64,000 bases of DNA, taken from positions 5,465,001 through 5,529,000 of the forward strand of contig NC_010571.1 in NCBI RefSeq assembly GCF_000019965.1, in the 5' to 3' direction. The notes below the pieces were generated by a model. It saw nothing but the letters and a program-made list of their open reading frames with translations. It was not told the DNA's origin and ran no database searches. Both the position numbers and the translations under genes were made by a program. How positions within the stretch are numbered: position 1 is the first letter of the stretch; the number at the start of each line of letters is the position of its first letter. Origin of the DNA: Opitutus terrae PB90-1 (GTDB lineage: Bacteria > Verrucomicrobiota > Verrucomicrobiia > Opitutales > Opitutaceae). This document shows positions 1 through 64,000 of the stretch, piece after piece.

Positions 1-3000
1 GCCGCAAGGGTTCCAGCTGCTGGGCCGCTTCCGCCGCCGCCTGCAACGCCGCCTGCTGCTGCTCGAATTTCAGCCGGGCTTCGCTCGCGGCCTCCGCCGC
101 CGCTTTCTGGGTCGTCGCCAGCGCCGTCTGCGCCGTGGCCAATTCCTGGTTGAGCCGCTCCACGTCGGCCGCCGCGCGTGCCTGGGCGGCTAGGTTGCGC
201 TTCGTGGTTTCGAGCTCCTGCGTCAGCTGCTCCGCGGCATACTTCGCCGCGTCGCGTTCACGACGGGCCGTCTCGAGCGCCGCCGTCTGCTCGGTGTTGC
301 CCGCTCCGGCGCGGCGCGCTTCGTCCAGCGCCGTCTGCAATTCGGCCACGCGCGCCTCGGCCCGGCTCGTCGCCTCGTGCGCTTCGTTCAGCTGCGCCGT
401 CAATGCTTGCCGGCTGGTCTTCGGATCCCGGCCCTCACGTTCGGCCTGACCCGCGGCGCGCTCCGCCGCCGCGAGGTCCCGCTGCAGGGTCTCGATCTGC
501 GCATTCGCCGCCGCGAGATCCGTGGCTTTTTCGCGATAATCCTGCCGCGCGAGCGTCAGCTGCATCTGCACCGAGGCCAGTTCGCCAGTGAGCCGCTCGA
601 CGTCGCCGCCTTGCTTGGCCTCGGCGGTCAGTTTCTCACGCAAACTTTCGAGATCCTTGGTCGCCTGCTCGGCGGCCAACCGCGCCAGGTCGCGTTCGCG
701 TCGGACGGTCTCGAGCGCCGCGGTCTGTTCCGCGCCGGCGGCGCCGGCCCGCTGCGCCGCCTCGAGCTCCTTCTGCAATTCCGCCGTGCGCGCTTCCGCG
801 CGGGTGACGGCGTCCCGCGCCTCGCTGAGCTGCTGCGCCATCGCCTGACTCGCTGCACCCGCGCCGCGACTGCGCGTCTCGATGTCATCCCGTGCGGCCT
901 TTGCCGCCGCGAGCTCGCGCTGTAAGGTGTCGACTTGCGCCGCGGCCGTGGTCGCGGCCTCAGCTGATTTCCACGCGTCCGCCAGCTCGCCGGAGAGCTT
1001 CTTCACATCCGCCGTCAGCTCTTCGTTCTTCTGCGTCAGGGTCGCGAGCTGCGCCTGCGCGGCCTGCAATTGCGCGCCCAGATCAGGCTTCGCCGCGGCC
1101 TGGGCGGCCGCCGCGTGAGCCTGCTCCAACTCCGCGGTCAATTTCGCGTGCTGCACCCGCGCCGACGCCTGCGCACTCTCCACCTGCACGCGCAGTTCCT
1201 CGGCCTCGCGTCGCGCCGCCACGAGTTGCTGCTGCACTTCCGCGCGCTCGCGTTGCGCGCGCTCCAGCTCCTCCTTCGCCGCCGTCACGGCCTGCACCTT
1301 TTGCTCGGCCGCGGCCAAAGCTGCACGCAGTCGCGTCGCCTCGGCCGTGCGGCTCTCCAGTTCGTCGGCTGCCGCCGATTGGGCGCCGATCGCCCGTTCG
1401 AGCCGGTCACGATCCGCCCGCAACGTCTCGAGCTCGCGCGTCGCCGCCGCCAATTGTGCGGTCAGCTGCGTGGTGTCGGCGCCCGGTGCCTGCGCCGCCT
1501 CGGTCAGCCGCTGGTTCTCGGCCGTCAACCGGGCATTGAGCCCGCGCTGTTCCTGCAATTCCTGCGCGAGCTGCGCCAGTGCCGGATCGGACTCCGCCGT
1601 GGTGACCGACGTGGGAATCTTCTCCCCCAGCTCGGTCAACCGCTTCTGCGCGAGCCGCAGCTGCCGGAAAAGGCTGCTGAGCTCCGCCGTCGAACGCTTC
1701 ACCTCGTCGTTCAACCGACGGTTGTCCTCGAGCAGCGTGCGCACGCGCATCGCATCGGGTCCGTCGGTGGGCGAAGCCGCCACGGTGGCCGCGAGCCGGG
1801 CCGTGGCGTCCGACTGACGCGCCGCCTTGTCCGCGGCCTTGACCTGGGTGGAAAGCGCCGTGTTCTCCTGGGCGAGCCGCTCGTTTTCCGCGCGCAGCGC
1901 CGCCAGTTGTTCCGCATCGGCCGCCGAGCGGGAAGCAGGCGCCGCCGGCCGGTTGGCCGCCGCGCGGGCGTCGTTCAGCGCCGCCTGCAGCTCGGCCGTC
2001 CGTTTTTGCGCCGCGTCGATCTGCGCGGCCAACGTCGCGTTTTCGCGGGCGAGTTCCTCGGTCCGCGTATTCAGCGCGGCCGCACCTTGCGCGGCGCTGG
2101 CGGTCTGCGAAAGCCGTTGCTCCAGCGCCGCCTTCTCGGTTGCGAGCGCACGGGCGCCGTCGACCAACCGGGCGTATTCGCTGCGCACCGCGGTAAGGTC
2201 CGCCTCGGCGCGCTGCAGCCGTTCGGCCAGCGCCGGATCGGCCGGTGCCGCCGCGCTCGCGGGCGTTGCGGTGGGCGCACTCGCCACGGGCACCGGCGAC
2301 GCCTGCCCCGCAAGCTCGGCGCGAAGCGTGGCGACACGATCCGTTGCCGCGGCGAGCTGGGAAGAATTCAGTTTTTGAGCGACGATGTCGCGGCCAGCCG
2401 CGCGTGCGCCGTTTTCCACGGCGAGCACCAGCCAGGCGTAGGCCTCCACCAGATTGGCGGAAACGCCGCCGCGGCCTTCGGCGAGCAGGATGCCGTAGTT
2501 GTTCTGCGCCGGCGCGAAGCCCTGCGCCGCGGCCGCGCGATAGAGTTCCGCGGCCGCGACGGGATCCGCCGCCGAGCCGCGGCCCTCCTCCAGCATCAAC
2601 GCAAGGTTGTACCGGGCGCGCGCATACCCGCGGTTCGCCGCGTCGCGGTACCAGCGCTGCGCCTGCCCCTCGTCCTTGGTCACGCCGCGGCCGAGTTCAT
2701 AGGCCAGCGCCAGGTTGTACTGCGCCTCGGCCACGCCGCGCTCCGCCGCCTGCCGGAACCAGAGCGCCGCCTCGAAATAGTCCTGCGCCACGCCGATGCC
2801 GTTCGCGTACATGTTGCCGGCGTTGAACTGCGCCGGCGCGAAGCCAAGCTCGGCGGATTTCAGGTAATGCTTGAACGCTGCCGCCACGTCCGGCGCGCTG
2901 CCGCGCCCGAGCTCGGCCATCATGCCGAGATTGAAATACGCGGGCGCATGGCCGCGCGCGGCCGCCTGGGTGTAGCAGCGCAGAGCGGCGGCGAAATCCT

Positions 3001-3208
3001 GCGTCACGCCCTGGCCATTCGCGTAAGCGTTGCCGACCGCGTTGAGCGCATCGGCGTCGCCGTTGTCCGCCCGCGTCCGCAATTGCTCGAGGCTCACCTC
3101 CGGCTGCGGCCACGCGGGGACCGATCCCAAGGCGAGCAGTGCGGCGGCGAGCAGCGCGCGCTGGTGGCGCGTCAGGAAATAGCGGACGGTCGGGTCAGAG
3201 CGGCGCAC
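1..3208 (-). CDS. Sel1-repeat / long coiled-coil exported protein (C-terminus off window)
   Basis: About 1069 codons are visible and the frame stays open to the window edge, so the C-terminus is missing. I start it at the GTG at 3208 because an in-frame TAA lies four codons upstream and the first 35 residues look like a signal peptide (LLAAALLALGSVPAWP). Residues about 51-270 hold six Sel1-like (TPR-type) repeats with the pattern A-x-x-NLGxxYExGxGVxxD-x-x-A-xxWYxxAAxxG. The rest is Ala/Glu/Gln/Arg-rich coiled coil. Segments near 250-410 and 690-845 look like diverged copies about 435 bp apart. Sel1 repeats usually mediate protein-protein contacts, so a periplasmic scaffold role is an inference. 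The specific function is unknown. The long plus-strand frames here are shadows of this gene. Confidence 0.8.
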   Translation of the reverse strand, partial: MRRSDPTVRYFLTRHQRALLAAALLALGSVPAWPQPEVSLEQLRTRADNGDADALNAVGNAYANGQGVTQDFAAALRCYTQAAARGHAPAYFNLGMMAELGRGSAPDVAAAFKHYLKSAELGFAPAQFNAGNMYANGIGVAQDYFEAALWFRQAAERGVAEAQYNLALAYELGRGVTKDEGQAQRWYRDAANRGYARARYNLALMLEEGRGSAADPVAAAELYRAAAAQGFAPAQNNYGILLAEGRGGVSANLVEAYAWLVLAVENGARAAGRDIVAQKLNSSQLAAATDRVATLRAELAGQASPVPVASAPTATPASAAAPADPALAERLQRAEADLTAVRSEYARLVDGARALATEKAALEQRLSQTASAAQGAAALNTRTEELARENATLAAQIDAAQKRTAELQAALNDARAAANRPAAPASRSAADAEQLAALRAENERLAQENTALSTQVKAADKAARQSDATARLAATVAASPTDGPDAMRVRTLLEDNRRLNDEVKRSTAELSSLFRQLRLAQKRLTELGEKIPTSVTTAESDPALAQLAQELQEQRGLNARLTAENQRLTEAAQAPGADTTQLTAQLAAATRELETLRADRDRLERAIGAQSAAADELESRTAEATRLRAALAAAEQKVQAVTAAKEELERAQRERAEVQQQLVAARREAEELRVQVESAQASARVQHAKLTAELEQAHAAAAQAAAKPDLGAQLQAAQAQLATLTQKNEELTADVKKLSGELADAWKSAEAATTAAAQVDTLQRELAAAKAARDDIETRSRGAGAASQAMAQQLSEARDAVTRAEARTAELQKELEAAQRAGAAGAEQTAALETVRRERDLARLAAEQATKDLESLREKLTAEAKQGGDVERLTGELASVQMQLTLARQDYREKATDLAAANAQIETLQRDLAAAERAAGQAEREGRDPKTSRQALTAQLNEAHEATSRAEARVAELQTALDEARRAGAGNTEQTAALETARRERDAAKYAAEQLTQELETTKRNLAAQARAAADVERLNQELATAQTALATTQKAAAEAASEARLKFEQQQAALQAAAEAAQQLEPLR

Positions 3209-3319
3209 GGTAAAGTGTTAAGGAGAAAACCCCACCCACCAGCAAGGCGGCGATAAAAAAATCGCACGCCGGGTCGGCAACTGCAGCGCGGCCGCTGCAA
3301 TTACACTTTTTTCGTGCGG

Positions 3320-4831
3320 CTACCCTGCGACCTGCACCGGGAGCAACGCGGCGTCCTGCATGCCGTGGATGATCTTCTTGTCCGGCGGGCAGAAGGTCGC
3401 CAGCGCGCCCGATAGTCGCGCCTCGCCGCCGACGACAAAATAGTAGGGGCACAGCCGCAGCCGGCCCGCCTTGGTCGTCGCGGTGTGGGACGGGTGCGGC
3501 AGCTCGGACCCGTCGCTCCTGCTCTCTGGTCTCTGGTCCCTGGTCGCTTCATACACCGGATGCTCGACGCGGCGCGGTTTCCGATAGCTCTGGAGCAGAT
3601 GCAGGTTCGTGGGCGCGAGCTCGATCGCGCGATCGAGGCCTTGCTGCCACTCTTCGCGCGAGCAATCGCTGCCGAGCACGACGCTCCGCGCACCCCACGC
3701 CGTCTCATGATAGCCGCTGATCTTGAGGATGAGTTCGCGTTCTTTCTTGGACGCGCCAGCGAGTTCGCGCCAGTCGTTCAGCGCGCGACCACCGACGTGC
3801 GGACCGTCGAGCACGGCGCCCGGCGGCAGCGGCGCGGGATCCACGATCCAGCTCTGCGGAATCAACGCGCGCAGCAACGTGTGCGTGGCGCTCGACAGCG
3901 CCTCGGCCCAATAGTCCTGCAACAGGTGGTGATGGAACAGCGCCAGCGCGAGCTTCTCCTCCTGGAAGTGCCGCATCGGTGACGCGATCGCCACCTCGCC
4001 CGCGGTCCACGCTTCGAAGATGAACTTCGCGGTCCGGATGTTCTCGAGATCGAACAGCTCGAAGAACCGGTAAACGACGTCGATTTTTTCGGGGTTGCCG
4101 TCGATGTCGAGGCACAGCGTCGAGCCGAGCGGAAACACCTTCTCCACGTGCACGCAAAACACGCGCTTGCCGAGCAGCTGGAGCTGCTGCGCGAGCCACT
4201 CCATCTCCGGCCGGTACGTCGCTGCCTCGTCGCTCACGACGATCGCGATCAGCGGATTCGTCAGCTCCGGCCGCAGCGCCGCCAGCGCCGCGTGAAAATT
4301 GTGAATCATCGCATCGCCGCGACCGAGAATCCCTGGGAGCGCGGGCGCCCCGCCCGCTTCGGACGATGCCGGCGAGACGCTCGCGCTCCCTGACGGTGGC
4401 GCGGCTCCATCATAGAGCCGGTTGAGAAACGCGGTGAGCCCGATGCCGCCGGGCACCGAGTCGAGTTCGGTCAGCGCGAAACCGTCGTCCGTCAGCAGCA
4501 GGTCGGGCCGCAGGACCTGCGGCAGTGCGCCCCGTTGCCGCGGATCGCGGGCGTGCGCGACAAGCTGCGGCGGCTTGCCGCGATCGAGATAATCGGCGAC
4601 CCACGGCGCGAGGAGCGGTTTGTTGCGCAGCAGGTTTCGCCCGCCCGCCGATCGCAAGTACAGCGATTCGAGCGCCTGGTGAAATTCGAGACACGCGGCG
4701 CCGATCGCCTCCAGCTGCACGATCTGCTCGCGCGACAGCGGCCACGCCTGCGGCGAGAGCTGCCACGACTTCGCCTCGAACAGCGGCTGGCTCGTCAGTG
4801 CCGCGTGGATGTGTTCGTAGGAGAGGTTCAT
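3320..4831 (-). CDS. Circularly permuted ATP-grasp-like protein, function unknown
   Basis: This 503-residue protein has no signal peptide. Features recalling permuted ATP-grasp proteins (glutathionylspermidine-synthase-like or DUF404/407 groups) are LRPDLLLTDDGFALTELDSV near residue 108, an alpha/beta segment with IAIVVSDEAATYRPEMEWL, the acidic LCLDIDGNPEKIDVVYRFFE, and ELILKISGYHETAWG toward the C-terminus. The substrate cannot be told. The segment from about 4335 to 4390, encoding a Ser/Ala/Gly/Pro-rich stretch, is a palindromic repeat carried in frame and looks like an inserted linker. The gene lies downstream of prfB on the same strand with a 97-bp gap and may be co-transcribed with it. 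The family assignment rests on general motif resemblance only. Confidence 0.6.
   Translation of the reverse strand: MNLSYEHIHAALTSQPLFEAKSWQLSPQAWPLSREQIVQLEAIGAACLEFHQALESLYLRSAGGRNLLRNKPLLAPWVADYLDRGKPPQLVAHARDPRQRGALPQVLRPDLLLTDDGFALTELDSVPGGIGLTAFLNRLYDGAAPPSGSASVSPASSEAGGAPALPGILGRGDAMIHNFHAALAALRPELTNPLIAIVVSDEAATYRPEMEWLAQQLQLLGKRVFCVHVEKVFPLGSTLCLDIDGNPEKIDVVYRFFELFDLENIRTAKFIFEAWTAGEVAIASPMRHFQEEKLALALFHHHLLQDYWAEALSSATHTLLRALIPQSWIVDPAPLPPGAVLDGPHVGGRALNDWRELAGASKKERELILKISGYHETAWGARSVVLGSDCSREEWQQGLDRAIELAPTNLHLLQSYRKPRRVEHPVYEATRDQRPESRSDGSELPHPSHTATTKAGRLRLCPYYFVVGGEARLSGALATFCPPDKKIIHGMQDAALLPVQVAG
4335..4390. repeat. Palindromic element inside a coding region
   Basis: The segment begins GGGAGCG and ends CGCTCCC. 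Its first half has a GCGGGCG/CGCCCGC stem. It resembles the GGGC..GCCC hairpin repeats found between genes in this window, but here it is translated as a low-complexity linker inside the ATP-grasp-like protein. Confidence 0.55.
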
Positions 4832-4928
4832 GAATGCCGCATGAGGAAGGCCGATTGCCGAAGGACGGCAAGCGGCCGCCCCACACAGTGCCCTTCATTC
4901 TGCCTCGGGCACCCGGCACTCTTCACTT

Positions 4929-6072
4929 CTATTCCTCCATCTGGATTTCCTTGTTGCGGTGGCGCGGGCAGCCGGCGCGCAGCCAGGCATTGACGAAGCG
5001 ATCGAGGTCGCCATCGAGCACGCCCTGCGTGTCGCTGGTGCTCACGCCCGTGCGCAGGTCCTTTACCATTTGGTAGGGCTGCAGCACGTAGGAGCGGATC
5101 TGTGCGCCCCAGCCGATCTCGCCTTTCTCGCCGTAAAACTTGTCCATCTCCGCGCGCTGCTCGTCCTGTTTCTTTTCGTAGAGCCGCGCCTTGAGGACGT
5201 TCATCGCCGCCGCCTTGTTCTTGAGCTGCGAACGTTCGTTTTGGCAGACCACGACGATGCCGGACGACAGGTGCGTGATCCGCACGGCCGAGTCGGTCGT
5301 GTTCACGCCCTGACCGCCTTTGCCGGAGGAGCGATAGACGTCGATGCGAAGATCGTTCTCGTTGATCTCGACGTCGACGTCCTCGGTGATTTCCGCGACC
5401 ACGTCCACGGCGCAAAACGACGTGTGGCGGCGCTTGTTCGCATCGAACGGACTGATGCGCACGAGGCGGTGCACGCCGCGCTCGGCCTTGGCGTAGCCGT
5501 AGGCGTTTTCGCCTTTGATCAGGAGCGTGGCCTTGGTGATGCCCGCCTGGTCGCCGGCCTGGACGTCCTGCACCTCGATGCTGAAGCCGCGGCGTTCCGC
5601 CCAGCGGTTGTACATGCGGAAAAGCATGTCGGCCCAGTCGTTCGACTCGGTGCCGCCGGCGCCGGACTGGATCGAGAGGATCGCGTTGTTGCGATCGAAT
5701 TGGCCGGTCAGGAACGACGCGATCTCCAGTGCGTCGAGTTCCTCGACCATCGCGGTCACATTGCTGTCGAGTTCCTGCGCGTAACTCTCGCGCTCCCCTT
5801 CCGAGGCCGCTTCGACGAGCTCGACCATGACGTCGAGGTCTTCGACTTTTTTGTGGAAGGCGACGACGGGCAGCACGGCCTTCTTGAGGCCGTTCAGTTT
5901 CGCGATGTGTTTCTGCGCGCGCTCGTTGCTATCCCAGAACGTGGGTGCGCCCATTTCTGCTTCAAGCGCTTCGATTTCCCGCTGCTTTTGTTCGCAGTCA
6001 AAGAAACCTCCATAGATGGCCGGCGCGCTTCTTGATGTTCTCGATGTGATTGAAGGTCTCGGGTGCGATCAT
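4929..6072 (-). CDS. prfB: Peptide chain release factor 2, with programmed +1 frameshift
   Basis: RF2 recognises UGA and UAA and triggers peptide release. Translation starts at the ATG at 6072 ([12 protein letters not shown]) and reads 24 codons to an in-frame TGA at 5998-6000. A +1 shift at CTT-TGA-C joins the main frame (5999 to 4929), giving about 380 residues against 365 in E. coli. The body carries the stop-codon reading motif SPF in [19 protein letters not shown] and the catalytic GGQ in [19 protein letters not shown] later ATG at 5954 would give a 341-residue protein lacking the N-terminal domain start, which I reject because the frameshift context is intact. The neighbour upstream is the pseudokinase gene, 26 bp away. 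Confidence 0.95.
5997..6012 (-). promoter_or_regulatory. prfB +1 programmed frameshift site
   Basis: On the minus strand the codons run TGG AGG TTT CTT TGA C. The purine run GGAGG acts as the internal Shine-Dalgarno-like stimulator, CTT is the slippery codon, and TGA followed by C is the poorly terminated stop. This is the classical RF2 autoregulatory arrangement, in which low RF2 favours the shift. Confidence 0.93.
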
Positions 6073-6098
6073 GAGGAACGCCCATGGCCGCAAAGACC

Positions 6099-8924
6099 TC
6101 ACGGTGGCGCAAGGGAATTCGTCGTCTCCAACGGCACGGGATTCCCGAGGAACAACACCCGGCGCCCATCCAGCTCGTACCACGTGTCTTCCCGCAAGCC
6201 GCCGCGCACCATGCGCACCTCGCGGTCCAGCAGCCCGCGGTCGCGGGCGTTGTAGATCATCACTCCCGTGCCGCGCGCCGTCGGCACGCGAATCGCGAGC
6301 AAAGCCTTCACGGAATCGCGCATGTACGGCCGCAACTGCAGCGTCGCCGTGACCACCGCGAAGGCGGACTGCTCCGGCAGGGCCTTGGCGCGCGCGAGCA
6401 CCTTCAAGCTCGCGACCCCGGTGGGTGCATAGCGGTCCCAACGCTGCAACGGCCCGCGCAATCGCCGGCCGAAGCCGTCGTCGATCAGTTCGTAGCGGCC
6501 GGTGGCGAGCAGCGCCTGCGGATCGGTGACCACTTCTTTCGACAGCGAACGATCAGCATTTTCGAGCCGCGACCGCACCTCCGCCGTCAGTCGGCTGCTC
6601 TCCGCCGCGAGCGCCGGCGGCTGGGCGGCTTGCAGCGCCTCGCGGACGCCGGCCAGCGAATGCACGAGCGCGCCAACCGTGATCAAGCCACCGAGCACGA
6701 AACTGGCGGCCACATCCCACCAATGCGGATCCGGCGCGGGCGGCGAACGCCGGGCCTCGGCCGAAAACTCCGCCATCGCCACGCGCAGGCCCACGGCCTG
6801 CTGCATGAGCTCGGTGGGATGCACCTTGCCCTTCGCCAGAACCCGCGCGGTCTCCGACGCGGCGCGTTCCGTCCCGTCGCTCCAGAGCCAGGGCCCGGCC
6901 ACGTGATCATACCGGTGCATCGTCCGCTGCACGCGCCACCACAGCCACGCACGTGAACCGATCAGGGCCGCGGTGGCCACGATCGCCGGCGTGCCTGAGC
7001 GGTCGAGCACGGCGAGCAGGGCCGCCACCGCGGCGACGGCGGTCCCAAACAGCGGCCACGGCGCGCCCCACAGCCGGCTGCGTCGCAGCAGTTCATACAG
7101 CCGCACCCAACGCAGCGCACCGGAGATCGCATCCAGCTCGGTGCGCAACGCGTGATAGCGCTCGTTGCGCGAATCGGCATGCGTGATGAATCCGCACTGC
7201 TCCGGCGTCTGGCCGGTGAACGCGAGCACGATCTGCTCCACCGGCGTCGCAGTCTTGCTGTTGAGCATGCGCGCCAGTTCCGGGTACCGACTCGTCGCAT
7301 ACGTCGACTGCAGCGCGGTCACCCGTTCCTGCAGCGCGTTCATGCGCTGCACCGCCAGCGAGAACAGCCGCACGAACCCGGCGTGATCCCCGTCGTCAAG
7401 CCAGCCGGCCTCGAGCACGATCTTCAACGCCGCCCCCGCGCGGGCGGCCAGCCCCTTCAGCACGCGCGCGGCCACGGGGTCCAGCGACTCCACATACTCG
7501 ATCAGCGGCGGATGCAGCAGCCCGCGCACGATCGCCACGCCTTCGGCCCCGCCGGGGTTCTTCAACAGCTCGAGCAGGCCCGCGGTTTCCATGGCGCAGC
7601 CCCGCACCCGAAGGTTCGCCCGCCCTCCGGCGCCAGCCGCGAGCGCCAGCCAGCTGATCCCGACGATCAACGTGCGGCGCGCCAGCTCCGGCACCTCAGC
7701 CCACGCGGGACTGTTGGCGAGCTCCGTGACCGCGCGTAACCGGTCCCAGTCCGCGCGATGCGCCGGCGTTTCCCGCAAAAAGTGCGCCAGCGTGTCCGGC
7801 TGGTACGGCTCCAGCAGCGTCGTCTCGCCCGCCGCCCAGGTCGGCGCCTGGGTGAAATACTCCGCCGCATCGGGCAGCGTGAACACGCGCCCGCCGGAGC
7901 GCCACAGCCGCACGTTGCGCGGCTGATCGTAGTAGTCGCGAACGTTCTCGTGCCGGAGCCAGCGCTGCACCATGTCGCCGCGCCACCGGGCATCCATGGA
8001 GCCGGTGAGCAAGCCGCGCAGCAGCGGCAGTGCCGCCGGCTCGGCGCCCGTCTCCTCCACCGCGCCGGCGCGGGCCCCCGCCGGTTCGCGCTCCAGCAGC
8101 AACTGCTCGGCCCGCTGCCGCAGCTCCGGCGCCGTGCGCGGGCCGGTGCGCTTGAGCAAAAACATCACCACGTGCTGGCCGAGCAGCACCTCTTGAATGA
8201 CCCGGCCCAGCGACCACCAGTCCCACGCGCAGAGTTGCGGCCCCGGCGAATGCCGCGCCAGCCCCGCCGCTTCGGGCGGCGCATAAAACGGATCCACTTC
8301 GATCGGGATCAACTCGGGCTGCTGGAAAAGCGTCACTTCCTGCAACCCGCCGACGACGAACTCGGGCCCGTTGGCGCCTTCTTCGATGTGCAGCGACTCC
8401 GGCTGGAGATTCAGATGCACCAGGCCGTCCGCATGCAGCGCATCCAGCGTGCCGGCGACCTGCTGGACGAGCGCCTCCAATTCGTCGAAACGCGGCCGAT
8501 GCGCGGAGAGCCACTCAGCCACCGTCGTGGACGGCGGTGCCGCCATGACTTCATAGCGCCAGCCGTTTTCCTCAAACGCGTCGAGGCAGCGGAGAACTTT
8601 GGTCTGCTCCATCGCGCAGAGCTGCGCCCACGCGCGCCGGCGCCACTCGATGCCTTGGGTGACCAGCCGCGCCGTGATCAGCACCTTCTCCATCTTGCCC
8701 ACATCTTCCGCGAGATAGCTGTGCCGGGCGCCGGGGAACACCCCCCCCAACGTGAATCGGTTCCAGCGCTGCCCAGGCACGGCTTCATTGCCGTCGGGCT
8801 GCAGGAAAGGCATGGCCGCGGCGTCCGGCAACGCGGTCACCGGCGGGTGATCAGCGTCAACCGTCCTGGCTTCGGGTTCTGGCATGGGTGATTCGGGCAA
8901 AACTCCCTCCGGTCTAGACGTCAC
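6099..8924 (-). CDS. Membrane protein with degenerate Ser/Thr kinase (pseudokinase) domain
   Basis: The protein has 941 residues. I keep the GTG start at 8924 because GAGGGGG lies just upstream at Shine-Dalgarno distance. Residues about 50-290 have a protein-kinase fold pattern. The catalytic loop reads LVHLNLQPESLHI where active kinases have HRDxKPxN, so the catalytic Asp is Asn, the Lys is Gln and the Asn is Ser. The DFG motif is replaced by VVGGLQE, and no clear VAxK lysine is seen in KMEKVLITARLV. It is therefore probably a pseudokinase. The C-terminal part has hydrophobic segments (PLFGTAVAAVAALLAVL, IVATAALIGSRAWLWW, and WWDVAASFVLGGLITVGALV) that look membrane-spanning, followed by a soluble domain. 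A scaffold or signalling role is inferred. It lies upstream of prfB. Confidence 0.75.
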   Translation of the reverse strand: MTSRPEGVLPESPMPEPEARTVDADHPPVTALPDAAAMPFLQPDGNEAVPGQRWNRFTLGGVFPGARHSYLAEDVGKMEKVLITARLVTQGIEWRRRAWAQLCAMEQTKVLRCLDAFEENGWRYEVMAAPPSTTVAEWLSAHRPRFDELEALVQQVAGTLDALHADGLVHLNLQPESLHIEEGANGPEFVVGGLQEVTLFQQPELIPIEVDPFYAPPEAAGLARHSPGPQLCAWDWWSLGRVIQEVLLGQHVVMFLLKRTGPRTAPELRQRAEQLLLEREPAGARAGAVEETGAEPAALPLLRGLLTGSMDARWRGDMVQRWLRHENVRDYYDQPRNVRLWRSGGRVFTLPDAAEYFTQAPTWAAGETTLLEPYQPDTLAHFLRETPAHRADWDRLRAVTELANSPAWAEVPELARRTLIVGISWLALAAGAGGRANLRVRGCAMETAGLLELLKNPGGAEGVAIVRGLLHPPLIEYVESLDPVAARVLKGLAARAGAALKIVLEAGWLDDGDHAGFVRLFSLAVQRMNALQERVTALQSTYATSRYPELARMLNSKTATPVEQIVLAFTGQTPEQCGFITHADSRNERYHALRTELDAISGALRWVRLYELLRRSRLWGAPWPLFGTAVAAVAALLAVLDRSGTPAIVATAALIGSRAWLWWRVQRTMHRYDHVAGPWLWSDGTERAASETARVLAKGKVHPTELMQQAVGLRVAMAEFSAEARRSPPAPDPHWWDVAASFVLGGLITVGALVHSLAGVREALQAAQPPALAAESSRLTAEVRSRLENADRSLSKEVVTDPQALLATGRYELIDDGFGRRLRGPLQRWDRYAPTGVASLKVLARAKALPEQSAFAVVTATLQLRPYMRDSVKALLAIRVPTARGTGVMIYNARDRGLLDREVRMVRGGLREDTWYELDGRRVLFLGNPVPLETTNSLAPP

Positions 8925-9130
8925 GCCACCCCCTCGACTTTAGGATCGATCCCGAAACAGGTTTGCCCCACCCGCACCTGAGTGTGGGGTGGCCTGGGAA
9001 ATGGCGCGCCGTGCCCTCGAGGCGCCGTTTGGCGAGAAAGCTTCCTCGGGGTGTTGGCGCCAACGCGCCGCACCTTCACGCCTTGGGCGCCGTGCGGTTA
9101 CGTTATCCGCGCCCGGCCGCGAGTTTGGAG
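8925..9130. other. Intergenic region between tatC and the pseudokinase gene
   Basis: This 206-bp stretch has no convincing gene. It holds an imperfect hairpin (CCCCAC..GTGGGG near 8966-8990) that could terminate tatC transcription on the minus strand, but it lacks a clear T run. Confidence 0.4.
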
Positions 9131-10120
9131 TCACCCCGCTCCTGCGGTCGCTTCGGCCCGGCGCTTCTTCCAATCCCAGTAACGCGCGATCAGGATGCTG
9201 ATTTCGTAAAGCAAATACAACGGCACGGCCATCGCGACCTGGGTGATCACCTCCGGCGTGGTCAGCAGTGCGCCGACGATCAGCGTCAGCACGATCACAT
9301 GCCGGCGGTAGTGGGCGAGCTGCTGGTGGGTGACCAGCCCGAGCTTCACCAAAATCAGAACCACGATCGGGAACTGGAAACCAATGCCCATGCCGACGAT
9401 GAATTTCATCACGAACCCGATGTAGCCGTCAGCGCGCCAGTCGTACGCCTCAAGTCCAAGCAGATGCGAGTATTCGATCGACGCCCGCAGCGCCAGCGGC
9501 AGCAGGACGAAATACGTCGCCGCCACGCCGCTGAAGAACAGCAGCACGCCCCAGCCGAGCCACTGGTAGAGCACCGACTTCTCGCGCACGCTCAGCGCCG
9601 GCAGGAAGAATTGCCCCATGAAATAAATCCAGAAGGGCGCGGACACGATGATCGCGCCGTAGATCGCCACGTGAAACGCGATGAAGAACGCGTCGGCCGG
9701 GCTCAGGTTGTGCAGCCGGACGCGGAGCGCGCCCAGGCTTTCCGGCGGCGTGGGCTCCGGCACCAGTGTGGCCACCTGGTGCTCGCCGATCTTCGCCGAG
9801 CCGACGTGATAAGTGACGTTCGGATTGTCGCTGCCCGGCAGGCCGGGGAACTCGTCGGGCTTCACTTCGTAGGGCCCGAGCTGCGTGCCCCCGATCTTGA
9901 ACGTGACGGTCGGCTTCGCCTTCTCGAACACGTTCATCCGTTGCAGCGGGTATTCGAGCAGGAGTACGAGCTTGTCGGCAATCAGCAGGCAAACGACCAA
10001 AGCAATCCCGATCGCGATTGCCGAGCGCACGAGCGCCGTGCGCAAATCGCGCAGGTGGTCCCAGAAAGATTTTTTCTCGCTGGTCTCTTCCTCGTCCAGC
10101 TGTTCGTCGACTGCACTCAT
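9131..10120 (-). CDS. tatC: Sec-independent (Tat) translocase subunit TatC
   Basis: TatC is the twin-arginine signal receptor of the inner-membrane Tat translocase. The cytoplasmic N-terminus KSFWDHLRDLRTALVRS matches the conserved HLxELRxR region. Six hydrophobic spans follow, with the typical FWIYFMGQFFLPAL and the later GMGIGFQFPIVVLIL. I take the ATG at 10120 (329 aa); a TTG at 10159 is less likely. E. coli TatC has 258 residues. Here the periplasmic loop between the first and second membrane spans is about 75 residues longer and reads as an extra folded insert (KPTVTFKIGGTQLGPYEVKP and beyond). tatA and tatB are not in the window. Confidence 0.93.
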   Translation of the reverse strand: MSAVDEQLDEEETSEKKSFWDHLRDLRTALVRSAIAIGIALVVCLLIADKLVLLLEYPLQRMNVFEKAKPTVTFKIGGTQLGPYEVKPDEFPGLPGSDNPNVTYHVGSAKIGEHQVATLVPEPTPPESLGALRVRLHNLSPADAFFIAFHVAIYGAIIVSAPFWIYFMGQFFLPALSVREKSVLYQWLGWGVLLFFSGVAATYFVLLPLALRASIEYSHLLGLEAYDWRADGYIGFVMKFIVGMGIGFQFPIVVLILVKLGLVTHQQLAHYRRHVIVLTLIVGALLTTPEVITQVAMAVPLYLLYEISILIARYWDWKKRRAEATAGAG

Positions 10121-10209
10121 GCGAGCGGCGAGACGAACGGGCGCGGGCTGCAATGGCAAGCCGGTTGGCGGCTAGGCGCATTCACGGAGCGCAAATCAGC
10201 TTTGGGCAC

Positions 10210-10301
10210 GTGGCACGGGCATCCTGCCCGTGGCGTGGCATGAGCGTCTCGCCCATGGTTGCGGCGCGAAGCGCCGTCCACGGGCAGGATGCCCGTGCCA
10301 C
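10210..10301. repeat. Palindromic repeat element with 23-bp inverted arms
   Basis: The arms 10210-10232 and 10279-10301 are exact reverse complements and begin GTGGCACGGGCATCC. Each arm is itself palindromic around CATCCTG. A further GGCGCGAAGCGCC stem lies between them. The element sits between tatC and fcl and ends eight bases before the fcl stop codon. It belongs to the GGCACGGGC..GCCCGTG family also seen near 50230, 58600 and 61224. Confidence 0.85.
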
Positions 10302-10308
10302 CTCCGTG

Positions 10309-11244
10309 CTACATCCGCAGCGTGCCGGCGGCTTTCTCTTCGAGGAACGAAGCATACGTCCGGGCCACGCCTTCGCGCAGATCGATGTGAGCCTGCCAAC
10401 CCAGCTTCGCCAGCCGCGAGCCATCCATCAGCTTGCGCGGCGTACCGTCGGGCTTGGATTTGTCCCAAACGATCTCGCCGGTGAAGCCCACCACCGCGGC
10501 GACGGTTTCGGTGAGCTCCTTGATGGTGACGTCTGTGCCGCTGCCGACGTTGATCCAATCCGGAGGGTTCTCGAGTCGAAGCAGGAACGCGCACGCGTCC
10601 GCCAGATCGTCGACGTGGAGGAATTCGCGACGTGGCGCACCGGTGCCCCACGCGATCACCTCGGGACGCCCGGCTTCCTTCGCCTCGTGAAACTTCCGAA
10701 TCAGCGCGGGCAGCACGTGCGAGTTTTGCAGGTGGTAGTTATCGCCTGGGCCGTAAAGGTTCGTCGGCATCGCCGAGTGGAACAGCACGCCATGCTGTTT
10801 GCGGTAATATTGGCAGAGCTTTAGGCCGGCGATCTTCGCGATCGCATAAGCTTCGTTGGTCGGCTCGAGCGCGCTCGTCAGCAGGCTGTCCTCCGGAATG
10901 GGCTGCGGCGCAAGTTTCGGGTAAATGCACGAGCTGCCCAGAAACAAGAGCCGGCTCACGCCGTGCCGATACGCGGAGTGCACCGCGTTGGCGGCCACCA
11001 TCAGGTTGTCGTAGATGAAGTCGGCGGGATAGGTGTTGTTGGCGTGAATGCCGCCCACCTTCGCCGCCGCGATGATCGCGACGTCGGGGCGCTCCGTGGC
11101 GTAGAACTGGTCCACCGCCGCCTGATCCGTGAGCTCAAGCTGCGCGCGGGTGCGATGGATCAACTCGATGCCGGGTTCGCGCGCAAACCGGCGCGTGAGC
11201 GCGGATCCGACCATGCCTTGATGTCCGGCGATATAAAGCTTCAT
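10309..11244 (-). CDS. fcl: GDP-L-fucose synthase
   Basis: This NADPH-dependent epimerase/reductase makes GDP-L-fucose from GDP-4-keto-6-deoxy-mannose for surface polysaccharides. I start at the ATG at 11244 ([16 protein letters not shown]), giving 311 residues, the usual family length. The Rossmann GHQGMVGSA motif is at the N-terminus. The SSCIYP motif and the catalytic YAIAK (Tyr-x3-Lys) are present, as is [10 protein letters not shown]. It follows gmd on the same strand with a 189-bp gap, so the two genes form the classical GDP-fucose pair and may share a transcript. Confidence 0.95.
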
Positions 11245-11433
11245 GCGGCAAGGCCCACGAAACACACGAACAACCCGGAAGGGGCAAACGCTTTCCCGCC
11301 CATCAGGCGCAGGATCGCGAATTCTCCCCACCGGCGCGGTGATCGCGGGGCATGCGACGCGGCGAACGCGCAGCGTAGGGGTGCCTCTTTCGTGTCCGTT
11401 GGCGTCATGCGCGGGCCGCGGATTGGATTCGAT

Positions 11434-12450
11434 TCACAATTTCGGCAGGTCGTTGATCTGTCGTTCGCGTTTCGCCAACTCGAGGTCGGACTCGACCATG
11501 ATCTTCACCAGGTCCTTGAACCGCACCTTGGGTTCCCAGCCGAGCTGTCGGCGCGCTTTGGCCGGGTCGCCGATCAGCAGATCGACTTCCGAGGGGCGCT
11601 CGTAGCGGTCGTCGTATTTCACGTAGCGTTGCCAGTCGAGGTCGAGCAAGCCGAACGCCGTTTCGCAGAACTGGCGCACCGAATGCGTCTCGTTGGTGGC
11701 GACCACGTAATCGTCGGGTCGGTCCTGCTGCAGCATCAGCCACATCATCTCGACGTATTCCTTCGCGTAGCCCCAATCGCGCTGCGCGTCGAGGTTGCCG
11801 AGGTAAAGCGCGTCCTGCAGCCCGAGTTTGATCCGCGTGGCGGCGCGGGTGATCTTGCGCGTGACGAAGGTCTCGCCGCGGCGCGGCGACTCGTGATTGA
11901 ACAGGATCCCGTTGCTCGCGTGCAGCGCGTAGCTTTCCCGATAGTTCACCGTCAGCCAATAGGCGTAGACTTTCGCGCAGCCGTAGGGCGAGCGCGGCCA
12001 GAACGGAGTGGTCTCGGTCTGCGGCACCTGCTGGACCTTGCCGAACATCTCCGACGACGACGCCTGATAGTAGCGGACCTTTTTCACCAGCCCCGCCTCG
12101 CGGATCGCCTCGAGAATCCGCTGCGCGCCGAGCCCGTCGACGTCGCCGGTGTATTCTGGAATGTCGAACGACACGCGCACGTGCGACTGCGCGCCGAGAT
12201 TGTAAATCTCGTCCGGCTGCAGTTCGTAGAGCAGCTTCACCATCTGCACCGAGTCGGCGAGATCGCCATAATGCAGGAACAGCTTTACCCCGTTCACATG
12301 CGGATCGCGGTAAAGATGGTCGATGCGGCTGGTGTTGAAGGTCGAGGCGCGGCGGATGATGCCGTGCACTTCGTACCCCTTGGCAAGGAGCAGCTCGGCC
12401 AGATAGGACCCGTCCTGGCCGGTGATGCCCGTGATCAGTGCTTTCTTCAT
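11434..12450 (-). CDS. gmd: GDP-mannose 4,6-dehydratase
   Basis: It converts GDP-D-mannose to GDP-4-keto-6-deoxy-D-mannose, the step before Fcl. The start at 12450 gives [20 protein letters not shown], which places the NAD(P)-binding [10 protein letters not shown] at the N-terminus; the product is 338 aa. The SSEMFG motif and the catalytic [12 protein letters not shown] (Tyr-x3-Lys) are visible, as is [16 protein letters not shown], typical of the family. A strong terminator-like hairpin on the same strand lies 56 bp upstream of the start codon. Confidence 0.96.
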
Positions 12451-12505
12451 GAAAATGGGAGCGACCGTATGATTTGGCTCGGGCTCAGCAAGTTCCACGT
12501 CGGTC

Positions 12506-12564
12506 AAAAAAGCGCCGCCGGCGCGGCTGAACGCTCAGGGTTTCCCTGAACTCGCGCCGGCGGC
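12506..12564 (-). terminator. Intrinsic terminator / attenuator-like hairpin ahead of gmd
   Basis: A perfect 12-bp stem (12553-12564 pairs with 12514-12525, GCCGCCGGCGCG) encloses a 28-nt loop that contains a nested CAGGG..CCCTG stem. On the minus strand it is followed by GC and six T residues (12511-12506). No minus-strand gene ends upstream of it, so it would interrupt transcripts reading toward gmd. Confidence 0.75.
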
Positions 12565-12674
12565 TTGTGAAGCTCGAAATGCACGTCACCACGCCGCGGC
12601 GACATCGCCGTGGCCCGCAGGGGCACACGCCACGAGTCCGGAATCGCGTAACCCGGTCGCAGGGGCTTCTCGGG

Positions 12675-12730
12675 TTGTAGGGCCGGCGTTCACCGCCGGC
12701 CGCGGCTGCCGGCGAGCGGCAGCCCTACAA
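12675..12730. repeat. Palindromic element with TTGTAGGGC terminal inverted repeats
   Basis: The 56-bp element has 9-bp terminal inverted repeats, TTGTAGGGC and GCCCTACAA. They enclose two smaller stems, GCCGGCG..CGCCGGC and CTGCCG..CGGCAG. The same termini bound the element at 50178-50289. The surrounding 12451-12819 region holds no gene besides this element and the hairpin. Confidence 0.85.
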
Positions 12731-12819
12731 GCGGGCGAATTCAGGATGACGCGAAAAGCCGACCGTGGAACGCGGGCTTGTGCGGTTGCTTCGCCGCCGG
12801 ATTCGGCTGCATTCGCTGC

Positions 12820-14178
12820 ATGCCGTTCGCCTCCTTCAATCCGGCCACCGGGCAGCGGATCGCCCGGCGCCCGTCGCACTCGCGCGCCCAAGCGTTCGCC
12901 ATCGTCGCGCGGGCTGAACGCGCCGCCCAGCCATGGCGCAGCACCGCGCTCGCCGAGCGAGCGCGAACCTTGCGGGCCGTCGGCCGCGAACTGCGCCGTC
13001 GGCGCGACGACTTGGCCGCGCTGCTCACCGCGGAGGTGGGCAAGCCGATCAGACAGTCCCGCGCGGAAATCGAGAAATGTGCCGCGGGTTGCGAGTACTT
13101 CGCCGCGCACGCCGCGCGCGCTTTGCGACCGCAGCACCCCATCGGCGCGCCGCGGCACGCCCGGGTGGTGTTCGAGCCGCTCGGCATCGTGCTGGGAATC
13201 ATGCCGTGGAACTTTCCCTTCTGGCAGACGTTTCGGGCCGCCGCGCCCGCGTTGATGGCCGGCAACGTGCTGTTGTTCAAACCAGCGCCTAGCACAGCCG
13301 GCTGCGCGCTGGCGATCGAGGCGGTGTTCGACGCCGTCGCACCGAAGGGATTGCTTCGAACGTTACTGGTCGAGACCGATGCCGTCGCTACGCTCATCGC
13401 GGACGCTCGCGTGCGTGGGGTGACGCTGACGGGCAGCACGCGCGCGGGGCGTGCCGTGGCTGCACTCGCCGGCGGGGCGATGAAGCCGGGGGTATTCGAG
13501 CTGGGCGGAAGCGATGCCTACCTCGTGCTGGACGATGCTGATCTTGATCACGCCGCCGCCGTCTGCGCGCAAGCGCGGCTGGTGAACTCTGGCCAAAGCT
13601 GCATTGCCGCCAAGCGGTTCATCGTGCTCGCCGCTGTGCGCGGCGAATTCGAACGACGGTTCGTGGCCCACATGACTGCGGCGAAAGTGGGCGATCCCAC
13701 CGATCCGGCGACCGACGTGGGCCCGCTCGCGCGCGCCGATCTCTGCGATCAGCTGCACCGGCAGGTCAAACGCAGCGTGCAACGCGGCGCCCGGGTTTTG
13801 CTCGGCGGCGCTCCAGCGCCAGGCGCCGGGTTCTACTACGAACCCACGGTCTTGTCCCGCGTGCGTCCCGGCATGCCCGCGTTTGACGAGGAGTTGTTCG
13901 GTCCGGTCGCCGCAGTCATCTCTGCGCGCGATGAAACGGAAGCGATCGCGCTCGCCAACCGCTCGATCTACGGACTCGGCGCCGCGGTGTTCACGCGGGA
14001 TCGGCGTCGCGCCCGGCGAATCGCAGAGCAGCTCGAGGCCGGGTTTATCGTGACGAACGATTTCGTGCGCTCCGACCCCACCCTGCCCTTCGGCGGCGTG
14101 AAACAAAGCGGCTACGGTCGCGAGCTGGGCGACTGGGGCGTCACGTCGTTCGTAAACGTGAAGACAGTCATCGGCTGA
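12820..14178 (+). CDS. NAD(P)-dependent aldehyde dehydrogenase, succinate-semialdehyde type
   Basis: It oxidises an aldehyde to a carboxylate. The start at 12820 (MPFASFNPATGQRIA) gives 452 residues, which suits the short GabD1/Sad-type succinate-semialdehyde dehydrogenase group. Motifs in order are MPWNFPFWQTFRAAAPAL (cofactor site), LTGSTRAGR, the general base Glu in FELGGSDAYLVL, the catalytic Cys in NSGQSCIAAKR and the C-terminal LPFGGVKQSGYGRELG. The substrate is inferred from overall resemblance. The gene converges with the YcaO gene, 100 bp away. Confidence 0.9.
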   Translation: MPFASFNPATGQRIARRPSHSRAQAFAIVARAERAAQPWRSTALAERARTLRAVGRELRRRRDDLAALLTAEVGKPIRQSRAEIEKCAAGCEYFAAHAARALRPQHPIGAPRHARVVFEPLGIVLGIMPWNFPFWQTFRAAAPALMAGNVLLFKPAPSTAGCALAIEAVFDAVAPKGLLRTLLVETDAVATLIADARVRGVTLTGSTRAGRAVAALAGGAMKPGVFELGGSDAYLVLDDADLDHAAAVCAQARLVNSGQSCIAAKRFIVLAAVRGEFERRFVAHMTAAKVGDPTDPATDVGPLARADLCDQLHRQVKRSVQRGARVLLGGAPAPGAGFYYEPTVLSRVRPGMPAFDEELFGPVAAVISARDETEAIALANRSIYGLGAAVFTRDRRRARRIAEQLEAGFIVTNDFVRSDPTLPFGGVKQSGYGRELGDWGVTSFVNVKTVIG

Positions 14179-14278
14179 CTCCCTTGGTCATCCGGGCCGT
14201 AGCGACCGCCGGAAACACGGATCCCGGCGGCCACTCGAGCCAGGGTGGCACGCCGGGATCAACTACCCTCCTCTACTA

Positions 14279-15172
14279 CTACCAGAAAAAGTAACGCTCG
14301 GTGTCGGCGAGGAAGTCGCGGCTCGGCGGATCGATCAGCACCCGCCACACCGCCGCGTAGTCCGACCAGGGCCCGCGTAATTCCGTGTCATAGGCCACGC
14401 GCGCCACGAATCGACGGCCGGTCGTCTTCCGCTGCAGCCGGGCCTGGAACAACGCATGCCCCTCGGCCGACGAGAAGAACAGGGCGCGTCGCTCGAAGAG
14501 GTCGGATGGAGCCGCCTCGGCGGTGACGCCGCGCGAGAGCCGGTGCAGTCCGAGCACATACTCGTGTCGCGCGAGTTCCATGACCGCGCGCTCACACGCA
14601 CCGAAAAAGTCCGTCGCGGCGCCGTGCCCGTAGGCAAAGGTGTCCGGCCGCACCTCGCGGAACGCGAGCACGGTCACGCCGTAGCCGATCGGGCTCGGCA
14701 GCACCAACGCGCTGATACCCGGCCATTCCGTCGGACGCACCTCGCCATCGAGCAATCCCTCCCACCACGCCAGCACGCTTGCGCGCTCGACCGCCTCCAG
14801 CATGGCGCGTTTCCGGGCTTGCGACGGAAACATGCCGGGAAACGCCGCCATGCCGTTGGAGGATTCATCGAGATCGAAGCCATACAGCTCGCGGTCGTCG
14901 GCCCGCACCTTCACATGGAAGGCCCAGCGCTCCATCGCTTCCGAAATCGCCATGTAGCGGGCGACCATCGGCACGTCAGCCGCCCCGGTGCCATCGGCAT
15001 CGCTGTAGAGCGCGAATTTCCGTCGTTCCGGGATGACGCCGTCGGCCAGCCAAGCGTTGGCCTGATACATCCGGCGACCATAGACGGGAAATTCGCGCAC
15101 CGCGATCCGGGCGATGGGACCACCATCGGACTTCAGGACGTTCCGGTAGCGAAAAGCGGCAAGACTAAGCAT
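14279..15172 (-). CDS. Stand-alone YcaO-domain protein
   Basis: This 297-residue protein carries YcaO ATP-binding signatures. They are SEAMER (Glu78, Glu81, Arg82), SSNGMAA (residues 104-110, the SNGxAAG motif), LEAVER (Glu126, Glu129, Arg130) followed by a WW pair, and YGHGAATDFFGACERAVMEL. YcaO enzymes use ATP to activate peptide amide backbones, making azolines, thioamides or amidines in ribosomal peptides, or modify RNA or proteins. There is no fused ocin-ThiF or E1-like partner and none nearby, and the protein is shorter than most YcaO proteins. It starts 10 bp after the stop of the small exported-peptide gene, so translation is probably coupled. That peptide is the natural candidate substrate, which is an inference. 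Confidence 0.85.
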   Translation of the reverse strand: MLSLAAFRYRNVLKSDGGPIARIAVREFPVYGRRMYQANAWLADGVIPERRKFALYSDADGTGAADVPMVARYMAISEAMERWAFHVKVRADDRELYGFDLDESSNGMAAFPGMFPSQARKRAMLEAVERASVLAWWEGLLDGEVRPTEWPGISALVLPSPIGYGVTVLAFREVRPDTFAYGHGAATDFFGACERAVMELARHEYVLGLHRLSRGVTAEAAPSDLFERRALFFSSAEGHALFQARLQRKTTGRRFVARVAYDTELRGPWSDYAAVWRVLIDPPSRDFLADTERYFFW

Positions 15173-15182
15173 GGAAAGAGAA

Positions 15183-15401
15183 TCAACGAACCGTGCTTGA
15201 GGATACCGTCAGCGGACGGACGTTCAACACGCAGGGCACTGCGCACCCAACCCCAGGGCCGGCGCGGTGCATCTCCAGCGATTCGCTGGTAATGGTGAGT
15301 TGATGACTAAGCGGATCAAGGCGTTCCGCCGCCCGGGAGAGTCCTGCCGCGAGCAGGAAGCTGGAGATCAGACCCACGAAGACGCGTTTGTATGTGTTCA
15401 T
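15183..15401 (-). CDS. Small exported peptide next to YcaO, candidate substrate
   Basis: This 72-residue gene starts at the ATG at 15401. The N-terminus MNTYKRVFVGLISSFLLAAG is a good Sec signal peptide, with probable cleavage after LSRA. The mature part ends in GPGVGCAVPCVLNVRPLT followed by VSSSTVR, with Cys53 and Cys57 and a cluster of Ser and Thr, residues that YcaO cyclodehydratases act on. The stop codon is 10 bp from the YcaO start. I recognise no known family. It could equally be a short secreted protein unrelated to YcaO. It is divergent from the hybrid kinase gene with 84 bp between them. Confidence 0.6.
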   Translation of the reverse strand: MNTYKRVFVGLISSFLLAAGLSRAAERLDPLSHQLTITSESLEMHRAGPGVGCAVPCVLNVRPLTVSSSTVR

Positions 15402-15485
15402 CGCGGACAAGGTGGGGTCCGCATTCAGCACGCGCCATGAGGGAAACTGCCTGTTTTTGCGGCAAGCGCTACGTATTTTTCTGTA

Positions 15486-18400
15486 GTGACCCGGTCGCAG
15501 TCTCCCGCCCATCATCCTCCGACCGTGCGTCCCGCCCCGAAACCCGTGCTGCTGCTCCACTGCGCGCTGCTGTATGCAGCTGCCCTGATCGGCGTCACGA
15601 TCACGAGCAGCGCGGCAGAGGAGGGCCGGCCCATTCTTCGCTCATTCGGCACGCGGGAGGTAGGCAGCGGCTACACCCTGCATTGGAGCGCCACCGAAGA
15701 CGAACGCGGCGTCATGTATTTTGGCTCCGACGTGGTGAGCACGTTCGATGGGGAACGATGGAAACACTACCCGGTTCCCGGCGGCACCGTGGTGCGATCG
15801 CTTGCGGTCGGCAGCGATGGCCGCGTGTGGGTCGCCGCATTGAACCAAATCGGTTATTTCGAGCGGCTGCCCAACGGGGATCTCGGCGCGTACCGGTCAT
15901 TGTTGGCCCAGCTCCCGACCGCGAATCGGGAACTCGGCGACGTCTGGCACGTATTCGCCCATCCGGCCGGAGCGGTGTTCGTCACGTCCAATACCGTGCT
16001 GATCTGGGATGGCACTTCCTTCCACGTCAGCACCATGCCGGGTGAACGGCGGCTTCCTGCTTTTCAAGTAGGCCGTCGGATCTTCGTTTCGCATCGTTCC
16101 TCTGGAATCTGGGAGGTGGAAGGGCAGGCGCTCCGGCGAGGCGTTTCGCCGGAGGAATTGGGGAATACCACGGCACTCTGGCTCGAGCCCCGCAACAACG
16201 GCTGGTTCGTCGTGAGCCCCGCTGGACTGTTTGAACTTCACGCGGGAGTTCGGACCGAGGTGTCGGAGGAGCTTTCTGCTTTTGTGCGCCAAAACATCGT
16301 CACCAGCGTGTGCCGGCTTTCCACGGGAGAACTCTGCATCGCGACGTTAGGTGGCGTCGGCGTGCTAAGTGCGAATGATCAAACGACCTCGATTCTCACG
16401 TCAAAAGAAGGACTGCCGTCTTCGGCGGTACTTTCGCTTTTTGGCGCTCGGGACGGAGCTTTGTGGATTACATCCAGTCTGGGCATCACGCGTGCCACCA
16501 TTGGCAGCGGCACGAGTATTTTCGATGAGGAGAACGGCCTGACCTCGCGGCCCTGCAACGGAATCGTGCAAACCGGTTCGCGCCTGTTTGTTTCGACGGA
16601 CAACGGCGTGTTCAGCCTGCCATTGGGACTTGGGGCTGAAAACGCGTTTCAGTTGGAACCGGAAATGGCGGCACGCTTCGTCGATCTCGCCCCCGCCGAG
16701 CATGGGTTCTATGCCGCAGGATACCGCGGTGTCTATTGGATGGGAGACGGCGGACTCGTCGAATCCTTCCGCACCAAGGTCGAGCCGATCCTGCTCCAGC
16801 GATCACAACGGCTCAACGAATTCCTGCTCGCCGACAACCTCGATCTTTACCGCCTGACCGAGGAAACGCCAGGTCGCCTCCGAGCGCAAGCGGTCGGACG
16901 ACTGCCGGATTTGCCGGTCGCGATCGTGGACGACGACGACCGAAAGTTCTGGGTGGGGACCGGCTCCCGTGGCGTGTTCGTGGTGGACGCGCAGGCTGAA
17001 ACCACGCGGCTGTCACCGGTCGGCGGTGGTGACTCGACCAATCCCGGGCCGGTGCTGGTGGCACGGATCGGATCGGCTATCGCGGTCTGCGGCGACGGCG
17101 CGACTCGGCTTTATCCGCGCGGAAAATCCGTCCCTGTCCGCGTGGCCGCGATGCCGACGACGGCCGCGTTCGCCATGTCCAACGAGGGACCGCCCGGCCA
17201 GATCTGGATCGCTTTCGCCAGCCCGTTTCCCGACGGCACCACCTCGCCTCTCCTCGGCCGGCTGACCCTCGCCGGCGAAACCGCCCGCTGGCAACCCTTC
17301 AGCATTCCGGGGCTGGAGCGCGTGGGTACGATCAATCGGCTCTTCGTCGACCAGCGGGGCATTCTCTGGGTCGGCGGCACGGACGCGCTGCTGCGGATCG
17401 ATCCGGCCCAGCTGAAACCCACCGCCCCGCCGCGGATCCCGCTGCTGCGCGGCAGCGTGCCGGAGTTCGCCGAGGTGCCGCCGGACCAGAATACGCTCAC
17501 CGTGCAATTCAGCGCCGTCGAATACGGCCGGCGCGAAACACTGCGGTTTCAAACCCGGCTCTCCGGCAACGCAGACTGGTCGGCGCCGACGGATAACAGC
17601 CATCTGACGCTCGCCGGGCTGCGCGACGGCACCTACGAGTTTGCCGTTCGCGTCATCAACGACGCCGGCATGACCAGCCCCGCCGCCACCTGGCATTTCA
17701 CCGTGCTGCCCCCGTGGTACCGGACGCGGCTGGCGTTCGCACTCTGGACCGTTCTGGCCATTGCGGGGTTCACCGGCGGGATCCACTGGCGCTCGGCGTA
17801 TCTCCGCCACCAAAACCTCCGGCTCGAGGCGTTGGTGCGGAAAAAAACCGAGCAGCTCGAGCAGGCCAACAACGCCAAATCGGAATTTCTCGCGAACATG
17901 AGCCACGAGATCCGCAACCCGATCTCTGGCATCGTGGGGCTGTCGCTGGCCATCGAGGAGACGCCGCTGAGCGAGCGCCAGCGGCAGATCGCCGACTCGA
18001 TCCGCAGTTGCGCCTCGCTGCTTGCCACGCTCGTCGACGACGTGCTCGATTTTTCCAAGATCGAGGCCGGCAAGATCGAGTTGCGGCTCGCGCCGTTCGA
18101 GCTGCGCGCCGCGTTGGAACAGTGCGCTGCGATGGTGGCCGAGGAGGCCCGCGCCACCCACACGCCGATCGAGATTTCCTTGCCGCCGGAGCTTCCCGCC
18201 AGCCTGATCGGCGACTCCGCCCGCGTGCAGCAGATCGTGCTGAATTTTCTCACCAACGCGGTGAAGTTCGGCCCCGGCAAACCCATTCAGATCGGCGCCA
18301 CCGCGGTGCCAGGCGGACGCATCCGGCTGTTCGTCCGCGATCACGGGCCCGGCATGAGCGCGGCCGAGACAACCACGCTGTTCACCAAATTCACCCGACT

Positions 18401-19367
18401 CGATCGCGCGCGCTCCCAAAACATCCGCGGCTCCGGTCTCGGCCTCGCCGTGTGCCGACTGTTGGCCACGAAAATGGGCGGCAACGTCGGCGTCGAATCG
18501 CAGCTCGGCCAGGGTTCCTGCTTCTGGGCCGAGCTCCCTTTGCCGTCGTCCGCGCCGCCGCCCGAGTCGGTCGGCGTGGCCGCGCCGACCGCGTCGCCTT
18601 TGCACGCGTTAATCGTGGAGGACATCGACTACAACGCCGCCGCGATGCAGGCCGTGCTGCGCAAGATCGGCATCACCTCCGACGTTGCCTCCGACGGACT
18701 CTCCGCGCTGCGCAAACTCCAAAGCGATCGCTACGATGTCGCGTTCATGGACTGGAACCTGCCCGGCATGATCGGCACGGAAGTCGTCGCGCGCTACCGC
18801 GCCGTCGAGCCGCCCGACCGGCACACGATCATCATCGCGACCACGGCGTATTCCGGGACGTTCAACCAGGAGGCGTGCCTCAAGGCCGGCATGGACGCGT
18901 TCGTGTCGAAGCCGTTCACTCCCGAAAAAATCGCGGCGGCGCTGCACGATCTGCGCGGGCCACTCCGCGCCGCGGCTTCGGTCGAGGTGAGCCGCCGGCT
19001 CGACGCGCCGGCCCCGCCGCCGGAAATCGACCTCCAGCTGCTCAAGTTGCTCGGCGAGGACAGCGAAGGCGGCGTGCCCGCGCAGATCGACCGCTATCTC
19101 GCTGCCTTTACGGCCGAGCGGGATGCCACCGACGCCGCTGTTCGCCGCGGCGACGCGAAGGAAATCCATCGCGCCGCGCACCGGATGATCTCGCACGCGA
19201 CAATGGTGAAATATGAACCGCTCGCGCAGCTCGCCTCCCAACTGCAGGCCTACGCCGCCACGGCGGAGCCCGACCGGTTAACCCGCCTGCTGGCCGAGTT
19301 CGACGCCGAGTTTGCGCGTTTCAGGAGTAAACTGGATTCGATCCGTGCTTCGCTGGCACCTGCGTGA
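15486..19367 (+). CDS. Hybrid two-component sensor kinase: propeller, Y_Y_Y, HK, REC, HPt
   Basis: The product has up to 1293 residues (GTG at 15486; a GTG at 15525 is an alternative closer to the signal sequence). Order: signal sequence (about 18-43), a periplasmic two-component-regulator propeller (45-650), a Y_Y_Y domain (about 660-740), one membrane span ([18 protein letters not shown]), HisKA with the phospho-acceptor in [15 protein letters not shown] (about residue 806), HATPase with [18 protein letters not shown] and GSGLGLA boxes, a receiver domain with Asp in [10 protein letters not shown], and a C-terminal HPt with [12 protein letters not shown]. This layout senses periplasmic carbohydrates in Bacteroidota systems; the ligand here is unknown. 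Its 3' end overlaps the NarL-type regulator by 47 bp tail to tail. Confidence 0.92.
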
Positions 19368-19983
19368 ACCCGTGCTCGATCGCGAACGCGATCAGCTTCG
19401 GCGTGCCCTTGAGTTTCAGCTTTTGCAGCAGATGACTGCGGTGCGTTTGCACGGTGCGAGGTGAAAGCTGCAGCCGCTCGCCGATTTCCTCGTCGCTCAA
19501 ACCCTGTCCGATCAGCGAGAGGATCGCGCGCTCCCACTCGGACAAAACTTTGGTGAACGAACGCGGGTCGTTGCGTCGGGCGAGCTTGGCCCGCTGGAAC
19601 GCCGCCGAGAAATAGACGCGCCCCTCCTCGATCGACTTGAGGGCGTCCTGCAGGGCCTCGACGGTGTTCGAGTTCTTGTCGAGAAACCCGTGCACACCGG
19701 ATTTTTCCACGCGGAAAAGCGTATAGTCATCGCAATGCGAGGATACGACCAGGATGCGCGTCTCCGGCAGCACGCTCAGCACCCGGTCGACCACGTTGAA
19801 CCCGTCCATATCCGGCAGCGAGAGATCGAGGATCACCGCATCGGGTTTCTCCCGGAGAATCACCTCGACGGCCTGCACGCCGGAATCGGTTTCCCCGACG
19901 ATGGTGTGCCCAAACCGCCGGCTGCAGATCTGCCGGATCACGTCCCGAAACATCAGGTGATCTTCAACAATGACGATTCTCAC
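19321..19983 (-). CDS. NarL/LuxR-family response regulator
   Basis: The 220-residue protein has an N-terminal receiver ([16 protein letters not shown], phospho-acceptor Asp53 in [13 protein letters not shown], Lys in FLDKNSN) and a C-terminal LuxR helix-turn-helix ([20 protein letters not shown] and [17 protein letters not shown]). It binds DNA when phosphorylated. Its last 47 bp overlap the last codons of the hybrid kinase on the other strand, so the two cannot share a transcript. Partnership with that kinase is possible by proximity, but the kinase already ends in an HPt domain and other partners exist. Confidence 0.92.
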
Positions 19984-20094
19984 AGTTGCGCATCAAACCG
20001 GTACCCGACTAGCAGCTCAAGCTCCGCGGGCGACACATCCAGCACTAAATCAACGCATCCGGAAAGCTAGCTTTATGCGCGGCGTCAACCAACC

Positions 20095-20204
20095 GGCCGG
20101 CGCTGCGCGGCGGCCGGCGGCTACGCAGCCCCTGGGCGCGCGGGCGTACCGCCCGCATCGGTGGATGTCCGGCCGAAGGCGGAGCCCGGCGTTCCCGCCG
20201 GGCT
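20095..20204. repeat. Cluster of three palindromic stems in a 274-bp intergenic region
   Basis: Three stems follow one another: CCGGCCG..CGGCCGG near 20095-20118, GCGCGGGCG..CGCCCGC near 20136-20156, and AGCCCGGC..GCCGGGCT at 20183-20204. They are short hairpin repeats of the same general type as others in this window. They lie between the regulator gene and the 3' end of the first giant gene. No gene is seen here. Confidence 0.65.
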
Positions 20205-20257
20205 GGAGTGTCGTAACGTCGTAGCCGCAAGAAAGTCTTACGGCTTCCGCGGCGCGA

Positions 20258-23200
20258 TCACGGGCCCACCACAATCAGGTCCGTGATGTCGACGCCGTCC
20301 TGTTCGAGCACGGCTTGGTTGGTCTGCGCCGGCAGAACGTGATCGTGCGAGGTTCGCCCTTCGGTGAAACGGATTTGCGTGATGCCGTCCACCTTCACGG
20401 TCTGGCCATTCGGCTGATGCAGGTTGCCGCCGGCGACGCGCACCTCGGCGATCGCGCCAAAGACCAAGACCGGACTCGCCGAGTCGAACGCGCTCACGTC
20501 GCCGATGTTCACCGGTCCGGCGAATTCCACGCCAGGAGCGTAGATGCCCGTGAACCCTTGGCTCGCGAAGTAGTGCACGTTGCCCGTGCGAACGCTGCCA
20601 AACTCGCCATTCGCACTCTGAATCGCGATGAACGCAATGTCCGCCACTCCATCGTAGGTCACGTCACTGCGGAACAGCGCCTGATTCACGGCCGTGACCG
20701 ACCCGACGCTGAACACGCACACGTTGCTGGTTTCGTTCGCCCCCGTGATCACGATCGCGGCGTGGCCGCGCACATAATCGACTCCGGGCTGGATGTAGTT
20801 CACCGGCGCGGCCGGAATGGTCGCGCCATTGACCAGGAGCGAAAGCGTGCCCGCGCCGGAGAACTCCACCTGCACGATATCGTCGCTCAGATCGATGAAC
20901 GAGGTCCGCGTGATCTGATTCGGATTGGTTGTAACGGTCGCACTCGGGCCTTCGAGCAGCACCTGATCGTAGGTGTTTCCGTTCGGATGCTGCACGTCGG
21001 TGAGGACTTCCTCCGCCAGGCCTTCGACTTTGTCCGTCGTGGTGAGGCCAACGATCACCGGATCGCTCGTGGTCACCGTACCGTCCGGCGCGCTGACCGT
21101 ATAAGTGTAAAGTCCGACGTTCGCCGATTGAACATTGGTGAGGGTCAACGTCGAACCAGTGGCTCCGCCGAGATTCGAGCCGTTGCACTGCCACTGGTAG
21201 GAACAACCGGAGCCGCTCGGGCCGACCGACAAGCTCGCGGTGCCTCCGCTCGTCGGTGGCACGATCGGCGGCGGCGGCGCGGCTTCCACCGTGAAGCTGC
21301 GCTCGACCGGCGGGGCGGCTTCGTAATCGCTGTTGCCCGGCTGCGTCGCGCGAATCGTGACGGTGCCCGGAGCCCCGGTGAGCGTTACTGTGGTGCCGCT
21401 GAGCGTCGCCGGCCCGGACGCAATCGCGAACCTCACCGTCAGCCCTGAACTCGCGCTCGCACTCAGCGTGAACGGTCCGTCGGTCGTGAGCTTGTCGGCG
21501 GGCGCCGCGAAAGTGATCGTTTGCGAATCCTTGCTCGGCGGTGGTGGCGGCTCCGGCTCGTTTTCGACCGTCAACGTGCCATTGACGTAGCTGAACGTGT
21601 AGTTGCCCGAAACCCCACCCGCCGGCGTGATCGGGTACGTGCCCGCCGGAGACGCCACGGTCGCCGTCGTCGTCGCCGTGGGCGCCGTCGTCAGTGACGC
21701 AGCCGTGTCGCCGTTGCGGAAACCGGCGTAGCTCACGGTGAAGGTGGGATTCGCGTTGCCCACATAGCGGTTCGCGTTGTTTGCCGTCACCGACAGGGGC
21801 GCCTTCGCCATTGTCAGGACCAGCGTCGATCCCGGTCCGGTGCCGTTGCCGTTCGTACCTTGGAGCACGACGTTGAACGTGCCCGCCTGCGTCGGCGTGC
21901 CAGAGATCTCCCCCGTCGCCGCGTTCAGGCTCAGGCCGCTCGGCAGCCCCGTCGCCGAGAAACTCGTTGGACTCTCGCTCGCCGTGATCGTGTAGCCCGC
22001 GAACGCAGCCGCGTACGTTCCGCTGGCGGATAGCGTCGCATTGGTGATCACCGGCGTCGGCGGCGCGGCCTCTTTGATCAACAGCGAGTCGTAGGCCCCG
22101 ATCTTGGGGAGTGCCGGCGTGGTCAGGTCGCTGAAGCTGAATCCGCCGACGAGATAGAGATCGTTCATCGCGTCGACCGCGATGCCTTTGATGTCCACCT
22201 CAGCGCCCGCGCCGCCATAGTTTTTTGCGGATAGTACGTCGCCGCTCGCGCTGAGCTTGATCAGCAGTGTGTCCTGCGCCCCGATCGGCGTCAGTGCAGG
22301 CGTGGTAAGGTTGGCGCCTCCGAAAAACCCGCCCGCGTAGACGTTGCCGGTCGCATCCGTTCCGAGCGCCCAATCCTCGGCGGTCGCACCGACGCCGCCG
22401 AAACTTTTGGCCCACACGGTCCCGCCGTCCGTCGGATCGAGTTTCATCACCAGGGCGTCACTGTCTCCATTCCGGATGACCACCGGCACTGTCAGGTCCG
22501 CGCCGGCGGCATATCCGCCGACATACACGCCGTCACCGGTCACCGCAACGGCTTCCATTCCGGCCACCGCACCGGCACCGCCATAATCTTTCGCCCACGC
22601 GAATGTCCCGTCGCCGGAGAGTTTCACCACCAACGCGTCATAGACACCGAGCTTGGCGATCGCCGGGGTCGTCAGATCCGCACCCGTGAAATATCCGCCC
22701 AGATAAACGTTGCCGGCTGCATCCACGCCCAGCCCGTTGAAATTTGTCGTGGCGCCCGCTCCGCCACAATTTCTGCCCCACTGCACTGCGCCATCGGCCG
22801 CAGCGAGCTTCAGCACCAACGCGTCCTCAGTCGTGGTGCCGATGGGTGAGAGCGTCACGCCCGCCGCCAGCGTCAACGCGGCCGAGGACGCACAACCGGC
22901 CAGGTAGACGTCGCCGGCCGGATCCACCGCCAGCGCATAACCGAGCGCCCTCGCGCCCGCGCCACCGTAGTTTTGCGCCCACAGCACGTCGCCGTCCGCC
23001 GCATCGAGCTTCATCACGAAGGCATCGGTCGCCCCGACTTTTGTCAGCGCCGGAGTCGTCCAGCTCGCCGTGAAATACCCGCCCACATACACGTGGCCGC
23101 TCGCATCCACCGCGATGCCTCGAGCGTAGGCGTTGCCGCCCGCGCCGCCGCAATTCTTCGCCCAAAGCACCGAGCCTTGGGGCGTGAGTTTCGCCACAAA

Positions 23201-25804
23201 CGCGTCCCGCGTGCCAATCCGGGTCAGCGTGGTCTGCCCCACCTCGAGCGTGGCACCATAGAAATACCCCGCGACGTAAAGATTGCCCGCCGCGTCCGCG
23301 GTGGTTTTCGTGATGTAGGTTTGATCGCCCGCCGACGAGCCAAAGCCCATTGACCAGCTTCGGGTCGGAGTGACCGTCGCAGACGATGCCGAGGCTGCGC
23401 TGACGCCAACCCCGTTCGTGGCGGTGACCTTGAACGTGTAGGAGGTGTCGTTTGTCAGCCCCGTAATCGTGAGCGCCACGCCTGCACCGCTCACGGTCAC
23501 CCCATCGGGGCTGGACGTCACCGTGTAGCTCGTGATCGCCGATCCGCCGTTACTCGCCGGCGCCGTGAATCGCACCAATGCCCGCCCGTCGCCGGCCTGT
23601 ACAGCGGTCACCGTCGGCGCCAGCGGCACCGTGGCGACACGTACGCCGGTGGTGACCGGCGGTGTGAAAGTGAGCGTGGCCGCAGTGGTCGCCGCATCGA
23701 CGATCGTGCCACCGTTGAGTTGTAGCGGCGAAACGACAGTCAGGCCGCCGGCCGCGCCATCGCCGGACTGTACGGTGTAACGGAATACGAGCGCGGTGGT
23801 GCCGTCACCGGAGACGTAGGTTGCATAGCGCGTCACACCGCCCATCGTCAGCGCCAGCTGCGGCGTGCCGGTGACGGTGACCGCCGCGCTAAAGTTGACC
23901 GTGAAATCCAACTCCTGGCCTGCGCCGTAGGTGGCGTCCGCCGGCGCGACGACGCTATCGATCGTGAGCGGGAGGATGTAGGTGAACTGGTCAGCGGCGG
24001 AGACGGCACTGGCGCCTCCTATCGTCGTGACGGTGACGTCGACCGTGCCGACGGAACCGGCGGGCGCCGTGGCAGTGATCTGCGTGGCGCTGTTCACCGT
24101 AAAGCCGGTCGCGGCCGTCGAGCCGAACATCACCGCGCTGGCGCCGCTGAAGTTTGTGCCGGTGATGACAACCGACGCTCCTCCGGTGGTGAGCCCGCGA
24201 CTCGGCGATACGGCCGTGATCGTGGGCGGCGGCACGGTGGCCAATGCGAGACTATAAACGGCATCGCAGGTGGTTCCAAGCGCCTGGAACATCAGGCCGC
24301 CGGCGCTCACCGTCACCGGCACCGTGCGGTTGGTGGTGGAGTTGTCGCCCAACTGTCCCTGACTGTTGAAGCCCCAGGTGCAAAGGGCTCCATCGCTGGC
24401 GAGCGCGAGGCTGTGACTGACGCCGGCACCGACGGCAACGATGGTCTTCCCCGGCAGGGCGCCATATGAATTCACCGCGATCGGCACGGTGCTTTTCTCT
24501 CCCGCTCCGCTGGAGTTGTTGCCGAGTTGGCCATTATAGTTGTAGCCCCACGTGCAGACCGTACCGTCGCTGGCCAGCGCGAGGTTGTGGTAGCCGCCAG
24601 CGGCCACGGCAACGATCGTCTTACCCGCGAGCGCGCTGCCCCCAGTGACGCTCACCGGCGCCGGCTTCAAGTGCGCGATGGTATCGCCCATCTGACCATT
24701 GGTATTGTCGCCCCACGCATAGACGGTGCCATCGCTGGCCTGCGCCAGGCTGTGCCGGTCGCCACCGGCGACGTCGGCGACGGACTTGCCGGCGAGTTCG
24801 GTCAAATCGACTGGCACCGGCACCGAGCTGTCGGTGAGAGATCCGTCGCCCAACTGAGCGTAGTAGTTGTCCCCCCAAGCGTAGACGGTGCCATCGCTGG
24901 CGACCGCCAGGCTGTGATTTCTGCCGGCGGCGATGGCAACCACTGTCTTGCCGGTGAGCACGCCGGTGCGGTCCACCGCCATGGGTACCTTGCTGTCCGT
25001 CGTGGAGCCATCGCCCAATTGGCCTTCGGAGTTGTCGCCCCACGCGTAAACGATGCCATCGCTCGCCAGCGCCAAACTGTGTTCGTAGCCCGTGGCGATC
25101 GCGATGATCGTCTTGCCGGCGAGCACGCCGGTCATGTCCACCGCGACCGGCACTTTGCTGATATCCGTGCTCAACCCACCGGAGCCATTGCCCAACTGCC
25201 CATTGGCGTTGTAGCCCCAGGCGTAAACGGTCCCATCGCTCGCCAGCGCCAGGCTGTGCCGATAGCTGGTGGCGAGGGCGACAAGGGTTTTGCCCGCGAG
25301 CACGCCGGATCGGTCCGCCGCGACCGGCACCACGCTCTTGTTACCCATGGAGCCGCCGGTGCCATTACCCAACTGCCCCTTGGAGTTGTCCCCCCACGCG
25401 TAGGACACCGTGCCCGGAGGCACTCGCAGGTACCTCTGACCGCCGGCGAAGGCGCCCGCGACGACTGGAGTGAGTCCCGAACCATCGCTGAAATCGAGCC
25501 GCAGTGTGCCGACCCCGCCGATCGTGTCGACCGTCACCGTATAATTCATACCACTGCCGGCAACGCTCGCGATCACACCAGTCGCGGTGCCGGTGGTGCC
25601 GAGGGTAAACGCGCCGGTCGTCACGCCGGTGACGTCCTCGTCGAAGGTGACGCGAAACGTCGCGCTCGTTGCGGTGATCGCCGGACCGGGATCCTGCCGC
25701 GCGATCGAGGTGACCTTCGCCGCCCACGCGCTTGGGCCGGCCAGAACCAAACAAACCACGAAGAGACGGAGCACCGATCCGAGGGGCGACAGCTGGTTTT
25801 TCAT
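20258..25804 (-). CDS. Giant secreted RCC1 / SBBP-propeller / Ig-like repeat protein
   Basis: The 1848-residue protein starts at the ATG at 25804 with a signal peptide (MKNQLSPLGSVLRLFVVCLV, cleavage near SAWAA). In order: an Ig-like domain (28-125), about seven RCC1-type repeats with VYAWGDNxxGQLG (128-510), an IPT/TIG domain (520-610), a bacterial Ig-like domain (612-720), fibronectin type III (720-812), about seven SBBP-type repeats with GNVYxGGYFTGADLTTP and DAFVxKL (813-1248), a putative-Ig domain (1250-1335), MBG-type domains (1335-1505), another Ig domain, and a C-terminal domain (1585-1848) shared with the second giant protein. It is probably an exported surface or matrix protein; no catalytic domain is recognised. 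No SLH, LPXTG or autotransporter barrel is seen. Confidence 0.88.
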   Translation of the reverse strand: MKNQLSPLGSVLRLFVVCLVLAGPSAWAAKVTSIARQDPGPAITATSATFRVTFDEDVTGVTTGAFTLGTTGTATGVIASVAGSGMNYTVTVDTIGGVGTLRLDFSDGSGLTPVVAGAFAGGQRYLRVPPGTVSYAWGDNSKGQLGNGTGGSMGNKSVVPVAADRSGVLAGKTLVALATSYRHSLALASDGTVYAWGYNANGQLGNGSGGLSTDISKVPVAVDMTGVLAGKTIIAIATGYEHSLALASDGIVYAWGDNSEGQLGDGSTTDSKVPMAVDRTGVLTGKTVVAIAAGRNHSLAVASDGTVYAWGDNYYAQLGDGSLTDSSVPVPVDLTELAGKSVADVAGGDRHSLAQASDGTVYAWGDNTNGQMGDTIAHLKPAPVSVTGGSALAGKTIVAVAAGGYHNLALASDGTVCTWGYNYNGQLGNNSSGAGEKSTVPIAVNSYGALPGKTIVAVGAGVSHSLALASDGALCTWGFNSQGQLGDNSTTNRTVPVTVSAGGLMFQALGTTCDAVYSLALATVPPPTITAVSPSRGLTTGGASVVITGTNFSGASAVMFGSTAATGFTVNSATQITATAPAGSVGTVDVTVTTIGGASAVSAADQFTYILPLTIDSVVAPADATYGAGQELDFTVNFSAAVTVTGTPQLALTMGGVTRYATYVSGDGTTALVFRYTVQSGDGAAGGLTVVSPLQLNGGTIVDAATTAATLTFTPPVTTGVRVATVPLAPTVTAVQAGDGRALVRFTAPASNGGSAITSYTVTSSPDGVTVSGAGVALTITGLTNDTSYTFKVTATNGVGVSAASASSATVTPTRSWSMGFGSSAGDQTYITKTTADAAGNLYVAGYFYGATLEVGQTTLTRIGTRDAFVAKLTPQGSVLWAKNCGGAGGNAYARGIAVDASGHVYVGGYFTASWTTPALTKVGATDAFVMKLDAADGDVLWAQNYGGAGARALGYALAVDPAGDVYLAGCASSAALTLAAGVTLSPIGTTTEDALVLKLAAADGAVQWGRNCGGAGATTNFNGLGVDAAGNVYLGGYFTGADLTTPAIAKLGVYDALVVKLSGDGTFAWAKDYGGAGAVAGMEAVAVTGDGVYVGGYAAGADLTVPVVIRNGDSDALVMKLDPTDGGTVWAKSFGGVGATAEDWALGTDATGNVYAGGFFGGANLTTPALTPIGAQDTLLIKLSASGDVLSAKNYGGAGAEVDIKGIAVDAMNDLYLVGGFSFSDLTTPALPKIGAYDSLLIKEAAPPTPVITNATLSASGTYAAAFAGYTITASESPTSFSATGLPSGLSLNAATGEISGTPTQAGTFNVVLQGTNGNGTGPGSTLVLTMAKAPLSVTANNANRYVGNANPTFTVSYAGFRNGDTAASLTTAPTATTTATVASPAGTYPITPAGGVSGNYTFSYVNGTLTVENEPEPPPPPSKDSQTITFAAPADKLTTDGPFTLSASASSGLTVRFAIASGPATLSGTTVTLTGAPGTVTIRATQPGNSDYEAAPPVERSFTVEAAPPPPIVPPTSGGTASLSVGPSGSGCSYQWQCNGSNLGGATGSTLTLTNVQSANVGLYTYTVSAPDGTVTTSDPVIVGLTTTDKVEGLAEEVLTDVQHPNGNTYDQVLLEGPSATVTTNPNQITRTSFIDLSDDIVQVEFSGAGTLSLLVNGATIPAAPVNYIQPGVDYVRGHAAIVITGANETSNVCVFSVGSVTAVNQALFRSDVTYDGVADIAFIAIQSANGEFGSVRTGNVHYFASQGFTGIYAPGVEFAGPVNIGDVSAFDSASPVLVFGAIAEVRVAGGNLHQPNGQTVKVDGITQIRFTEGRTSHDHVLPAQTNQAVLEQDGVDITDLIVVGP

Positions 25805-25911
25805 AACAGGACAACACACGGTTCTCGGCGGCGTTGTGCTGCGCCGAGGGGGGGGATCACAGCCAAGGCCTCTCGCCGAACGCGCTAAAGCGCGCTGATC
25901 CTGAGAAGCGC

Positions 25912-25946
25912 GTAGGAATTCTCCTACAAGTCGCGCGCTTGTAGGA
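25912..25946. promoter_or_regulatory. Inverted-repeat cluster, candidate operator
   Basis: In the 208-bp divergent gap between the first giant gene and the kinase operon, the word GTAGGA/TCCTAC occurs three times: 25912-25917, 25922-25927 (reverse) and 25941-25946. The last two form a perfect 9-bp inverted repeat, TCCTACAAG and CTTGTAGGA, around a 7-bp CG-rich spacer. The position suits an operator for the adjacent LuxR-type regulator. Confidence 0.5.
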
Positions 25947-26012
25947 AACTTCGTGGCCGCTTTGCGATGGACGCCGGCCGGTCACGGAGTGTAACTGGCA
26001 CACCTCTGGCCC

Positions 26013-27752
26013 ATGTCCGGCTGGCCTGTCATCTCGGTCGTACTTCTTGGCATCGCGTGCGTGTACGTCGTCGTCGCGTGCTACACGTGGCGTCGTCGCT
26101 CGGTGCCGGGGCTCGCGGCCTACACCGGCATCATCGCCGCCGGCAGTCTGTACCTCGGCGGATACGCCTGCGAACTCGCGCCCGCATGCGCCGCGTACGT
26201 CGCTTGGTGCGAGAACGTGACGTTCCTCGGCGCGCTCCTGTTTCCGCCGCTGATCATGTGCGTGTTTGCCGACTTCACCGGACACGAGCGCTGGCTGCCC
26301 CGTTGGCTGCGCTTCGCGCTGTTCGGTTTCGCTGCGCTCGACATCATGAGCAAGCTGACGGACCACTGGCACGGGCTGACGCATCGCACCATCACGCTCG
26401 AGCCGCGCGGCAGCTGGAACAGCTTCTCCATCACCCCGGGTCCCTTGTACTGGGTGACCAACGGCTATGTGCTCACGGCGATGGTGTTCGCGCTGTTCGC
26501 GGTCGCGCACACCTGGCCGCACGCGAACCGTATTTTCCGACGGCAGCTCGCCGCGGTCACGGTTTCCATCATGATACCGGCGTCCGCCCACCTCTGGCGG
26601 CTGTCGGGCTACAGCCCGTGGGGATCGCTGGATCTCGTGCCGTTCGCGATTCCACCCGGCATGCTGATCCTCGCCTGGACCGTCTGGCACGATCGCTTCG
26701 CCGGCCACACCCCCATCGCGCGCAACCGCGTGCTCGCGATGATGCGCGACGCCATCGTGGTCGCGGACCCCGCGCATCGCGTCGCCGATCTCAATCCGGC
26801 GGCGGCGCAATTGCTGCGCGTGTACGAGCTCGATGCGGTCGGGCAACCGCTGGCGCAGGTGCTCGCCCGCTGGCCGGACCTCCTCGAACTCACCCGCCTC
26901 GACGAGAACCGGCGACTTGAGATCGCGGCACCTCCGCCCGCCGAGACGGTTTGGGATGCCGACTGGCGCCGGTTGACGGAAGACGGGCGGCATCGCGGCT
27001 TTCTGCTCAATTTGCGCGACGTCACCGAACGCAGGCGCGCCGAACAGCAACTCCATCAGCTGCTGACGAGTCGCACGCGCGAGTTGCGCGAAGCGACCGC
27101 GCGGGCGCTGAGCGCGGGCGCCGAGGAACAGGATCGCATCGGCCAGGAATTGCACGACACCGTCTGCCCGGAACTGATCGGAATCGTGCGGCAGGCGGAA
27201 CTGCTCGCGCTCCAGGGTACGACCGACGAGGCGGTGAACCAGCGGTTGCGCGATCTGGCCGCACTCGCGGGCAACGCATCGCGTCGGGTCCGCGATCTCT
27301 CCCACCTGCTGGCGCGACCCGACGTCGCCCACACACAGTTCGAAGACCTGCTTTACGCCCAGCTGCACCAACTCGAACAGACGCTCGGGCTCACCTGCGA
27401 GTTGGCGATCGATCACGAGTTCCCGGCGCCAACTCCGGAGGCGAGCGGTCATCTTCTGCGGATCATACGTGAAGCCGTGGTCAATGCCGCCCGGCACGCC
27501 GGCGCCCGACGCGTCTGGGTCGATTGTGTGCAGCAGGGTGGCTGCGTCACGATCAGCGTTTCCAACGATGGCCGACCGCTGTCCGACGGTGTCGTCTCCT
27601 CGGACGGCCTGGGATTCCGCCAGATGCGGATGCGAGCCGAGCTCCTCGACGCGACGCTCGTGCTGCGAGCGACCGCAACCGGCGCCGTGATGGAATTGAG
27701 TTTTGCCGCAGTGCCGGCGGCATCGTCCACCGCCACTCCCGTTGCCACGTGA
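26013..27752 (+). CDS. Membrane histidine kinase (7TM N-terminus, PAS, NarX-like)
   Basis: This 579-residue kinase starts at the ATG at 26013. Residues 1-230 have about seven hydrophobic spans, like the histidine-kinase N-terminal 7TM sensor region. A PAS-like segment follows (NRVLAMMRDAIVVADPAHRV to LNLRDVTERRRAEQQL, about 240-345). The dimerisation helix EEQDRIGQELHDTVCPELIG carries the phospho-acceptor His near residue 378 and is of the HisKA_3 type found in NarX/DegS kinases. The ATPase domain has IIREAVVNAARHAGA and SSDGLGFRQMRMRAEL. Its stop overlaps the GTG start of the LuxR regulator by 4 bp, so the two form an operon and a cognate pair. It lies between the two giant protein genes, which are plausible targets. 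Confidence 0.92.
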   Translation: MSGWPVISVVLLGIACVYVVVACYTWRRRSVPGLAAYTGIIAAGSLYLGGYACELAPACAAYVAWCENVTFLGALLFPPLIMCVFADFTGHERWLPRWLRFALFGFAALDIMSKLTDHWHGLTHRTITLEPRGSWNSFSITPGPLYWVTNGYVLTAMVFALFAVAHTWPHANRIFRRQLAAVTVSIMIPASAHLWRLSGYSPWGSLDLVPFAIPPGMLILAWTVWHDRFAGHTPIARNRVLAMMRDAIVVADPAHRVADLNPAAAQLLRVYELDAVGQPLAQVLARWPDLLELTRLDENRRLEIAAPPPAETVWDADWRRLTEDGRHRGFLLNLRDVTERRRAEQQLHQLLTSRTRELREATARALSAGAEEQDRIGQELHDTVCPELIGIVRQAELLALQGTTDEAVNQRLRDLAALAGNASRRVRDLSHLLARPDVAHTQFEDLLYAQLHQLEQTLGLTCELAIDHEFPAPTPEASGHLLRIIREAVVNAARHAGARRVWVDCVQQGGCVTISVSNDGRPLSDGVVSSDGLGFRQMRMRAELLDATLVLRATATGAVMELSFAAVPAASSTATPVAT

Positions 27753-28489
27753 CCTCGGCCCTGACCGTTCTCGTCATCGATGACCACCCCGCCACGCGCG
27801 AGGGTTTGCGGGCCGCGATCGACGCGCAGCGCGACCTGCGCGTCGTGGGCGAAGCCGCTACGTGGCAGGAGGCACGTCGCCTCGCCGCCGAGCTGCGGCC
27901 GGACGTGATGGTGCTCGACCTGAACCTCCCGGACGGCAACGGGTGGACGCTCGTCGAGCAACTCAAGGCGGCGGATGCGCTGCCTCCCACGCTGGTGTTG
28001 TCCGTATGCGACGAACAACTGTACGCGCGCCGGCTGCTCCGCGCCGGGGCCGGCGGTTACCTGATGAAGGACGAACCGATGGAAACCATCCTGCGCGCGA
28101 TCCGTGAAGTCCGCGAAGGCCGGATCATCGCGAGTGCCACGATTACGAACTCCCTTTTGTCCGAGGCGCTCGGCATGCGCGAGGACGAGCCGCCGGCCGA
28201 GGCGCACGACGGCAACCTGGCGGAGCTGAGTGATCGCGAGCTGCAGATTTTCGCGCTGCTCGGTCGCGGACTACGCAACAAGGAAATCGCGGCGCGGCTG
28301 CGGCTCAGCGAGAAAACGGTCGCGACCTACAAGGTCCGGCTGATGTCAAAACTCGGCGTGCGCACCACGCCGGCCTTGATCGAGCACTACCGTCGCTGGA
28401 ACACCGCCGGAGAAAACGGCGCCGCGTCCCGCGCCGTGGAGCCAGGCCTCAAGCCCGAGTCCGACGCCGAGTCCGCAGCGCCGCGGTGA
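27749..28489 (+). CDS. LuxR-family response regulator paired with the 7TM kinase
   Basis: I start it at the GTG at 27749 (VTSALTVLVIDDHPATREGL), which overlaps the kinase stop as GTGA, giving 246 residues. The receiver has acidic DD at 11-12, phospho-acceptor Asp57 in VMVLDLNLPDGNG and the Lys in GGYLMKDEP. The C-terminal LuxR helix-turn-helix contains LSDRELQIFALLGRGLRNKE and LSEKTVATYKVRLMSKL. A disordered tail of about 25 residues follows. It faces the 3' end of the DUF4347 giant gene. Control of the flanking giant genes is inferred from position only. Confidence 0.92.
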   Translation: MTSALTVLVIDDHPATREGLRAAIDAQRDLRVVGEAATWQEARRLAAELRPDVMVLDLNLPDGNGWTLVEQLKAADALPPTLVLSVCDEQLYARRLLRAGAGGYLMKDEPMETILRAIREVREGRIIASATITNSLLSEALGMREDEPPAEAHDGNLAELSDRELQIFALLGRGLRNKEIAARLRLSEKTVATYKVRLMSKLGVRTTPALIEHYRRWNTAGENGAASRAVEPGLKPESDAESAAPR

Positions 28490-28696
28490 TCGACGGCGCG
28501 GGCCGTCGCGGAAACCGGAAACGTGGCTCGATCGCGACGAAAGCCTCACGGCTTCCGCTCCACAATGAACCGGGCGCGCGGGTGACTTGCCCGCGCAGGT
28601 GGAGAGCCTGCCATCCCGCGGGCTGGGTCGAAGATGAAAGTGCTGAAGCCCGCCGGAGACGGCGGGTTCCACGCTCACGAAGCCTCACGGCCCCCG
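28490..28696. other. Convergent intergenic region with several hairpins
   Basis: The 207-bp gap between the LuxR gene and the stop of the second giant gene holds stems GCGCGGG..CCCGCGC near 28574-28595 and AAGCCCGCC..GGCGGGTT near 28646-28667. It also holds two copies of a motif AGCCTCACGGCnnCCGCT (about 28541-28559 and 28682-28700). A related sequence (AGTCTTACGGCTTCCGC) lies just beyond the stop of the first giant gene. It probably works as a bidirectional terminator. Confidence 0.5.
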
Positions 28697-31600
28697 CTAC
28701 GGATTCACCACAATCTGGCTGGTCACGTTGGTGCCGTCTTCGATCAGCACGCCCTGGTTCTGCTGGGCGGGCAACGTCACGCCCTGCGAGGTCGTGCCGT
28801 CCACCATCCTCACCTGCGTGATCCCGCTTACCATCACCGACGCGCCGTTGTCCTGCGCCAGGTTGCCGCCGGTGATGCGCACCTCGTCGATCGCGCCGAA
28901 GACGAGCACCGGCGTCGCCGAGTCGAACGCGCTCACGTCGCCGATGTTCACCGGCCCGGCGAACGTCACGCCGGGCGCATATACGCCGGTGAAGCCCTGG
29001 CTCGCATAGTAATGCGCGTTGCCCGTGCGAATGCCGCCGAACTTCCCGTTCGTGCTCTGGATCGCGACGAACGCAATGTCCGCCACGCCGTCGTAAACCA
29101 CGCCTTCCTTGAACAGCGTCTGGTTCACCGCCGTGATCGGACCCACGCTGAAGATCGAGAGGTTCGACGTCTCGTTCGCGCCCGTGATCACCAGGCCCAC
29201 GTGACCGCGCACGTAATCCACGTCCGCTTGGTTGTAGTTGAGCGCCGGCGCCGGCTGCGACGCGTCGTCCATCACCACCGACAGCGTGCCCGCGCCGCTG
29301 AACTCCACCTGCACGATGTCGTTGGTCAGGTCCAGGAACGACACCCGCGTCACCTTGTTCGTGTTCGCCGTGATCGACGCGCCGGTACCGCCCAGCAGCA
29401 CTTGATCGTAAACGTTGCCGTTGGGGTGCACGATGTTGGCGCCCACGAGGTCGCCGCTGCCGATGACTTTCTCGTCCGTCGTCAGGCCCACGATCACCGG
29501 CTCGCTCGAGGCGAGGCCGCCGCCGGGCGCCGTCGCCGTGTAGGTGTAGAGCCCAGCCACGGGCGGCTGCACGTCGGGCAGCGTTAACGTCAGGCCCGTG
29601 GCGTTGACCAAATCGGTGCCGTTGCGCTCCCAGTGCCCCCCCGAAGTGAGGCCGCTGTTCACTGCCGAGATCTGGGTGGTGCCGCCAGCGGGTGGAACCG
29701 GCGGGACGACCACGGCAGGCGCGATGACCAGCGTGCCGGTGCCGCTGCCGGTGTAACTGGCGGAGTCGATCGTGGCGACCACCGTGTAGCTGCCCGCGGC
29801 CGTGGGCGCCGTGGCGCTGCCGTCATAGGTGACCGTCACCGGCAGACCGGCGGGCGTGGTTGTGGCCGTCGCGCTTTTCGCCGTGCCGTCGTAAACGTGG
29901 TTCAATCCACCAAGCGCCAGCGTGGCGGTGGCCCGACCGATGGTGAGCGTCTCGGAGGTCGATCCCACGTAACTCAGGTCGTTGATCGTCGCAGTGACAC
30001 TGTAGTTGCCGACCGCGGTGGGCGCCGTGTTCGAGCCGTCGTAGAGCACATCGACCGACAATCCGGACGGGCTGGTGCTCACCGAGACCGCTCGCGGCGT
30101 GCCGGTGTAGGTCTGCGTCAGCGAGCCGAGTGTCACCGTCGCGCTACCCTTCCCGATCGTCAGCACCAGCGTCGACGCCGGCCCGGTGCCGCTCGCATTG
30201 GTCGCCGTCAGTGCAACGTTGCTGGTGCCGGCGGCATTCGGCGTGCCCGTGATCGCACCCGTCGTGGTGTTCACGCTCAATCCACCAGGCAAGCCCGTGG
30301 CCGCATAACTCGTCGGCGTGTTCGTCGCCGTGACTGTGTAGCTGAACGGCGTCCCCACAGTTCCGCTGGCCGTCAGCGAACTGGTGATCGTCGGCACACT
30401 CGTCGCGCCGAGCGCGATCTGGAGCACACCCGACGTGCTAAACCCAGTCTGGAAACGCAGCACGTAGTCGGGATTCGTCAGCCAGCTGCCCGTCCCGCCC
30501 GCCGTGACAGCGGAGAGGGCAACCGTATAGGCTGAGACGGTTTCCTCGAACACGATCCAGTAGGTCGTGCTCGCAGCCAGCGTCACGCTGCCCGTCCACA
30601 CGTTCAGACCGGGCGCCGTCAGGGTGCCGGGGTTGGTCAGGGCTGTTCCCACCGCGGTGCCCGGAGCGCCCGCGTTATCCGTGTAGATCTGCACCACGGG
30701 CGTGGGCGTGGCGGTGACCGTCCCCAGCCGCGCCACGACTGAGGACAGCGTCAGCGGCTGGCCCGCGGCCGTGGTGAAGCGTTGCGCCGCCTTGTGCGCC
30801 GAAGCCAGGTTGGCCCCCACGGTGCCTGTAACCGTGAGATTCAGCGATTCGAAGACACTGGTGACTCCCACAACGTAGAAGTCGCCCGCGGTGAACCCGC
30901 CGTCGGCCAGCGTGTTGCCGGCCAGGTCGGCGATCCCCGTGCCCGCGCTCTTCAAATCCAGCCGCAGCCGCCCCTGGCCGGAGACGGGGTTGACCGACAC
31001 ATCGTAGACGAGCGCATCCACCGGTGTGACCGATGCGATCGTGCCCGTGGCCGATTCACTCACGACGGTCAGCGCGAAATCGCTCGCGTCGACGCCGGTG
31101 ACGCCTTCGGCGAAGATCACGCGCCAGGTCACGCCCGCCCCATCAGCGTGCACCGTCGCCGGCGTCCGCCGCGCGATCGTGCTCAGCGTCGGCGCCGTCT
31201 TGTCAATCGTGTAGGTCTGGCCCGCAGTGTAACCCGTGGCGATGGCGTTGCCCGGCGTGTCCGCAATACCCGTGCCCGCGTTGTTCAGGTCGAGCCGCAG
31301 CGTGCCGTTGCCGGAAACGGTGTTCACCGTGACGTCGTAGACTGTGCCGCTCACCGCGTTGACCGACGCGATCGCGCCGTCCGCTGTGCCGGTCTTGGTG
31401 AGCGTGAAGTCCGCCGTGTCCACCCCTGTGACCGGCTCGGCAAAGGTGACGCGGAAGACCACGCTTGTGGCGTTGGTGGAAGCGCCCGACGGAGTCTGCC
31501 GGTCGCTCGAGGAAACGGTGGGGGCGACGCCGTCGACGAGCACGGCCGCCGTGTCGCCAAGGCCGAGCGTCGTCGTCTGCGCGTCGTTGCCCGTGGCGTC

Positions 31601-34600
31601 CTTGATCGTGCCTCCATTCAGCGTGATCGACGAGGCCACCGCGATGCCGTCAGCGTCGGCGTCGCCGGCGACGACCGTGTAACGGAAGGTCAGCGTCGCC
31701 GTGCCCGTGCCCCCGCTATAGGCCGCCTGCACGCTCCCGCCGGTGGCCAGCGTGACAGCGATGTAGGGTGTGCCGCCGCCGGTGTTGACGGTAACGTTTT
31801 CAGAATAGGTGACCGTGAAGTCGAGGTTCTGCCCGGCTTTGTAGGTGCCGTTGGCCGGCACGGTCCGGCCCGTCACCGTGGGTGCCACGGCGTCAACGTT
31901 CACGCTGGCGGTGGAGCCGACACTGTTGAGCGTCAGCGTGGCATTGTTGCCCGCCGCATCCTGGATCGTGCCGCTGTTGAGGGAAAGCGCTCCGACCGTG
32001 ATGCCGTCGGCGTCGAGATCGCCCGACTGCGTCTGGTAGCGGAAGACCAGCGCACTCGTGCCACTGCCCGACAGATACGTGGCGCTGCGGCTGGTCGAAC
32101 CGACGGTCAGGGCAAGCGACGGCGTGCCGCCGGTGGTGTTGACGATGACGCTCTCGTCCCAGTTGACCGTGAAGTCCAGGTTCTGGCCGGCCAGATAGGT
32201 CGCATTCGCCGGCACGCCCACCGAGGTCACGGTTGATCCGGTTGCATCCAGTACATAGGCTTGGCCGAAAACGGCGCCGCTGTTGCCTGCCGTGTCGGTC
32301 ACCCGAACCTTGAGCGTGTTGCTCGCCGTCAGCGTCAGGCCGGCCAGCGACCAGGTGTTTTGCCCGACCGAAGTGGTCGCACTATTCCACGTCGAGCCGT
32401 TGTCCAGCGACACCTCCACAAACTCGCCTGCGGCCATGTTCGCACTCAGCGTGCCCGAGATCGTCTGGCTGGCGGTCTTGGTGATGAAGTCGGTGCTGCT
32501 CGTCCCTGTGTCGGCCGACAACGCCGCCGTCGCGATCGTCGTCGTGGACGCCGTCGTGTCCAGCACGTAGGCCTGGCTCGCCAGCGCGCCGTCGTTGCCC
32601 GCCGCGTCGGTCACCTTGAGTTGCAGCGTGTCGCTCCCGCTCAGGGTCACCCCGTTCCATGTCAGCGTCGTGCCACTCACTTTCGCCGTGACGTTTGTCC
32701 AGGTGCTGCCGTTGTCCAGGGAACCGTAGACGATGTCCGTACCGGCCGGCGCCCCGCTCAGGGTGGCACCGATCGTCTGTGCCGCCGTCTTCGTGATGAA
32801 ATCGGTCGAGCTCGTGCCTGTGTCGGCGGAAAACGTCAGCGCGCTGAACGTGATCGCGGGCGCCGTCGTATCCAGCACGTAGGCCTGGCTCGCCAGCGCA
32901 CCATCGTTGCCCGCCGCGTCGGTCACCTTGAGTTGCAGCGTGTCGCTCCCGCTCAGGGTCACGCCGTTCCAGGTCAGCGTCGTGCCGCTCACTTTCGCCG
33001 TGATGTTGGTCCAGGTACTGCCGTTGTCTAGGGAACCGTAGACGATGTCCGTACCGGCCGGCGCCCCGCTCAGGGTGGCACCGATCGTCTGTGCCGCCGT
33101 CTTCGTGATGAAGTCCGTCGAGCTCGTGCCCGTGTCGGCGGAAAACGCCAGCGCGCTGAACGTGATCGTGGGCGCCGTCGTATCCAGCACGTAAGCCTGG
33201 CTCGCCAGCGCACCGTCGTTGCCCGCCGCGTCCGTCACCTTCAGCTGCAACGTGTTGCTCGCCGCGAGCGTGACGCCGTTCCATGTGAGCGTCGTGCCGC
33301 TCACTTTCGCCGTGATGTTGGCCCACGTGCTGCCGTTGTCCAGGGAGCCATACACGATGTCCGTACCGGCCGGCGCTCCACTCAAGGTCGCCGTGATCGT
33401 CTGTGCCGCCGTCTTCGTGATGAAATCGGTCGAGCTCGTGCCCGTATCGGCGGAAAACGCCAGCGCGCTGAACGTGATCGCCGGCGCCGTCGTATCGAGC
33501 ACGTAGGCCTGGCTGAAGATAGTGCCGCTGTTGCCGGCCGCATCGGCGACCCGCACCTTCAGCGTGTTGCTGGCGGCGAGCGTCTGGCCGGCCAGCGACC
33601 ACGTGTTCTGTCCAACCGTCGTGGTCGCGCTGCTCCAGGTCGAGCCGTCGTCCAGCGACACCTGCAGGATCTCGCCCGCGGCCATGTTTGCGCTGAGCGT
33701 GCCCGAGATCGTCTGGCTGGCAGTCTTGGTGATGAAGTCGGTGTTGCTCGTCCCCGTGTCTGCCGATAAAGCCGCCGTCGCAATTGTCGTGGTCGGCGCC
33801 GTCGTATCCAGCACGTAGGCCTGGCTGAGGACCGTCCCATTGTTGCCGACGCTATCGAGCACGCGGACCTTCAGCGTGTTGCTGGCGGTGAGCGTCTGGC
33901 CGGCCAGCGACCAGGTGTTCTGTCCGACCGTCGTGGTCGCTGTGCTCCACGTCGAGCCGTTGTCCAGCGAGACTTGCACGGACTCCCCGCTGGCGACGTT
34001 CGCACTGAGCGTGCCCGAAATTGTCTGGCTGGCAGTGTTGGTGATGAAGTCCGTGCTACTGGTGCCTGTATCCGCCGAAAACGCCGCCGTCACGATGGTC
34101 GTAGTCGGCACCTGGTTGTCCACGGTGGCATTCGTCGTATCCGCCGTCGTGGTGGCATTCCCGGCATTGTCGGTCGCCGTGACGGAGACGTTGCGGTTTG
34201 TTGCCTCAATCGCGCCCGCAGCAATCAGGTAGGTGGCCGTCCACGTGCCGGCGCTGTTCGTCGCCGCCACCGCCGCACCCCCGCCGAACTGCGTGAAATT
34301 CACGGTGACGGCGGAGATTATGTCCGCGTTGTTGTCGCCGCCAGCCGTGTTGTTCCACGTCGCCGTCACCGTGTCGCCCGCCTTGAAGGCCCCACCCGTG
34401 CCGCCGGCCCCGGAAATCGATATATTGCCGTCAGTGACCGCCGGTGGGACGTTGTCGACCGTCGCGTTGGTGGTGTCAGCGGTCGTCGTGCTGTTCCCCG
34501 CGTTGTCGGTCGCCGTGACCGAGACATTGCGGTTGGTCGCATCGATCGCACCACTGACGATCGTATAAGTCGCCGTCCATGTGCTGGCGCTGTTCGTCGC

Positions 34601-37186
34601 CGCCACGGCCGCGCCCCCGCCAAACTGCGTGAAGTCAACCGTGACCGACGAGATCGTGTCGGCGTTGTTGTCCCCGCCGGCCGTGTTGTTCCACGTCGCC
34701 GTCACTGTGTCGCCAGCTTTGAACGCCCCGCCCGTGCCGCTCGCGCCCGAAATCGAGATCCGCCCATCCGTCACCGTCGGCGCCTGATTGTCCACCGTGG
34801 CATTGGTCGTGTCCGCCGTCGTCGTGGCGTTGCCCGCGTTGTCGGTCGCGGTGACCGACACGTTGCGATTGGTCGTGTCGATCACGCCCGCGGCGATCGT
34901 GTAGGTCGCCGTCCATGTGCCGGCGCTGTTCGTCGCCGCCACGGCCGCGCCGCCGCCGAACTGCGTGAAGTCGACCGTCACCGCCGAAATCGTGTCCGCG
35001 TTGTTGTCGCCACCGGCCGTGTTGTTCCACGTCGCCGTCACCGTATCGCCCACCTTGAACGCCCCGCCTGTACCGCTCGCGCCCGAAATCGAGATCCGCC
35101 CATCCGTCACCGTCGGCGCCTGATTGTCCACCGTCGCGTTGGTATCGTCTGCAGTCGTGGTGCTGTTGGCGACATTGTCGATCGCGGTGACCGAGACGTT
35201 GCGGTTCGCGGAATCGATCGCGCCACCGACGATCGTATAGGTCGCCGTCCACGTGCCGGCGCTGTTGGTCGCCGCCACGGCCGCCCCGCCGCCGAATGGA
35301 CTGAAGTCGACGGTTACGCCGGCAACGTCGGTGTTGTTGTCGCCGCCGGCGGTGTTGTTCCAAGTTGCTGTCACCGTGTCACCGATCTTGTAGACGCCGC
35401 CCGTGCCGCTGGCTCCCACGATGGAAATGCGACTCGCCGAAACCGTGGGAGCGGTGCTGTCAACCGTGATGGCGCCGCTCGAGGCGCCGCTGGTGCCATT
35501 CGCTCCATTTGAGCTGCCACCCGCCGCGCTGCCACCGATGCCAAGGCCACCCACATTGGTGGCTCCTGCGATACTCGTGTTGGTGCCCGAGTCCACGAGC
35601 ACGGTGCCACCGTTGTTCCACAGAGCGCCGATGCCGGTGCCACCAGCGCCACCGTTGCCGCCGCCCACAGAGCCGCCGCCGCCACCACCGCCGGCCGCAC
35701 CTATGTTGTGCGTAAAGGTGGTGCCACCGATGCCCAGCGTGCCGGTATTGTAGATTCCTCCGACCGCGTTGCCGCCGCGGCCGCCCGCGTACGCGTAGCC
35801 GCCACCGCCACCACCGCCACCGATGCTGATCGATCCGCTGTTGGCGGTGCCGCCGGCTCCGCCATTCGTATACCCCGCTCCGTAGCTTGCTCCCGCCCCG
35901 CCGCTCGTGGTGCCCCCCACGCCCACCAGCGTGCCGAAACCAGCGCCGTTGCCGCCTGTCCCCGCTGAACCGGCCCCGCCCGCCGTACCGTTGTTGGATC
36001 CACCCGCCCCGCCAAACGTGGTCCCGAAACCACCACCACCACCACCGGCGCCGCCACCACTACCCGCACCGCCACCACCGCCGCCGCCGCCAGCGGCCTT
36101 GTTGCCAGTTATGGTGCTGTTCGCGATCCTCAACGTGCCGGCATTGCGGATGCCCGCACCCAGTGAATCTCCACCGGCCAGACCGGCGCCATTGCCGGGA
36201 GTGTTGCCTCCAGCTCCCGTCACGAATCCATTGCTGATGGTGAGGTCGCTGATGGCTACACTGCCCGCCGTGATGTCGATGACGCGCGCCAGATTGGCTC
36301 CGCTCAGCGTGAATCCGCCGCCCACAATGGACATGGTTTGCCCATCGGTGACGTTGATGGCGATCGCGTCGGCGGCGGACGCAAAGGTGATGTTGCCGGT
36401 CAACGTGATCGTGTCGGCGACTCCGTCGGTGTTGCCGGTGGCGATGGCGGCCTTGAGCTGTGCGACCGTGCTTACGTTGCTTGTAACGAGCACATGATCG
36501 TAATTCGCAGGGGCAGCGATGGGGGTCTCGATCTCGCCGCGGGTGATCTCCAGATTCCAGTCCGCGCCCGCGCGCCCGCCGGTCAGGTTGGACGACGCGG
36601 CAACATCTGCGCCGGTGAACGCCACGAGCCGGGTGATCAGCATGGCGCCAGCCGGACCTTCACCCGTGTCGCAGCCATAAAGCAGGATATCGCCATTTTT
36701 ACTTAACGCGTGCCCGAGTCGCCGCAGCTCGGCTGCGCGGCCTTCGAGATCGCCCGCCGCGTAGCGCCGGCCGTTCAGCGTCACCGCGCCGGGTTCGCCG
36801 TGGGAGATGATATGGATCGCGCCCAGGTTGCGGTAGTTCGCCGCCTCGTCGGCCATGAACCGCCAGGAGTCGATACCGACGGGCACGCACACGACCGTGG
36901 CCCCGCGCGGCGCGGCCAGCCAGAAGGCGTTCGGATCGGCGACGGCAGCATCGATGAAGAACAGTTCGCCGCGACCGGGCATCGGTGTCACCGCAAGTTC
37001 GGCCGGGTCGCCGTTGTTCGCCTCACCGAGCCAGCCGCGCGGCGCCGGCGCACCGACCCGGAACGGTGTTGTCGGCAGGCTCGCTTCGGCGCGCAGCCCC
37101 ATCATCAGCGAGGAAGCGGAGAGACCGGCGCGGAAAATACGGGCTGGCGCGGCGCGGCGAGCGGAGATGGAGCGGCGTGGTTTCAT
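28697..37186 (-). CDS. Giant DUF4347 / Ig-like repeat surface protein
   Basis: The 2829-residue protein has, in order, a basic N-terminus, a DUF4347 domain (about 75-230, with IHIISHGEPGAVTL, LYGCDTGEGPAG and FTGADVAASSNLTGG), a parallel-beta-like stretch, a Gly-rich region (about 360-560), four 112-aa Ig-like repeats (about 575-1024), six 104-aa Ig-like repeats (about 1020-1645), further Ig-like domains (1650-2110), a choice-of-anchor-R-like domain (2105-2250, FESLNLTVTGTVGANLASAH), putative-Ig and MBG-type domains (2260-2495), and the C-terminal domain (2565-2829) shared with the other giant. DUF4347 occurs at the N-terminus of large secreted repeat proteins. Adhesin or matrix function is inferred. 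The sulfotransferase gene ends 26 bp upstream, suggesting an operon. Confidence 0.9.
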   Translation of the reverse strand: MKPRRSISARRAAPARIFRAGLSASSLMMGLRAEASLPTTPFRVGAPAPRGWLGEANNGDPAELAVTPMPGRGELFFIDAAVADPNAFWLAAPRGATVVCVPVGIDSWRFMADEAANYRNLGAIHIISHGEPGAVTLNGRRYAAGDLEGRAAELRRLGHALSKNGDILLYGCDTGEGPAGAMLITRLVAFTGADVAASSNLTGGRAGADWNLEITRGEIETPIAAPANYDHVLVTSNVSTVAQLKAAIATGNTDGVADTITLTGNITFASAADAIAINVTDGQTMSIVGGGFTLSGANLARVIDITAGSVAISDLTISNGFVTGAGGNTPGNGAGLAGGDSLGAGIRNAGTLRIANSTITGNKAAGGGGGGGGAGSGGGAGGGGGGFGTTFGGAGGSNNGTAGGAGSAGTGGNGAGFGTLVGVGGTTSGGAGASYGAGYTNGGAGGTANSGSISIGGGGGGGGYAYAGGRGGNAVGGIYNTGTLGIGGTTFTHNIGAAGGGGGGGSVGGGNGGAGGTGIGALWNNGGTVLVDSGTNTSIAGATNVGGLGIGGSAAGGSSNGANGTSGASSGAITVDSTAPTVSASRISIVGASGTGGVYKIGDTVTATWNNTAGGDNNTDVAGVTVDFSPFGGGAAVAATNSAGTWTATYTIVGGAIDSANRNVSVTAIDNVANSTTTADDTNATVDNQAPTVTDGRISISGASGTGGAFKVGDTVTATWNNTAGGDNNADTISAVTVDFTQFGGGAAVAATNSAGTWTATYTIAAGVIDTTNRNVSVTATDNAGNATTTADTTNATVDNQAPTVTDGRISISGASGTGGAFKAGDTVTATWNNTAGGDNNADTISSVTVDFTQFGGGAAVAATNSASTWTATYTIVSGAIDATNRNVSVTATDNAGNSTTTADTTNATVDNVPPAVTDGNISISGAGGTGGAFKAGDTVTATWNNTAGGDNNADIISAVTVNFTQFGGGAAVAATNSAGTWTATYLIAAGAIEATNRNVSVTATDNAGNATTTADTTNATVDNQVPTTTIVTAAFSADTGTSSTDFITNTASQTISGTLSANVASGESVQVSLDNGSTWSTATTTVGQNTWSLAGQTLTASNTLKVRVLDSVGNNGTVLSQAYVLDTTAPTTTIATAALSADTGTSNTDFITKTASQTISGTLSANMAAGEILQVSLDDGSTWSSATTTVGQNTWSLAGQTLAASNTLKVRVADAAGNSGTIFSQAYVLDTTAPAITFSALAFSADTGTSSTDFITKTAAQTITATLSGAPAGTDIVYGSLDNGSTWANITAKVSGTTLTWNGVTLAASNTLQLKVTDAAGNDGALASQAYVLDTTAPTITFSALAFSADTGTSSTDFITKTAAQTIGATLSGAPAGTDIVYGSLDNGSTWTNITAKVSGTTLTWNGVTLSGSDTLQLKVTDAAGNDGALASQAYVLDTTAPAITFSALTFSADTGTSSTDFITKTAAQTIGATLSGAPAGTDIVYGSLDNGSTWTNVTAKVSGTTLTWNGVTLSGSDTLQLKVTDAAGNDGALASQAYVLDTTASTTTIATAALSADTGTSSTDFITKTASQTISGTLSANMAAGEFVEVSLDNGSTWNSATTSVGQNTWSLAGLTLTASNTLKVRVTDTAGNSGAVFGQAYVLDATGSTVTSVGVPANATYLAGQNLDFTVNWDESVIVNTTGGTPSLALTVGSTSRSATYLSGSGTSALVFRYQTQSGDLDADGITVGALSLNSGTIQDAAGNNATLTLNSVGSTASVNVDAVAPTVTGRTVPANGTYKAGQNLDFTVTYSENVTVNTGGGTPYIAVTLATGGSVQAAYSGGTGTATLTFRYTVVAGDADADGIAVASSITLNGGTIKDATGNDAQTTTLGLGDTAAVLVDGVAPTVSSSDRQTPSGASTNATSVVFRVTFAEPVTGVDTADFTLTKTGTADGAIASVNAVSGTVYDVTVNTVSGNGTLRLDLNNAGTGIADTPGNAIATGYTAGQTYTIDKTAPTLSTIARRTPATVHADGAGVTWRVIFAEGVTGVDASDFALTVVSESATGTIASVTPVDALVYDVSVNPVSGQGRLRLDLKSAGTGIADLAGNTLADGGFTAGDFYVVGVTSVFESLNLTVTGTVGANLASAHKAAQRFTTAAGQPLTLSSVVARLGTVTATPTPVVQIYTDNAGAPGTAVGTALTNPGTLTAPGLNVWTGSVTLAASTTYWIVFEETVSAYTVALSAVTAGGTGSWLTNPDYVLRFQTGFSTSGVLQIALGATSVPTITSSLTASGTVGTPFSYTVTATNTPTSYAATGLPGGLSVNTTTGAITGTPNAAGTSNVALTATNASGTGPASTLVLTIGKGSATVTLGSLTQTYTGTPRAVSVSTSPSGLSVDVLYDGSNTAPTAVGNYSVTATINDLSYVGSTSETLTIGRATATLALGGLNHVYDGTAKSATATTTPAGLPVTVTYDGSATAPTAAGSYTVVATIDSASYTGSGTGTLVIAPAVVVPPVPPAGGTTQISAVNSGLTSGGHWERNGTDLVNATGLTLTLPDVQPPVAGLYTYTATAPGGGLASSEPVIVGLTTDEKVIGSGDLVGANIVHPNGNVYDQVLLGGTGASITANTNKVTRVSFLDLTNDIVQVEFSGAGTLSVVMDDASQPAPALNYNQADVDYVRGHVGLVITGANETSNLSIFSVGPITAVNQTLFKEGVVYDGVADIAFVAIQSTNGKFGGIRTGNAHYYASQGFTGVYAPGVTFAGPVNIGDVSAFDSATPVLVFGAIDEVRITGGNLAQDNGASVMVSGITQVRMVDGTTSQGVTLPAQQNQGVLIEDGTNVTSQIVVNP
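32259..34130 (-). repeat. Six tandem 312-bp coding repeats
   Basis: The landmark GCCTGGCT recurs, exactly or nearly, at 32259, 32571, 32883, 33195, 33507 and 33819, each step exactly 312 bp (104 codons). The copies at 32571, 32883 and 33195 are nearly identical at DNA level. Each encodes one Ig-like unit beginning near FSADTGTSSTDFITKTA and ending QAYVLDTTAP. Confidence 0.92.
34116..35459 (-). repeat. Four tandem 336-bp coding repeats
   Basis: The landmark TTGTC recurs at 34116, 34452, 34788 and 35124, each step exactly 336 bp (112 codons). Each unit encodes TVTDGRISISGASGTGGAFK through TTTADTTNATVDN. The exact spacing points to recent amplification or ongoing homogenisation. Confidence 0.9.
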
Positions 37187-37212
37187 TGAAGTGGAAAATG
37201 GCGTTGGGGGTG

Positions 37213-38073
37213 TCAGCTCGGAGAGGGTGAGGCCGGGGCTGGGGCCGCCGGCGCAGGATTCGCGTTGATCACGCTAGCAATGCTGCCCGTGCGGTTTTTC
37301 CAGAAATCGAGATTACTGTATTGCTGGAAAAGATCGGGTGGCAGGACCGTGGGGCGCGGCCGGTAGGCGACCTTGCGCTTCACTTCGTGCAGCCCGTGCA
37401 TGCCGAGCCGGGCGTCGAAGCCGGGCTCCTGATAGTCGAGATTGTTGAAGTCGTGCGCGAAGACCGGCTCGCCCAGAAACTGGTAGACAAGCGGCAGCAC
37501 CTTCTCCGGCGCCTGGGTCAGATGCTCGTAGTCGATGACCAGGATGTTGCGCGCCTCGGGACTGTAGAAAGCTTCCTTGAGCGCGTAGTAGGAAAAGCCC
37601 ACGAAACGATCGCGGCTCGCGAGCGCCTCGAGCCGATGGTAAACGGTATCGCTCTCGTGCGGCCCGTTGAAGAGCTTGGAGGGCAGGATGGCGTTCTTGC
37701 GAACGAGCCGCTCGATGCTGTCCATGACCCAGGCGACGTTGCGAACCGTGCAGAGCACCTTGGCCTCCGGGAACAGGCGCGAGAGCAGCGGCAGCCGCGC
37801 ACACCAGAGCCGGTTGGTGTCGACGATCACTTCCTGGGGATGGTCCTGATAGTAGAGCTCGAAGACCCCACGCAGCATCCGTTCGCGCTGTTTCTCGTCG
37901 ATGAACTCCGCGAATTCGTTGTCCAAGCCCATCGTGCTGTGGAGCGACGTGAAGAGCGAGCCCACCGGACTCGTCATGGCCGCATGGATGCGGGGATTCT
38001 GCCGCAGGATCGCAGCGAGCAAGGTCGATCCGCTGCGCGGCAAGCCGGAGATGAAATGGTAGGTTCTGGGCAC
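37213..38073 (-). CDS. Sulfotransferase family protein
   Basis: The 286-residue protein has the PAPS 5'-phosphosulfate-binding loop at the N-terminus (ISGLPRSGSTLLAAIL) and the 3'-phosphate-binding region VLCTVRNVAWVMDSIERL. Family members transfer sulfate from PAPS to a sugar, peptide or small molecule. The acceptor cannot be read from sequence. There is no signal peptide, so it acts in the cytoplasm. The C-terminus is Ala/Pro/Ser-rich. The giant DUF4347 gene begins 26 bp downstream on the same strand and the tail-collar gene lies 99 bp upstream, so the three form a likely operon. Sulfation of an exported product of this island is an inference. Confidence 0.88.
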   Translation of the reverse strand: MPRTYHFISGLPRSGSTLLAAILRQNPRIHAAMTSPVGSLFTSLHSTMGLDNEFAEFIDEKQRERMLRGVFELYYQDHPQEVIVDTNRLWCARLPLLSRLFPEAKVLCTVRNVAWVMDSIERLVRKNAILPSKLFNGPHESDTVYHRLEALASRDRFVGFSYYALKEAFYSPEARNILVIDYEHLTQAPEKVLPLVYQFLGEPVFAHDFNNLDYQEPGFDARLGMHGLHEVKRKVAYRPRPTVLPPDLFQQYSNLDFWKNRTGSIASVINANPAPAAPAPASPSPS

Positions 38074-38172
38074 GAGTGGTGTGGGTGGGGTGGCCGCAGA
38101 CGGCGGCCGAAAGGAACAGGCCCCAGGGTGGCAGCGCGCAGGACGCCACCACCCTGGGACCGAGTCAGCCGG

Positions 38173-38826
38173 TCAACTCCGCGACGGGAAGATGCCTTCC
38201 AGTGCGATGACGAAGTTGATCCCGATGAACGGAGGCATGATCGAGAACGGCTGGCCGCCGCCAGAGGGATTCACCGTCACGGTTCCGCCGGTGATGCCAC
38301 CACCGCCGCCGCCGGTAACAGCGACGCTGATGCCAGCAAGTTCGCCGTCGAGGTTGGCGGTTGACGGGGCATAAACGAGCGCCTGGTTTGGCCCCGCTGT
38401 CGGTGCTGCCGCCAGCACATTCCCACCCGGAGTGTTCAGCGTGCCGGTAGTCGAGGTCACGCCGACCTTGACGGCGACCTGCGGCGAACTCCCCCCGCCG
38501 CCACCCGTCCCCGTGAACGTCGCGAGGTGGTTATGCATCGGCAGTTCGTTCATCGTCAACTGCACCTGCGGCGTGCCGCCGGTCTGGGCGACCTGGACCG
38601 GAGGCAACGGCGATCCCGATGTATTCGTGGCGCCCACCGGCACGCGACCACGCAGATCAGGCAGCGCGAAATTCGTCTGGCCATTGCCGCCATAGGTTGT
38701 GCCGAGCAGAGCGAACAGTGCTTGGTTCTGGGCGATGGGCAGCAACTGGCCGGCGCAATAGGCCCAGCCGCGGGGGTTGAACGTGAAGCCGACCATGCGG
38801 ATTTCGCCAACAAATGGTTCTGACAT
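38173..38826 (-). CDS. Phage tail-collar domain protein (microcystin-dependent-protein-like)
   Basis: This 217-residue protein starts at the ATG at 38826, with AGGA eight bases upstream. The N-terminus MSEPFVGEIRMVGFTFNPRG, then WAYCAGQLLPIAQNQALFAL and TTYGGNGQTNFALPDLRGRV, is the tail-collar domain seen in microcystin-dependent and tail-fibre-like proteins. The rest is Gly/Ser/Thr-rich with a short hydrophobic end. These proteins occur singly or as sets outside phages and their cellular role is poorly known. No phage structural genes are nearby, so this is not a prophage remnant. It is divergent from the DUF6916-like gene (214 bp gap) and upstream of the sulfotransferase. Confidence 0.88.
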   Translation of the reverse strand: MSEPFVGEIRMVGFTFNPRGWAYCAGQLLPIAQNQALFALLGTTYGGNGQTNFALPDLRGRVPVGATNTSGSPLPPVQVAQTGGTPQVQLTMNELPMHNHLATFTGTGGGGGSSPQVAVKVGVTSTTGTLNTPGGNVLAAAPTAGPNQALVYAPSTANLDGELAGISVAVTGGGGGGITGGTVTVNPSGGGQPFSIMPPFIGINFVIALEGIFPSRS

Positions 38827-39040
38827 GATGATTTCCTGCTGTGTGGTTATGGGTGCGGGGTGGATTTCCTGCGCTTGAACAAGCGCAAAAAACGACGGGA
38901 AGGTGTCATGCAGCAGTGCGGAACGACGGGAACGGGATCGCACAGAAACGCCGACCGTGGCGGCCGAGTCCAGAGTTTGGATTGAATTCGGCGATACGGC
39001 AAGGCACAAACCTGGCAACAGCCATTTCGTTCTTCGCCCC
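38827..39040. promoter_or_regulatory. Divergent promoter region of the tail-collar and DUF6916-like genes
   Basis: The 214-bp gap separates oppositely transcribed genes and must hold both promoters. It contains a repeated ACGACGGGAA word (near 38891 and 38927). No clear -10/-35 pair stands out. Confidence 0.4.
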
Positions 39041-39346
39041 ATGACCCTCGAAGAAATCACCCTGGCCGATTTCACGCCCCGTGTGGGCGAGAGCTTTCGC
39101 GTCCAGCTGGACCTGCCCCAGCCACTCCATCTCGAATTGCGATCCGCCACCGCCAGCAAACACCCGCCGTCACCCGGCCGGCGCCAGTCGTTCTCGCTCG
39201 TCTTCCGCGCCGGGCTCCAATGGACCTGCCAGCAGGGCATCTATCCGCTGACGCATCCCGCACTGGGTGAGCTCGGCGTCTTCCTCACGCCGATCGGCCG
39301 CGACGCCCAGGGCACGGAGTTGGAGGCGGTGTTCAACTTCGGGTGA
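39041..39346 (+). CDS. DUF6916-like small protein
   Basis: The 101-residue protein starts at the ATG at 39041 (MTLEEITLADFTPRVGESFR). The C-terminal half, FSLVFRAGLQWTCQQGIYPL then HPALGELGVFLTPIGRDAQG, matches my recollection of the small DUF6916 family often encoded next to tail-collar proteins. Its function is unknown; a compact beta domain is likely. Its stop overlaps the GTG start of the GNAT gene by 4 bp, so the two are translationally coupled. Confidence 0.75.
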   Translation: MTLEEITLADFTPRVGESFRVQLDLPQPLHLELRSATASKHPPSPGRRQSFSLVFRAGLQWTCQQGIYPLTHPALGELGVFLTPIGRDAQGTELEAVFNFG

Positions 39347-39888
39347 GCCCCAGAGAAGTCGGACTCACGTTGAAACACAGAGACCCAAAGGCCCGGAGAA
39401 GACCCCCCGCCGGCGACGAACCGGAGATCACCCTGCGCCCCGCGACACCGCGGGATGAAAATTTCCTCTTCGCGCTGTTCGCCAGCACGCGCGCTGCGGA
39501 GATGGCGACGACCGGCTGGCCGGCGGCACAGCAGGAGGTTTTCCTGCGCAGCCAGTTCAACGCGAGGCGCCGGCACTACGCGCAGGTTTTTGCCGGGGCC
39601 GAGCCGGCCATCGTACAACGCGGCGGCGAGGCCATCGGTACGCTGATGGTTCAGCGCGCAGCCGACGAAATCCGCGTCGTCGACCTCGCGCTGCGGGCCG
39701 AACACCGCGGCCGCGGCATCGGCCGCCGCCTGTTGGGCGCGCTGCAGGACGAAGCGCGCGCCACGCACCGGCCACTGCGGTTGCAGGTGCTCAAGGCCGA
39801 TCGCGCCGCCCAGCTCTACGCCCGCCTCGGCTTCGCCCCGACCGGCGAGAACGGCTTGTATCTGAAAATGGAGTGGCGGGCGGACTGA
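39343..39888 (+). CDS. GNAT-family N-acetyltransferase
   Basis: This 181-residue protein uses the GTG at 39343, overlapping the upstream stop as GTGA. The acetyl-CoA motif is visible as LRAEHRGRGIGRRLLGALQD, followed by LRLQVLKADRAAQLYARLGF, the usual GNAT motif B. The substrate is unknown. The first 25 residues are basic and may be a poorly conserved extension. Coupling to the DUF6916-like gene and nearness to the tail-collar gene suggest that it works in the same cassette, possibly acetylating a product of it. Confidence 0.88.
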   Translation: MSPREVGLTLKHRDPKARRRPPAGDEPEITLRPATPRDENFLFALFASTRAAEMATTGWPAAQQEVFLRSQFNARRRHYAQVFAGAEPAIVQRGGEAIGTLMVQRAADEIRVVDLALRAEHRGRGIGRRLLGALQDEARATHRPLRLQVLKADRAAQLYARLGFAPTGENGLYLKMEWRAD

Positions 39889-39964
39889 AGCCGCACGCGC
39901 AAAATCGCGGTTTGGCGGACCGGACGCGATTCCCCGCGGAAAACCGCGGCGCAACCGATCAGAT

Positions 39965-40993
39965 TCATCGCGTGATCGATTGCGGGGTGAACGACTGGCT
40001 GCGCGAACGGCTGCTCGCCGACGCCGCGCGCGCGGCCTCGAGTTCGGCATAGATCCCTGCCACCCACTCCCGGGCGAGCCGGCGGATCTCCCCGGTCGCT
40101 TCGCGCTGCTTTTCGGCGCGATCGTCGCGGTACGTTTCGTTGGGCGATTTGGCGTCCATCCGCGAGGCGCGCGCCAGGCGCGCGCGTTCGTCGGCGGTCC
40201 ATTCGATTCCGAAAAACCGCCCCAGGCTTTCCCCCACCGCGGCCGGCAGCTGGTTGAAGTTCACCAGCCGGCTGCGGCCGAGCGATGCGTGCGCCGCCGC
40301 CGCGCCGCAGATCCGCGCCAGCACGCGCGCGCCGTACTCGTCGGGCAACAGCGCCGGCAGTGCGGCCCCGTCGATCGCGAACAGCCGCGGGTCGAGCAGG
40401 CCCGGGACCATCTGCGAGCCGCGGCGGCGGCGGTGTGAAACCAGCACCTCGACCGGATCGCGGTAGACGAACAGCCACGGGACGTCCGGAAACGCCTCGA
40501 GGATCACCGGCAGTTCCAGCGTGTGCCAGCTGTCGAATTTGATGAAGTAGCGCGACTCCCCGCCCTGCCGTCGCTGCCCAAGCGCGGTGACCATGCCGCG
40601 CAGCCACGTGCGGCGCTGCCCGGGCGTGATCCGCGGGTCGCGCAGCGGCGACTGCAACACCTGATCGATCGGCGGCGCCTCGGACACCACCACGTTCTGC
40701 GGCAGCGCCGCCAGCATCTGCGCGATCAGCGTCGAGCCGCACCGCGACATGTGAAAGATGAAACCGGTCGGCGGCAGTCCGGGCTGCTCCCGGTCGAATT
40801 CGTCGAGCACGTCGGCCGGCGTCGTCTGCCGGAACAGCAGTCGGGCCGGATTGCGCATGGCCCGCGTCAGCGTTTGTTCGAAGAACGAATCGGAGAACGG
40901 CGCGGCCGGCAGCCGCCCCCACTCCACGTGCGGCTCGCCTTCGCGCCAGAAGAACCGCGTCGGCGTCCAGCCCAGCAGGTGCGCGAGGCTCAC
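39965..40993 (-). CDS. Sulfotransferase family protein, coupled to Nif11-like peptide
   Basis: The 342-residue protein has a sulfotransferase P-loop variant (FIFHMSRCGSTLIAQML, near residue 77) and the 3'-phosphate-binding segment WLFVYRDPVEVLVSHRRR. It differs from the sulfotransferase at 37213-38073, with a longer N-terminus and a different loop, so this is not a simple recent duplication. It starts with GTG at 40993, which overlaps the stop of the Nif11-like peptide gene (GTGA), indicating coupled translation. The acceptor is unknown; the leader-peptide neighbour makes a peptide or an associated product a reasonable guess. Confidence 0.88.
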   Translation of the reverse strand: MSLAHLLGWTPTRFFWREGEPHVEWGRLPAAPFSDSFFEQTLTRAMRNPARLLFRQTTPADVLDEFDREQPGLPPTGFIFHMSRCGSTLIAQMLAALPQNVVVSEAPPIDQVLQSPLRDPRITPGQRRTWLRGMVTALGQRRQGGESRYFIKFDSWHTLELPVILEAFPDVPWLFVYRDPVEVLVSHRRRRGSQMVPGLLDPRLFAIDGAALPALLPDEYGARVLARICGAAAAHASLGRSRLVNFNQLPAAVGESLGRFFGIEWTADERARLARASRMDAKSPNETYRDDRAEKQREATGEIRRLAREWVAGIYAELEAARAASASSRSRSQSFTPQSITR

Positions 40994-41211
40994 GGGACGT
41001 TCCTTTCGATCCAGGTGCGCCGGGCCGCCAGCAGCGCCGCCCGCACGTCGGCAGCGGAAAAAACCAAGCCTCGTTCCGCGCCCGCCGCCACGGCGAGCGT
41101 CACGAACGCGTCGGCGTCGCCGGCCGCGGCCAGCCGTTCCAGCAACTCCGCGTCATGGACGACATGCCGGTGAAACTCGGCCAACGAGGGAGGCAACGCC
41201 GACGGAGACAT
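40990..41211 (-). CDS. Nif11-like leader peptide family protein
   Basis: The 73-residue protein starts at the ATG at 41211. SLAEFHRHVVHDAELLERLA then AAGDADAFVTLAVAAGAERG and LVFSAADVRAALLAARR match the Nif11 pattern of two helices with a conserved D-x-x-L and A-x-x-G-x-x-F/I-S-x-x-D-L/V motif. Nif11 domains are known as leader regions of ribosomal peptide precursors, often in large families. Here the domain runs almost to the end, with only a short tail (RTWIERNVP) and no Cys or double-Gly cleavage site, so a classical core peptide is absent. It may act as a recognition or carrier protein. It overlaps the sulfotransferase start and is divergent from the methyltransferase. Confidence 0.75.
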   Translation of the reverse strand: MSPSALPPSLAEFHRHVVHDAELLERLAAAGDADAFVTLAVAAGAERGLVFSAADVRAALLAARRTWIERNVP

Positions 41212-41361
41212 GGGGCGATCGAAAGCAGGAGCAGGGCAGCGCGAATGAGGATGGCGTGAATCCCGCGGTGATGTAAACGCTCGAGACGGCACGAGTCTTC
41301 GAGAAATCCGACGTTGCGCGATGGAAGCCGGCGGATTACTCGGGCAGCCTGCTTGCCAGCC

Positions 41362-42396
41362 ATGCCCGCCGCCGCCGAACGTCTGCTCGCCTGGACCGAC
41401 CGCCTGATGGATCCGACCCGGCCTCCCGGCGAACTGCGCGCCGTCGCGCTGGAGTGGTATCACTGGGGCCTCGCGCAATGCGACGTGCCGGACGAACATG
41501 ACGGCCCGCCCGGCCACGCCTTTTTCGCCGGCACGCTGCTCCCCGCGGGCAGGGCCATTTCCCCCGTCGGGGCGGCGCGCTGCCTGTGGGAGCACCGCCG
41601 CACGGCGGTATTCCTGCGCGCGGTCGATGAGGCGCTGCGCTGTATGCGCGCGCGTTTTCCCGGTGAAACGCTGCACGTGCTCGAGGCCGGCTGCGGTCCG
41701 CTCGCACCGCTGGCCCTACCGTTCGCGCTACGGTATCCGAGAGATCAGGTCGTCTTCACGCTGCTCGACGTGCATCCGCTCGCCATCGAGTGCGCGCGGC
41801 GGCTGGCGGACCAGCTCGGCGTCCGCGATTCCATCCGCGCCTTCGTGGTGGCGGACGCTACGCGGGTGCGGTTCGCCGAAGCCGACCGGCCGCACCTCAT
41901 CGCCTGCGAGGTGCTGCAACACGCGCTGATGAAGGAACCGCAAGTCGCGGCCACCTTGAACCTCGCGCCGCAGTTGCGGCCCGGCGGATGCTTTCTGCCC
42001 GAGTACATCGATGTGCAGGCCGGCCTCTTCGACGTCGGCGAGCACTACGCGCCGCCCGCGGCCGGCCTGACCGACGACGCCATCGCCTCGCGCGGGCTCA
42101 CGCCGCTCGGCAGCGCGTTTTCGCTCGAGGCGGCGGCAGTGCACCGCCTGCACGAACGCGCGCCCGGCCGGCTGACCGGCGGCACTGTGCTGGTGCCGGC
42201 GCACCATCGCACGCGCACGCCGCTGCATCTCTTCACGCATCTCCGCGTCTTCGGCCGGCACACGCTGCGCGATTTCGAAAGCAGCCTGAACCTGCCCCAG
42301 CGCGTAAACTATCCGGCTGCGCTGGCCGAACGCGGCGGGGAGCTCGCGTTCGACTACGAGATCTCGACGCAGCCGGGATTGCGGGTGCGGACGTAG
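41362..42396 (+). CDS. SAM-dependent methyltransferase-like protein
   Basis: The 344-residue protein starts at the ATG at 41362 (MPAAAERLLAWTDRLMD). A class I methyltransferase SAM-binding region is visible: LHVLEAGCGPLAPLALPFAL, then the acidic end of strand 2 (VVFTLLDVHPLAIECARRL) and LIACEVLQHALMKEPQVAAT. The C-terminal half has no motif I recognise. The layout is loosely like arginine-methyltransferase-type folds, but the substrate is unknown. It is divergent from the Nif11-like gene with a 150-bp shared promoter region, and convergent with kdgK. It may be part of the peptide-modification cassette. Confidence 0.78.
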   Translation: MPAAAERLLAWTDRLMDPTRPPGELRAVALEWYHWGLAQCDVPDEHDGPPGHAFFAGTLLPAGRAISPVGAARCLWEHRRTAVFLRAVDEALRCMRARFPGETLHVLEAGCGPLAPLALPFALRYPRDQVVFTLLDVHPLAIECARRLADQLGVRDSIRAFVVADATRVRFAEADRPHLIACEVLQHALMKEPQVAATLNLAPQLRPGGCFLPEYIDVQAGLFDVGEHYAPPAAGLTDDAIASRGLTPLGSAFSLEAAAVHRLHERAPGRLTGGTVLVPAHHRTRTPLHLFTHLRVFGRHTLRDFESSLNLPQRVNYPAALAERGGELAFDYEISTQPGLRVRT

Positions 42397-42423
42397 CGGA
42401 CGAACCGATGGCAGCGGGCGGGC

Positions 42424-43521
42424 TCAGCGCACGACGCGCGCGCCGCCGCCCTTGATCTGCTTCTCGACTTCCTTGCGGGTCGCCATCGACGTGTCGCCCG
42501 GCGTCGTCGACGCCAGCGCGCCGTGGGCCGCGCCATACTCGACCGCCTTCTGTCCGTCGTTGAATTCCATGAAGCCGAATTGCAGGCCCGAGGCAAACGA
42601 GTCGCCGCCGCCGACGCGATCGAGGATCTCGAGCTCCGGATATTTCCGGCTCTCGTGGAACTTGCCGTCGTGCCACAGGATCGCCGCCCAGTCGTTCTTG
42701 GTCGCGGTGATCACGCGGCGCAGCGTCGTGGCCGCCACCTTGAAGTTCGGGAACTCCTTCACGGCTGTCTCGATCATCGCCTTGAACGCGTCGATCTCGA
42801 TCTTGCTGATGTTGTGGTCGGCGCCCTTGACCTCAAAGCCCAGCGAAGCGGTGAAATCCTCCTCGTTGCCGATCATCACGTCGACGTACTTGGCGATCTC
42901 ACGGTTGACCTCCTGCGCCTTCTTCAACCCGCCGATCGTCTTCCAGAGCGAAGGGCGATAGTTGAGATCATAGCTGACGATCGTGCCGTGCTTCTTCGCG
43001 GCTTTCACCGCTTCGACGGTCAATTCCGCGGTGGTCGCGGACAGCGCGGCGAAGATGCCGCCGGTGTGAAACCAGCGCGCACCGAGCTTGCCGAAAATGT
43101 GATCCCAGTCGAAGTCGCCGGGCTTGAGCTGCGACGCGGCGGTGTTGCCGCGGTCGGGATTGCCCACCGCACCGCGAATGCCGAAGCCGCGCTCGGTGAA
43201 GTTCAGCCCGTTGCGCACGGTGCGCCCGATGCCATCGTCCTCGCGCCACTTGATGAAATCGGTCGCGACGCCGCCTTGGAGGATGAAGTCCTCGACCAGA
43301 TGGCCGACTTCGTTGTCGACGAAGGCGGTGCACACGGCGGTTTTGTAGCCGAAGCATTTCCGGAGGCCGCGCGAGGTGTTGTACTCGCCGCCGCCTTCCC
43401 AGACTTTGAACTCGCGGGCCGTGCGGATACGGCCCTCGCCGGGGTCGAGGCGAAGCATGACTTCGCCGAGCGAAACTTGGTCAAAGGCGCACGAAGCGCG
43501 GGGTTTGATGGGGAGTGCCAT
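42424..43521 (-). CDS. kdgK: 2-keto-3-deoxygluconate kinase (PfkB family)
   Basis: It phosphorylates 2-keto-3-deoxygluconate to KDPG, feeding the aldolase. The start at 43521 (MALPIKPRASCAFDQVSLGE) gives 365 residues. PfkB features are FKVWEGGGEYNTSRGLRKCF near the N-terminus and the catalytic DRVGGGDSFASGLQFG near the C-terminus. It is the last gene of a minus-strand set with the Ldh-type oxidoreductase, hydroxyacid dehydrogenase and KDPG aldolase. The 154-bp gap to the preceding gene contains ACGCGAAT/GCGAATCACG short repeats and a GTTGAGAG-type tract. Confidence 0.9.
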   Translation of the reverse strand: MALPIKPRASCAFDQVSLGEVMLRLDPGEGRIRTAREFKVWEGGGEYNTSRGLRKCFGYKTAVCTAFVDNEVGHLVEDFILQGGVATDFIKWREDDGIGRTVRNGLNFTERGFGIRGAVGNPDRGNTAASQLKPGDFDWDHIFGKLGARWFHTGGIFAALSATTAELTVEAVKAAKKHGTIVSYDLNYRPSLWKTIGGLKKAQEVNREIAKYVDVMIGNEEDFTASLGFEVKGADHNISKIEIDAFKAMIETAVKEFPNFKVAATTLRRVITATKNDWAAILWHDGKFHESRKYPELEILDRVGGGDSFASGLQFGFMEFNDGQKAVEYGAAHGALASTTPGDTSMATRKEVEKQIKGGGARVVR

Positions 43522-43675
43522 GGGAGGAGGAGTTGAGAGATGAGGGTTGAGAGTTGAGAGTCTGAAGAGTCGCCCGCGAATCACGCGAATGGGCGCGAAT
43601 CACGGAAGAACGGCCACGACACGGTTCGCATGAAATGCGCGTCGCTTCGCGTGATTCGCGCGCGGAGGATATGGA

Positions 43676-44770
43676 CTATTCGGCCGTTTTCAGGTCGGCG
43701 AGGTTCCACTTGGGCCGACGGACCTCGGCCGCAATCTCGTTGAACGCGTTGATCTCCGCTTCGGAGAACAGCAGGCCGCCGTTCTTCGCGCTGCGCGCGG
43801 CGGCTTCGGCTTCGATCTGGCCCGGCAGCATGCAGCCCTCGTTGCCGTGACCCAGAATGTCGCCGATCACCGCCTTAACGTTGCCGGTCTGATCGCGGCC
43901 CTGCGCAAACGCGCCGCCGTTCATCGCGTCGGGATGCCAGACCTGGAAGAAGAAGCAGCACGTGCCCTTCTCGCCTTCCGTCACCTGGCTCCAGCGGTTG
44001 CGCAGCGTGGGCAACGAGCCGCCGATGAAGGCGCCGACGATTTCATTCATGAGCGACAGCCCGTAGCCCTTGTGCGCGCCGAACGGCAGCAGGTACTTCG
44101 CCTTCGCCGGATCGGTCGTCGGCGTGCCGTTCTCGTCCACGGCGGCGCCCGGCGGGAGCTGTTTGCCCTCGCGCAGCAGCTGCTGCACGCGGCCCATCGC
44201 CACGACGCTCGTCGCCCAGTCGATGACGATCGGATACCCGATCGCGCCGGTGGTCGGGAAACCCCACGAATGCGGATTCGTGCCGAGCGTGGGATACTTG
44301 CCGCCGAACGGAACAACTTCAGCGAGCGCCGCGGTGCAGTTGGTGTAGGCAATATAGCCGCGCCGCGCGGCCTCCATCACGTAGCCGCCGCCCCAGAGGT
44401 AGTGGAACGCGTTGTCGACCGAAACCATGCCGACGCCGTATTTGTCGGCGAGCTTCATGGCGGTTTCGATCGCGGCGTAGCCGGTGGCCTGGCCGAGCTT
44501 GCGATTGGCGTTCCACACCTGCGCGCCGCGGAACCGCGTCTTCACCTTTTCGATCTTCGCCTTGGGCTTGCAGCCACCGGCGCCGGAGCCGAACAGATGA
44601 TCGAGGTGCAGCGCCTTGAGCGCGTTGTGAGTGCGGATGCCGTGCCGTGTGGCCTCGGCGCAGAACCGCGCGCCAGCGGCGGCTTCCTGACCGGAATAGC
44701 CGCGTTTCTTGTAGGCTGCTTCGACGAGTGCGTTGTGCTGCGCTTCGGGAACGACGTAGAAAGTTTCCAT
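43676..44770 (-). CDS. Ldh-family (malate/L-lactate/diketogulonate) oxidoreductase
   Basis: The 364-residue protein starts at the ATG at 44770 (METFYVVPEAQHNALVEAAY). It belongs to the NAD(P)-dependent Ldh_2 superfamily (YiaK, MdH, AllD type). Supporting segments are CAEATRHGIRTHNALKALHL, VSVDNAFHYLWGGGYVMEAA, LGTNPHSWGFPTTGAIGYPI and LLPFGAHKGYGLSLMNEIVG. Members reduce 2-keto acids or oxidise 2-hydroxy acids. Inside a KDG/KDPG operon it may interconvert a sugar-acid intermediate, which is inference. The 108-bp gap to the next gene is taken up by a GTTGAGAG inverted repeat. Confidence 0.88.
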   Translation of the reverse strand: METFYVVPEAQHNALVEAAYKKRGYSGQEAAAGARFCAEATRHGIRTHNALKALHLDHLFGSGAGGCKPKAKIEKVKTRFRGAQVWNANRKLGQATGYAAIETAMKLADKYGVGMVSVDNAFHYLWGGGYVMEAARRGYIAYTNCTAALAEVVPFGGKYPTLGTNPHSWGFPTTGAIGYPIVIDWATSVVAMGRVQQLLREGKQLPPGAAVDENGTPTTDPAKAKYLLPFGAHKGYGLSLMNEIVGAFIGGSLPTLRNRWSQVTEGEKGTCCFFFQVWHPDAMNGGAFAQGRDQTGNVKAVIGDILGHGNEGCMLPGQIEAEAAARSAKNGGLLFSEAEINAFNEIAAEVRRPKWNLADLKTAE

Positions 44771-44772
44771 AG

Positions 44773-44869
44773 GGTTGAGAGTTGAGGGTTGAGAGTTGAG
44801 AGTCGGAAAATCTGAGCCGAGCGAGCCGACGGTTCGGCCTCTCAACTCTCAGCTCTCAACTCTCAACTC
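44773..44869. repeat. Inverted repeat of GTTGAGAG tracts between two operon genes
   Basis: A left arm of tandem GTTGAGAG-like units (44773-44802) faces a right arm of CTCTCAAC units (44839-44869). The transcript could fold into a long hairpin of about 30 bp just upstream of the Ldh-family gene. A third single-armed copy lies upstream of kdgK (about 43533-43561). Confidence 0.8.
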
Positions 44870-44878
44870 GCGTGGGCG

Positions 44879-45859
44879 TCAGACCACCTTCTTGACCGGA
44901 ACCTCCGGATTCACCTGCGCGAGCGGCTTCTCGCCGTGCATCGCACGGATGAGGTTGGTGACTGCAGCCGTCGCCTGACGGACGACGCTCTCGTAGGTGC
45001 GCGAGCCGATGTGCGGCGTGCAGACGACGTTCGGCAGCTTGAGCAACGGATGATCCGCCGCCGGCGGCTCCTGGTCGAGCACGTCGGTGCCGTAGCCACC
45101 CACCTGGCCCGACTTCAATGCCGCGACCATGTCGGCGGTGTTCACGATCTCGCCGCGCGCACAGTTCAGGATCAGCACGCCCTTTTTCATCTTCGCAAAC
45201 GCGGCCGCGTTGATCATCCCGCGCGTCTGCGGTGTCAGGTTCGTGTGCAGCGACAGGTAATCCGACGCGGCAAAAATCTCGTCGAGCGAGTTCACCCGCT
45301 TCACGCCATGCTCCGCGGCGAATTTATCGTCCCAATACACGTCGTAGCCGATCGGCGTCATGCCAAACGCCTTCGCGCGGATCGCGACCTCCTTGCCAAT
45401 CCGGCCGAGGCCGACGATGCCGATCGTCTTCTCGAGCAGTTCGTGGCCGGTCTTCCGCTTCCAGCCACCGCTACGGGTCGAGTCCGTGTGGAAAAGGAAA
45501 TTCTTCTCCAGCGCGAGCAGCAGCAGGAACGTGTGTTCGGCCACCGTCGTGTGGTTCACACCCGGCGTGAACAGCAGCGGAATGCCGAACTCGGTGCACG
45601 ACTTCACGTCGATCTTGTCGACGCCGATGCCGTATTTGCTGAGCACCTTCAGCCGCGGGCGGGCTTTTTCGAGTACCTGGCGGGTGATGGCGTCGTCGCC
45701 GCAAATGTAGCCGTCGACCTCGCCGACGAGGGCGAGCGTGTCGGCCTCGTTCAACGGACCGCGCGCGCGGATGACTTCCCAGCCGGTCTGAGCCAGCAAG
45801 TCATGATGACCGCCGGGCGTATCCTGAAACGAAGTGGTGGTAAGAAGAATGCGAGTCAT
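44879..45859 (-). CDS. D-isomer-specific 2-hydroxyacid dehydrogenase
   Basis: The 326-residue protein has the NAD-binding motif in TIGIVGLGRIGKEVAIRAKA and the catalytic triad residues Arg (LNCARGEIVNTADM), Glu (GTDVLDQEPPAADHP) and His (VVCTPHIGSRTYE) of the phosphoglycerate-dehydrogenase-type family. It interconverts a 2-keto acid and a D-2-hydroxy acid with NAD(H). The substrate is not evident. It lies between the KDPG aldolase and the Ldh-family enzyme on the same strand, so a role in keto-sugar-acid metabolism is likely. A second redox enzyme of opposite stereo-family next to it is notable. Confidence 0.9.
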   Translation of the reverse strand: MTRILLTTTSFQDTPGGHHDLLAQTGWEVIRARGPLNEADTLALVGEVDGYICGDDAITRQVLEKARPRLKVLSKYGIGVDKIDVKSCTEFGIPLLFTPGVNHTTVAEHTFLLLLALEKNFLFHTDSTRSGGWKRKTGHELLEKTIGIVGLGRIGKEVAIRAKAFGMTPIGYDVYWDDKFAAEHGVKRVNSLDEIFAASDYLSLHTNLTPQTRGMINAAAFAKMKKGVLILNCARGEIVNTADMVAALKSGQVGGYGTDVLDQEPPAADHPLLKLPNVVCTPHIGSRTYESVVRQATAAVTNLIRAMHGEKPLAQVNPEVPVKKVV

Positions 45860-46024
45860 GGGAAAAAAAGAAAAAGCCGAGCTTGCCCGCGAATTACGCG
45901 ACTACACACCAATGAGTGCGAGCCGGACGACGCCGCCGGCCAAAGCCTTCGCTCGTCGCTGGCATGTTCATTGGCAGATATGCGCGCAGATTGGCGTGGA
46001 TTCGCGGGCGGGTGAAATCCGTTG

Positions 46025-46663
46025 TTATGCCACCGCCGCGGCGGCGGCGACGAATTCCTTGGCGCGCGCGGTGACGGCGGCCCAGTCGCGAGCTTTCAGC
46101 GCCGCCGGCGCGACCAGCGCGCTGCCGGCGGCAGTCGCCCACGCGCCCGCTTTCAAGAAGTCGCCGACGGTCTGCGGCGTCACGCCGCCCGTCGGCAGGA
46201 ATTCCATCTTCGGGAACGGGGCCTTGAGCGACTTGATGTACGCCGGGCCGAAGAACTCGGCCGGGAAAATCTTGATCACGTCGGCACCGGCGTCCCACGC
46301 CGTGCATGCTTCGGTCGGCGTCAGCGCGCCGGACAGCACCGGTACGCCGGCTTCCTTGCAGGCGGCGATCACCGCCGGTCGCACGGCCGGAGTGACGATG
46401 AATTTCGCGCCTGCGGCGATACCGCGCTTCGCGGTGTCGGGATCGAGCACGGTGCCCAGGCCGATGAGTGCCTCGGGCAGTTCCTTCGAGACGCGGGCAA
46501 CCATCTCGATCGCGCCGGGCGTGGTCATCGTCAGCTCGATGGCGCCGAGGCCGCCGGCCTGCAGTGCGCGGGCGCAATCCACGAGGCTCTCGGCGTTGTC
46601 GGCGCGGATGAGCGCAATCACTTTCTGGGCTTTGAGCCGAGCGAGAATGTCGGATTTGTTCAC
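46025..46663 (-). CDS. eda: KDPG / KHG aldolase
   Basis: It cleaves 2-keto-3-deoxy-6-phosphogluconate into pyruvate and glyceraldehyde 3-phosphate. The GTG at 46663 (VNKSDILARLKAQKVIALIR) gives 212 residues, the normal size. Class I aldolase features are GAIELTMTTPGAIE, GTVLDPDTAKRGIAAGAKFI, the Schiff-base Lys in AGADVIKIFPAEFFGPAYIK and the phosphate-binding EFLPTGGVTP. It is the first gene of the minus-strand set ending with kdgK, and is divergent from kduI. Confidence 0.95.
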   Translation of the reverse strand: MNKSDILARLKAQKVIALIRADNAESLVDCARALQAGGLGAIELTMTTPGAIEMVARVSKELPEALIGLGTVLDPDTAKRGIAAGAKFIVTPAVRPAVIAACKEAGVPVLSGALTPTEACTAWDAGADVIKIFPAEFFGPAYIKSLKAPFPKMEFLPTGGVTPQTVGDFLKAGAWATAAGSALVAPAALKARDWAAVTARAKEFVAAAAAVA

Positions 46664-47021
46664 GATGGGGAATCGAATTGAAGTTTCAGCGGGCGGGAAA
46701 AGAAGCGGCCGAGCATGACCGTCCGATCCCGGGGCAGGCAAGCCGGTGCGCAAACGCAACGGCCCTCACATCAAACAGGCGGACGACGGCAGATACAGGC
46801 AAAAACCCCGTCTGTTAAACGATGAGACCGTCACGAGGCCGCTTCCCCGTTGCGATCCACCTCGATTTTCCGGATGCAGCTCTTCGCTTTCAGCCGCGGC
46901 CGCAGTCCTCTTCTGCGGTCGATCCCTCGCGGTGCCGCGCCGCCCGGGCCGCGTGCGATGGCGAACCGTCAGACGCAGTGTGCGGTTGCGGTTGACCTCC
47001 GGTTATCCTCCTCTCTTTCGA
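46664..47021. promoter_or_regulatory. Divergent promoter region between eda and kduI
   Basis: This 358-bp region separates two opposite pectin-catabolism operons and should hold both promoters. An imperfect dyad GTCTGTTAAACGATGAGAC near 46809-46827 is a possible regulator site but is weak. No gene is seen. Confidence 0.45.
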
Positions 47022-47846
47022 ATGAAGCTCCATTACTCGCCGAGCCCCGCCGAGACGAAGCGTCTCGAGCCTGAACAACTCCGCAGCGCTTTCCTGATCA
47101 GCGATCTGTTTCAACCCGGTCAGCTCATCACGCACTACACCGACCTCGATCGGATGATCGCCGGCGGCGTCACGCCGACCTCCGCGCCTCTGCCGCTGCC
47201 GAACTCGAAGCAGGCGACGGGCACCGACTTCTTCCTCGAACGGCGGGAAATTGGCATCATCAACATCGGCGCGCCCGGCGCCGTCCGCGTCGGCGGCAAA
47301 AGCTACCCGCTCGGCTCGCTCGACTGCCTGTACGTCGGCAAGGGTGAACGCGACGTCGTGTTCGAGGCCGGCAGCGCCGGTCAGGCCCAGTATTTCTTCA
47401 TCAGCACGCCCGCGCACATGACCTACCCGACGGCGCACGCCGCGCGCGCGCAGGGCACGCAGCCGATCGGCGATCCCGCGAAGTGCAATCGCCGGCGGAT
47501 CAACCGCTACATCCACGCCAACGGCATCAAGAGCTGCCAGCTCGTGATGGGCTTCACCGAATTCGAGCCCGGCAGCGTCTGGAACACGATGCCGCCCCAC
47601 ACGCACTCGCGCCGCACCGAGATCTATCTCTATTTCGATCTCGGCACCGACATGGTCGTGCACCTGATGGGCGAGCCTCAGGCCACGCGGCACCTGATCG
47701 TGCGCGATCGCGAAGCGATCCTTTCCCCCGCGTGGTCGATCCACGCCGGCGTCGGCACCGGCGCTTATCGCTTCATCTGGGCGATGGGCGGCGATAACCA
47801 GACGTTCGAAGACATGGATCAGGTCGCCATCGCCGACCTGAAGTAA
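47022..47846 (+). CDS. kduI: 5-keto-4-deoxyuronate isomerase
   Basis: KduI isomerises 4-deoxy-L-threo-5-hexosulose uronate, the product of unsaturated uronate release from pectin, to 3-deoxy-D-glycero-2,5-hexodiulosonate. The start at 47022 (MKLHYSPSPAETKRLEPEQL) gives 274 residues, typical for the family. The metal-binding cupin residues are visible in MPPHTHSRRTEIYLYFDL and SPAWSIHAGVGTGAYRFIW. kduD follows 110 bp downstream, with a hairpin between them. Confidence 0.96.
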   Translation: MKLHYSPSPAETKRLEPEQLRSAFLISDLFQPGQLITHYTDLDRMIAGGVTPTSAPLPLPNSKQATGTDFFLERREIGIINIGAPGAVRVGGKSYPLGSLDCLYVGKGERDVVFEAGSAGQAQYFFISTPAHMTYPTAHAARAQGTQPIGDPAKCNRRRINRYIHANGIKSCQLVMGFTEFEPGSVWNTMPPHTHSRRTEIYLYFDLGTDMVVHLMGEPQATRHLIVRDREAILSPAWSIHAGVGTGAYRFIWAMGGDNQTFEDMDQVAIADLK

Positions 47847-47863
47847 TTCCCGTCACCGGTGGG

Positions 47864-47886
47864 AGCCCGCCGCCCCGGCGGGCTTT
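47864..47886 (+). terminator. Hairpin after kduI
   Basis: An 8-bp stem AGCCCGCC/GGCGGGCT with a 5-nt loop is followed by a short TT run. It may be a weak terminator or an mRNA-processing hairpin between kduI and kduD. Confidence 0.5.
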
Positions 47887-47956
47887 CCGATTTGGTTTCC
47901 ATTCACCCCGCCCGAACCGCGGGCTCCACCCGCCCCCAGCCAGCTATTTTCAACCC

Positions 47957-48724
47957 ATGAGCTCCATCCTCGAAAAATTCAGTCTCAACGGAAAAGTCGC
48001 CGTCGTCACCGGCGCCGCGCGCGGCCTCGGTCAGGGCATGGCCCTCGCGCTCGCCGAAGCCGGCGCGGACATCGTCGCGGTCGACATCCTCCCCGCCGAT
48101 GACACCAAGAAGCAGGTCGAGGCGCTTGGTCGCAAAGCGATCACGCTCGCCGCCAATCTCGGCGACCGCGCCGCGATCCCACAGGTGATCGCCAACGCCC
48201 GCAAGCAGTTCGCCCACCTCGACGTGCTCGTGAACTGCGCCGGCATCATCCGCCGCGAGGACTTCACCAAGTTCTCCGAGAAAGACTGGGACGACGTCAT
48301 GGGCATCAACATCGACGCCGTGTTTTTCCTCTCGCAGGCGTTCGTGCGCGACGCGATCGAGCGCAACGCGCCGGCGAAGATCATCAACATCGCCTCGATG
48401 CTGTCGTTCCAAGGCGGTATCCGCGTCCCCTCCTACACGGCGTCGAAGAGCGCGGTGCAGGGACTCACGCGGCTGATGGCGAATGAACTCGCCGCGAAGG
48501 GCATCAACGTGAACGCGATCGCGCCCGGCTACATGGCCACCGACAACACCGCGCCGCTGCGCGCCGACGAGAAACGCAGCGCGGCGATTCTCGAGCGCAT
48601 TCCGGCCGCCCGCTGGGGCACGCCCGACGACCTCAAGGGCACGGCGGTCTTCCTCGCCTCCTCCGCCTCGGACTACGTCAACGGCTACACGATCGCCGTC
48701 GACGGTGGCTGGCTGGCCCGGTAA
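47957..48724 (+). CDS. kduD: 2-dehydro-3-deoxy-D-gluconate 5-dehydrogenase
   Basis: This short-chain dehydrogenase reduces 2,5-diketo-3-deoxygluconate to 2-keto-3-deoxygluconate. The 255 residues show the Rossmann TGAARGLGQG, the NAG-type NCAGIIRREDF, Ser in IASMLSFQGG, and the catalytic Tyr-x3-Lys in YTASKSAVQG. The C-terminus SDYVNGYTIAVDGGWLAR is characteristic of KduD. It lies directly after kduI. Its product feeds KdgK at 42424-43521. Confidence 0.95.
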   Translation: MSSILEKFSLNGKVAVVTGAARGLGQGMALALAEAGADIVAVDILPADDTKKQVEALGRKAITLAANLGDRAAIPQVIANARKQFAHLDVLVNCAGIIRREDFTKFSEKDWDDVMGINIDAVFFLSQAFVRDAIERNAPAKIINIASMLSFQGGIRVPSYTASKSAVQGLTRLMANELAAKGINVNAIAPGYMATDNTAPLRADEKRSAAILERIPAARWGTPDDLKGTAVFLASSASDYVNGYTIAVDGGWLAR

Positions 48725-48751
48725 GCCCCCGGCGAACGACCAGCTTCTCTC

Positions 48752-48784
48752 GAGCCCGGCGTCTCCGCCGGGCTCTTCGTTTTG
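48752..48784 (+). terminator. Intrinsic terminator-like hairpin after kduD
   Basis: A perfect 10-bp stem (GAGCCCGGCG with CGCCGGGCTC) closes a 4-nt loop and is followed by TTCGTTTT. It ends the kduI-kduD unit. Confidence 0.65.
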
Positions 48785-48863
48785 GGCGACGATGAGAGCG
48801 TCGCGGATGCGGCCGCGTGTTGACGCGCTCCGCCCATGGGCAATCGTGAAGGCTCTCGCCCCC

Positions 48864-50084
48864 ATGAAAACACCCCGAGTCTTCACCGCGTTCCTTGCCG
48901 GCCTCGCGGCCGCCACGACGGTTCTGGCCGCCGACAAGGTCACCCTCACCGTGAGCCACGATCTCTCGATCGCGCGGCCGGCGGAAACCATCACCGTACC
49001 GTGGTCAAAGATTGCCGAAGCGCTGCCCGGCGCGCTCCTGCAGAAAATCCAAGTGACGGATGCCGCCGGCCGGGTGCTTCCCTATCAGGTCACCAACGTC
49101 GCCCCGCAGGCCAAGGACCCGAAGGGCGTTGGCATCGCCTACGGCGAACTGATCTTCCAGCACGACTTCGCCGCCGGCGAGCAGTCGGCGACGTTCACCG
49201 TCGAGAAGATCGAAGGCGTCGCACCGGTGTTTCCGTCAAAAGCCTTCGCGCGCTACGTGCCCGAGCGGCTCGACGACTTCGGTTGGGAAAACGACAAGAT
49301 CGGCCACCGCACCTACGGCCCCGCGCTCGCTGCGCCGGCCGAGGGCAGCGGCAAGGAGGTCCTCGTCACCTCCGGCCTCGACATCTGGTGCAAGCGCGTC
49401 CCCTACCTCATCGTCGACCGCTGGTACAACAAGGGCCACGACCACTACCACAAGGACGAGGGCGAGGGCATGGACATGTACAACGTCGGCCCCTCGCGCG
49501 GCTGCGGTGGCACCGGCGTGTGGGACGGCAAGCAGCTTCACGTCAGCCGCAATTACAAGACTTGGAAAGTCATCGCGAACGGACCGGTCCGCGCGATCTT
49601 CGAGCTGACCTACGACACCTGGATGGCCAACGGCGTGATGGTGTCCGAAACGAAGCGCTTCACCGTGGACGCCGGCCACAACCTCGACCTGATCGAGAGC
49701 ACGTTCGCCATGACGAACGCGAAGCAGGTCACCATCGGTATCGGCCTCAACAAAACACCGACCGACAAGGGCCAGGATCCGCAAATCGTGACCACGCCCA
49801 CCGCCGACGACGGCTCGCTGACCCAATGGGTCACGCAGAAATCCAACGGCGATCTCGGCACGGCGGTCGTCGTCGACAAGGCGGCGTTCGGCGGCTTTGC
49901 AGAGGATGATCGCAATCAACTCGTGCTCGCCAAGGCGACGGCTGGACAGCCGCTCCGCTATCTCGCAGGCGCCGGCTGGTCGAAGGCGGGCGAGTTTACC
50001 TCGGCGCAGCAATGGAACGCGTACGTCGCCGCCTGCGCCGCGCGGCTGCGCTCGCCGGTGAAGGTGACGGTCGCGGCCAACTAA
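48864..50084 (+). CDS. DUF4861-type exported protein
   Basis: The 406-residue protein starts at the ATG at 48864 with a signal peptide (MKTPRVFTAFLAGLAAATTV, cleavage after LAA). The body has VSHDLSIARPAETITVPWSK, RTYGPALAAPAEGSGKEVL, YNKGHDHYHKDEGEGMDMYN and ETKRFTVDAGHNLDLIESTF, which fit the DUF4861 family commonly found beside GH105/GH28 genes in polysaccharide-use loci. The HDHYHKDEGEG cluster may bind a metal. Enzymatic function is unproven; a periplasmic carbohydrate-active or lyase-like role is inferred from context. A terminator-like hairpin separates it from kduD. Confidence 0.8.
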   Translation: MKTPRVFTAFLAGLAAATTVLAADKVTLTVSHDLSIARPAETITVPWSKIAEALPGALLQKIQVTDAAGRVLPYQVTNVAPQAKDPKGVGIAYGELIFQHDFAAGEQSATFTVEKIEGVAPVFPSKAFARYVPERLDDFGWENDKIGHRTYGPALAAPAEGSGKEVLVTSGLDIWCKRVPYLIVDRWYNKGHDHYHKDEGEGMDMYNVGPSRGCGGTGVWDGKQLHVSRNYKTWKVIANGPVRAIFELTYDTWMANGVMVSETKRFTVDAGHNLDLIESTFAMTNAKQVTIGIGLNKTPTDKGQDPQIVTTPTADDGSLTQWVTQKSNGDLGTAVVVDKAAFGGFAEDDRNQLVLAKATAGQPLRYLAGAGWSKAGEFTSAQQWNAYVAACAARLRSPVKVTVAAN

Positions 50085-50100
50085 GCCGTCGCTGCAACGG

Positions 50101-50150
50101 TGTAGCCGGGCTCGCTGAGCCCGGGCCGGGGTCAACTGACCCCGGCTACA
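50101..50150. repeat. 50-bp palindromic element, TGTAGCCGGG termini
   Basis: Exactly 50 bp, with 10-bp terminal inverted repeats TGTAGCCGGG and CCCGGCTACA. Inside are two stems, CCGGGCTC..GAGCCCGG and CCGGGGTC..GACCCCGG, overlapping the ends. Other copies are at 56299-56347 and 60302-60353, both inside genes. Confidence 0.88.
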
Positions 50151-50177
50151 GGGGTTCCAATCCCGCTCAAGTCGGGA

Positions 50178-50289
50178 TTGTAGGGCGGGGTCGCTGCCCC
50201 CGCCGCGGCATGAGCGCCGTGCGACACTCGTAGCACGGGCGGGCTGCCCGTGCCACGTTGCGGCAGGATCAGGAGATCCGGCCCTACAA
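50178..50289. repeat. 112-bp composite palindromic element, TTGTAGGGC termini
   Basis: The ends TTGTAGGGC (50178-50186) and GCCCTACAA (50281-50289) are the same termini as at 12675-12730. Inside are GGCGGGG..CCCCGCC-like and CACGGGCGGGCTGCCCGTG stems, so the element is a nested mixture of two hairpin families. Confidence 0.78.
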
Positions 50290-50315
50290 CCAGGCGCATG
50301 ACGCGTGCTCGCCGC

Positions 50316-53300
50316 CTACAGCCGGAAGCTCACCGTAAAGATGATCTGCCGCGGATCGATGATCCGGTACACGTAAGTGCTGCCATCCGGGTTGACCGCC
50401 GCTGCCTGCAGTCGGCCATCTTCGAAAATATTACGGACGTTCAGCTGGAATCGCACCGAGTACTTGTCGCGCAGCTTGAGATTGTAGCCGGCCATCACGT
50501 CGAAGTACGCCCGATCCTTGTCGTAGAACGGGTGGCTCGCGTCGTATTCGCGGATCACGCCATCAGGATCGGGCGCCGCGCCCGCGTAACCGATGATCGC
50601 GCGGTCTTCCCAGCGAATGCCGCCGCCAACGTCCATGTTCTTCAGCCAGCGCTGATCGGTGATGCCCCTCAGCTGGTAATTCGTCACGAGGTTAAACTTC
50701 CACTCGCGGTTCTGCATGATCGGCTTCCCCTGCGTCGCCACGGCGAGCTTCATCGGCGCGAGCAGGTTCGTCGTGTACCAGATCTTGGGCGTGGAGCTAC
50801 CGACCCGGTAGGTGCCGTCCCAGAACGAGGAGCCGTCGAACGGGCTCTTCGCCGCCATCCACACCGGCGTGCGCGCGGCGACGTATTCCTGCAGCGCCGG
50901 CGACATCACCGCGTTGAACGCCTGCGCCTGCGTGATCGTGCTGCGAATCGTCCAATACGAGGTCGGATTCGCGATGATCTCGACCTCCTTGCCGCGCGAA
51001 TACGCGTCGCTGTTGTCGTTGTGGGTCTTGTTGCGGTGGCTGTCGATGAACGCCGGATCCACGCCCATCAGCTCCGGGATGACCGCGTCGATCTGCGTGA
51101 TCGTCCAGTCCGGATGCAGCTTGCCGAGCTCGGTTTGGTAAAAGGCCTCGAGGTCGGGATCGCCACCGGTTTGATTGCCGTCCGCGTCGAGCCGGATCGC
51201 GCGCTGCACGATCGTGTTCACCGAACTCGTGCCGCGACCATGATCGACCGTCTCATACTGCCGCGCCCGAATCGACAGCCGCGGCGAGCCGCCCGCGTCC
51301 GGGAACAGGTTCAAGTCGAAGCCATAGTCCTTCGTGTCGGCCTGCGGGTCCGACAACGGCTGACCGTAAATGTCGTAGGCCTGCGAGGTCGGGTTGAAGC
51401 TGTCGGACTGGCTGTAGGCGAGCCCCAGCCAGGTGAACGGCCGGACCACGACGCCATAGTTGCTCGTGTCGCCCTTGCGCTCCACCCAGTCGTAGGTGCC
51501 GAAATTGTTCATGTCGCTGGTATCGTAGAAGCCGTTCGTCGCCGCGCTGGGCGCGATGGCCGGATTACCTTCGCGGGTACGGTTGAAGTCGCGCCGGAAA
51601 CCCGCCAGCGGCACGATCCGGTCCTTCCACAGGCTCGCCTGCCAGATCCCGCCGTAGGTGCTGAGCAGCCGGCGATTCAGCCGGTTGGCGTAGTAGTATT
51701 CCGTGAAGTCCACCGGCTCGTCGATCCATTGGTTCGTGACGCCGTTGTAGTAGCGCAGCGTGTAGCTGCCAGGGTAACCATAACCCACCGGCGCATAGTC
51801 GACGTTCTGCCCGTTGGCATCGCCCACGTAGATCCGCGGGTAGGCGCGGAACGACGCGCCGTTGCGGCTGAACGTCGCGGCCGTCGGCGTCATCCACGCC
51901 TCGGTCGAGGACATCGTGTCCTTGTAGCCGAAGGAGCCGCCGTAGACCTCGCGATACTCGCCATAGCCGAGGAAATTCTGCCGGCCGAACCACTTCAGCC
52001 AGCCGTTCTCCCGCGTGAGATCGAGCTGATACGCCAGCATCCCGCGGTAGTTGTCGCTGTTGTTGCGCGATTTTCTGAACGCCGGCTCGGAGCCGCCGAT
52101 GTAGGGCCGCAGGAAGTAGGGATTCGCCGTGCCGTCGAGGAGCTTCTCGTTGACGTCGATGTAGACCTGCATCTTGCCGCCGTCGGTCTTGCCGAGGAAC
52201 GAGCGCGCGTTGGTGTTGATTCGCTCGTAGAGCCAGCCGCCCTGCAGCGCGAGGGTCTGCCGCGGCGTGTGCAAGATGATCTGTTCGAGCTCGATGTTGC
52301 TCGTCTCAGCCCGCGTCGTATCCCGGTTGGGCGCCGCGAGATTGATCGACGTCCAGTCGTAGAACGAACGGTCGCTCACGCCGGGCGTCGTGAACAACGG
52401 ATAGCTGCCGCTATTGCGCAGGTAGTTCGTCGTGTTCTGCAGCAGCCGGCCGGTACCAGCGATGTTCGCGGGCCCGATCGCGGTATTGACCGGCGTCGCC
52501 GCCGGCATCCGGTTGATCATGTACAGCTCGACCTGGCCGTTATCGATATACCAGCTCGGCCGGCCGGTGACGCCGGTATCCGTCACGTTCAACCCGACCG
52601 GGAATCGCGCCGCTTCCTGCGCGGTGGTGACCGGCCCGATGCTCGTGCCGTCGGCCAAGTGCACCGTCTGCGTGATCGGATCCCACGTCGGTTTGCCACT
52701 GCTGATCCAGTCGCGCCACATGTCGCGCGGCGTGGTGGAATTCGGCCGGTTGGCGAAGTTGCGATATGATTCGAAACTGCCGCGGATCGTCGTGGTCTGG
52801 AACGGCCGCGCGGTGACCGCCGCCTGCAACCGCCGCGTCAGATCCTGCGCCGGTTCCTGCCGATAACGCCGGTCGTCATAGACGCCGAGCACGCGCACGG
52901 CGAGTTTGTCCTTCACCACCGGCTGGTTGAAATCGAAGTTCGTGCGAAAACTGCCGTAGGCGTCCGTGCGCGCCGACACGCCGTAGCTCGACTTCGTCGG
53001 ATTCGCCTTGGCGGAAATCACGTTGATGCCGCCGCCCGAGCTGCCGAGACCGAAGAGCGAGGAGTTCGGTCCGCGCGAGATTTCGATCGAATCGATGTTA
53101 TACGTGTCCAGCGGCAGCGACGTGCGATAGAGCCCAGTGGACACGTTGGGCGCCGTCAGTCCGCGCATGCGCGTGGCGTTGTGTGGGTCCGCCTGGATAT
53201 CGTCGCTCACGTTGCCACGATCGAGCGTGAAGCTGGTCCACTGGTAAATGCCCTCGGTGTTCGCCTCGTAGAGGAACACGTCGTTGATGTCGGTCGCGGC

Positions 53301-53591
53301 AGTGTCCAGCAGCTGCTGCTTCGTGACCACCGACAGCGAGGCCGCGATGTCCTCGAGCCGCGTGTTGACGCGCGAGCCGGAGAGCGTGTTGAAAGCCTTG
53401 TAGCCGCGATCGTTCGCGGCGTTCACCTCGAAGGGTGAGAGGACGATGGGTTGATCTTCCCCGTCCGCGCCGGGGGTGGCGGTCGCGGTGGTGGTGGACT
53501 GCGCCTGCAACGGCAGCGCGCTGAGCAGAGCAAGGCCCGACAGGAGGGCCGAAAGAGCCACGAATTGGCCCGGCGAACAAGGTGGTTTCAT
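50316..53591 (-). CDS. TonB-dependent receptor, probable pectic oligosaccharide importer
   Basis: This outer-membrane active importer has about 1091 residues from the ATG at 53591 (MKPPCSPGQFVALSALLSGL, signal peptide to LQAQ). The short segment PIVLSPFEVNAANDRGYKAF after the signal is typical of verrucomicrobial receptors. The plug (about 90-220) contains SVVTKQQLLDTAATDIND, DSIEISRGPNSSLFGLGSSG and GGINVISAKANP. The remainder is a 22-strand-type barrel ending in the aromatic IIDPRQIIFTVSFRL. The substrate is inferred from the surrounding pectin genes. It is divergent from the LacI-type regulator with a 238-bp gap that carries a long palindrome. Confidence 0.93.
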   Translation of the reverse strand: MKPPCSPGQFVALSALLSGLALLSALPLQAQSTTTATATPGADGEDQPIVLSPFEVNAANDRGYKAFNTLSGSRVNTRLEDIAASLSVVTKQQLLDTAATDINDVFLYEANTEGIYQWTSFTLDRGNVSDDIQADPHNATRMRGLTAPNVSTGLYRTSLPLDTYNIDSIEISRGPNSSLFGLGSSGGGINVISAKANPTKSSYGVSARTDAYGSFRTNFDFNQPVVKDKLAVRVLGVYDDRRYRQEPAQDLTRRLQAAVTARPFQTTTIRGSFESYRNFANRPNSTTPRDMWRDWISSGKPTWDPITQTVHLADGTSIGPVTTAQEAARFPVGLNVTDTGVTGRPSWYIDNGQVELYMINRMPAATPVNTAIGPANIAGTGRLLQNTTNYLRNSGSYPLFTTPGVSDRSFYDWTSINLAAPNRDTTRAETSNIELEQIILHTPRQTLALQGGWLYERINTNARSFLGKTDGGKMQVYIDVNEKLLDGTANPYFLRPYIGGSEPAFRKSRNNSDNYRGMLAYQLDLTRENGWLKWFGRQNFLGYGEYREVYGGSFGYKDTMSSTEAWMTPTAATFSRNGASFRAYPRIYVGDANGQNVDYAPVGYGYPGSYTLRYYNGVTNQWIDEPVDFTEYYYANRLNRRLLSTYGGIWQASLWKDRIVPLAGFRRDFNRTREGNPAIAPSAATNGFYDTSDMNNFGTYDWVERKGDTSNYGVVVRPFTWLGLAYSQSDSFNPTSQAYDIYGQPLSDPQADTKDYGFDLNLFPDAGGSPRLSIRARQYETVDHGRGTSSVNTIVQRAIRLDADGNQTGGDPDLEAFYQTELGKLHPDWTITQIDAVIPELMGVDPAFIDSHRNKTHNDNSDAYSRGKEVEIIANPTSYWTIRSTITQAQAFNAVMSPALQEYVAARTPVWMAAKSPFDGSSFWDGTYRVGSSTPKIWYTTNLLAPMKLAVATQGKPIMQNREWKFNLVTNYQLRGITDQRWLKNMDVGGGIRWEDRAIIGYAGAAPDPDGVIREYDASHPFYDKDRAYFDVMAGYNLKLRDKYSVRFQLNVRNIFEDGRLQAAAVNPDGSTYVYRIIDPRQIIFTVSFRL

Positions 53592-53699
53592 ACGAGGAGG
53601 CTGAGGTGTCGGCATGCAGCCCGAGCCGGCCGCCTGGCGGCATCCACACGACGGATGCAACGGTGCGGACAGCGGACTGGTTGGGGTTTAGGACTGGCC

Positions 53700-53720
53700 G
53701 CAAGGCTGCGCCAGCCTTGC
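53700..53720. promoter_or_regulatory. Long palindrome between receptor and LacI-type genes, candidate operator
   Basis: Perfect 9-bp arms GCAAGGCTG and CAGCCTTGC flank a 3-bp CGC centre, 109 bp from the receptor start and 110 bp from the regulator start. The position and symmetry suit an operator shared by two divergent genes. It could also be a repeat or a hairpin. Confidence 0.55.
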
Positions 53721-53829
53721 TGGTCGCGAACGTGGCTCCGCCCCGGGCCCCGATCGAACCGGCCCGTTTCGTTCCGTCCGAATTCTCCGGCCTCGGCGGC
53801 CCGCGGGGTGTCGCTTTGCTGGCCCCACC

Positions 53830-54855
53830 GTGAACAGCGAGCCCCGCCCCACGATGCGCAGCATGGCCCGCGCACTCGGCCTTTCCCGTACCACCGTCTC
53901 CGAATCGCTTCGCGACGAACCCCGGGTGCATCTGGCCACCCGGCAGCGCGTGCAGGCGCATGCCCGCGCGGTCGGCTATCGTTTCAACCCGCTCGCCAGC
54001 TCGATCCTCAGCGAGGTGCGCCGCACGCGGCTCTCCGCGTTTCACGGCGTGCTCGCCGCCGTCAGTCTCGAGGAGCCGCGCCGCCCGCCCTTCACCGGAC
54101 CCTTCTGGCGCGAACTTCTGCGCGGCGCCGCCGCGCGCGCCGAGCAACTCGGCTTCAAGCTCGAGCAATTCGTCGTCGGCGAACCGGGTGTGTCCGTGCA
54201 CCGGCTGGACACCATCCTGCAGTCGCGCGGCATCCGCGGCGTGTTGATCATGCCGGCGTGGGATCAGCCCGAGCTCACGCAGCTCGACTGGCAGCACTAC
54301 ACCGGCGTCTACGCCGACTACCTCATCGATCATCCGGCGCTGCACTCGGTGTGCCCGGATCATCCGCGCGCAATGGTGACGGCGTTGGAGCGGCTGAAGC
54401 AGTTGGGCTATCGCCGGCCGGGGCTCGCGCTGCAGGAACACGAAAGCGCGAGGCTGCAGCACCGCTGGGCCGGTGCGTTTCTCGCCGACGTGCGGCTCAA
54501 CCGCCGGTTCGCGTTCGTGCCGCCGCTCATCGAACCGCAGCTGAACGTGGCGCGGTTCAAAAAATGGTTTCAACGCTACCAGCCCGACGTGGTGCTCGGC
54601 CATCGCGCGGAGATCGTCGGCTGGATGAAAGACTGCGGCGCGCGCGTCCCGCAGACCCATGGTTTCTGCTGTCTTAACACCAGCATCAATGCCACGCCCT
54701 GTGCCGGCCTCGACCAGCAGCCCTATCAGATCGGCGTGCGGGGCGTGGAAATCGTGATCAGCCAGCTGCACCGGAACGAATACGGCATCCCCGAACTGCC
54801 GTGCAACACCACCGTCCCCTCGCGCTGGGTGGACGGCCCGACGCTGCCGAGCTAG
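53830..54855 (+). CDS. LacI/GalR-family transcriptional regulator
   Basis: The 341-residue protein starts at the GTG at 53830. The N-terminal helix-turn-helix and hinge are clear: TMRSMARALGLSRTTVSESL then VHLATRQRVQAHARAVGYRF and NPLASS. The ligand-binding domain resembles periplasmic sugar-binding folds but is atypical, with SVCPDHPRAMVTALERLKQL and YRRPGLALQEHE. Its divergence from the TonB-dependent receptor suggests that it controls the pectin locus, with a sugar acid or oligosaccharide as ligand. That is an inference. Confidence 0.92.
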   Translation: MNSEPRPTMRSMARALGLSRTTVSESLRDEPRVHLATRQRVQAHARAVGYRFNPLASSILSEVRRTRLSAFHGVLAAVSLEEPRRPPFTGPFWRELLRGAAARAEQLGFKLEQFVVGEPGVSVHRLDTILQSRGIRGVLIMPAWDQPELTQLDWQHYTGVYADYLIDHPALHSVCPDHPRAMVTALERLKQLGYRRPGLALQEHESARLQHRWAGAFLADVRLNRRFAFVPPLIEPQLNVARFKKWFQRYQPDVVLGHRAEIVGWMKDCGARVPQTHGFCCLNTSINATPCAGLDQQPYQIGVRGVEIVISQLHRNEYGIPELPCNTTVPSRWVDGPTLPS

Positions 54856-54888
54856 CCCCCCGCTCTCTTCCTCGTTCTCCCTGTTCTG

Positions 54889-54984
54889 CTCGTTCTCTTT
54901 CTCGTTCTCTCGATTGATCGGTAGTATTCGCCCCGAACGAGAGAACGAGAACGACAACGAGAAAGAGAACGATAACGAGAACGA
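54889..54984. repeat. Purine/pyrimidine mirror hairpin between convergent genes
   Basis: A CTCGTTCTCT-rich tract (54889-54912) faces GAGAACGAGAACGA-rich sequence (54938-54984). The core arms 54901-54912 and 54938-54949 are perfect 12-bp complements with a 25-nt loop. The right side is a run of degenerate GAGAAC/GAGAAA/GATAAC units. It lies between the convergent LacI-type and GH65-like genes. Confidence 0.8.
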
Positions 54985-55014
54985 CTCGGCTTCGCTCGAT
55001 CCGCGGCTGTTCGC

Positions 55015-57249
55015 TTACGGCATCCGATTGAATCCCTCGGCGCGCACGACCCAGTTACCGTCCTGCGGAAACCCCGGCGCGTTCCCGGCCGGCGCGCCGT
55101 CCCAGCCACCGGCCATCAAGCCCACGGCCGCGAGCAGCGACGCGTTCACCGGGAAATACGCCGGACAGCCGTCCGGCTCCTTCGGCCGCCGCACGTGACC
55201 GGCGTTCATGAACCGCGCCGCCGGCGCCTGACTCGTCAGGATCGCCACCGCCGTCTCCGGCTCGCCGAGTCGCGCCGCCGTCATCGCGCCCTGGCCCATC
55301 GCCCAGCTCACCCAGCGCTCGAGGCCGTTGCGCCGTGTGACTTCGTGAAACGTCCGCCGAACGGTTTCCGTATCCACCATGTCCACCTTCGGCATGAACC
55401 CGAGCACCATCAGCATCGAGGTCGGCAACCCGCCGGTACCTGCGAACAGCGCGGGCTCGGTCTCGATTTCGAGATACATCCTGTCGCGCTCGGGCAGTTT
55501 CGAGAGCTTCTGCAAAATATCCGCCCAGCGCGGCTCCGGCTCCAAGCCGAGCCGGGCGCGCCACTGCTGGGCCACCTGCAGTCCGTAAAACCAGTAGGCG
55601 AGTTCGAACGTCGGGTTCTGCGTCGTGTTCTCGCCGGCCTTCTCGCTGACGTTCTTGATCGGCGGGCCGAGCACGTAGCGATCGGTCGCGGGATCCAGAT
55701 GCGCGAACGACGCGAGAAACTCCGCTGATTCGAAAACGATGGCGCGATACTGCTCGAGCGTGGCGCGCTCCGGCCGGGCGCGATAGACGAGCTCGCACAA
55801 CGCGATCGGATTCGGCTGGTTCCAAATGATGAACGGATTGATCGAGCCCGGCGACGGCCGGCCGTCGATGCCCGCCATCTTCGGCCAGCGCGCGCCGGTG
55901 AAGCCTTGCGTCGCCGCCTCCGCTTTCGCCAGCGGGAGAATGCGTTGGTACCAGCCCAGCCCTTTCTCCAGCAGCTCCGTCCGGCCCCACGCGTAGAAGT
56001 GCGCCGCGTGCCAGAAATACATCTCGGTATTGTGCTTTCCGAACCAGGTGATGTTCGTCAGCCCATCCTCCGAGGGCGGAAAACTACCCGCGTAGTTGAT
56101 GCGCAGAAGATATTGGGACAGCACCACCCGCCGCTCGAGCTCGGCGGCGCGTGCATCCTTGCTGCCGCTCAAGTCCAGCGCGGCGCCGCGCATCCAGTAG
56201 TCGCGCCAGCCCCGGGCGCTCGACTCACGCACCTCTCCAAACGACAAAAGCTCCTCGCGTAGGAGCGTCGTTGGTTTGCTCGACCCCGCAAGGGTTGGTG
56301 TAGCCGGGGTCGCCGACCCCGGCCCGGGCTCGGCGAGCCCGGCTACATGTTTTACCTCCGGCGCGAACTCACACGTGAACGCCAGCACCTCGGCGCCGTC
56401 GCTCCGCAGCCGGAAATCGTGCGCCGCCGCCTCGGTCAACGTCGTCTTCCCCTCGCGACGCAGCGTCACGAAATAGCGGCTCTCGTCGAGCGTGCGTTCG
56501 AGCTGCGCCAGCTCCGGCGTGGCGCGCACGACGGCGGTCCGATGTCGCACCGGCTGGTCCCAGACCAGCGGCGGCTTGTTCCGCGTGCCAGGCTGGTGCG
56601 AATAGGGGAAACGGATCCGCACCTGCAACGCGCCGGACGCGAGCAGCGGCGATTCGATGCGCACCGCGACCGCGCTCCGCTCCGCGTGCGCCGCAGTCAC
56701 CACCGTCACGGGCGTGCCGGCGATCGTGTAGCGGCTGAGCACCTCACCGGTCCAGAGATCCAGCGTCTGATCGATGTGGCCCAATTCCTCGGCCGCGAGC
56801 GGATGGCCTTCGTGGATCAAGCTCACCTGCCCCAGCGGAATCGGATGCGGGTTCTCGCGGAAATACGCTCCGGCCGGACTGCGCTGCAGTCCGGCAAACC
56901 GGATCGTGCGCCCGTGGAAGTCGTAGGCTTTCATCGCGTCCTCGATCTTCAATCCCGCCGGATTTGGAAACGAATGCCACGCCCACGTGGATAAAGTTTC
57001 GAGTGGAATGCCCTCCTCGTGGTAGGTCTGCCCGAACGATTGCAGTCCCGTGACGTCGACGGTGAACGCGAAGTCGCCGTTGCCCACGCTCAGCGGGCTC
57101 TCCGGATCGATTCGGTTCACGTGCACGTTGTGCCGCCGCACCAGCGCCTCGCGGTCGATCGGCACGGCTGCGGCCATGCCGGCGAGGCCCAGGAATCCGA
57201 CAAAGAGCACGGCCACGGATTGAAGGCGCGGATGGAGTCGAAGGGTCAT
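55015..57249 (-). CDS. Exported six-hairpin glycosidase-like protein (GH65/GH95-type)
   Basis: The 744-residue protein has a signal peptide (VAVLFVGFLGLAGMAAA). The N-terminal half (about 30-290) is beta-rich, beginning IDREALVRRHNVHVNRIDPE and SPLSVGNGDFAFTVDVTGLQ, which resembles the super-sandwich domain of GH65/GH95 enzymes. The rest is alpha-helical (alpha/alpha)6-like, with NITWFGKHNTEMYFWHAAHF, TGARWPKMAGIDGRPSPGS and ENTTQNPTFELAYWFYGLQV. I cannot assign catalytic residues or substrate with confidence. The stretch encoded by 56299-56347, Gly/Pro/Ala/Ser-rich, is a palindromic element in frame. The gene is divergent from the DUF4450-like glycosidase gene. Confidence 0.78.
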   Translation of the reverse strand: MTLRLHPRLQSVAVLFVGFLGLAGMAAAVPIDREALVRRHNVHVNRIDPESPLSVGNGDFAFTVDVTGLQSFGQTYHEEGIPLETLSTWAWHSFPNPAGLKIEDAMKAYDFHGRTIRFAGLQRSPAGAYFRENPHPIPLGQVSLIHEGHPLAAEELGHIDQTLDLWTGEVLSRYTIAGTPVTVVTAAHAERSAVAVRIESPLLASGALQVRIRFPYSHQPGTRNKPPLVWDQPVRHRTAVVRATPELAQLERTLDESRYFVTLRREGKTTLTEAAAHDFRLRSDGAEVLAFTCEFAPEVKHVAGLAEPGPGSATPATPTLAGSSKPTTLLREELLSFGEVRESSARGWRDYWMRGAALDLSGSKDARAAELERRVVLSQYLLRINYAGSFPPSEDGLTNITWFGKHNTEMYFWHAAHFYAWGRTELLEKGLGWYQRILPLAKAEAATQGFTGARWPKMAGIDGRPSPGSINPFIIWNQPNPIALCELVYRARPERATLEQYRAIVFESAEFLASFAHLDPATDRYVLGPPIKNVSEKAGENTTQNPTFELAYWFYGLQVAQQWRARLGLEPEPRWADILQKLSKLPERDRMYLEIETEPALFAGTGGLPTSMLMVLGFMPKVDMVDTETVRRTFHEVTRRNGLERWVSWAMGQGAMTAARLGEPETAVAILTSQAPAARFMNAGHVRRPKEPDGCPAYFPVNASLLAAVGLMAGGWDGAPAGNAPGFPQDGNWVVRAEGFNRMP
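56299..56347. repeat. Palindromic element in frame within the GH65-like gene
   Basis: 49 bp with TGTAGCCGGG and CCCGGCTACA termini, the same as the 50-bp intergenic element at 50101-50150. It is translated as part of a low-complexity Gly/Pro/Ala/Thr linker. Confidence 0.85.
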
Positions 57250-57599
57250 GGATGAGTTTTCCTGGAGGCCGCAGGGGAAACAGAGGAGGTCAGAGCTGAC
57301 GCTCTCGCCACAATTTCAAAAATTGGGAGCGCTCCTCTTCGCTTATTTCGCAACCTCATCAGTGTGGATTAGCGAGATCAGCATTCCTCCATCAAAATTA
57401 ATCTGTTGAGCTGCTTTTCCCGGTCCAAAGATTAGGTGCGCAGGATGTGCCCGCGAGGCCCATCATCTCGGACGGTCTGAGGTGGAACGAACTGCCGCTC
57501 GCCGCGCCACTATTTCAGAAGTTTGCAGCGCCCCTCTTCGCTCATCTTCATCAGCGTGCATCAGCGAAGATCAGCGTTCTCTAGCAAAACTTGATCTGT
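57250..57599. promoter_or_regulatory. Divergent promoter region with two degenerate direct repeats
   Basis: The 350-bp gap between the two glycosidase genes holds two related segments of about 85 bp, near 57328-57412 and 57520-57595. They share GCGCNCCTCTTCGCTNAT, then ATCAGNGTGNATNAGCGA and GATCAGCNTTC. No gene is seen. Confidence 0.5.
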
Positions 57600-60500
57600 A
57601 TGCTCCGCCTCACCGCCGCCTTTCTTGCTTTGGTGGCGCTCGCGTCCGAGCTCGGCGCGGCGGAATCGCTCCGCGCGTCGCGCTTCACGCCGAACCTCGT
57701 CGACAACCTCGATCGCCCGCTGCGCTATCAGCCCGACGGCGCGGACTTCCTCATCGAGAACGGCACCGAGTTTTTCAATCGCGCGCTCTACGGCGGCAAC
57801 ACGGCGTTCCGCGTCGACGGCGGCGACAAACCCGAGTTCGTCCTCTACCTGCCCGGTCGCGGCGGCAATCTGCGCTTCGCACTCCACACGTCCGCCGGCG
57901 CGAAGTGGCTGCACGACGCCACGCACATCGCGACGCGCTACCGGCCGGGCCAGTTGATTTACGAGATTCGTGATCCGCTACTCGGCGAGGATCGCGTGCT
58001 CACGCTGTCAGTTCTCGCCTACGCCGACGCCGAAGGATGCATTGTCCGCGCCGAGCTCGCCGGGTCCGATCGCGATGCGCCGAGTGCGCCGCTGGAACTC
58101 CTCTGGGCCTACGGCGGGGTGAACGGCCAGCGCGGCAAGCGCGACGGCGACATCGGCACCGAAGCCGTGCCGATCAGCGAGTGGTTCCAGCTGCGGCCGG
58201 AGTTTTGTCGCGGTAACGTAATCACGCTCGCCGCCACCGGCTTCACGCTGCGCGCGAAGCCCGCGACGATTGTCGGCGACGCACCGGCCGGCTCGCATCT
58301 CGCCCTCGGCGACGCCGCGAATTGGAATGATCTGCCCGCGCTCATCACCGCCGGTTGGGGACGCGACGCCCTCGTCGCGTCGTTCGATCAGAACGCGACG
58401 AGGACGTCGCGTCCCCATAAAGGCACCGAAGGCGGACCCACCTTCTCACTCGTCATCGGCCGCTGCGCGCTCGAGACCGGACGGCCGCTGTTTCTCTCGC
58501 TCGAATGCAACGTCGCCGGCGCCCGCGCCGACGACGATCTCGATACCTATCGCGCGGTCACGGCCCTGCGGGGTGATTCTCGCCCGCCGACAGAAGACAT
58601 GGGCGGGACGCCCATGCCACGTGGCACGGGCGTCCCGCCCGTGGGTTTGGCCGCGGGTTCGGCGGTAGGGCGGGGTCAGCAGGTTCCGCCCCGCGACGAT
58701 GCAGCCGACGAGGACGCTTCTGTGAGCATTTGTAGCACCGACCTCGCGCGCCGCTGGCGCGAAACCGAGCGCCATTTCCGCGAACTGCGCCAGCGCGTGC
58801 GGATCGACACGCCCGATCCGTTTCTCAATGCCGCAGTCGGCGCGCTGAACGTCGCCGCCGATGCGGCGTGGGACGCACCGCAGCAGGCGATCATGCACGG
58901 CGCGATCGCGTGGCGCACCAAGCTGCTCGGCTGGCGCGGGCCCTACGCGCTCGACGCGCTCGGCTGGCATGAACGGTTTCAACGCAACTTCACCTATTGG
59001 GCCGGCCGGCAGAACGTGGATCCGATTCCAGCATCGCTTCCGCCCGCGGACGAGAACGCGAACCTCGCCCGCAATGAGGCGGGGCTGCACAGCAACGGCG
59101 ATCTGTCGAACTCGCACTACGACATGAACCTCGTCGCGATCGACGCGCTGTTCCGGCATCTGCACTGGACCGGCGACCTCGCTTTCGCCGAGAAAATGTG
59201 GCCCGTGATCGAGCGGCACCTGGCCTGGGAACGCCGGTTGTTCCGCCGCGAGTTCGGCCCCGACCGGCTACCGCTCTACGAAGCCTACGCCGCGATCTGG
59301 GCCAGCGACGATCTGCAGTATCACGGCGGCGGCGTGACGCACGCTTCCGCCTACAATTACTACCACAACACCCAGGCCGCCCGGCTGGCGCGGCTGCTCG
59401 GCCGCGATCCGCAGCCCTACGAGCGCGAAGCGGACTTGATCGCGCGCGCGATGCGCACGCACCTCTGGCTGCCAGAAGAAGGGGCCTTCGCCGAGTTCAA
59501 GGATCTGCTCGGTCTGCAGCGCGTGCATCCGAGCGCCGCCGTGTGGACGTTCTATCACACGATGGACGCCGGGCTGCCCACACCGCAGGAGGCGTGGCAG
59601 ATGACGCGGCGGATCGACGCGCAGATTCCTCATCTGCCCGTTCGCGGCCCGGGCGTTCCGTCCGGTCTGCACGTCGTGTCGACCACCAACTGGATGCCTT
59701 ACACGTGGTCGATCAACAACGTCGTCCTGCCCGAGGTGGTTCACACTGCGCTCGGATTCTGGCAGGCCGGCCGTCGCGAGGAGGCGTGGACGCTGACCAA
59801 AGGCGCCCTCCTCGCTTCGATGTTCATGGGCATCGCGCCAGGCAACGTTGGCTCGATGTCGTATCTCGATGTCTACCGACGCGAGTCGCAGCGCGATTTC
59901 GTCGACAGCTCGGGCGTCCTCTCGCGCGCGCTCGTCGAAGGACTCTTCGGCCTGAAGCCGGACCTACTCGCGGGCGAGCTGCGCGTCGAACCGGGTTTCC
60001 CGGCGGACTGGAATCACGCCGCGATCAACCATCCGGACGTGGCGCTACGGTTCGAGCGCAGCGGCGACACGGATCATTACGTGATCACGCAGCATTTCGC
60101 GAAACCGCAATCGCTCCGGCTCGTGCTCGCCGCGCCGCGCGATCGCGTCGGCTCGTTCGCCGTCAACGGCGACTCCGCTTCGTGGCAGGTCATCGAAGAC
60201 GCCGTCGGCGCGCCGCGCATCGTGATCACGAGCCCGGCCGGATTCCGGCACGAGGTTCTGATCCAGTGGGCCGGCCAGCCGATCGCGCAGACGGGCGACG
60301 CTGTAGCCCGGGTCGGCGACCTCGGCCTGCCGGGCTCACCGAGCCCGGCTACATCGATCCACTTCACGCACGTGACCCGCGGTCAGATGCGCTGGTGGCA
60401 GCCGGTCGACAATCCCGCTCGACCCGTAGCAGAAGCGGGGCACCCGGACGGCTGCAAGCTGTCCGACATCCCTGCCGGCGCTCGCTTCGACTGCGTCGAT

Positions 60501-61202
60501 CTCACTCCGCACTTCAACGACCGCGTCACGCAGATTTTCCGCAACGTCTATCGCTCGCCGCGCTCGCCGGCCGTGTCGCTCGCGATTCCGAAGCAGGGGC
60601 TCGGCGGTTGGGCCGGCGGCGTGAACGCCACCGCCGAGATCGACGACTCCGGCCTGCGCCAGGTCGCCGGACAAAACGGCAGTCGCTTGCTCCTGCCGAA
60701 CGGCGTGCCGCTCGCGACGCCGTTCGCTGCCGCGGCGAACAACATCGTGTTTACCTCGCAATGGGACAACTATCCGCACGAGGCCACGATTCCGCTCTCC
60801 GGCCGCGCGCAGAGCGTGACGTTGCTGCTCGCCGGCTCGACGAATCACATGCAAAGCCGGATCGACAACGGCGAGATCGTCGTTGGCTACTCCGATGGCA
60901 CCACGACACGACTCGCGCTCGAAAACCCAACCAACTGGTGGCCGATCGAACAGGATTACTTCCTCGATGATTTTCAGTTCCAGCGTCCCGGACCGCTGCC
61001 GGTGCGCGTCGACCTGAAGACCGGCGCCGTCCGGTTGCTCGAGTTGCCCGCGTTCAAGGGCCGCGGCGGCCGTTTCCCCGGCGGCGCGGCGACCGTGCTC
61101 GAACTCCCGCTCGATCCAACGCGGGAGCTGCGCTCACTCACGGTGCGCGCGCTCGCGAACGAGGTGGTGGTCGGCCTGATGGCCGCGACGCTCGTACGGT
61201 GA
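57600..61202 (+). CDS. Large exported glycosidase-like protein (DUF4450-type)
   Basis: The 1200-residue protein starts at the ATG at 57600 with a signal peptide (MLRLTAAFLALVALASELGA). The N-terminal region is beta-rich (ENGTEFFNRALYGGNTAFRV, LELLWAYGGVNGQRGKRDG). The middle, about residues 410-760, is an (alpha/alpha)6-type barrel with AWRTKLLGWRGPYALDALGW, LSNSHYDMNLVAIDALFRHL, GGVTHASAYNYYHNTQAARL and FVDSSGVLSRALVEGLFGLK. The overall form is like DUF4450 or GH-type proteins of pectin loci, but I cannot name the reaction. Two palindromic elements sit in frame, 58598-58697 and 60302-60353, giving linkers rich in Gly, Pro and Ala. It precedes the GH105-GH28 gene on the same strand. Confidence 0.78.
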   Translation: MLRLTAAFLALVALASELGAAESLRASRFTPNLVDNLDRPLRYQPDGADFLIENGTEFFNRALYGGNTAFRVDGGDKPEFVLYLPGRGGNLRFALHTSAGAKWLHDATHIATRYRPGQLIYEIRDPLLGEDRVLTLSVLAYADAEGCIVRAELAGSDRDAPSAPLELLWAYGGVNGQRGKRDGDIGTEAVPISEWFQLRPEFCRGNVITLAATGFTLRAKPATIVGDAPAGSHLALGDAANWNDLPALITAGWGRDALVASFDQNATRTSRPHKGTEGGPTFSLVIGRCALETGRPLFLSLECNVAGARADDDLDTYRAVTALRGDSRPPTEDMGGTPMPRGTGVPPVGLAAGSAVGRGQQVPPRDDAADEDASVSICSTDLARRWRETERHFRELRQRVRIDTPDPFLNAAVGALNVAADAAWDAPQQAIMHGAIAWRTKLLGWRGPYALDALGWHERFQRNFTYWAGRQNVDPIPASLPPADENANLARNEAGLHSNGDLSNSHYDMNLVAIDALFRHLHWTGDLAFAEKMWPVIERHLAWERRLFRREFGPDRLPLYEAYAAIWASDDLQYHGGGVTHASAYNYYHNTQAARLARLLGRDPQPYEREADLIARAMRTHLWLPEEGAFAEFKDLLGLQRVHPSAAVWTFYHTMDAGLPTPQEAWQMTRRIDAQIPHLPVRGPGVPSGLHVVSTTNWMPYTWSINNVVLPEVVHTALGFWQAGRREEAWTLTKGALLASMFMGIAPGNVGSMSYLDVYRRESQRDFVDSSGVLSRALVEGLFGLKPDLLAGELRVEPGFPADWNHAAINHPDVALRFERSGDTDHYVITQHFAKPQSLRLVLAAPRDRVGSFAVNGDSASWQVIEDAVGAPRIVITSPAGFRHEVLIQWAGQPIAQTGDAVARVGDLGLPGSPSPATSIHFTHVTRGQMRWWQPVDNPARPVAEAGHPDGCKLSDIPAGARFDCVDLTPHFNDRVTQIFRNVYRSPRSPAVSLAIPKQGLGGWAGGVNATAEIDDSGLRQVAGQNGSRLLLPNGVPLATPFAAAANNIVFTSQWDNYPHEATIPLSGRAQSVTLLLAGSTNHMQSRIDNGEIVVGYSDGTTTRLALENPTNWWPIEQDYFLDDFQFQRPGPLPVRVDLKTGAVRLLELPAFKGRGGRFPGGAATVLELPLDPTRELRSLTVRALANEVVVGLMAATLVR
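58598..58697. repeat. Palindromic elements in frame within the DUF4450-like gene
   Basis: A near-perfect inverted repeat (58598-58643) of CATGGGCGGGACGCCCATG facing GGCACGGGCGTCCCGCCCGTG around a CCACGTGG centre is followed by a GTAGGGCGGGG..CCGCCCCGC stem (58665-58697). All of it is translated. Confidence 0.85.
60302..60353. repeat. Palindromic element in frame within the DUF4450-like gene
   Basis: 52 bp, a diverged copy of the TGTAGCC..GGCTACA element, translated as part of a Gly/Pro/Ser/Ala linker. Confidence 0.8.
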
Positions 61203-61223
61203 AGCGCCGGCCCGGCGCGAACC

Positions 61224-61307
61224 GTGGCACGGGCGTCTCGCCCGTGTCCGACGCCGCGCGTGGCCATCGACCGAACGCCCAAGCCTCACGGGCAGGACGC
61301 CCGTGCC
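61224..61307. repeat. Pair of GGCACGGGC palindromes before the GH105-GH28 gene
   Basis: 61224-61246 and 61287-61307 are inverted copies of the GTGGCACGGGCGTCTC-type hairpin, close to the arms at 10210-10301. They fill most of the 230-bp gap between the two genes. Confidence 0.82.
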
Positions 61308-61432
61308 GCTTCCCGCCCGCGCAACGATGTGCGCGAAACTCGCATGGACAGTCCGCCGCGGCTCGTGTCGTGTTGACGCCTGCTTCCGCCGCCGTTCTTG
61401 ATGCGATCGCGGACGTGACCCCATTCCCCCCG

Positions 61433-64000
61433 ATGAAAAGATTTCTCCTGCCCTTCCTCTCGTTTTCCGCCGTCGTTGCTCTGTTTTCCCTTCGCGCCGC
61501 CGAGCCCGCGCCACGTCAGTTTGGCGACGCCACTCCGCTCGAATGGTCGAAGCGAATGGCGCAATCGGAAATGGCGCGCAAAGGCGACACGATGTTTCAC
61601 GGCGGCAGCCGCGCCCGCGCGCGGTGGGACTACACCACCTCGCTCTTCGGGCTCTCGCTGCTGAAACTCGCCGATCGCACCGGCGACCGCACCTTCGCGG
61701 ACTACGGCGCGCAAACCGCCGAGTCATTCATTCGGCCGGACGGCTCCATCGCGACCTACGAGATGGAGGACTACAACATCGACATGATTCCTCCGGGGAA
61801 GGTCATGCTCCTCCGCTGGGAGCAGGGCGTGCGCGATGCGAAGTTCATGACCGCGCTCGAGACGCTGCGCGCGCAGATGCGGAAGCATCCGCGGACCAGT
61901 GACGGCGGGTTCTGGCACAAGCAGCGTTATCCCTACCAGATGTGGCTCGACGGTCTGTTCATGGCGTCGCCGTTCCTGGCCCACTACGCCAAAGTCTTCG
62001 AGGAGCCCGAGCTCTTCGACGAGGTGGCGAAACAAATCCTGCTGATGGACCAGCATGCCTGCGATCCGAAGACCGGGCTGCACTACCACGCGTGGGACGA
62101 AAAGCGCGCGCAACCGTGGGCGAACAAGGAAACGGGCCACTCCCCGAATTTCTGGGGCCGCGCCGAAGGCTGGTACGCGATGGCGCTGGTCGACTCGCTC
62201 GACTTCTTTTCGCCCACACATCCGGACGTGGAAAAAATCAACGAGGTGCTGCGTCGCGTGGCCGACGGCGTCGTCCGCTGGCAGGATCCGAAGACCGGGC
62301 TCTGGTGGCAGGTGATGGACCAGGGTAACCGCGAGGGGAACTACCTCGAGGCGACCGCCTCCAGCATGTTCGTCTACTCGCTCGCGAAGGCGATCAACCG
62401 CGGTTATCTGCCGCGCGAGAAATACCTGCCCGCCGTCCTCAAGGGCTACGAGGGCATCATTCGCGACCTCATCCGCCGCGACCCGGACGGCAAGATCAAC
62501 CTCACGCGCTGTTGCGCCGTCGCCGGGCTCGGCTACACCACGTCGACGGGTCGGCCGCGCGATGGCAGCTTCGAGTATTACATCAGCGAGCCGATCATCG
62601 ACAATGACCTCAAGGGGGTCGGCCCCTTCATCCTCGCCGGGCTCGAGCTCGACCAACTGCTCGCCGATGCAAGTGGCCCGGCGCGTGAGCGCAAGGATCT
62701 CGGCGCCCGCGGCTGGTCGGACTACGAGGCCGTGCTCGCGCGGATCCAGCCGCCGACGTTTCCCGATCGTGATTTTCCCATCACTGATTTCGGCGCGAAG
62801 CCCGACGCCGACTGCACCGACGCGATCCGCGCGGCGATCGACGCCTGCCACCAGGCCGGCGGCGGCCGTGTTGTCGTGCCCGCGGGCGAATGGCTGACCG
62901 GCGCGATTCACCTCCGGAGCAACGTCAACCTCCACGTCGCGAAAGGCGCCACGCTCCGCTGGGTTTTCGACCTCGCCAAATACCCGATCGTCTTCACCCG
63001 CTGGGAAGGCGTCGAGTGCATGAACTTCTCTCCATTCATCTACGCGTGGGAGCAAGAGAACATCGCCATCACCGGCGAGGGCACGCTGGATGGCGGCTCC
63101 GATTGGAGCACCTGGTGGGGCTGGAACGACAAGCGCGACGGCACGGCGCCGAAACAGCGCGCCGCCCGCAACCGGCTGATCCAGATGGGCGAAACCAACG
63201 TACCCGTCGCCGAACGCGTCTTCGGTGCGAACGACTTCCTGCGGCCGAATTTCGTGCAGCCCTACCGCTGCAAGAACATCCTCATCGAGGGCGTCAGCAT
63301 CATCCGATCGCCGATGTGGGAACTGCATCCGGTGCTCTCGCAGAACATCACCGTGCGCAACGTGAAGATCACTTCGCACGGACCGAACAACGACGGCTTC
63401 GATCCCGAATCCTGCCGCGACATTCTGGTCGAGGACACGCTGTTCGACACCGGCGACGATTGCATCGCGATCAAGTCCGGCCGCAACGGCGACGGGCGGC
63501 GCGTGAACGTCCCGACCGAGAACATGGTCATCCGCCGCTGCGTGATGAAGGACGGCCACGGCGGCGTGGTGCTCGGCAGCGAATGCACCGGCGGCATCCG
63601 CAACATCTTCGTCGAGGATTGCGAGATGGACAGCCCGGACCTTGACCGCGGGTTGCGCTTCAAGAACAACGCGGTCCGCGGCGGCGTGCTCGAGAATGTT
63701 TTCATGCGCAACGTGAAGATCGGCCGCGTGGGCGAGGCCGTCCTGACCATCGACCTGCTGTACGAGGAGGGCGCGAAGGGCGCGTTCAAACCGATCGTCC
63801 GCAACGTGCAGATGGAAAACATCACCAGCTCGGCCAGCCCGCGCGTCATGTACATCCGCGGTTTCCCCGGCGCGGTGATCGAAGACATTCGCATCAGCAA
63901 CTCGACATTCAACAGTGTGACCGAAACCGAGGTCGTGCAGCACGCCGGAACCATCACGTTGAAGAACGTCACGATCACCCCTGCCAAGGGCACCCGCAGC
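61433..64000 (+). CDS. GH105 unsaturated uronyl hydrolase fused to GH28 polygalacturonase (C-terminus off window)
   Basis: The ATG at 61433 opens a frame of at least 856 codons that is still open at the window end. A signal peptide (MKRFLLPFLSFSAVVALFSL, cleavage after RAA) leads into a GH105/YteR-like domain (about 25-395) with WDYTTSLFGLSLLKLAD, the catalytic-Asp segment YQMWLDGLFMASPFLAHYA and WGRAEGWYAMALVDSL. A GH28 parallel-beta-helix domain follows (from about 447, FPITDFGAKPDADCTDAI) with NNDGFDPE, GDDCIAIKSG, GHGGVVLG and RGLRFKNN, the GH28 catalytic and binding motifs. GH28 would cut polygalacturonate or rhamnogalacturonate and GH105 would release the unsaturated end residue feeding KduI. 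The fusion puts both steps in one exported enzyme. Long minus-strand frames here are shadows. Confidence 0.93.
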   Translation, partial: MKRFLLPFLSFSAVVALFSLRAAEPAPRQFGDATPLEWSKRMAQSEMARKGDTMFHGGSRARARWDYTTSLFGLSLLKLADRTGDRTFADYGAQTAESFIRPDGSIATYEMEDYNIDMIPPGKVMLLRWEQGVRDAKFMTALETLRAQMRKHPRTSDGGFWHKQRYPYQMWLDGLFMASPFLAHYAKVFEEPELFDEVAKQILLMDQHACDPKTGLHYHAWDEKRAQPWANKETGHSPNFWGRAEGWYAMALVDSLDFFSPTHPDVEKINEVLRRVADGVVRWQDPKTGLWWQVMDQGNREGNYLEATASSMFVYSLAKAINRGYLPREKYLPAVLKGYEGIIRDLIRRDPDGKINLTRCCAVAGLGYTTSTGRPRDGSFEYYISEPIIDNDLKGVGPFILAGLELDQLLADASGPARERKDLGARGWSDYEAVLARIQPPTFPDRDFPITDFGAKPDADCTDAIRAAIDACHQAGGGRVVVPAGEWLTGAIHLRSNVNLHVAKGATLRWVFDLAKYPIVFTRWEGVECMNFSPFIYAWEQENIAITGEGTLDGGSDWSTWWGWNDKRDGTAPKQRAARNRLIQMGETNVPVAERVFGANDFLRPNFVQPYRCKNILIEGVSIIRSPMWELHPVLSQNITVRNVKITSHGPNNDGFDPESCRDILVEDTLFDTGDDCIAIKSGRNGDGRRVNVPTENMVIRRCVMKDGHGGVVLGSECTGGIRNIFVEDCEMDSPDLDRGLRFKNNAVRGGVLENVFMRNVKIGRVGEAVLTIDLLYEEGAKGAFKPIVRNVQMENITSSASPRVMYIRGFPGAVIEDIRISNSTFNSVTETEVVQHAGTITLKNVTITPAKGTRS

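Follow-up and report, generated by a model that had tools for sequence, protein, structure and literature searches.

The locus considered here lies in Opitutus terrae PB90-1, a member of the Verrucomicrobiota, within a stretch of 64,000 nucleotides (bases 5465001-5529000 of a 5,957,605-bp genome, one contig) that was analysed as a whole and is called the window below. A minimal, stand-alone YcaO-domain enzyme is encoded 10 bp behind the gene of a small peptide that has a signal-peptide-like leader and a tail containing cysteine, as the first-pass annotation of this DNA had stated and as the two open reading frames confirm (Table 1). The coordinates of the peptide frame assume a start at the ATG at 15401. 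A hybrid histidine kinase gene diverges from the peptide gene across a shared intergenic region with a candidate operator, and a response regulator gene lies at the far end of the kinase gene.

Table 1. Features of the peptide-YcaO locus and its flanks (positions in the window)
Feature	Position	Strand	Basis
YcaO-domain enzyme, 297 aa, minimal, stand-alone	14279..15172	-	PF02624, predicted fold
Precursor peptide, 72 aa, signal-peptide-like leader and Cys-containing tail	15183..15401	-	Held-out profile, alignment of 49, dN/dS, order-wide search
Conserved leader, residues 1-31, MNTYKRVFVGLISSFLLAAGLSRAAERLDPL	15309..15401	-	Consensus of 18 aligned peptides, dN/dS
GCAVPC motif in core, presumed modification site	15231..15248	-	Read directly from sequence
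Candidate operator CTACAGAAAAATACGTAG (minus strand), shared kinase-peptide intergenic region	15469..15486	.	Similarity by eye
Hybrid histidine kinase	15486..19367	+	Pfam; real start possibly downstream of 15486
Response regulator, receiver and LuxR/GerE DNA-binding domain	19321..19983	-	Pfam

The surroundings had been described as devoid of an E1-like partner, a protease and a transporter. A Pfam scan of ten window proteins (6099-25819) agrees as to the first two, since it contains no protease and no E1-like/ThiF C protein, and the latter is not fused to the YcaO enzyme either; the sole transport protein among the ten is TatC, encoded at 9131..10159, about 4 kb from the pair. An outer-membrane exporter or maturation protease is absent from the same ten proteins and from the neighbours that recur over 23 loci of the family. 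No AgrB-family processing protease occurs among the ten, the tailoring gene here being the YcaO. The downstream neighbour of the YcaO gene encodes an aldehyde dehydrogenase (Pfam), and no other dehydrogenase was seen among the ten proteins or the recurring neighbours. A PADLOC search gave zero matches. Adjoining the response regulator is a gene for a predicted protein of 1853 residues (20258-25819, minus strand) with RCC1 repeats and TIG, fn3, MBG and Ig-like domains; at 6099-8924 (minus strand) a protein of 941 residues carries a protein-kinase-like domain slightly under the Pfam cut-off.

The ATP-binding signatures reported earlier as intact in the enzyme (SEAMER, SSNGMAA and LEAVER) are all present. 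Of the ATP-binding signature residues, S77, E78, E81, G107, E129 and R130 are invariant in 21 YcaO sequences and N106 is nearly so. The protein matches Pfam PF02624 with E=5e-8, which clears the curated cut-off, and is the sole match of its genome at E<=0.001; 19 of the 21 aligned relatives, itself included, match at E<=0.01. The only NCBIfam match, to SagD, is below threshold. In an hhalign comparison with E. coli YcaO, the segments SNGM and ExxER are aligned, at a probability of just 38%, and PDB sequence searches with the single protein or with the alignment found zero YcaO matches. A structure was predicted with a pLDDT of 90. When it was compared with the PDB by VIA-align 2, the best 13 rows were all YcaO enzymes (Z 12.5-16.9, 238-267 residues) and the row after them scored Z 5.9; Foldseek alone returned nothing at E<=0.001 and had none of these 13 entries in its top 50. 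By its predicted fold and its signature residues, the protein belongs to the YcaO superfamily.

A search with the single protein matched 15 of 387 Verrucomicrobiota genomes, the weakest match (E 9e-4) lying outside the Opitutales. A 21-row profile matched 14 of 387 genomes across the phylum, every one of them Opitutales, and found 43 places in 40 of 372 Opitutales genomes. Phyla beyond the Verrucomicrobiota were covered by a scan of assembled contigs, which is sensitive to close relatives; its eight loci are all from MAGs named Opitutaceae, Opitutales, Opitutae or Opitutia. One genus has the gene in 11 of 13 genomes (one gene broken) and another in 10 of 21. Altogether 65 distinct YcaO loci were examined, and 63 are usable after removal of L024, where the upstream sequence is absent, and L195, where several stop codons break the YcaO gene (G696, a genome merely 74% complete). 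Also left out were L025, on the same contig as L035, and L016/L040, a weak match outside the order. Among the 63 genes kept, no pair of equal length is more than 90% identical. In one clade (L039, L084-L088) the YcaO proteins are without the conserved C-terminal YFFW/YFFL end, and the tails of the peptides are alike in having one Cys, in many cases as SIYC or IYC.

A small leader-type frame on the same strand precedes the YcaO gene in all 63 usable loci (median gap 28 nt, range -4 to 253). The frames were picked by hydropathy and a start-codon score with three corrections by eye, so that an independent held-out profile test matters. With a profile from seven peptides (that of the window included), the 42 other loci gave 10,602 six-frame segments to rank, of which the first 31 were all designated peptides, and the designated peptide was detected in 33 of the 42 at E<=10. 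A leader profile from 48 of the first 49 loci detected 13 of 14 later ones. Profile support, the seven training peptides counted, thus covers 53 of the 63. The other ten (L032, L033, L036, L037, L074, L075, L076, L079, L082 and L203, the last found by eye) were assigned by the ORF scan; most are short and mutually alike (L033, L037, L075, L076 and L079; L032 and L074 with L034), and the assignment in L036 is doubtful. A chance reading frame as the source of the 72-residue peptide is ruled out by the held-out test. When 372 Opitutales genomes were searched with an 18-peptide profile, 27 of the 31 places found were directly beside a YcaO gene, and the four away from one are the weakest (E 0.0024-0.0094) and fall inside long ORFs; at 16 of the 43 places with a YcaO gene the same profile did not detect the peptide.

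The leader has the consensus MKTxxRxxLGxxSSLLLxxGFxRAAxRLDP in 18 aligned peptides. Its dN/dS is 0.07-0.43 in the 32 of 38 pairs for which it could be computed (the other six are saturated) and 0.23-0.31 in three of the four pairs that involve the window, the fourth giving no value; these are rough values because synonymous sites are near saturation. The leader evolves under purifying selection. Two observations had been named in the first-pass annotation as ones that would speak against its reading, namely relatives with a YcaO gene and no small gene beside it, and a peptide gene free of purifying selection; what was found at all 63 loci, and in the leader comparisons, is the opposite of both. 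Mean hydropathy reaches at least 2.0 over 12 residues in 37 of 63 leaders and an AxA-like site occurs in 55; in the peptides of 39-50 aa the resemblance to a signal peptide is weak and hydropathy stays below 2.0. Sec export is plausible for many members of the family. With a conserved leader and a variable core next to a modifying enzyme, the locus has the arrangement expected of a YcaO-modified RiPP.

The tails are hypervariable. Cysteine, whose invariance had been suggested as a check, is common (59 of 63 tails) but not invariant, and three of the other four (L037, L075 and L079) have Thr at the Cys site. The tail of L036 has neither, and its last 14 residues are without Cys, Ser or Thr. Both motifs singled out earlier in the window peptide, GCAVPC and VSSSTVR, are there, but the second is not conserved in the family. 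P[CT] is found within the last 40 residues in 40 of 63 peptides. Cys and Thr are exchanged at one site in two clades, for example YPCEV and WPCEV in L033/L076 vs YPTEV and FPTEV in L037/L075, and AFCDTVCNF in L029 vs AFTETVCNF in L198. Cores are repeated in six of 63 precursors; L200 contains five copies of KSSAFSELPCQFS, and among the repeat-core precursors L035 is related to L073 and L029 to L198. Core repeats together with the Cys/Thr exchange suggest short processed products in which the side-chain nucleophile matters.

The pair does not stand by itself. The first-pass annotation had recognised peptide and YcaO correctly but had overlooked the flanking kinase and LuxR-type regulator as parts of the module, and the presence of this linked sensor kinase and regulator changes the likely function. 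In Pfam, the window kinase matches a Reg_prop propeller, HisKA, HATPase and a receiver domain; Y_Y_Y and Hpt each fall just short of the cut-off. A divergent upstream ORF homologous to it was found in 59 of 63 loci (weakest E 7e-56) and by tblastn also in L072, L074 and L194, which gives 62 of the 62 loci with enough sequence, L087 being left out as it begins too near a contig end. In an all-against-all comparison of 23 loci, counting L025 and L035 from one contig, a single kinase family is present in 22 and the response regulator in 20; the remaining large clusters overlap kinase, regulator or YcaO on the opposite strand, and over these 23 loci no third gene recurs beside the locus across many lineages (neighbour families were scanned in the window). 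That a LuxR-type response regulator, a Reg_prop hybrid histidine kinase, the peptide and YcaO form a genuinely conserved module of the Opitutales is as good as certain. Kinase and regulator probably control the peptide-YcaO pair.

Unlinked kinases of the same kind were also found. The proposal that all of them fall outside the clade of linked kinases was rejected: UN_L125 (L125 5287-9147, G271) and UN_L126 (L126 1850-5242, the second copy in G657) nest inside it with no adjacent peptide or YcaO, and UN_L116 and UN_L130 group beside L036, L070 and L071 within the wider linked group. The kinases of L125 and L126 are candidates for receiver-only systems, or else remnants; the G271 genome has zero YcaO matches.

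Operator-like palindromes precede part of the family's peptides. Upstream of the peptide gene, palindromes with at least 7 of 8 pairs occur in 15 of 49 regions against 1.2 expected, and WACCN8GGTW occurs in 13 of 49 against 0.23 expected, the palindrome pattern and the interval having been picked post hoc, once the sequences had been viewed. The window sequence CTACAGAAAAATACGTAG resembles, by eye, the sites in L018, L019, L020 and L061; with only 4 of 8 pairs in the palindrome test it is not itself scored as a palindrome. A degenerate pattern drawn from sites of the L018, L019, L020 and L061 type has one match in the 5.96-Mb genome, at 15469..15486, and the reversed control has zero.

Core, enzyme and sensor change together in parts of the family. 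In L030 and L031 (genomes G166 and G178), a 2.7-kb block that runs over the kinase sensor, the peptide and the YcaO N-terminus is about 55% identical between flanks of about 90%. Individual windows within the block (sensor, intergenic region, peptide and YcaO start) have 48-67% nucleotide identity and those of the flanks mostly 80-99%, with one 150-nt flank window at 69% and the stretch 100-250 nt into the YcaO gene at 71%. The two kinase proteins share 96% identity in the kinase domain and 39% in the sensor. Over 184 pairs, with kinase domain and YcaO C-part allowed for, core similarity correlates with that of YcaO residues 1-60 (partial rho 0.46, permutation p 0.001) and less with that of the sensor (partial rho 0.21, permutation p 0.03); sensor and YcaO 1-60 correlate at 0.42. 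An earlier test of core against sensor gave p 0.0005 over 861 pairs and p 0.10 in the 81 pairs with kinase identity >0.5. All these permutation p values, obtained with L036 left out, keep some effects of relatedness. The core thus varies together with the N-terminal part of YcaO and, to a weak degree, with the sensor. Eight pairs have a kinase identity of at least 0.90. The two with similar cores have sensors at 0.68-0.71 and YcaO 1-60 at 0.90-0.98, and the six with different cores have 0.40-0.55 and 0.50-0.72; the eight are not independent, and two that involve L200 have a YcaO C-part of 0.63-0.64. In L035/L073, the core is kept and part of the sensor has diverged. L198 and L200, both from G711, have kinase domains 99% identical, sensors 44% identical and different repeated cores, a pattern that suggests homogenisation of the kinase part.

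A fast-changing sensor is not specific to the peptide-YcaO module. An unlinked Reg_prop hybrid kinase at syntenic positions in G166 and G178 (L128 4827-8711 and L143 4672-8601) has a sensor swap just as sharp, which does not extend beyond the kinase gene; the kinase half and a flanking gene, metallopeptidase-like by eye, are about 90% identical, and neither leader peptide nor YcaO was found within the 1.5 kb scanned around L128 in G166. Other unlinked kinase pairs have a moderate sensor drop in one case and none in another. Sensor hypervariability as proof of ligand identity is weakened by L128/L143. The idea that the sensor evolves faster in linked than in unlinked kinases was also dropped, the ratios of sensor to kinase divergence being alike at matched kinase identity, with few unlinked pairs to compare.

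Taken together, the results support the first-pass annotation in its reading of the peptide as a YcaO substrate, plausibly exported by Sec in many members, and we lean slightly towards a locus that is a self-contained peptide-signalling module, in which YcaO modifies an exported peptide sensed by the linked kinase. Its parts deserve different degrees of belief. It is very likely that YcaO acts on the adjacent peptide; that the peptide product is the kinase ligand is only modestly favoured, the identity of the ligand being read with caution because G166 and G178 also contain an unlinked kinase whose sensor is swapped. For the chemistry, export, cleavage, ligand and regulator binding we infer the following course. 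YcaO, using ATP, would modify the backbone of the C-terminal tail, most likely by azoline ring closure at Cys (or Thr), in many cases within an xPC motif, and its N-terminal region probably helps to recognise the peptide. The leader would bring the peptide to the cell envelope by way of Sec, and cleavage there would leave a short product that carries the modification. It is this product that the neighbouring hybrid kinase may sense with its periplasmic propeller, its Hpt domain then passing the signal to the LuxR-type regulator, which would bind the palindrome between the kinase and peptide genes and so control both.

The modified peptide might instead have another job, such as metal binding, redox protection or the inhibition of competitors, with kinase and regulator sensing stress or a substrate and turning the pair on in response, with no binding of the peptide to either. 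Copper-binding exported RiPPs that contain cysteine do exist (bufferins, as described in part of PMC12452194), Cys is kept in most of the tails, the unlinked kinase likewise has a fast-changing sensor, and two related kinases persist where no peptide is found. A specificity system is, however, the better fit to hypervariable tails, repeated cores and a core that covaries with YcaO N-terminus and sensor, and only kinase and regulator recur beside the locus across lineages (with neighbour families scanned in the window). This account seems rather unlikely. Less probable still, and by a wide step, is that the substrate of YcaO is some other protein and that the small gene just happens to encode a secreted neighbour. 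YcaO proteins can have other proteins as targets, E. coli YcaO being annotated as an accessory factor of S12 methylthiotransferase, and the four tails that lack Cys would be in line with this account, but it leaves aside the association of peptide and YcaO with each other throughout the order, the conserved leader, the repeated cores and the covariation of core and YcaO N-terminus.

A further alternative concerns the chemistry within the signalling reading, a thioamide or amidine taking the place of the azoline; on balance it is doubtful. TfuA-independent thioamidation is known and counts in its favour. YcaO enzymes can also form amidines (ItfB is the example given in part of PMC10352776), and stand-alone YcaO proteins occur in bottromycin clusters (according to a portion of PMC4603692). 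Against it, two clades have Cys and Thr interchanged at a single site, which is what ring closure by the side chain would predict. TfuA was found in none of seven genomes tested, that of the window included, which counts against TfuA-dependent thioamides only.

The best-known examples of sensor kinases that respond to modified peptides come from Gram-positive bacteria. A search of the open-access literature by title and abstract found no description of a YcaO with a linked kinase in the Verrucomicrobiota, and the module looks like a hitherto undescribed route by which these bacteria emit and perceive a chemical signal. More tentatively, and a little short of an even call, it can be pictured as a Gram-negative pheromone system: a lone YcaO would make a heterocycle-bearing, Sec-exported signal, the linked Reg_prop kinase would be its type-specific receptor, and enzyme N-terminus, core and sensor would co-diversify into groups resembling mating types. 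If the signalling reading is true, soil and water Verrucomicrobiota have a testable system of cell-cell communication, Reg_prop hybrid kinases gain a possible ligand, and two genes suffice as a minimal RiPP pathway. RiPPs with Sec signals, a rare group by the account of PMC12452194, would also gain a second enzyme family.

Several known systems share features with the locus. Bacteroidales BGC8 and BGC6/ItfB are likewise YcaO clusters of Gram-negative bacteria, some of them near suspected signalling proteins; as described in part of PMC10352776, they differ in that they have radical SAM enzymes as well as transporters that contain a peptidase and go with GG-motif precursors; neither kind recurs here. 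Clusters with a stand-alone YcaO are known but poorly understood, in the account given by a portion of PMC4603692. LAPs/TOMMs and stand-alone-YcaO RiPPs such as bottromycin also combine YcaO with a precursor containing Cys, Ser or Thr; the present locus differs in its Sec-like leader, in the sensor kinase that is part of the module, and in having no E1-like C protein among the ten window proteins or the recurring neighbours. Sec signals are rare among bacterial RiPPs, and export by Sec in the natural host has been demonstrated experimentally for bufferins only, as far as the relevant part of PMC12452194 states. Like the locus described here, bufferins and other MNIO-modified RiPPs have small Cys-containing precursors encoded next to the modifying enzyme; theirs carry N-terminal signal peptides, which the leaders of many Opitutales peptides resemble (same part of PMC12452194 for the bufferins). 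Their enzyme is an MNIO with partner proteins and bufferins chelate copper, whereas the Opitutales locus has YcaO, linkage to a kinase and no third recurring biosynthetic gene. A further parallel is the staphylococcal agr system (agrBDCA), where AgrB takes the place held here by YcaO; a Sec-like leader, a Reg_prop hybrid kinase, a LuxR-type regulator and a host among the Verrucomicrobiota set the present module apart, and its peptide is a putative ligand. Both have neighbouring genes for a peptide precursor, an enzyme that tailors it and a sensor kinase (parts of PMC10482373 and PMC12312760). A hypervariable region is contained in agrB, agrD and agrC (part of PMC10482373), and a single hypervariable block over tailoring enzyme, peptide and sensor is likewise seen in the Opitutales module, clearly in L030/L031 and with the support of the statistics over 184 pairs.
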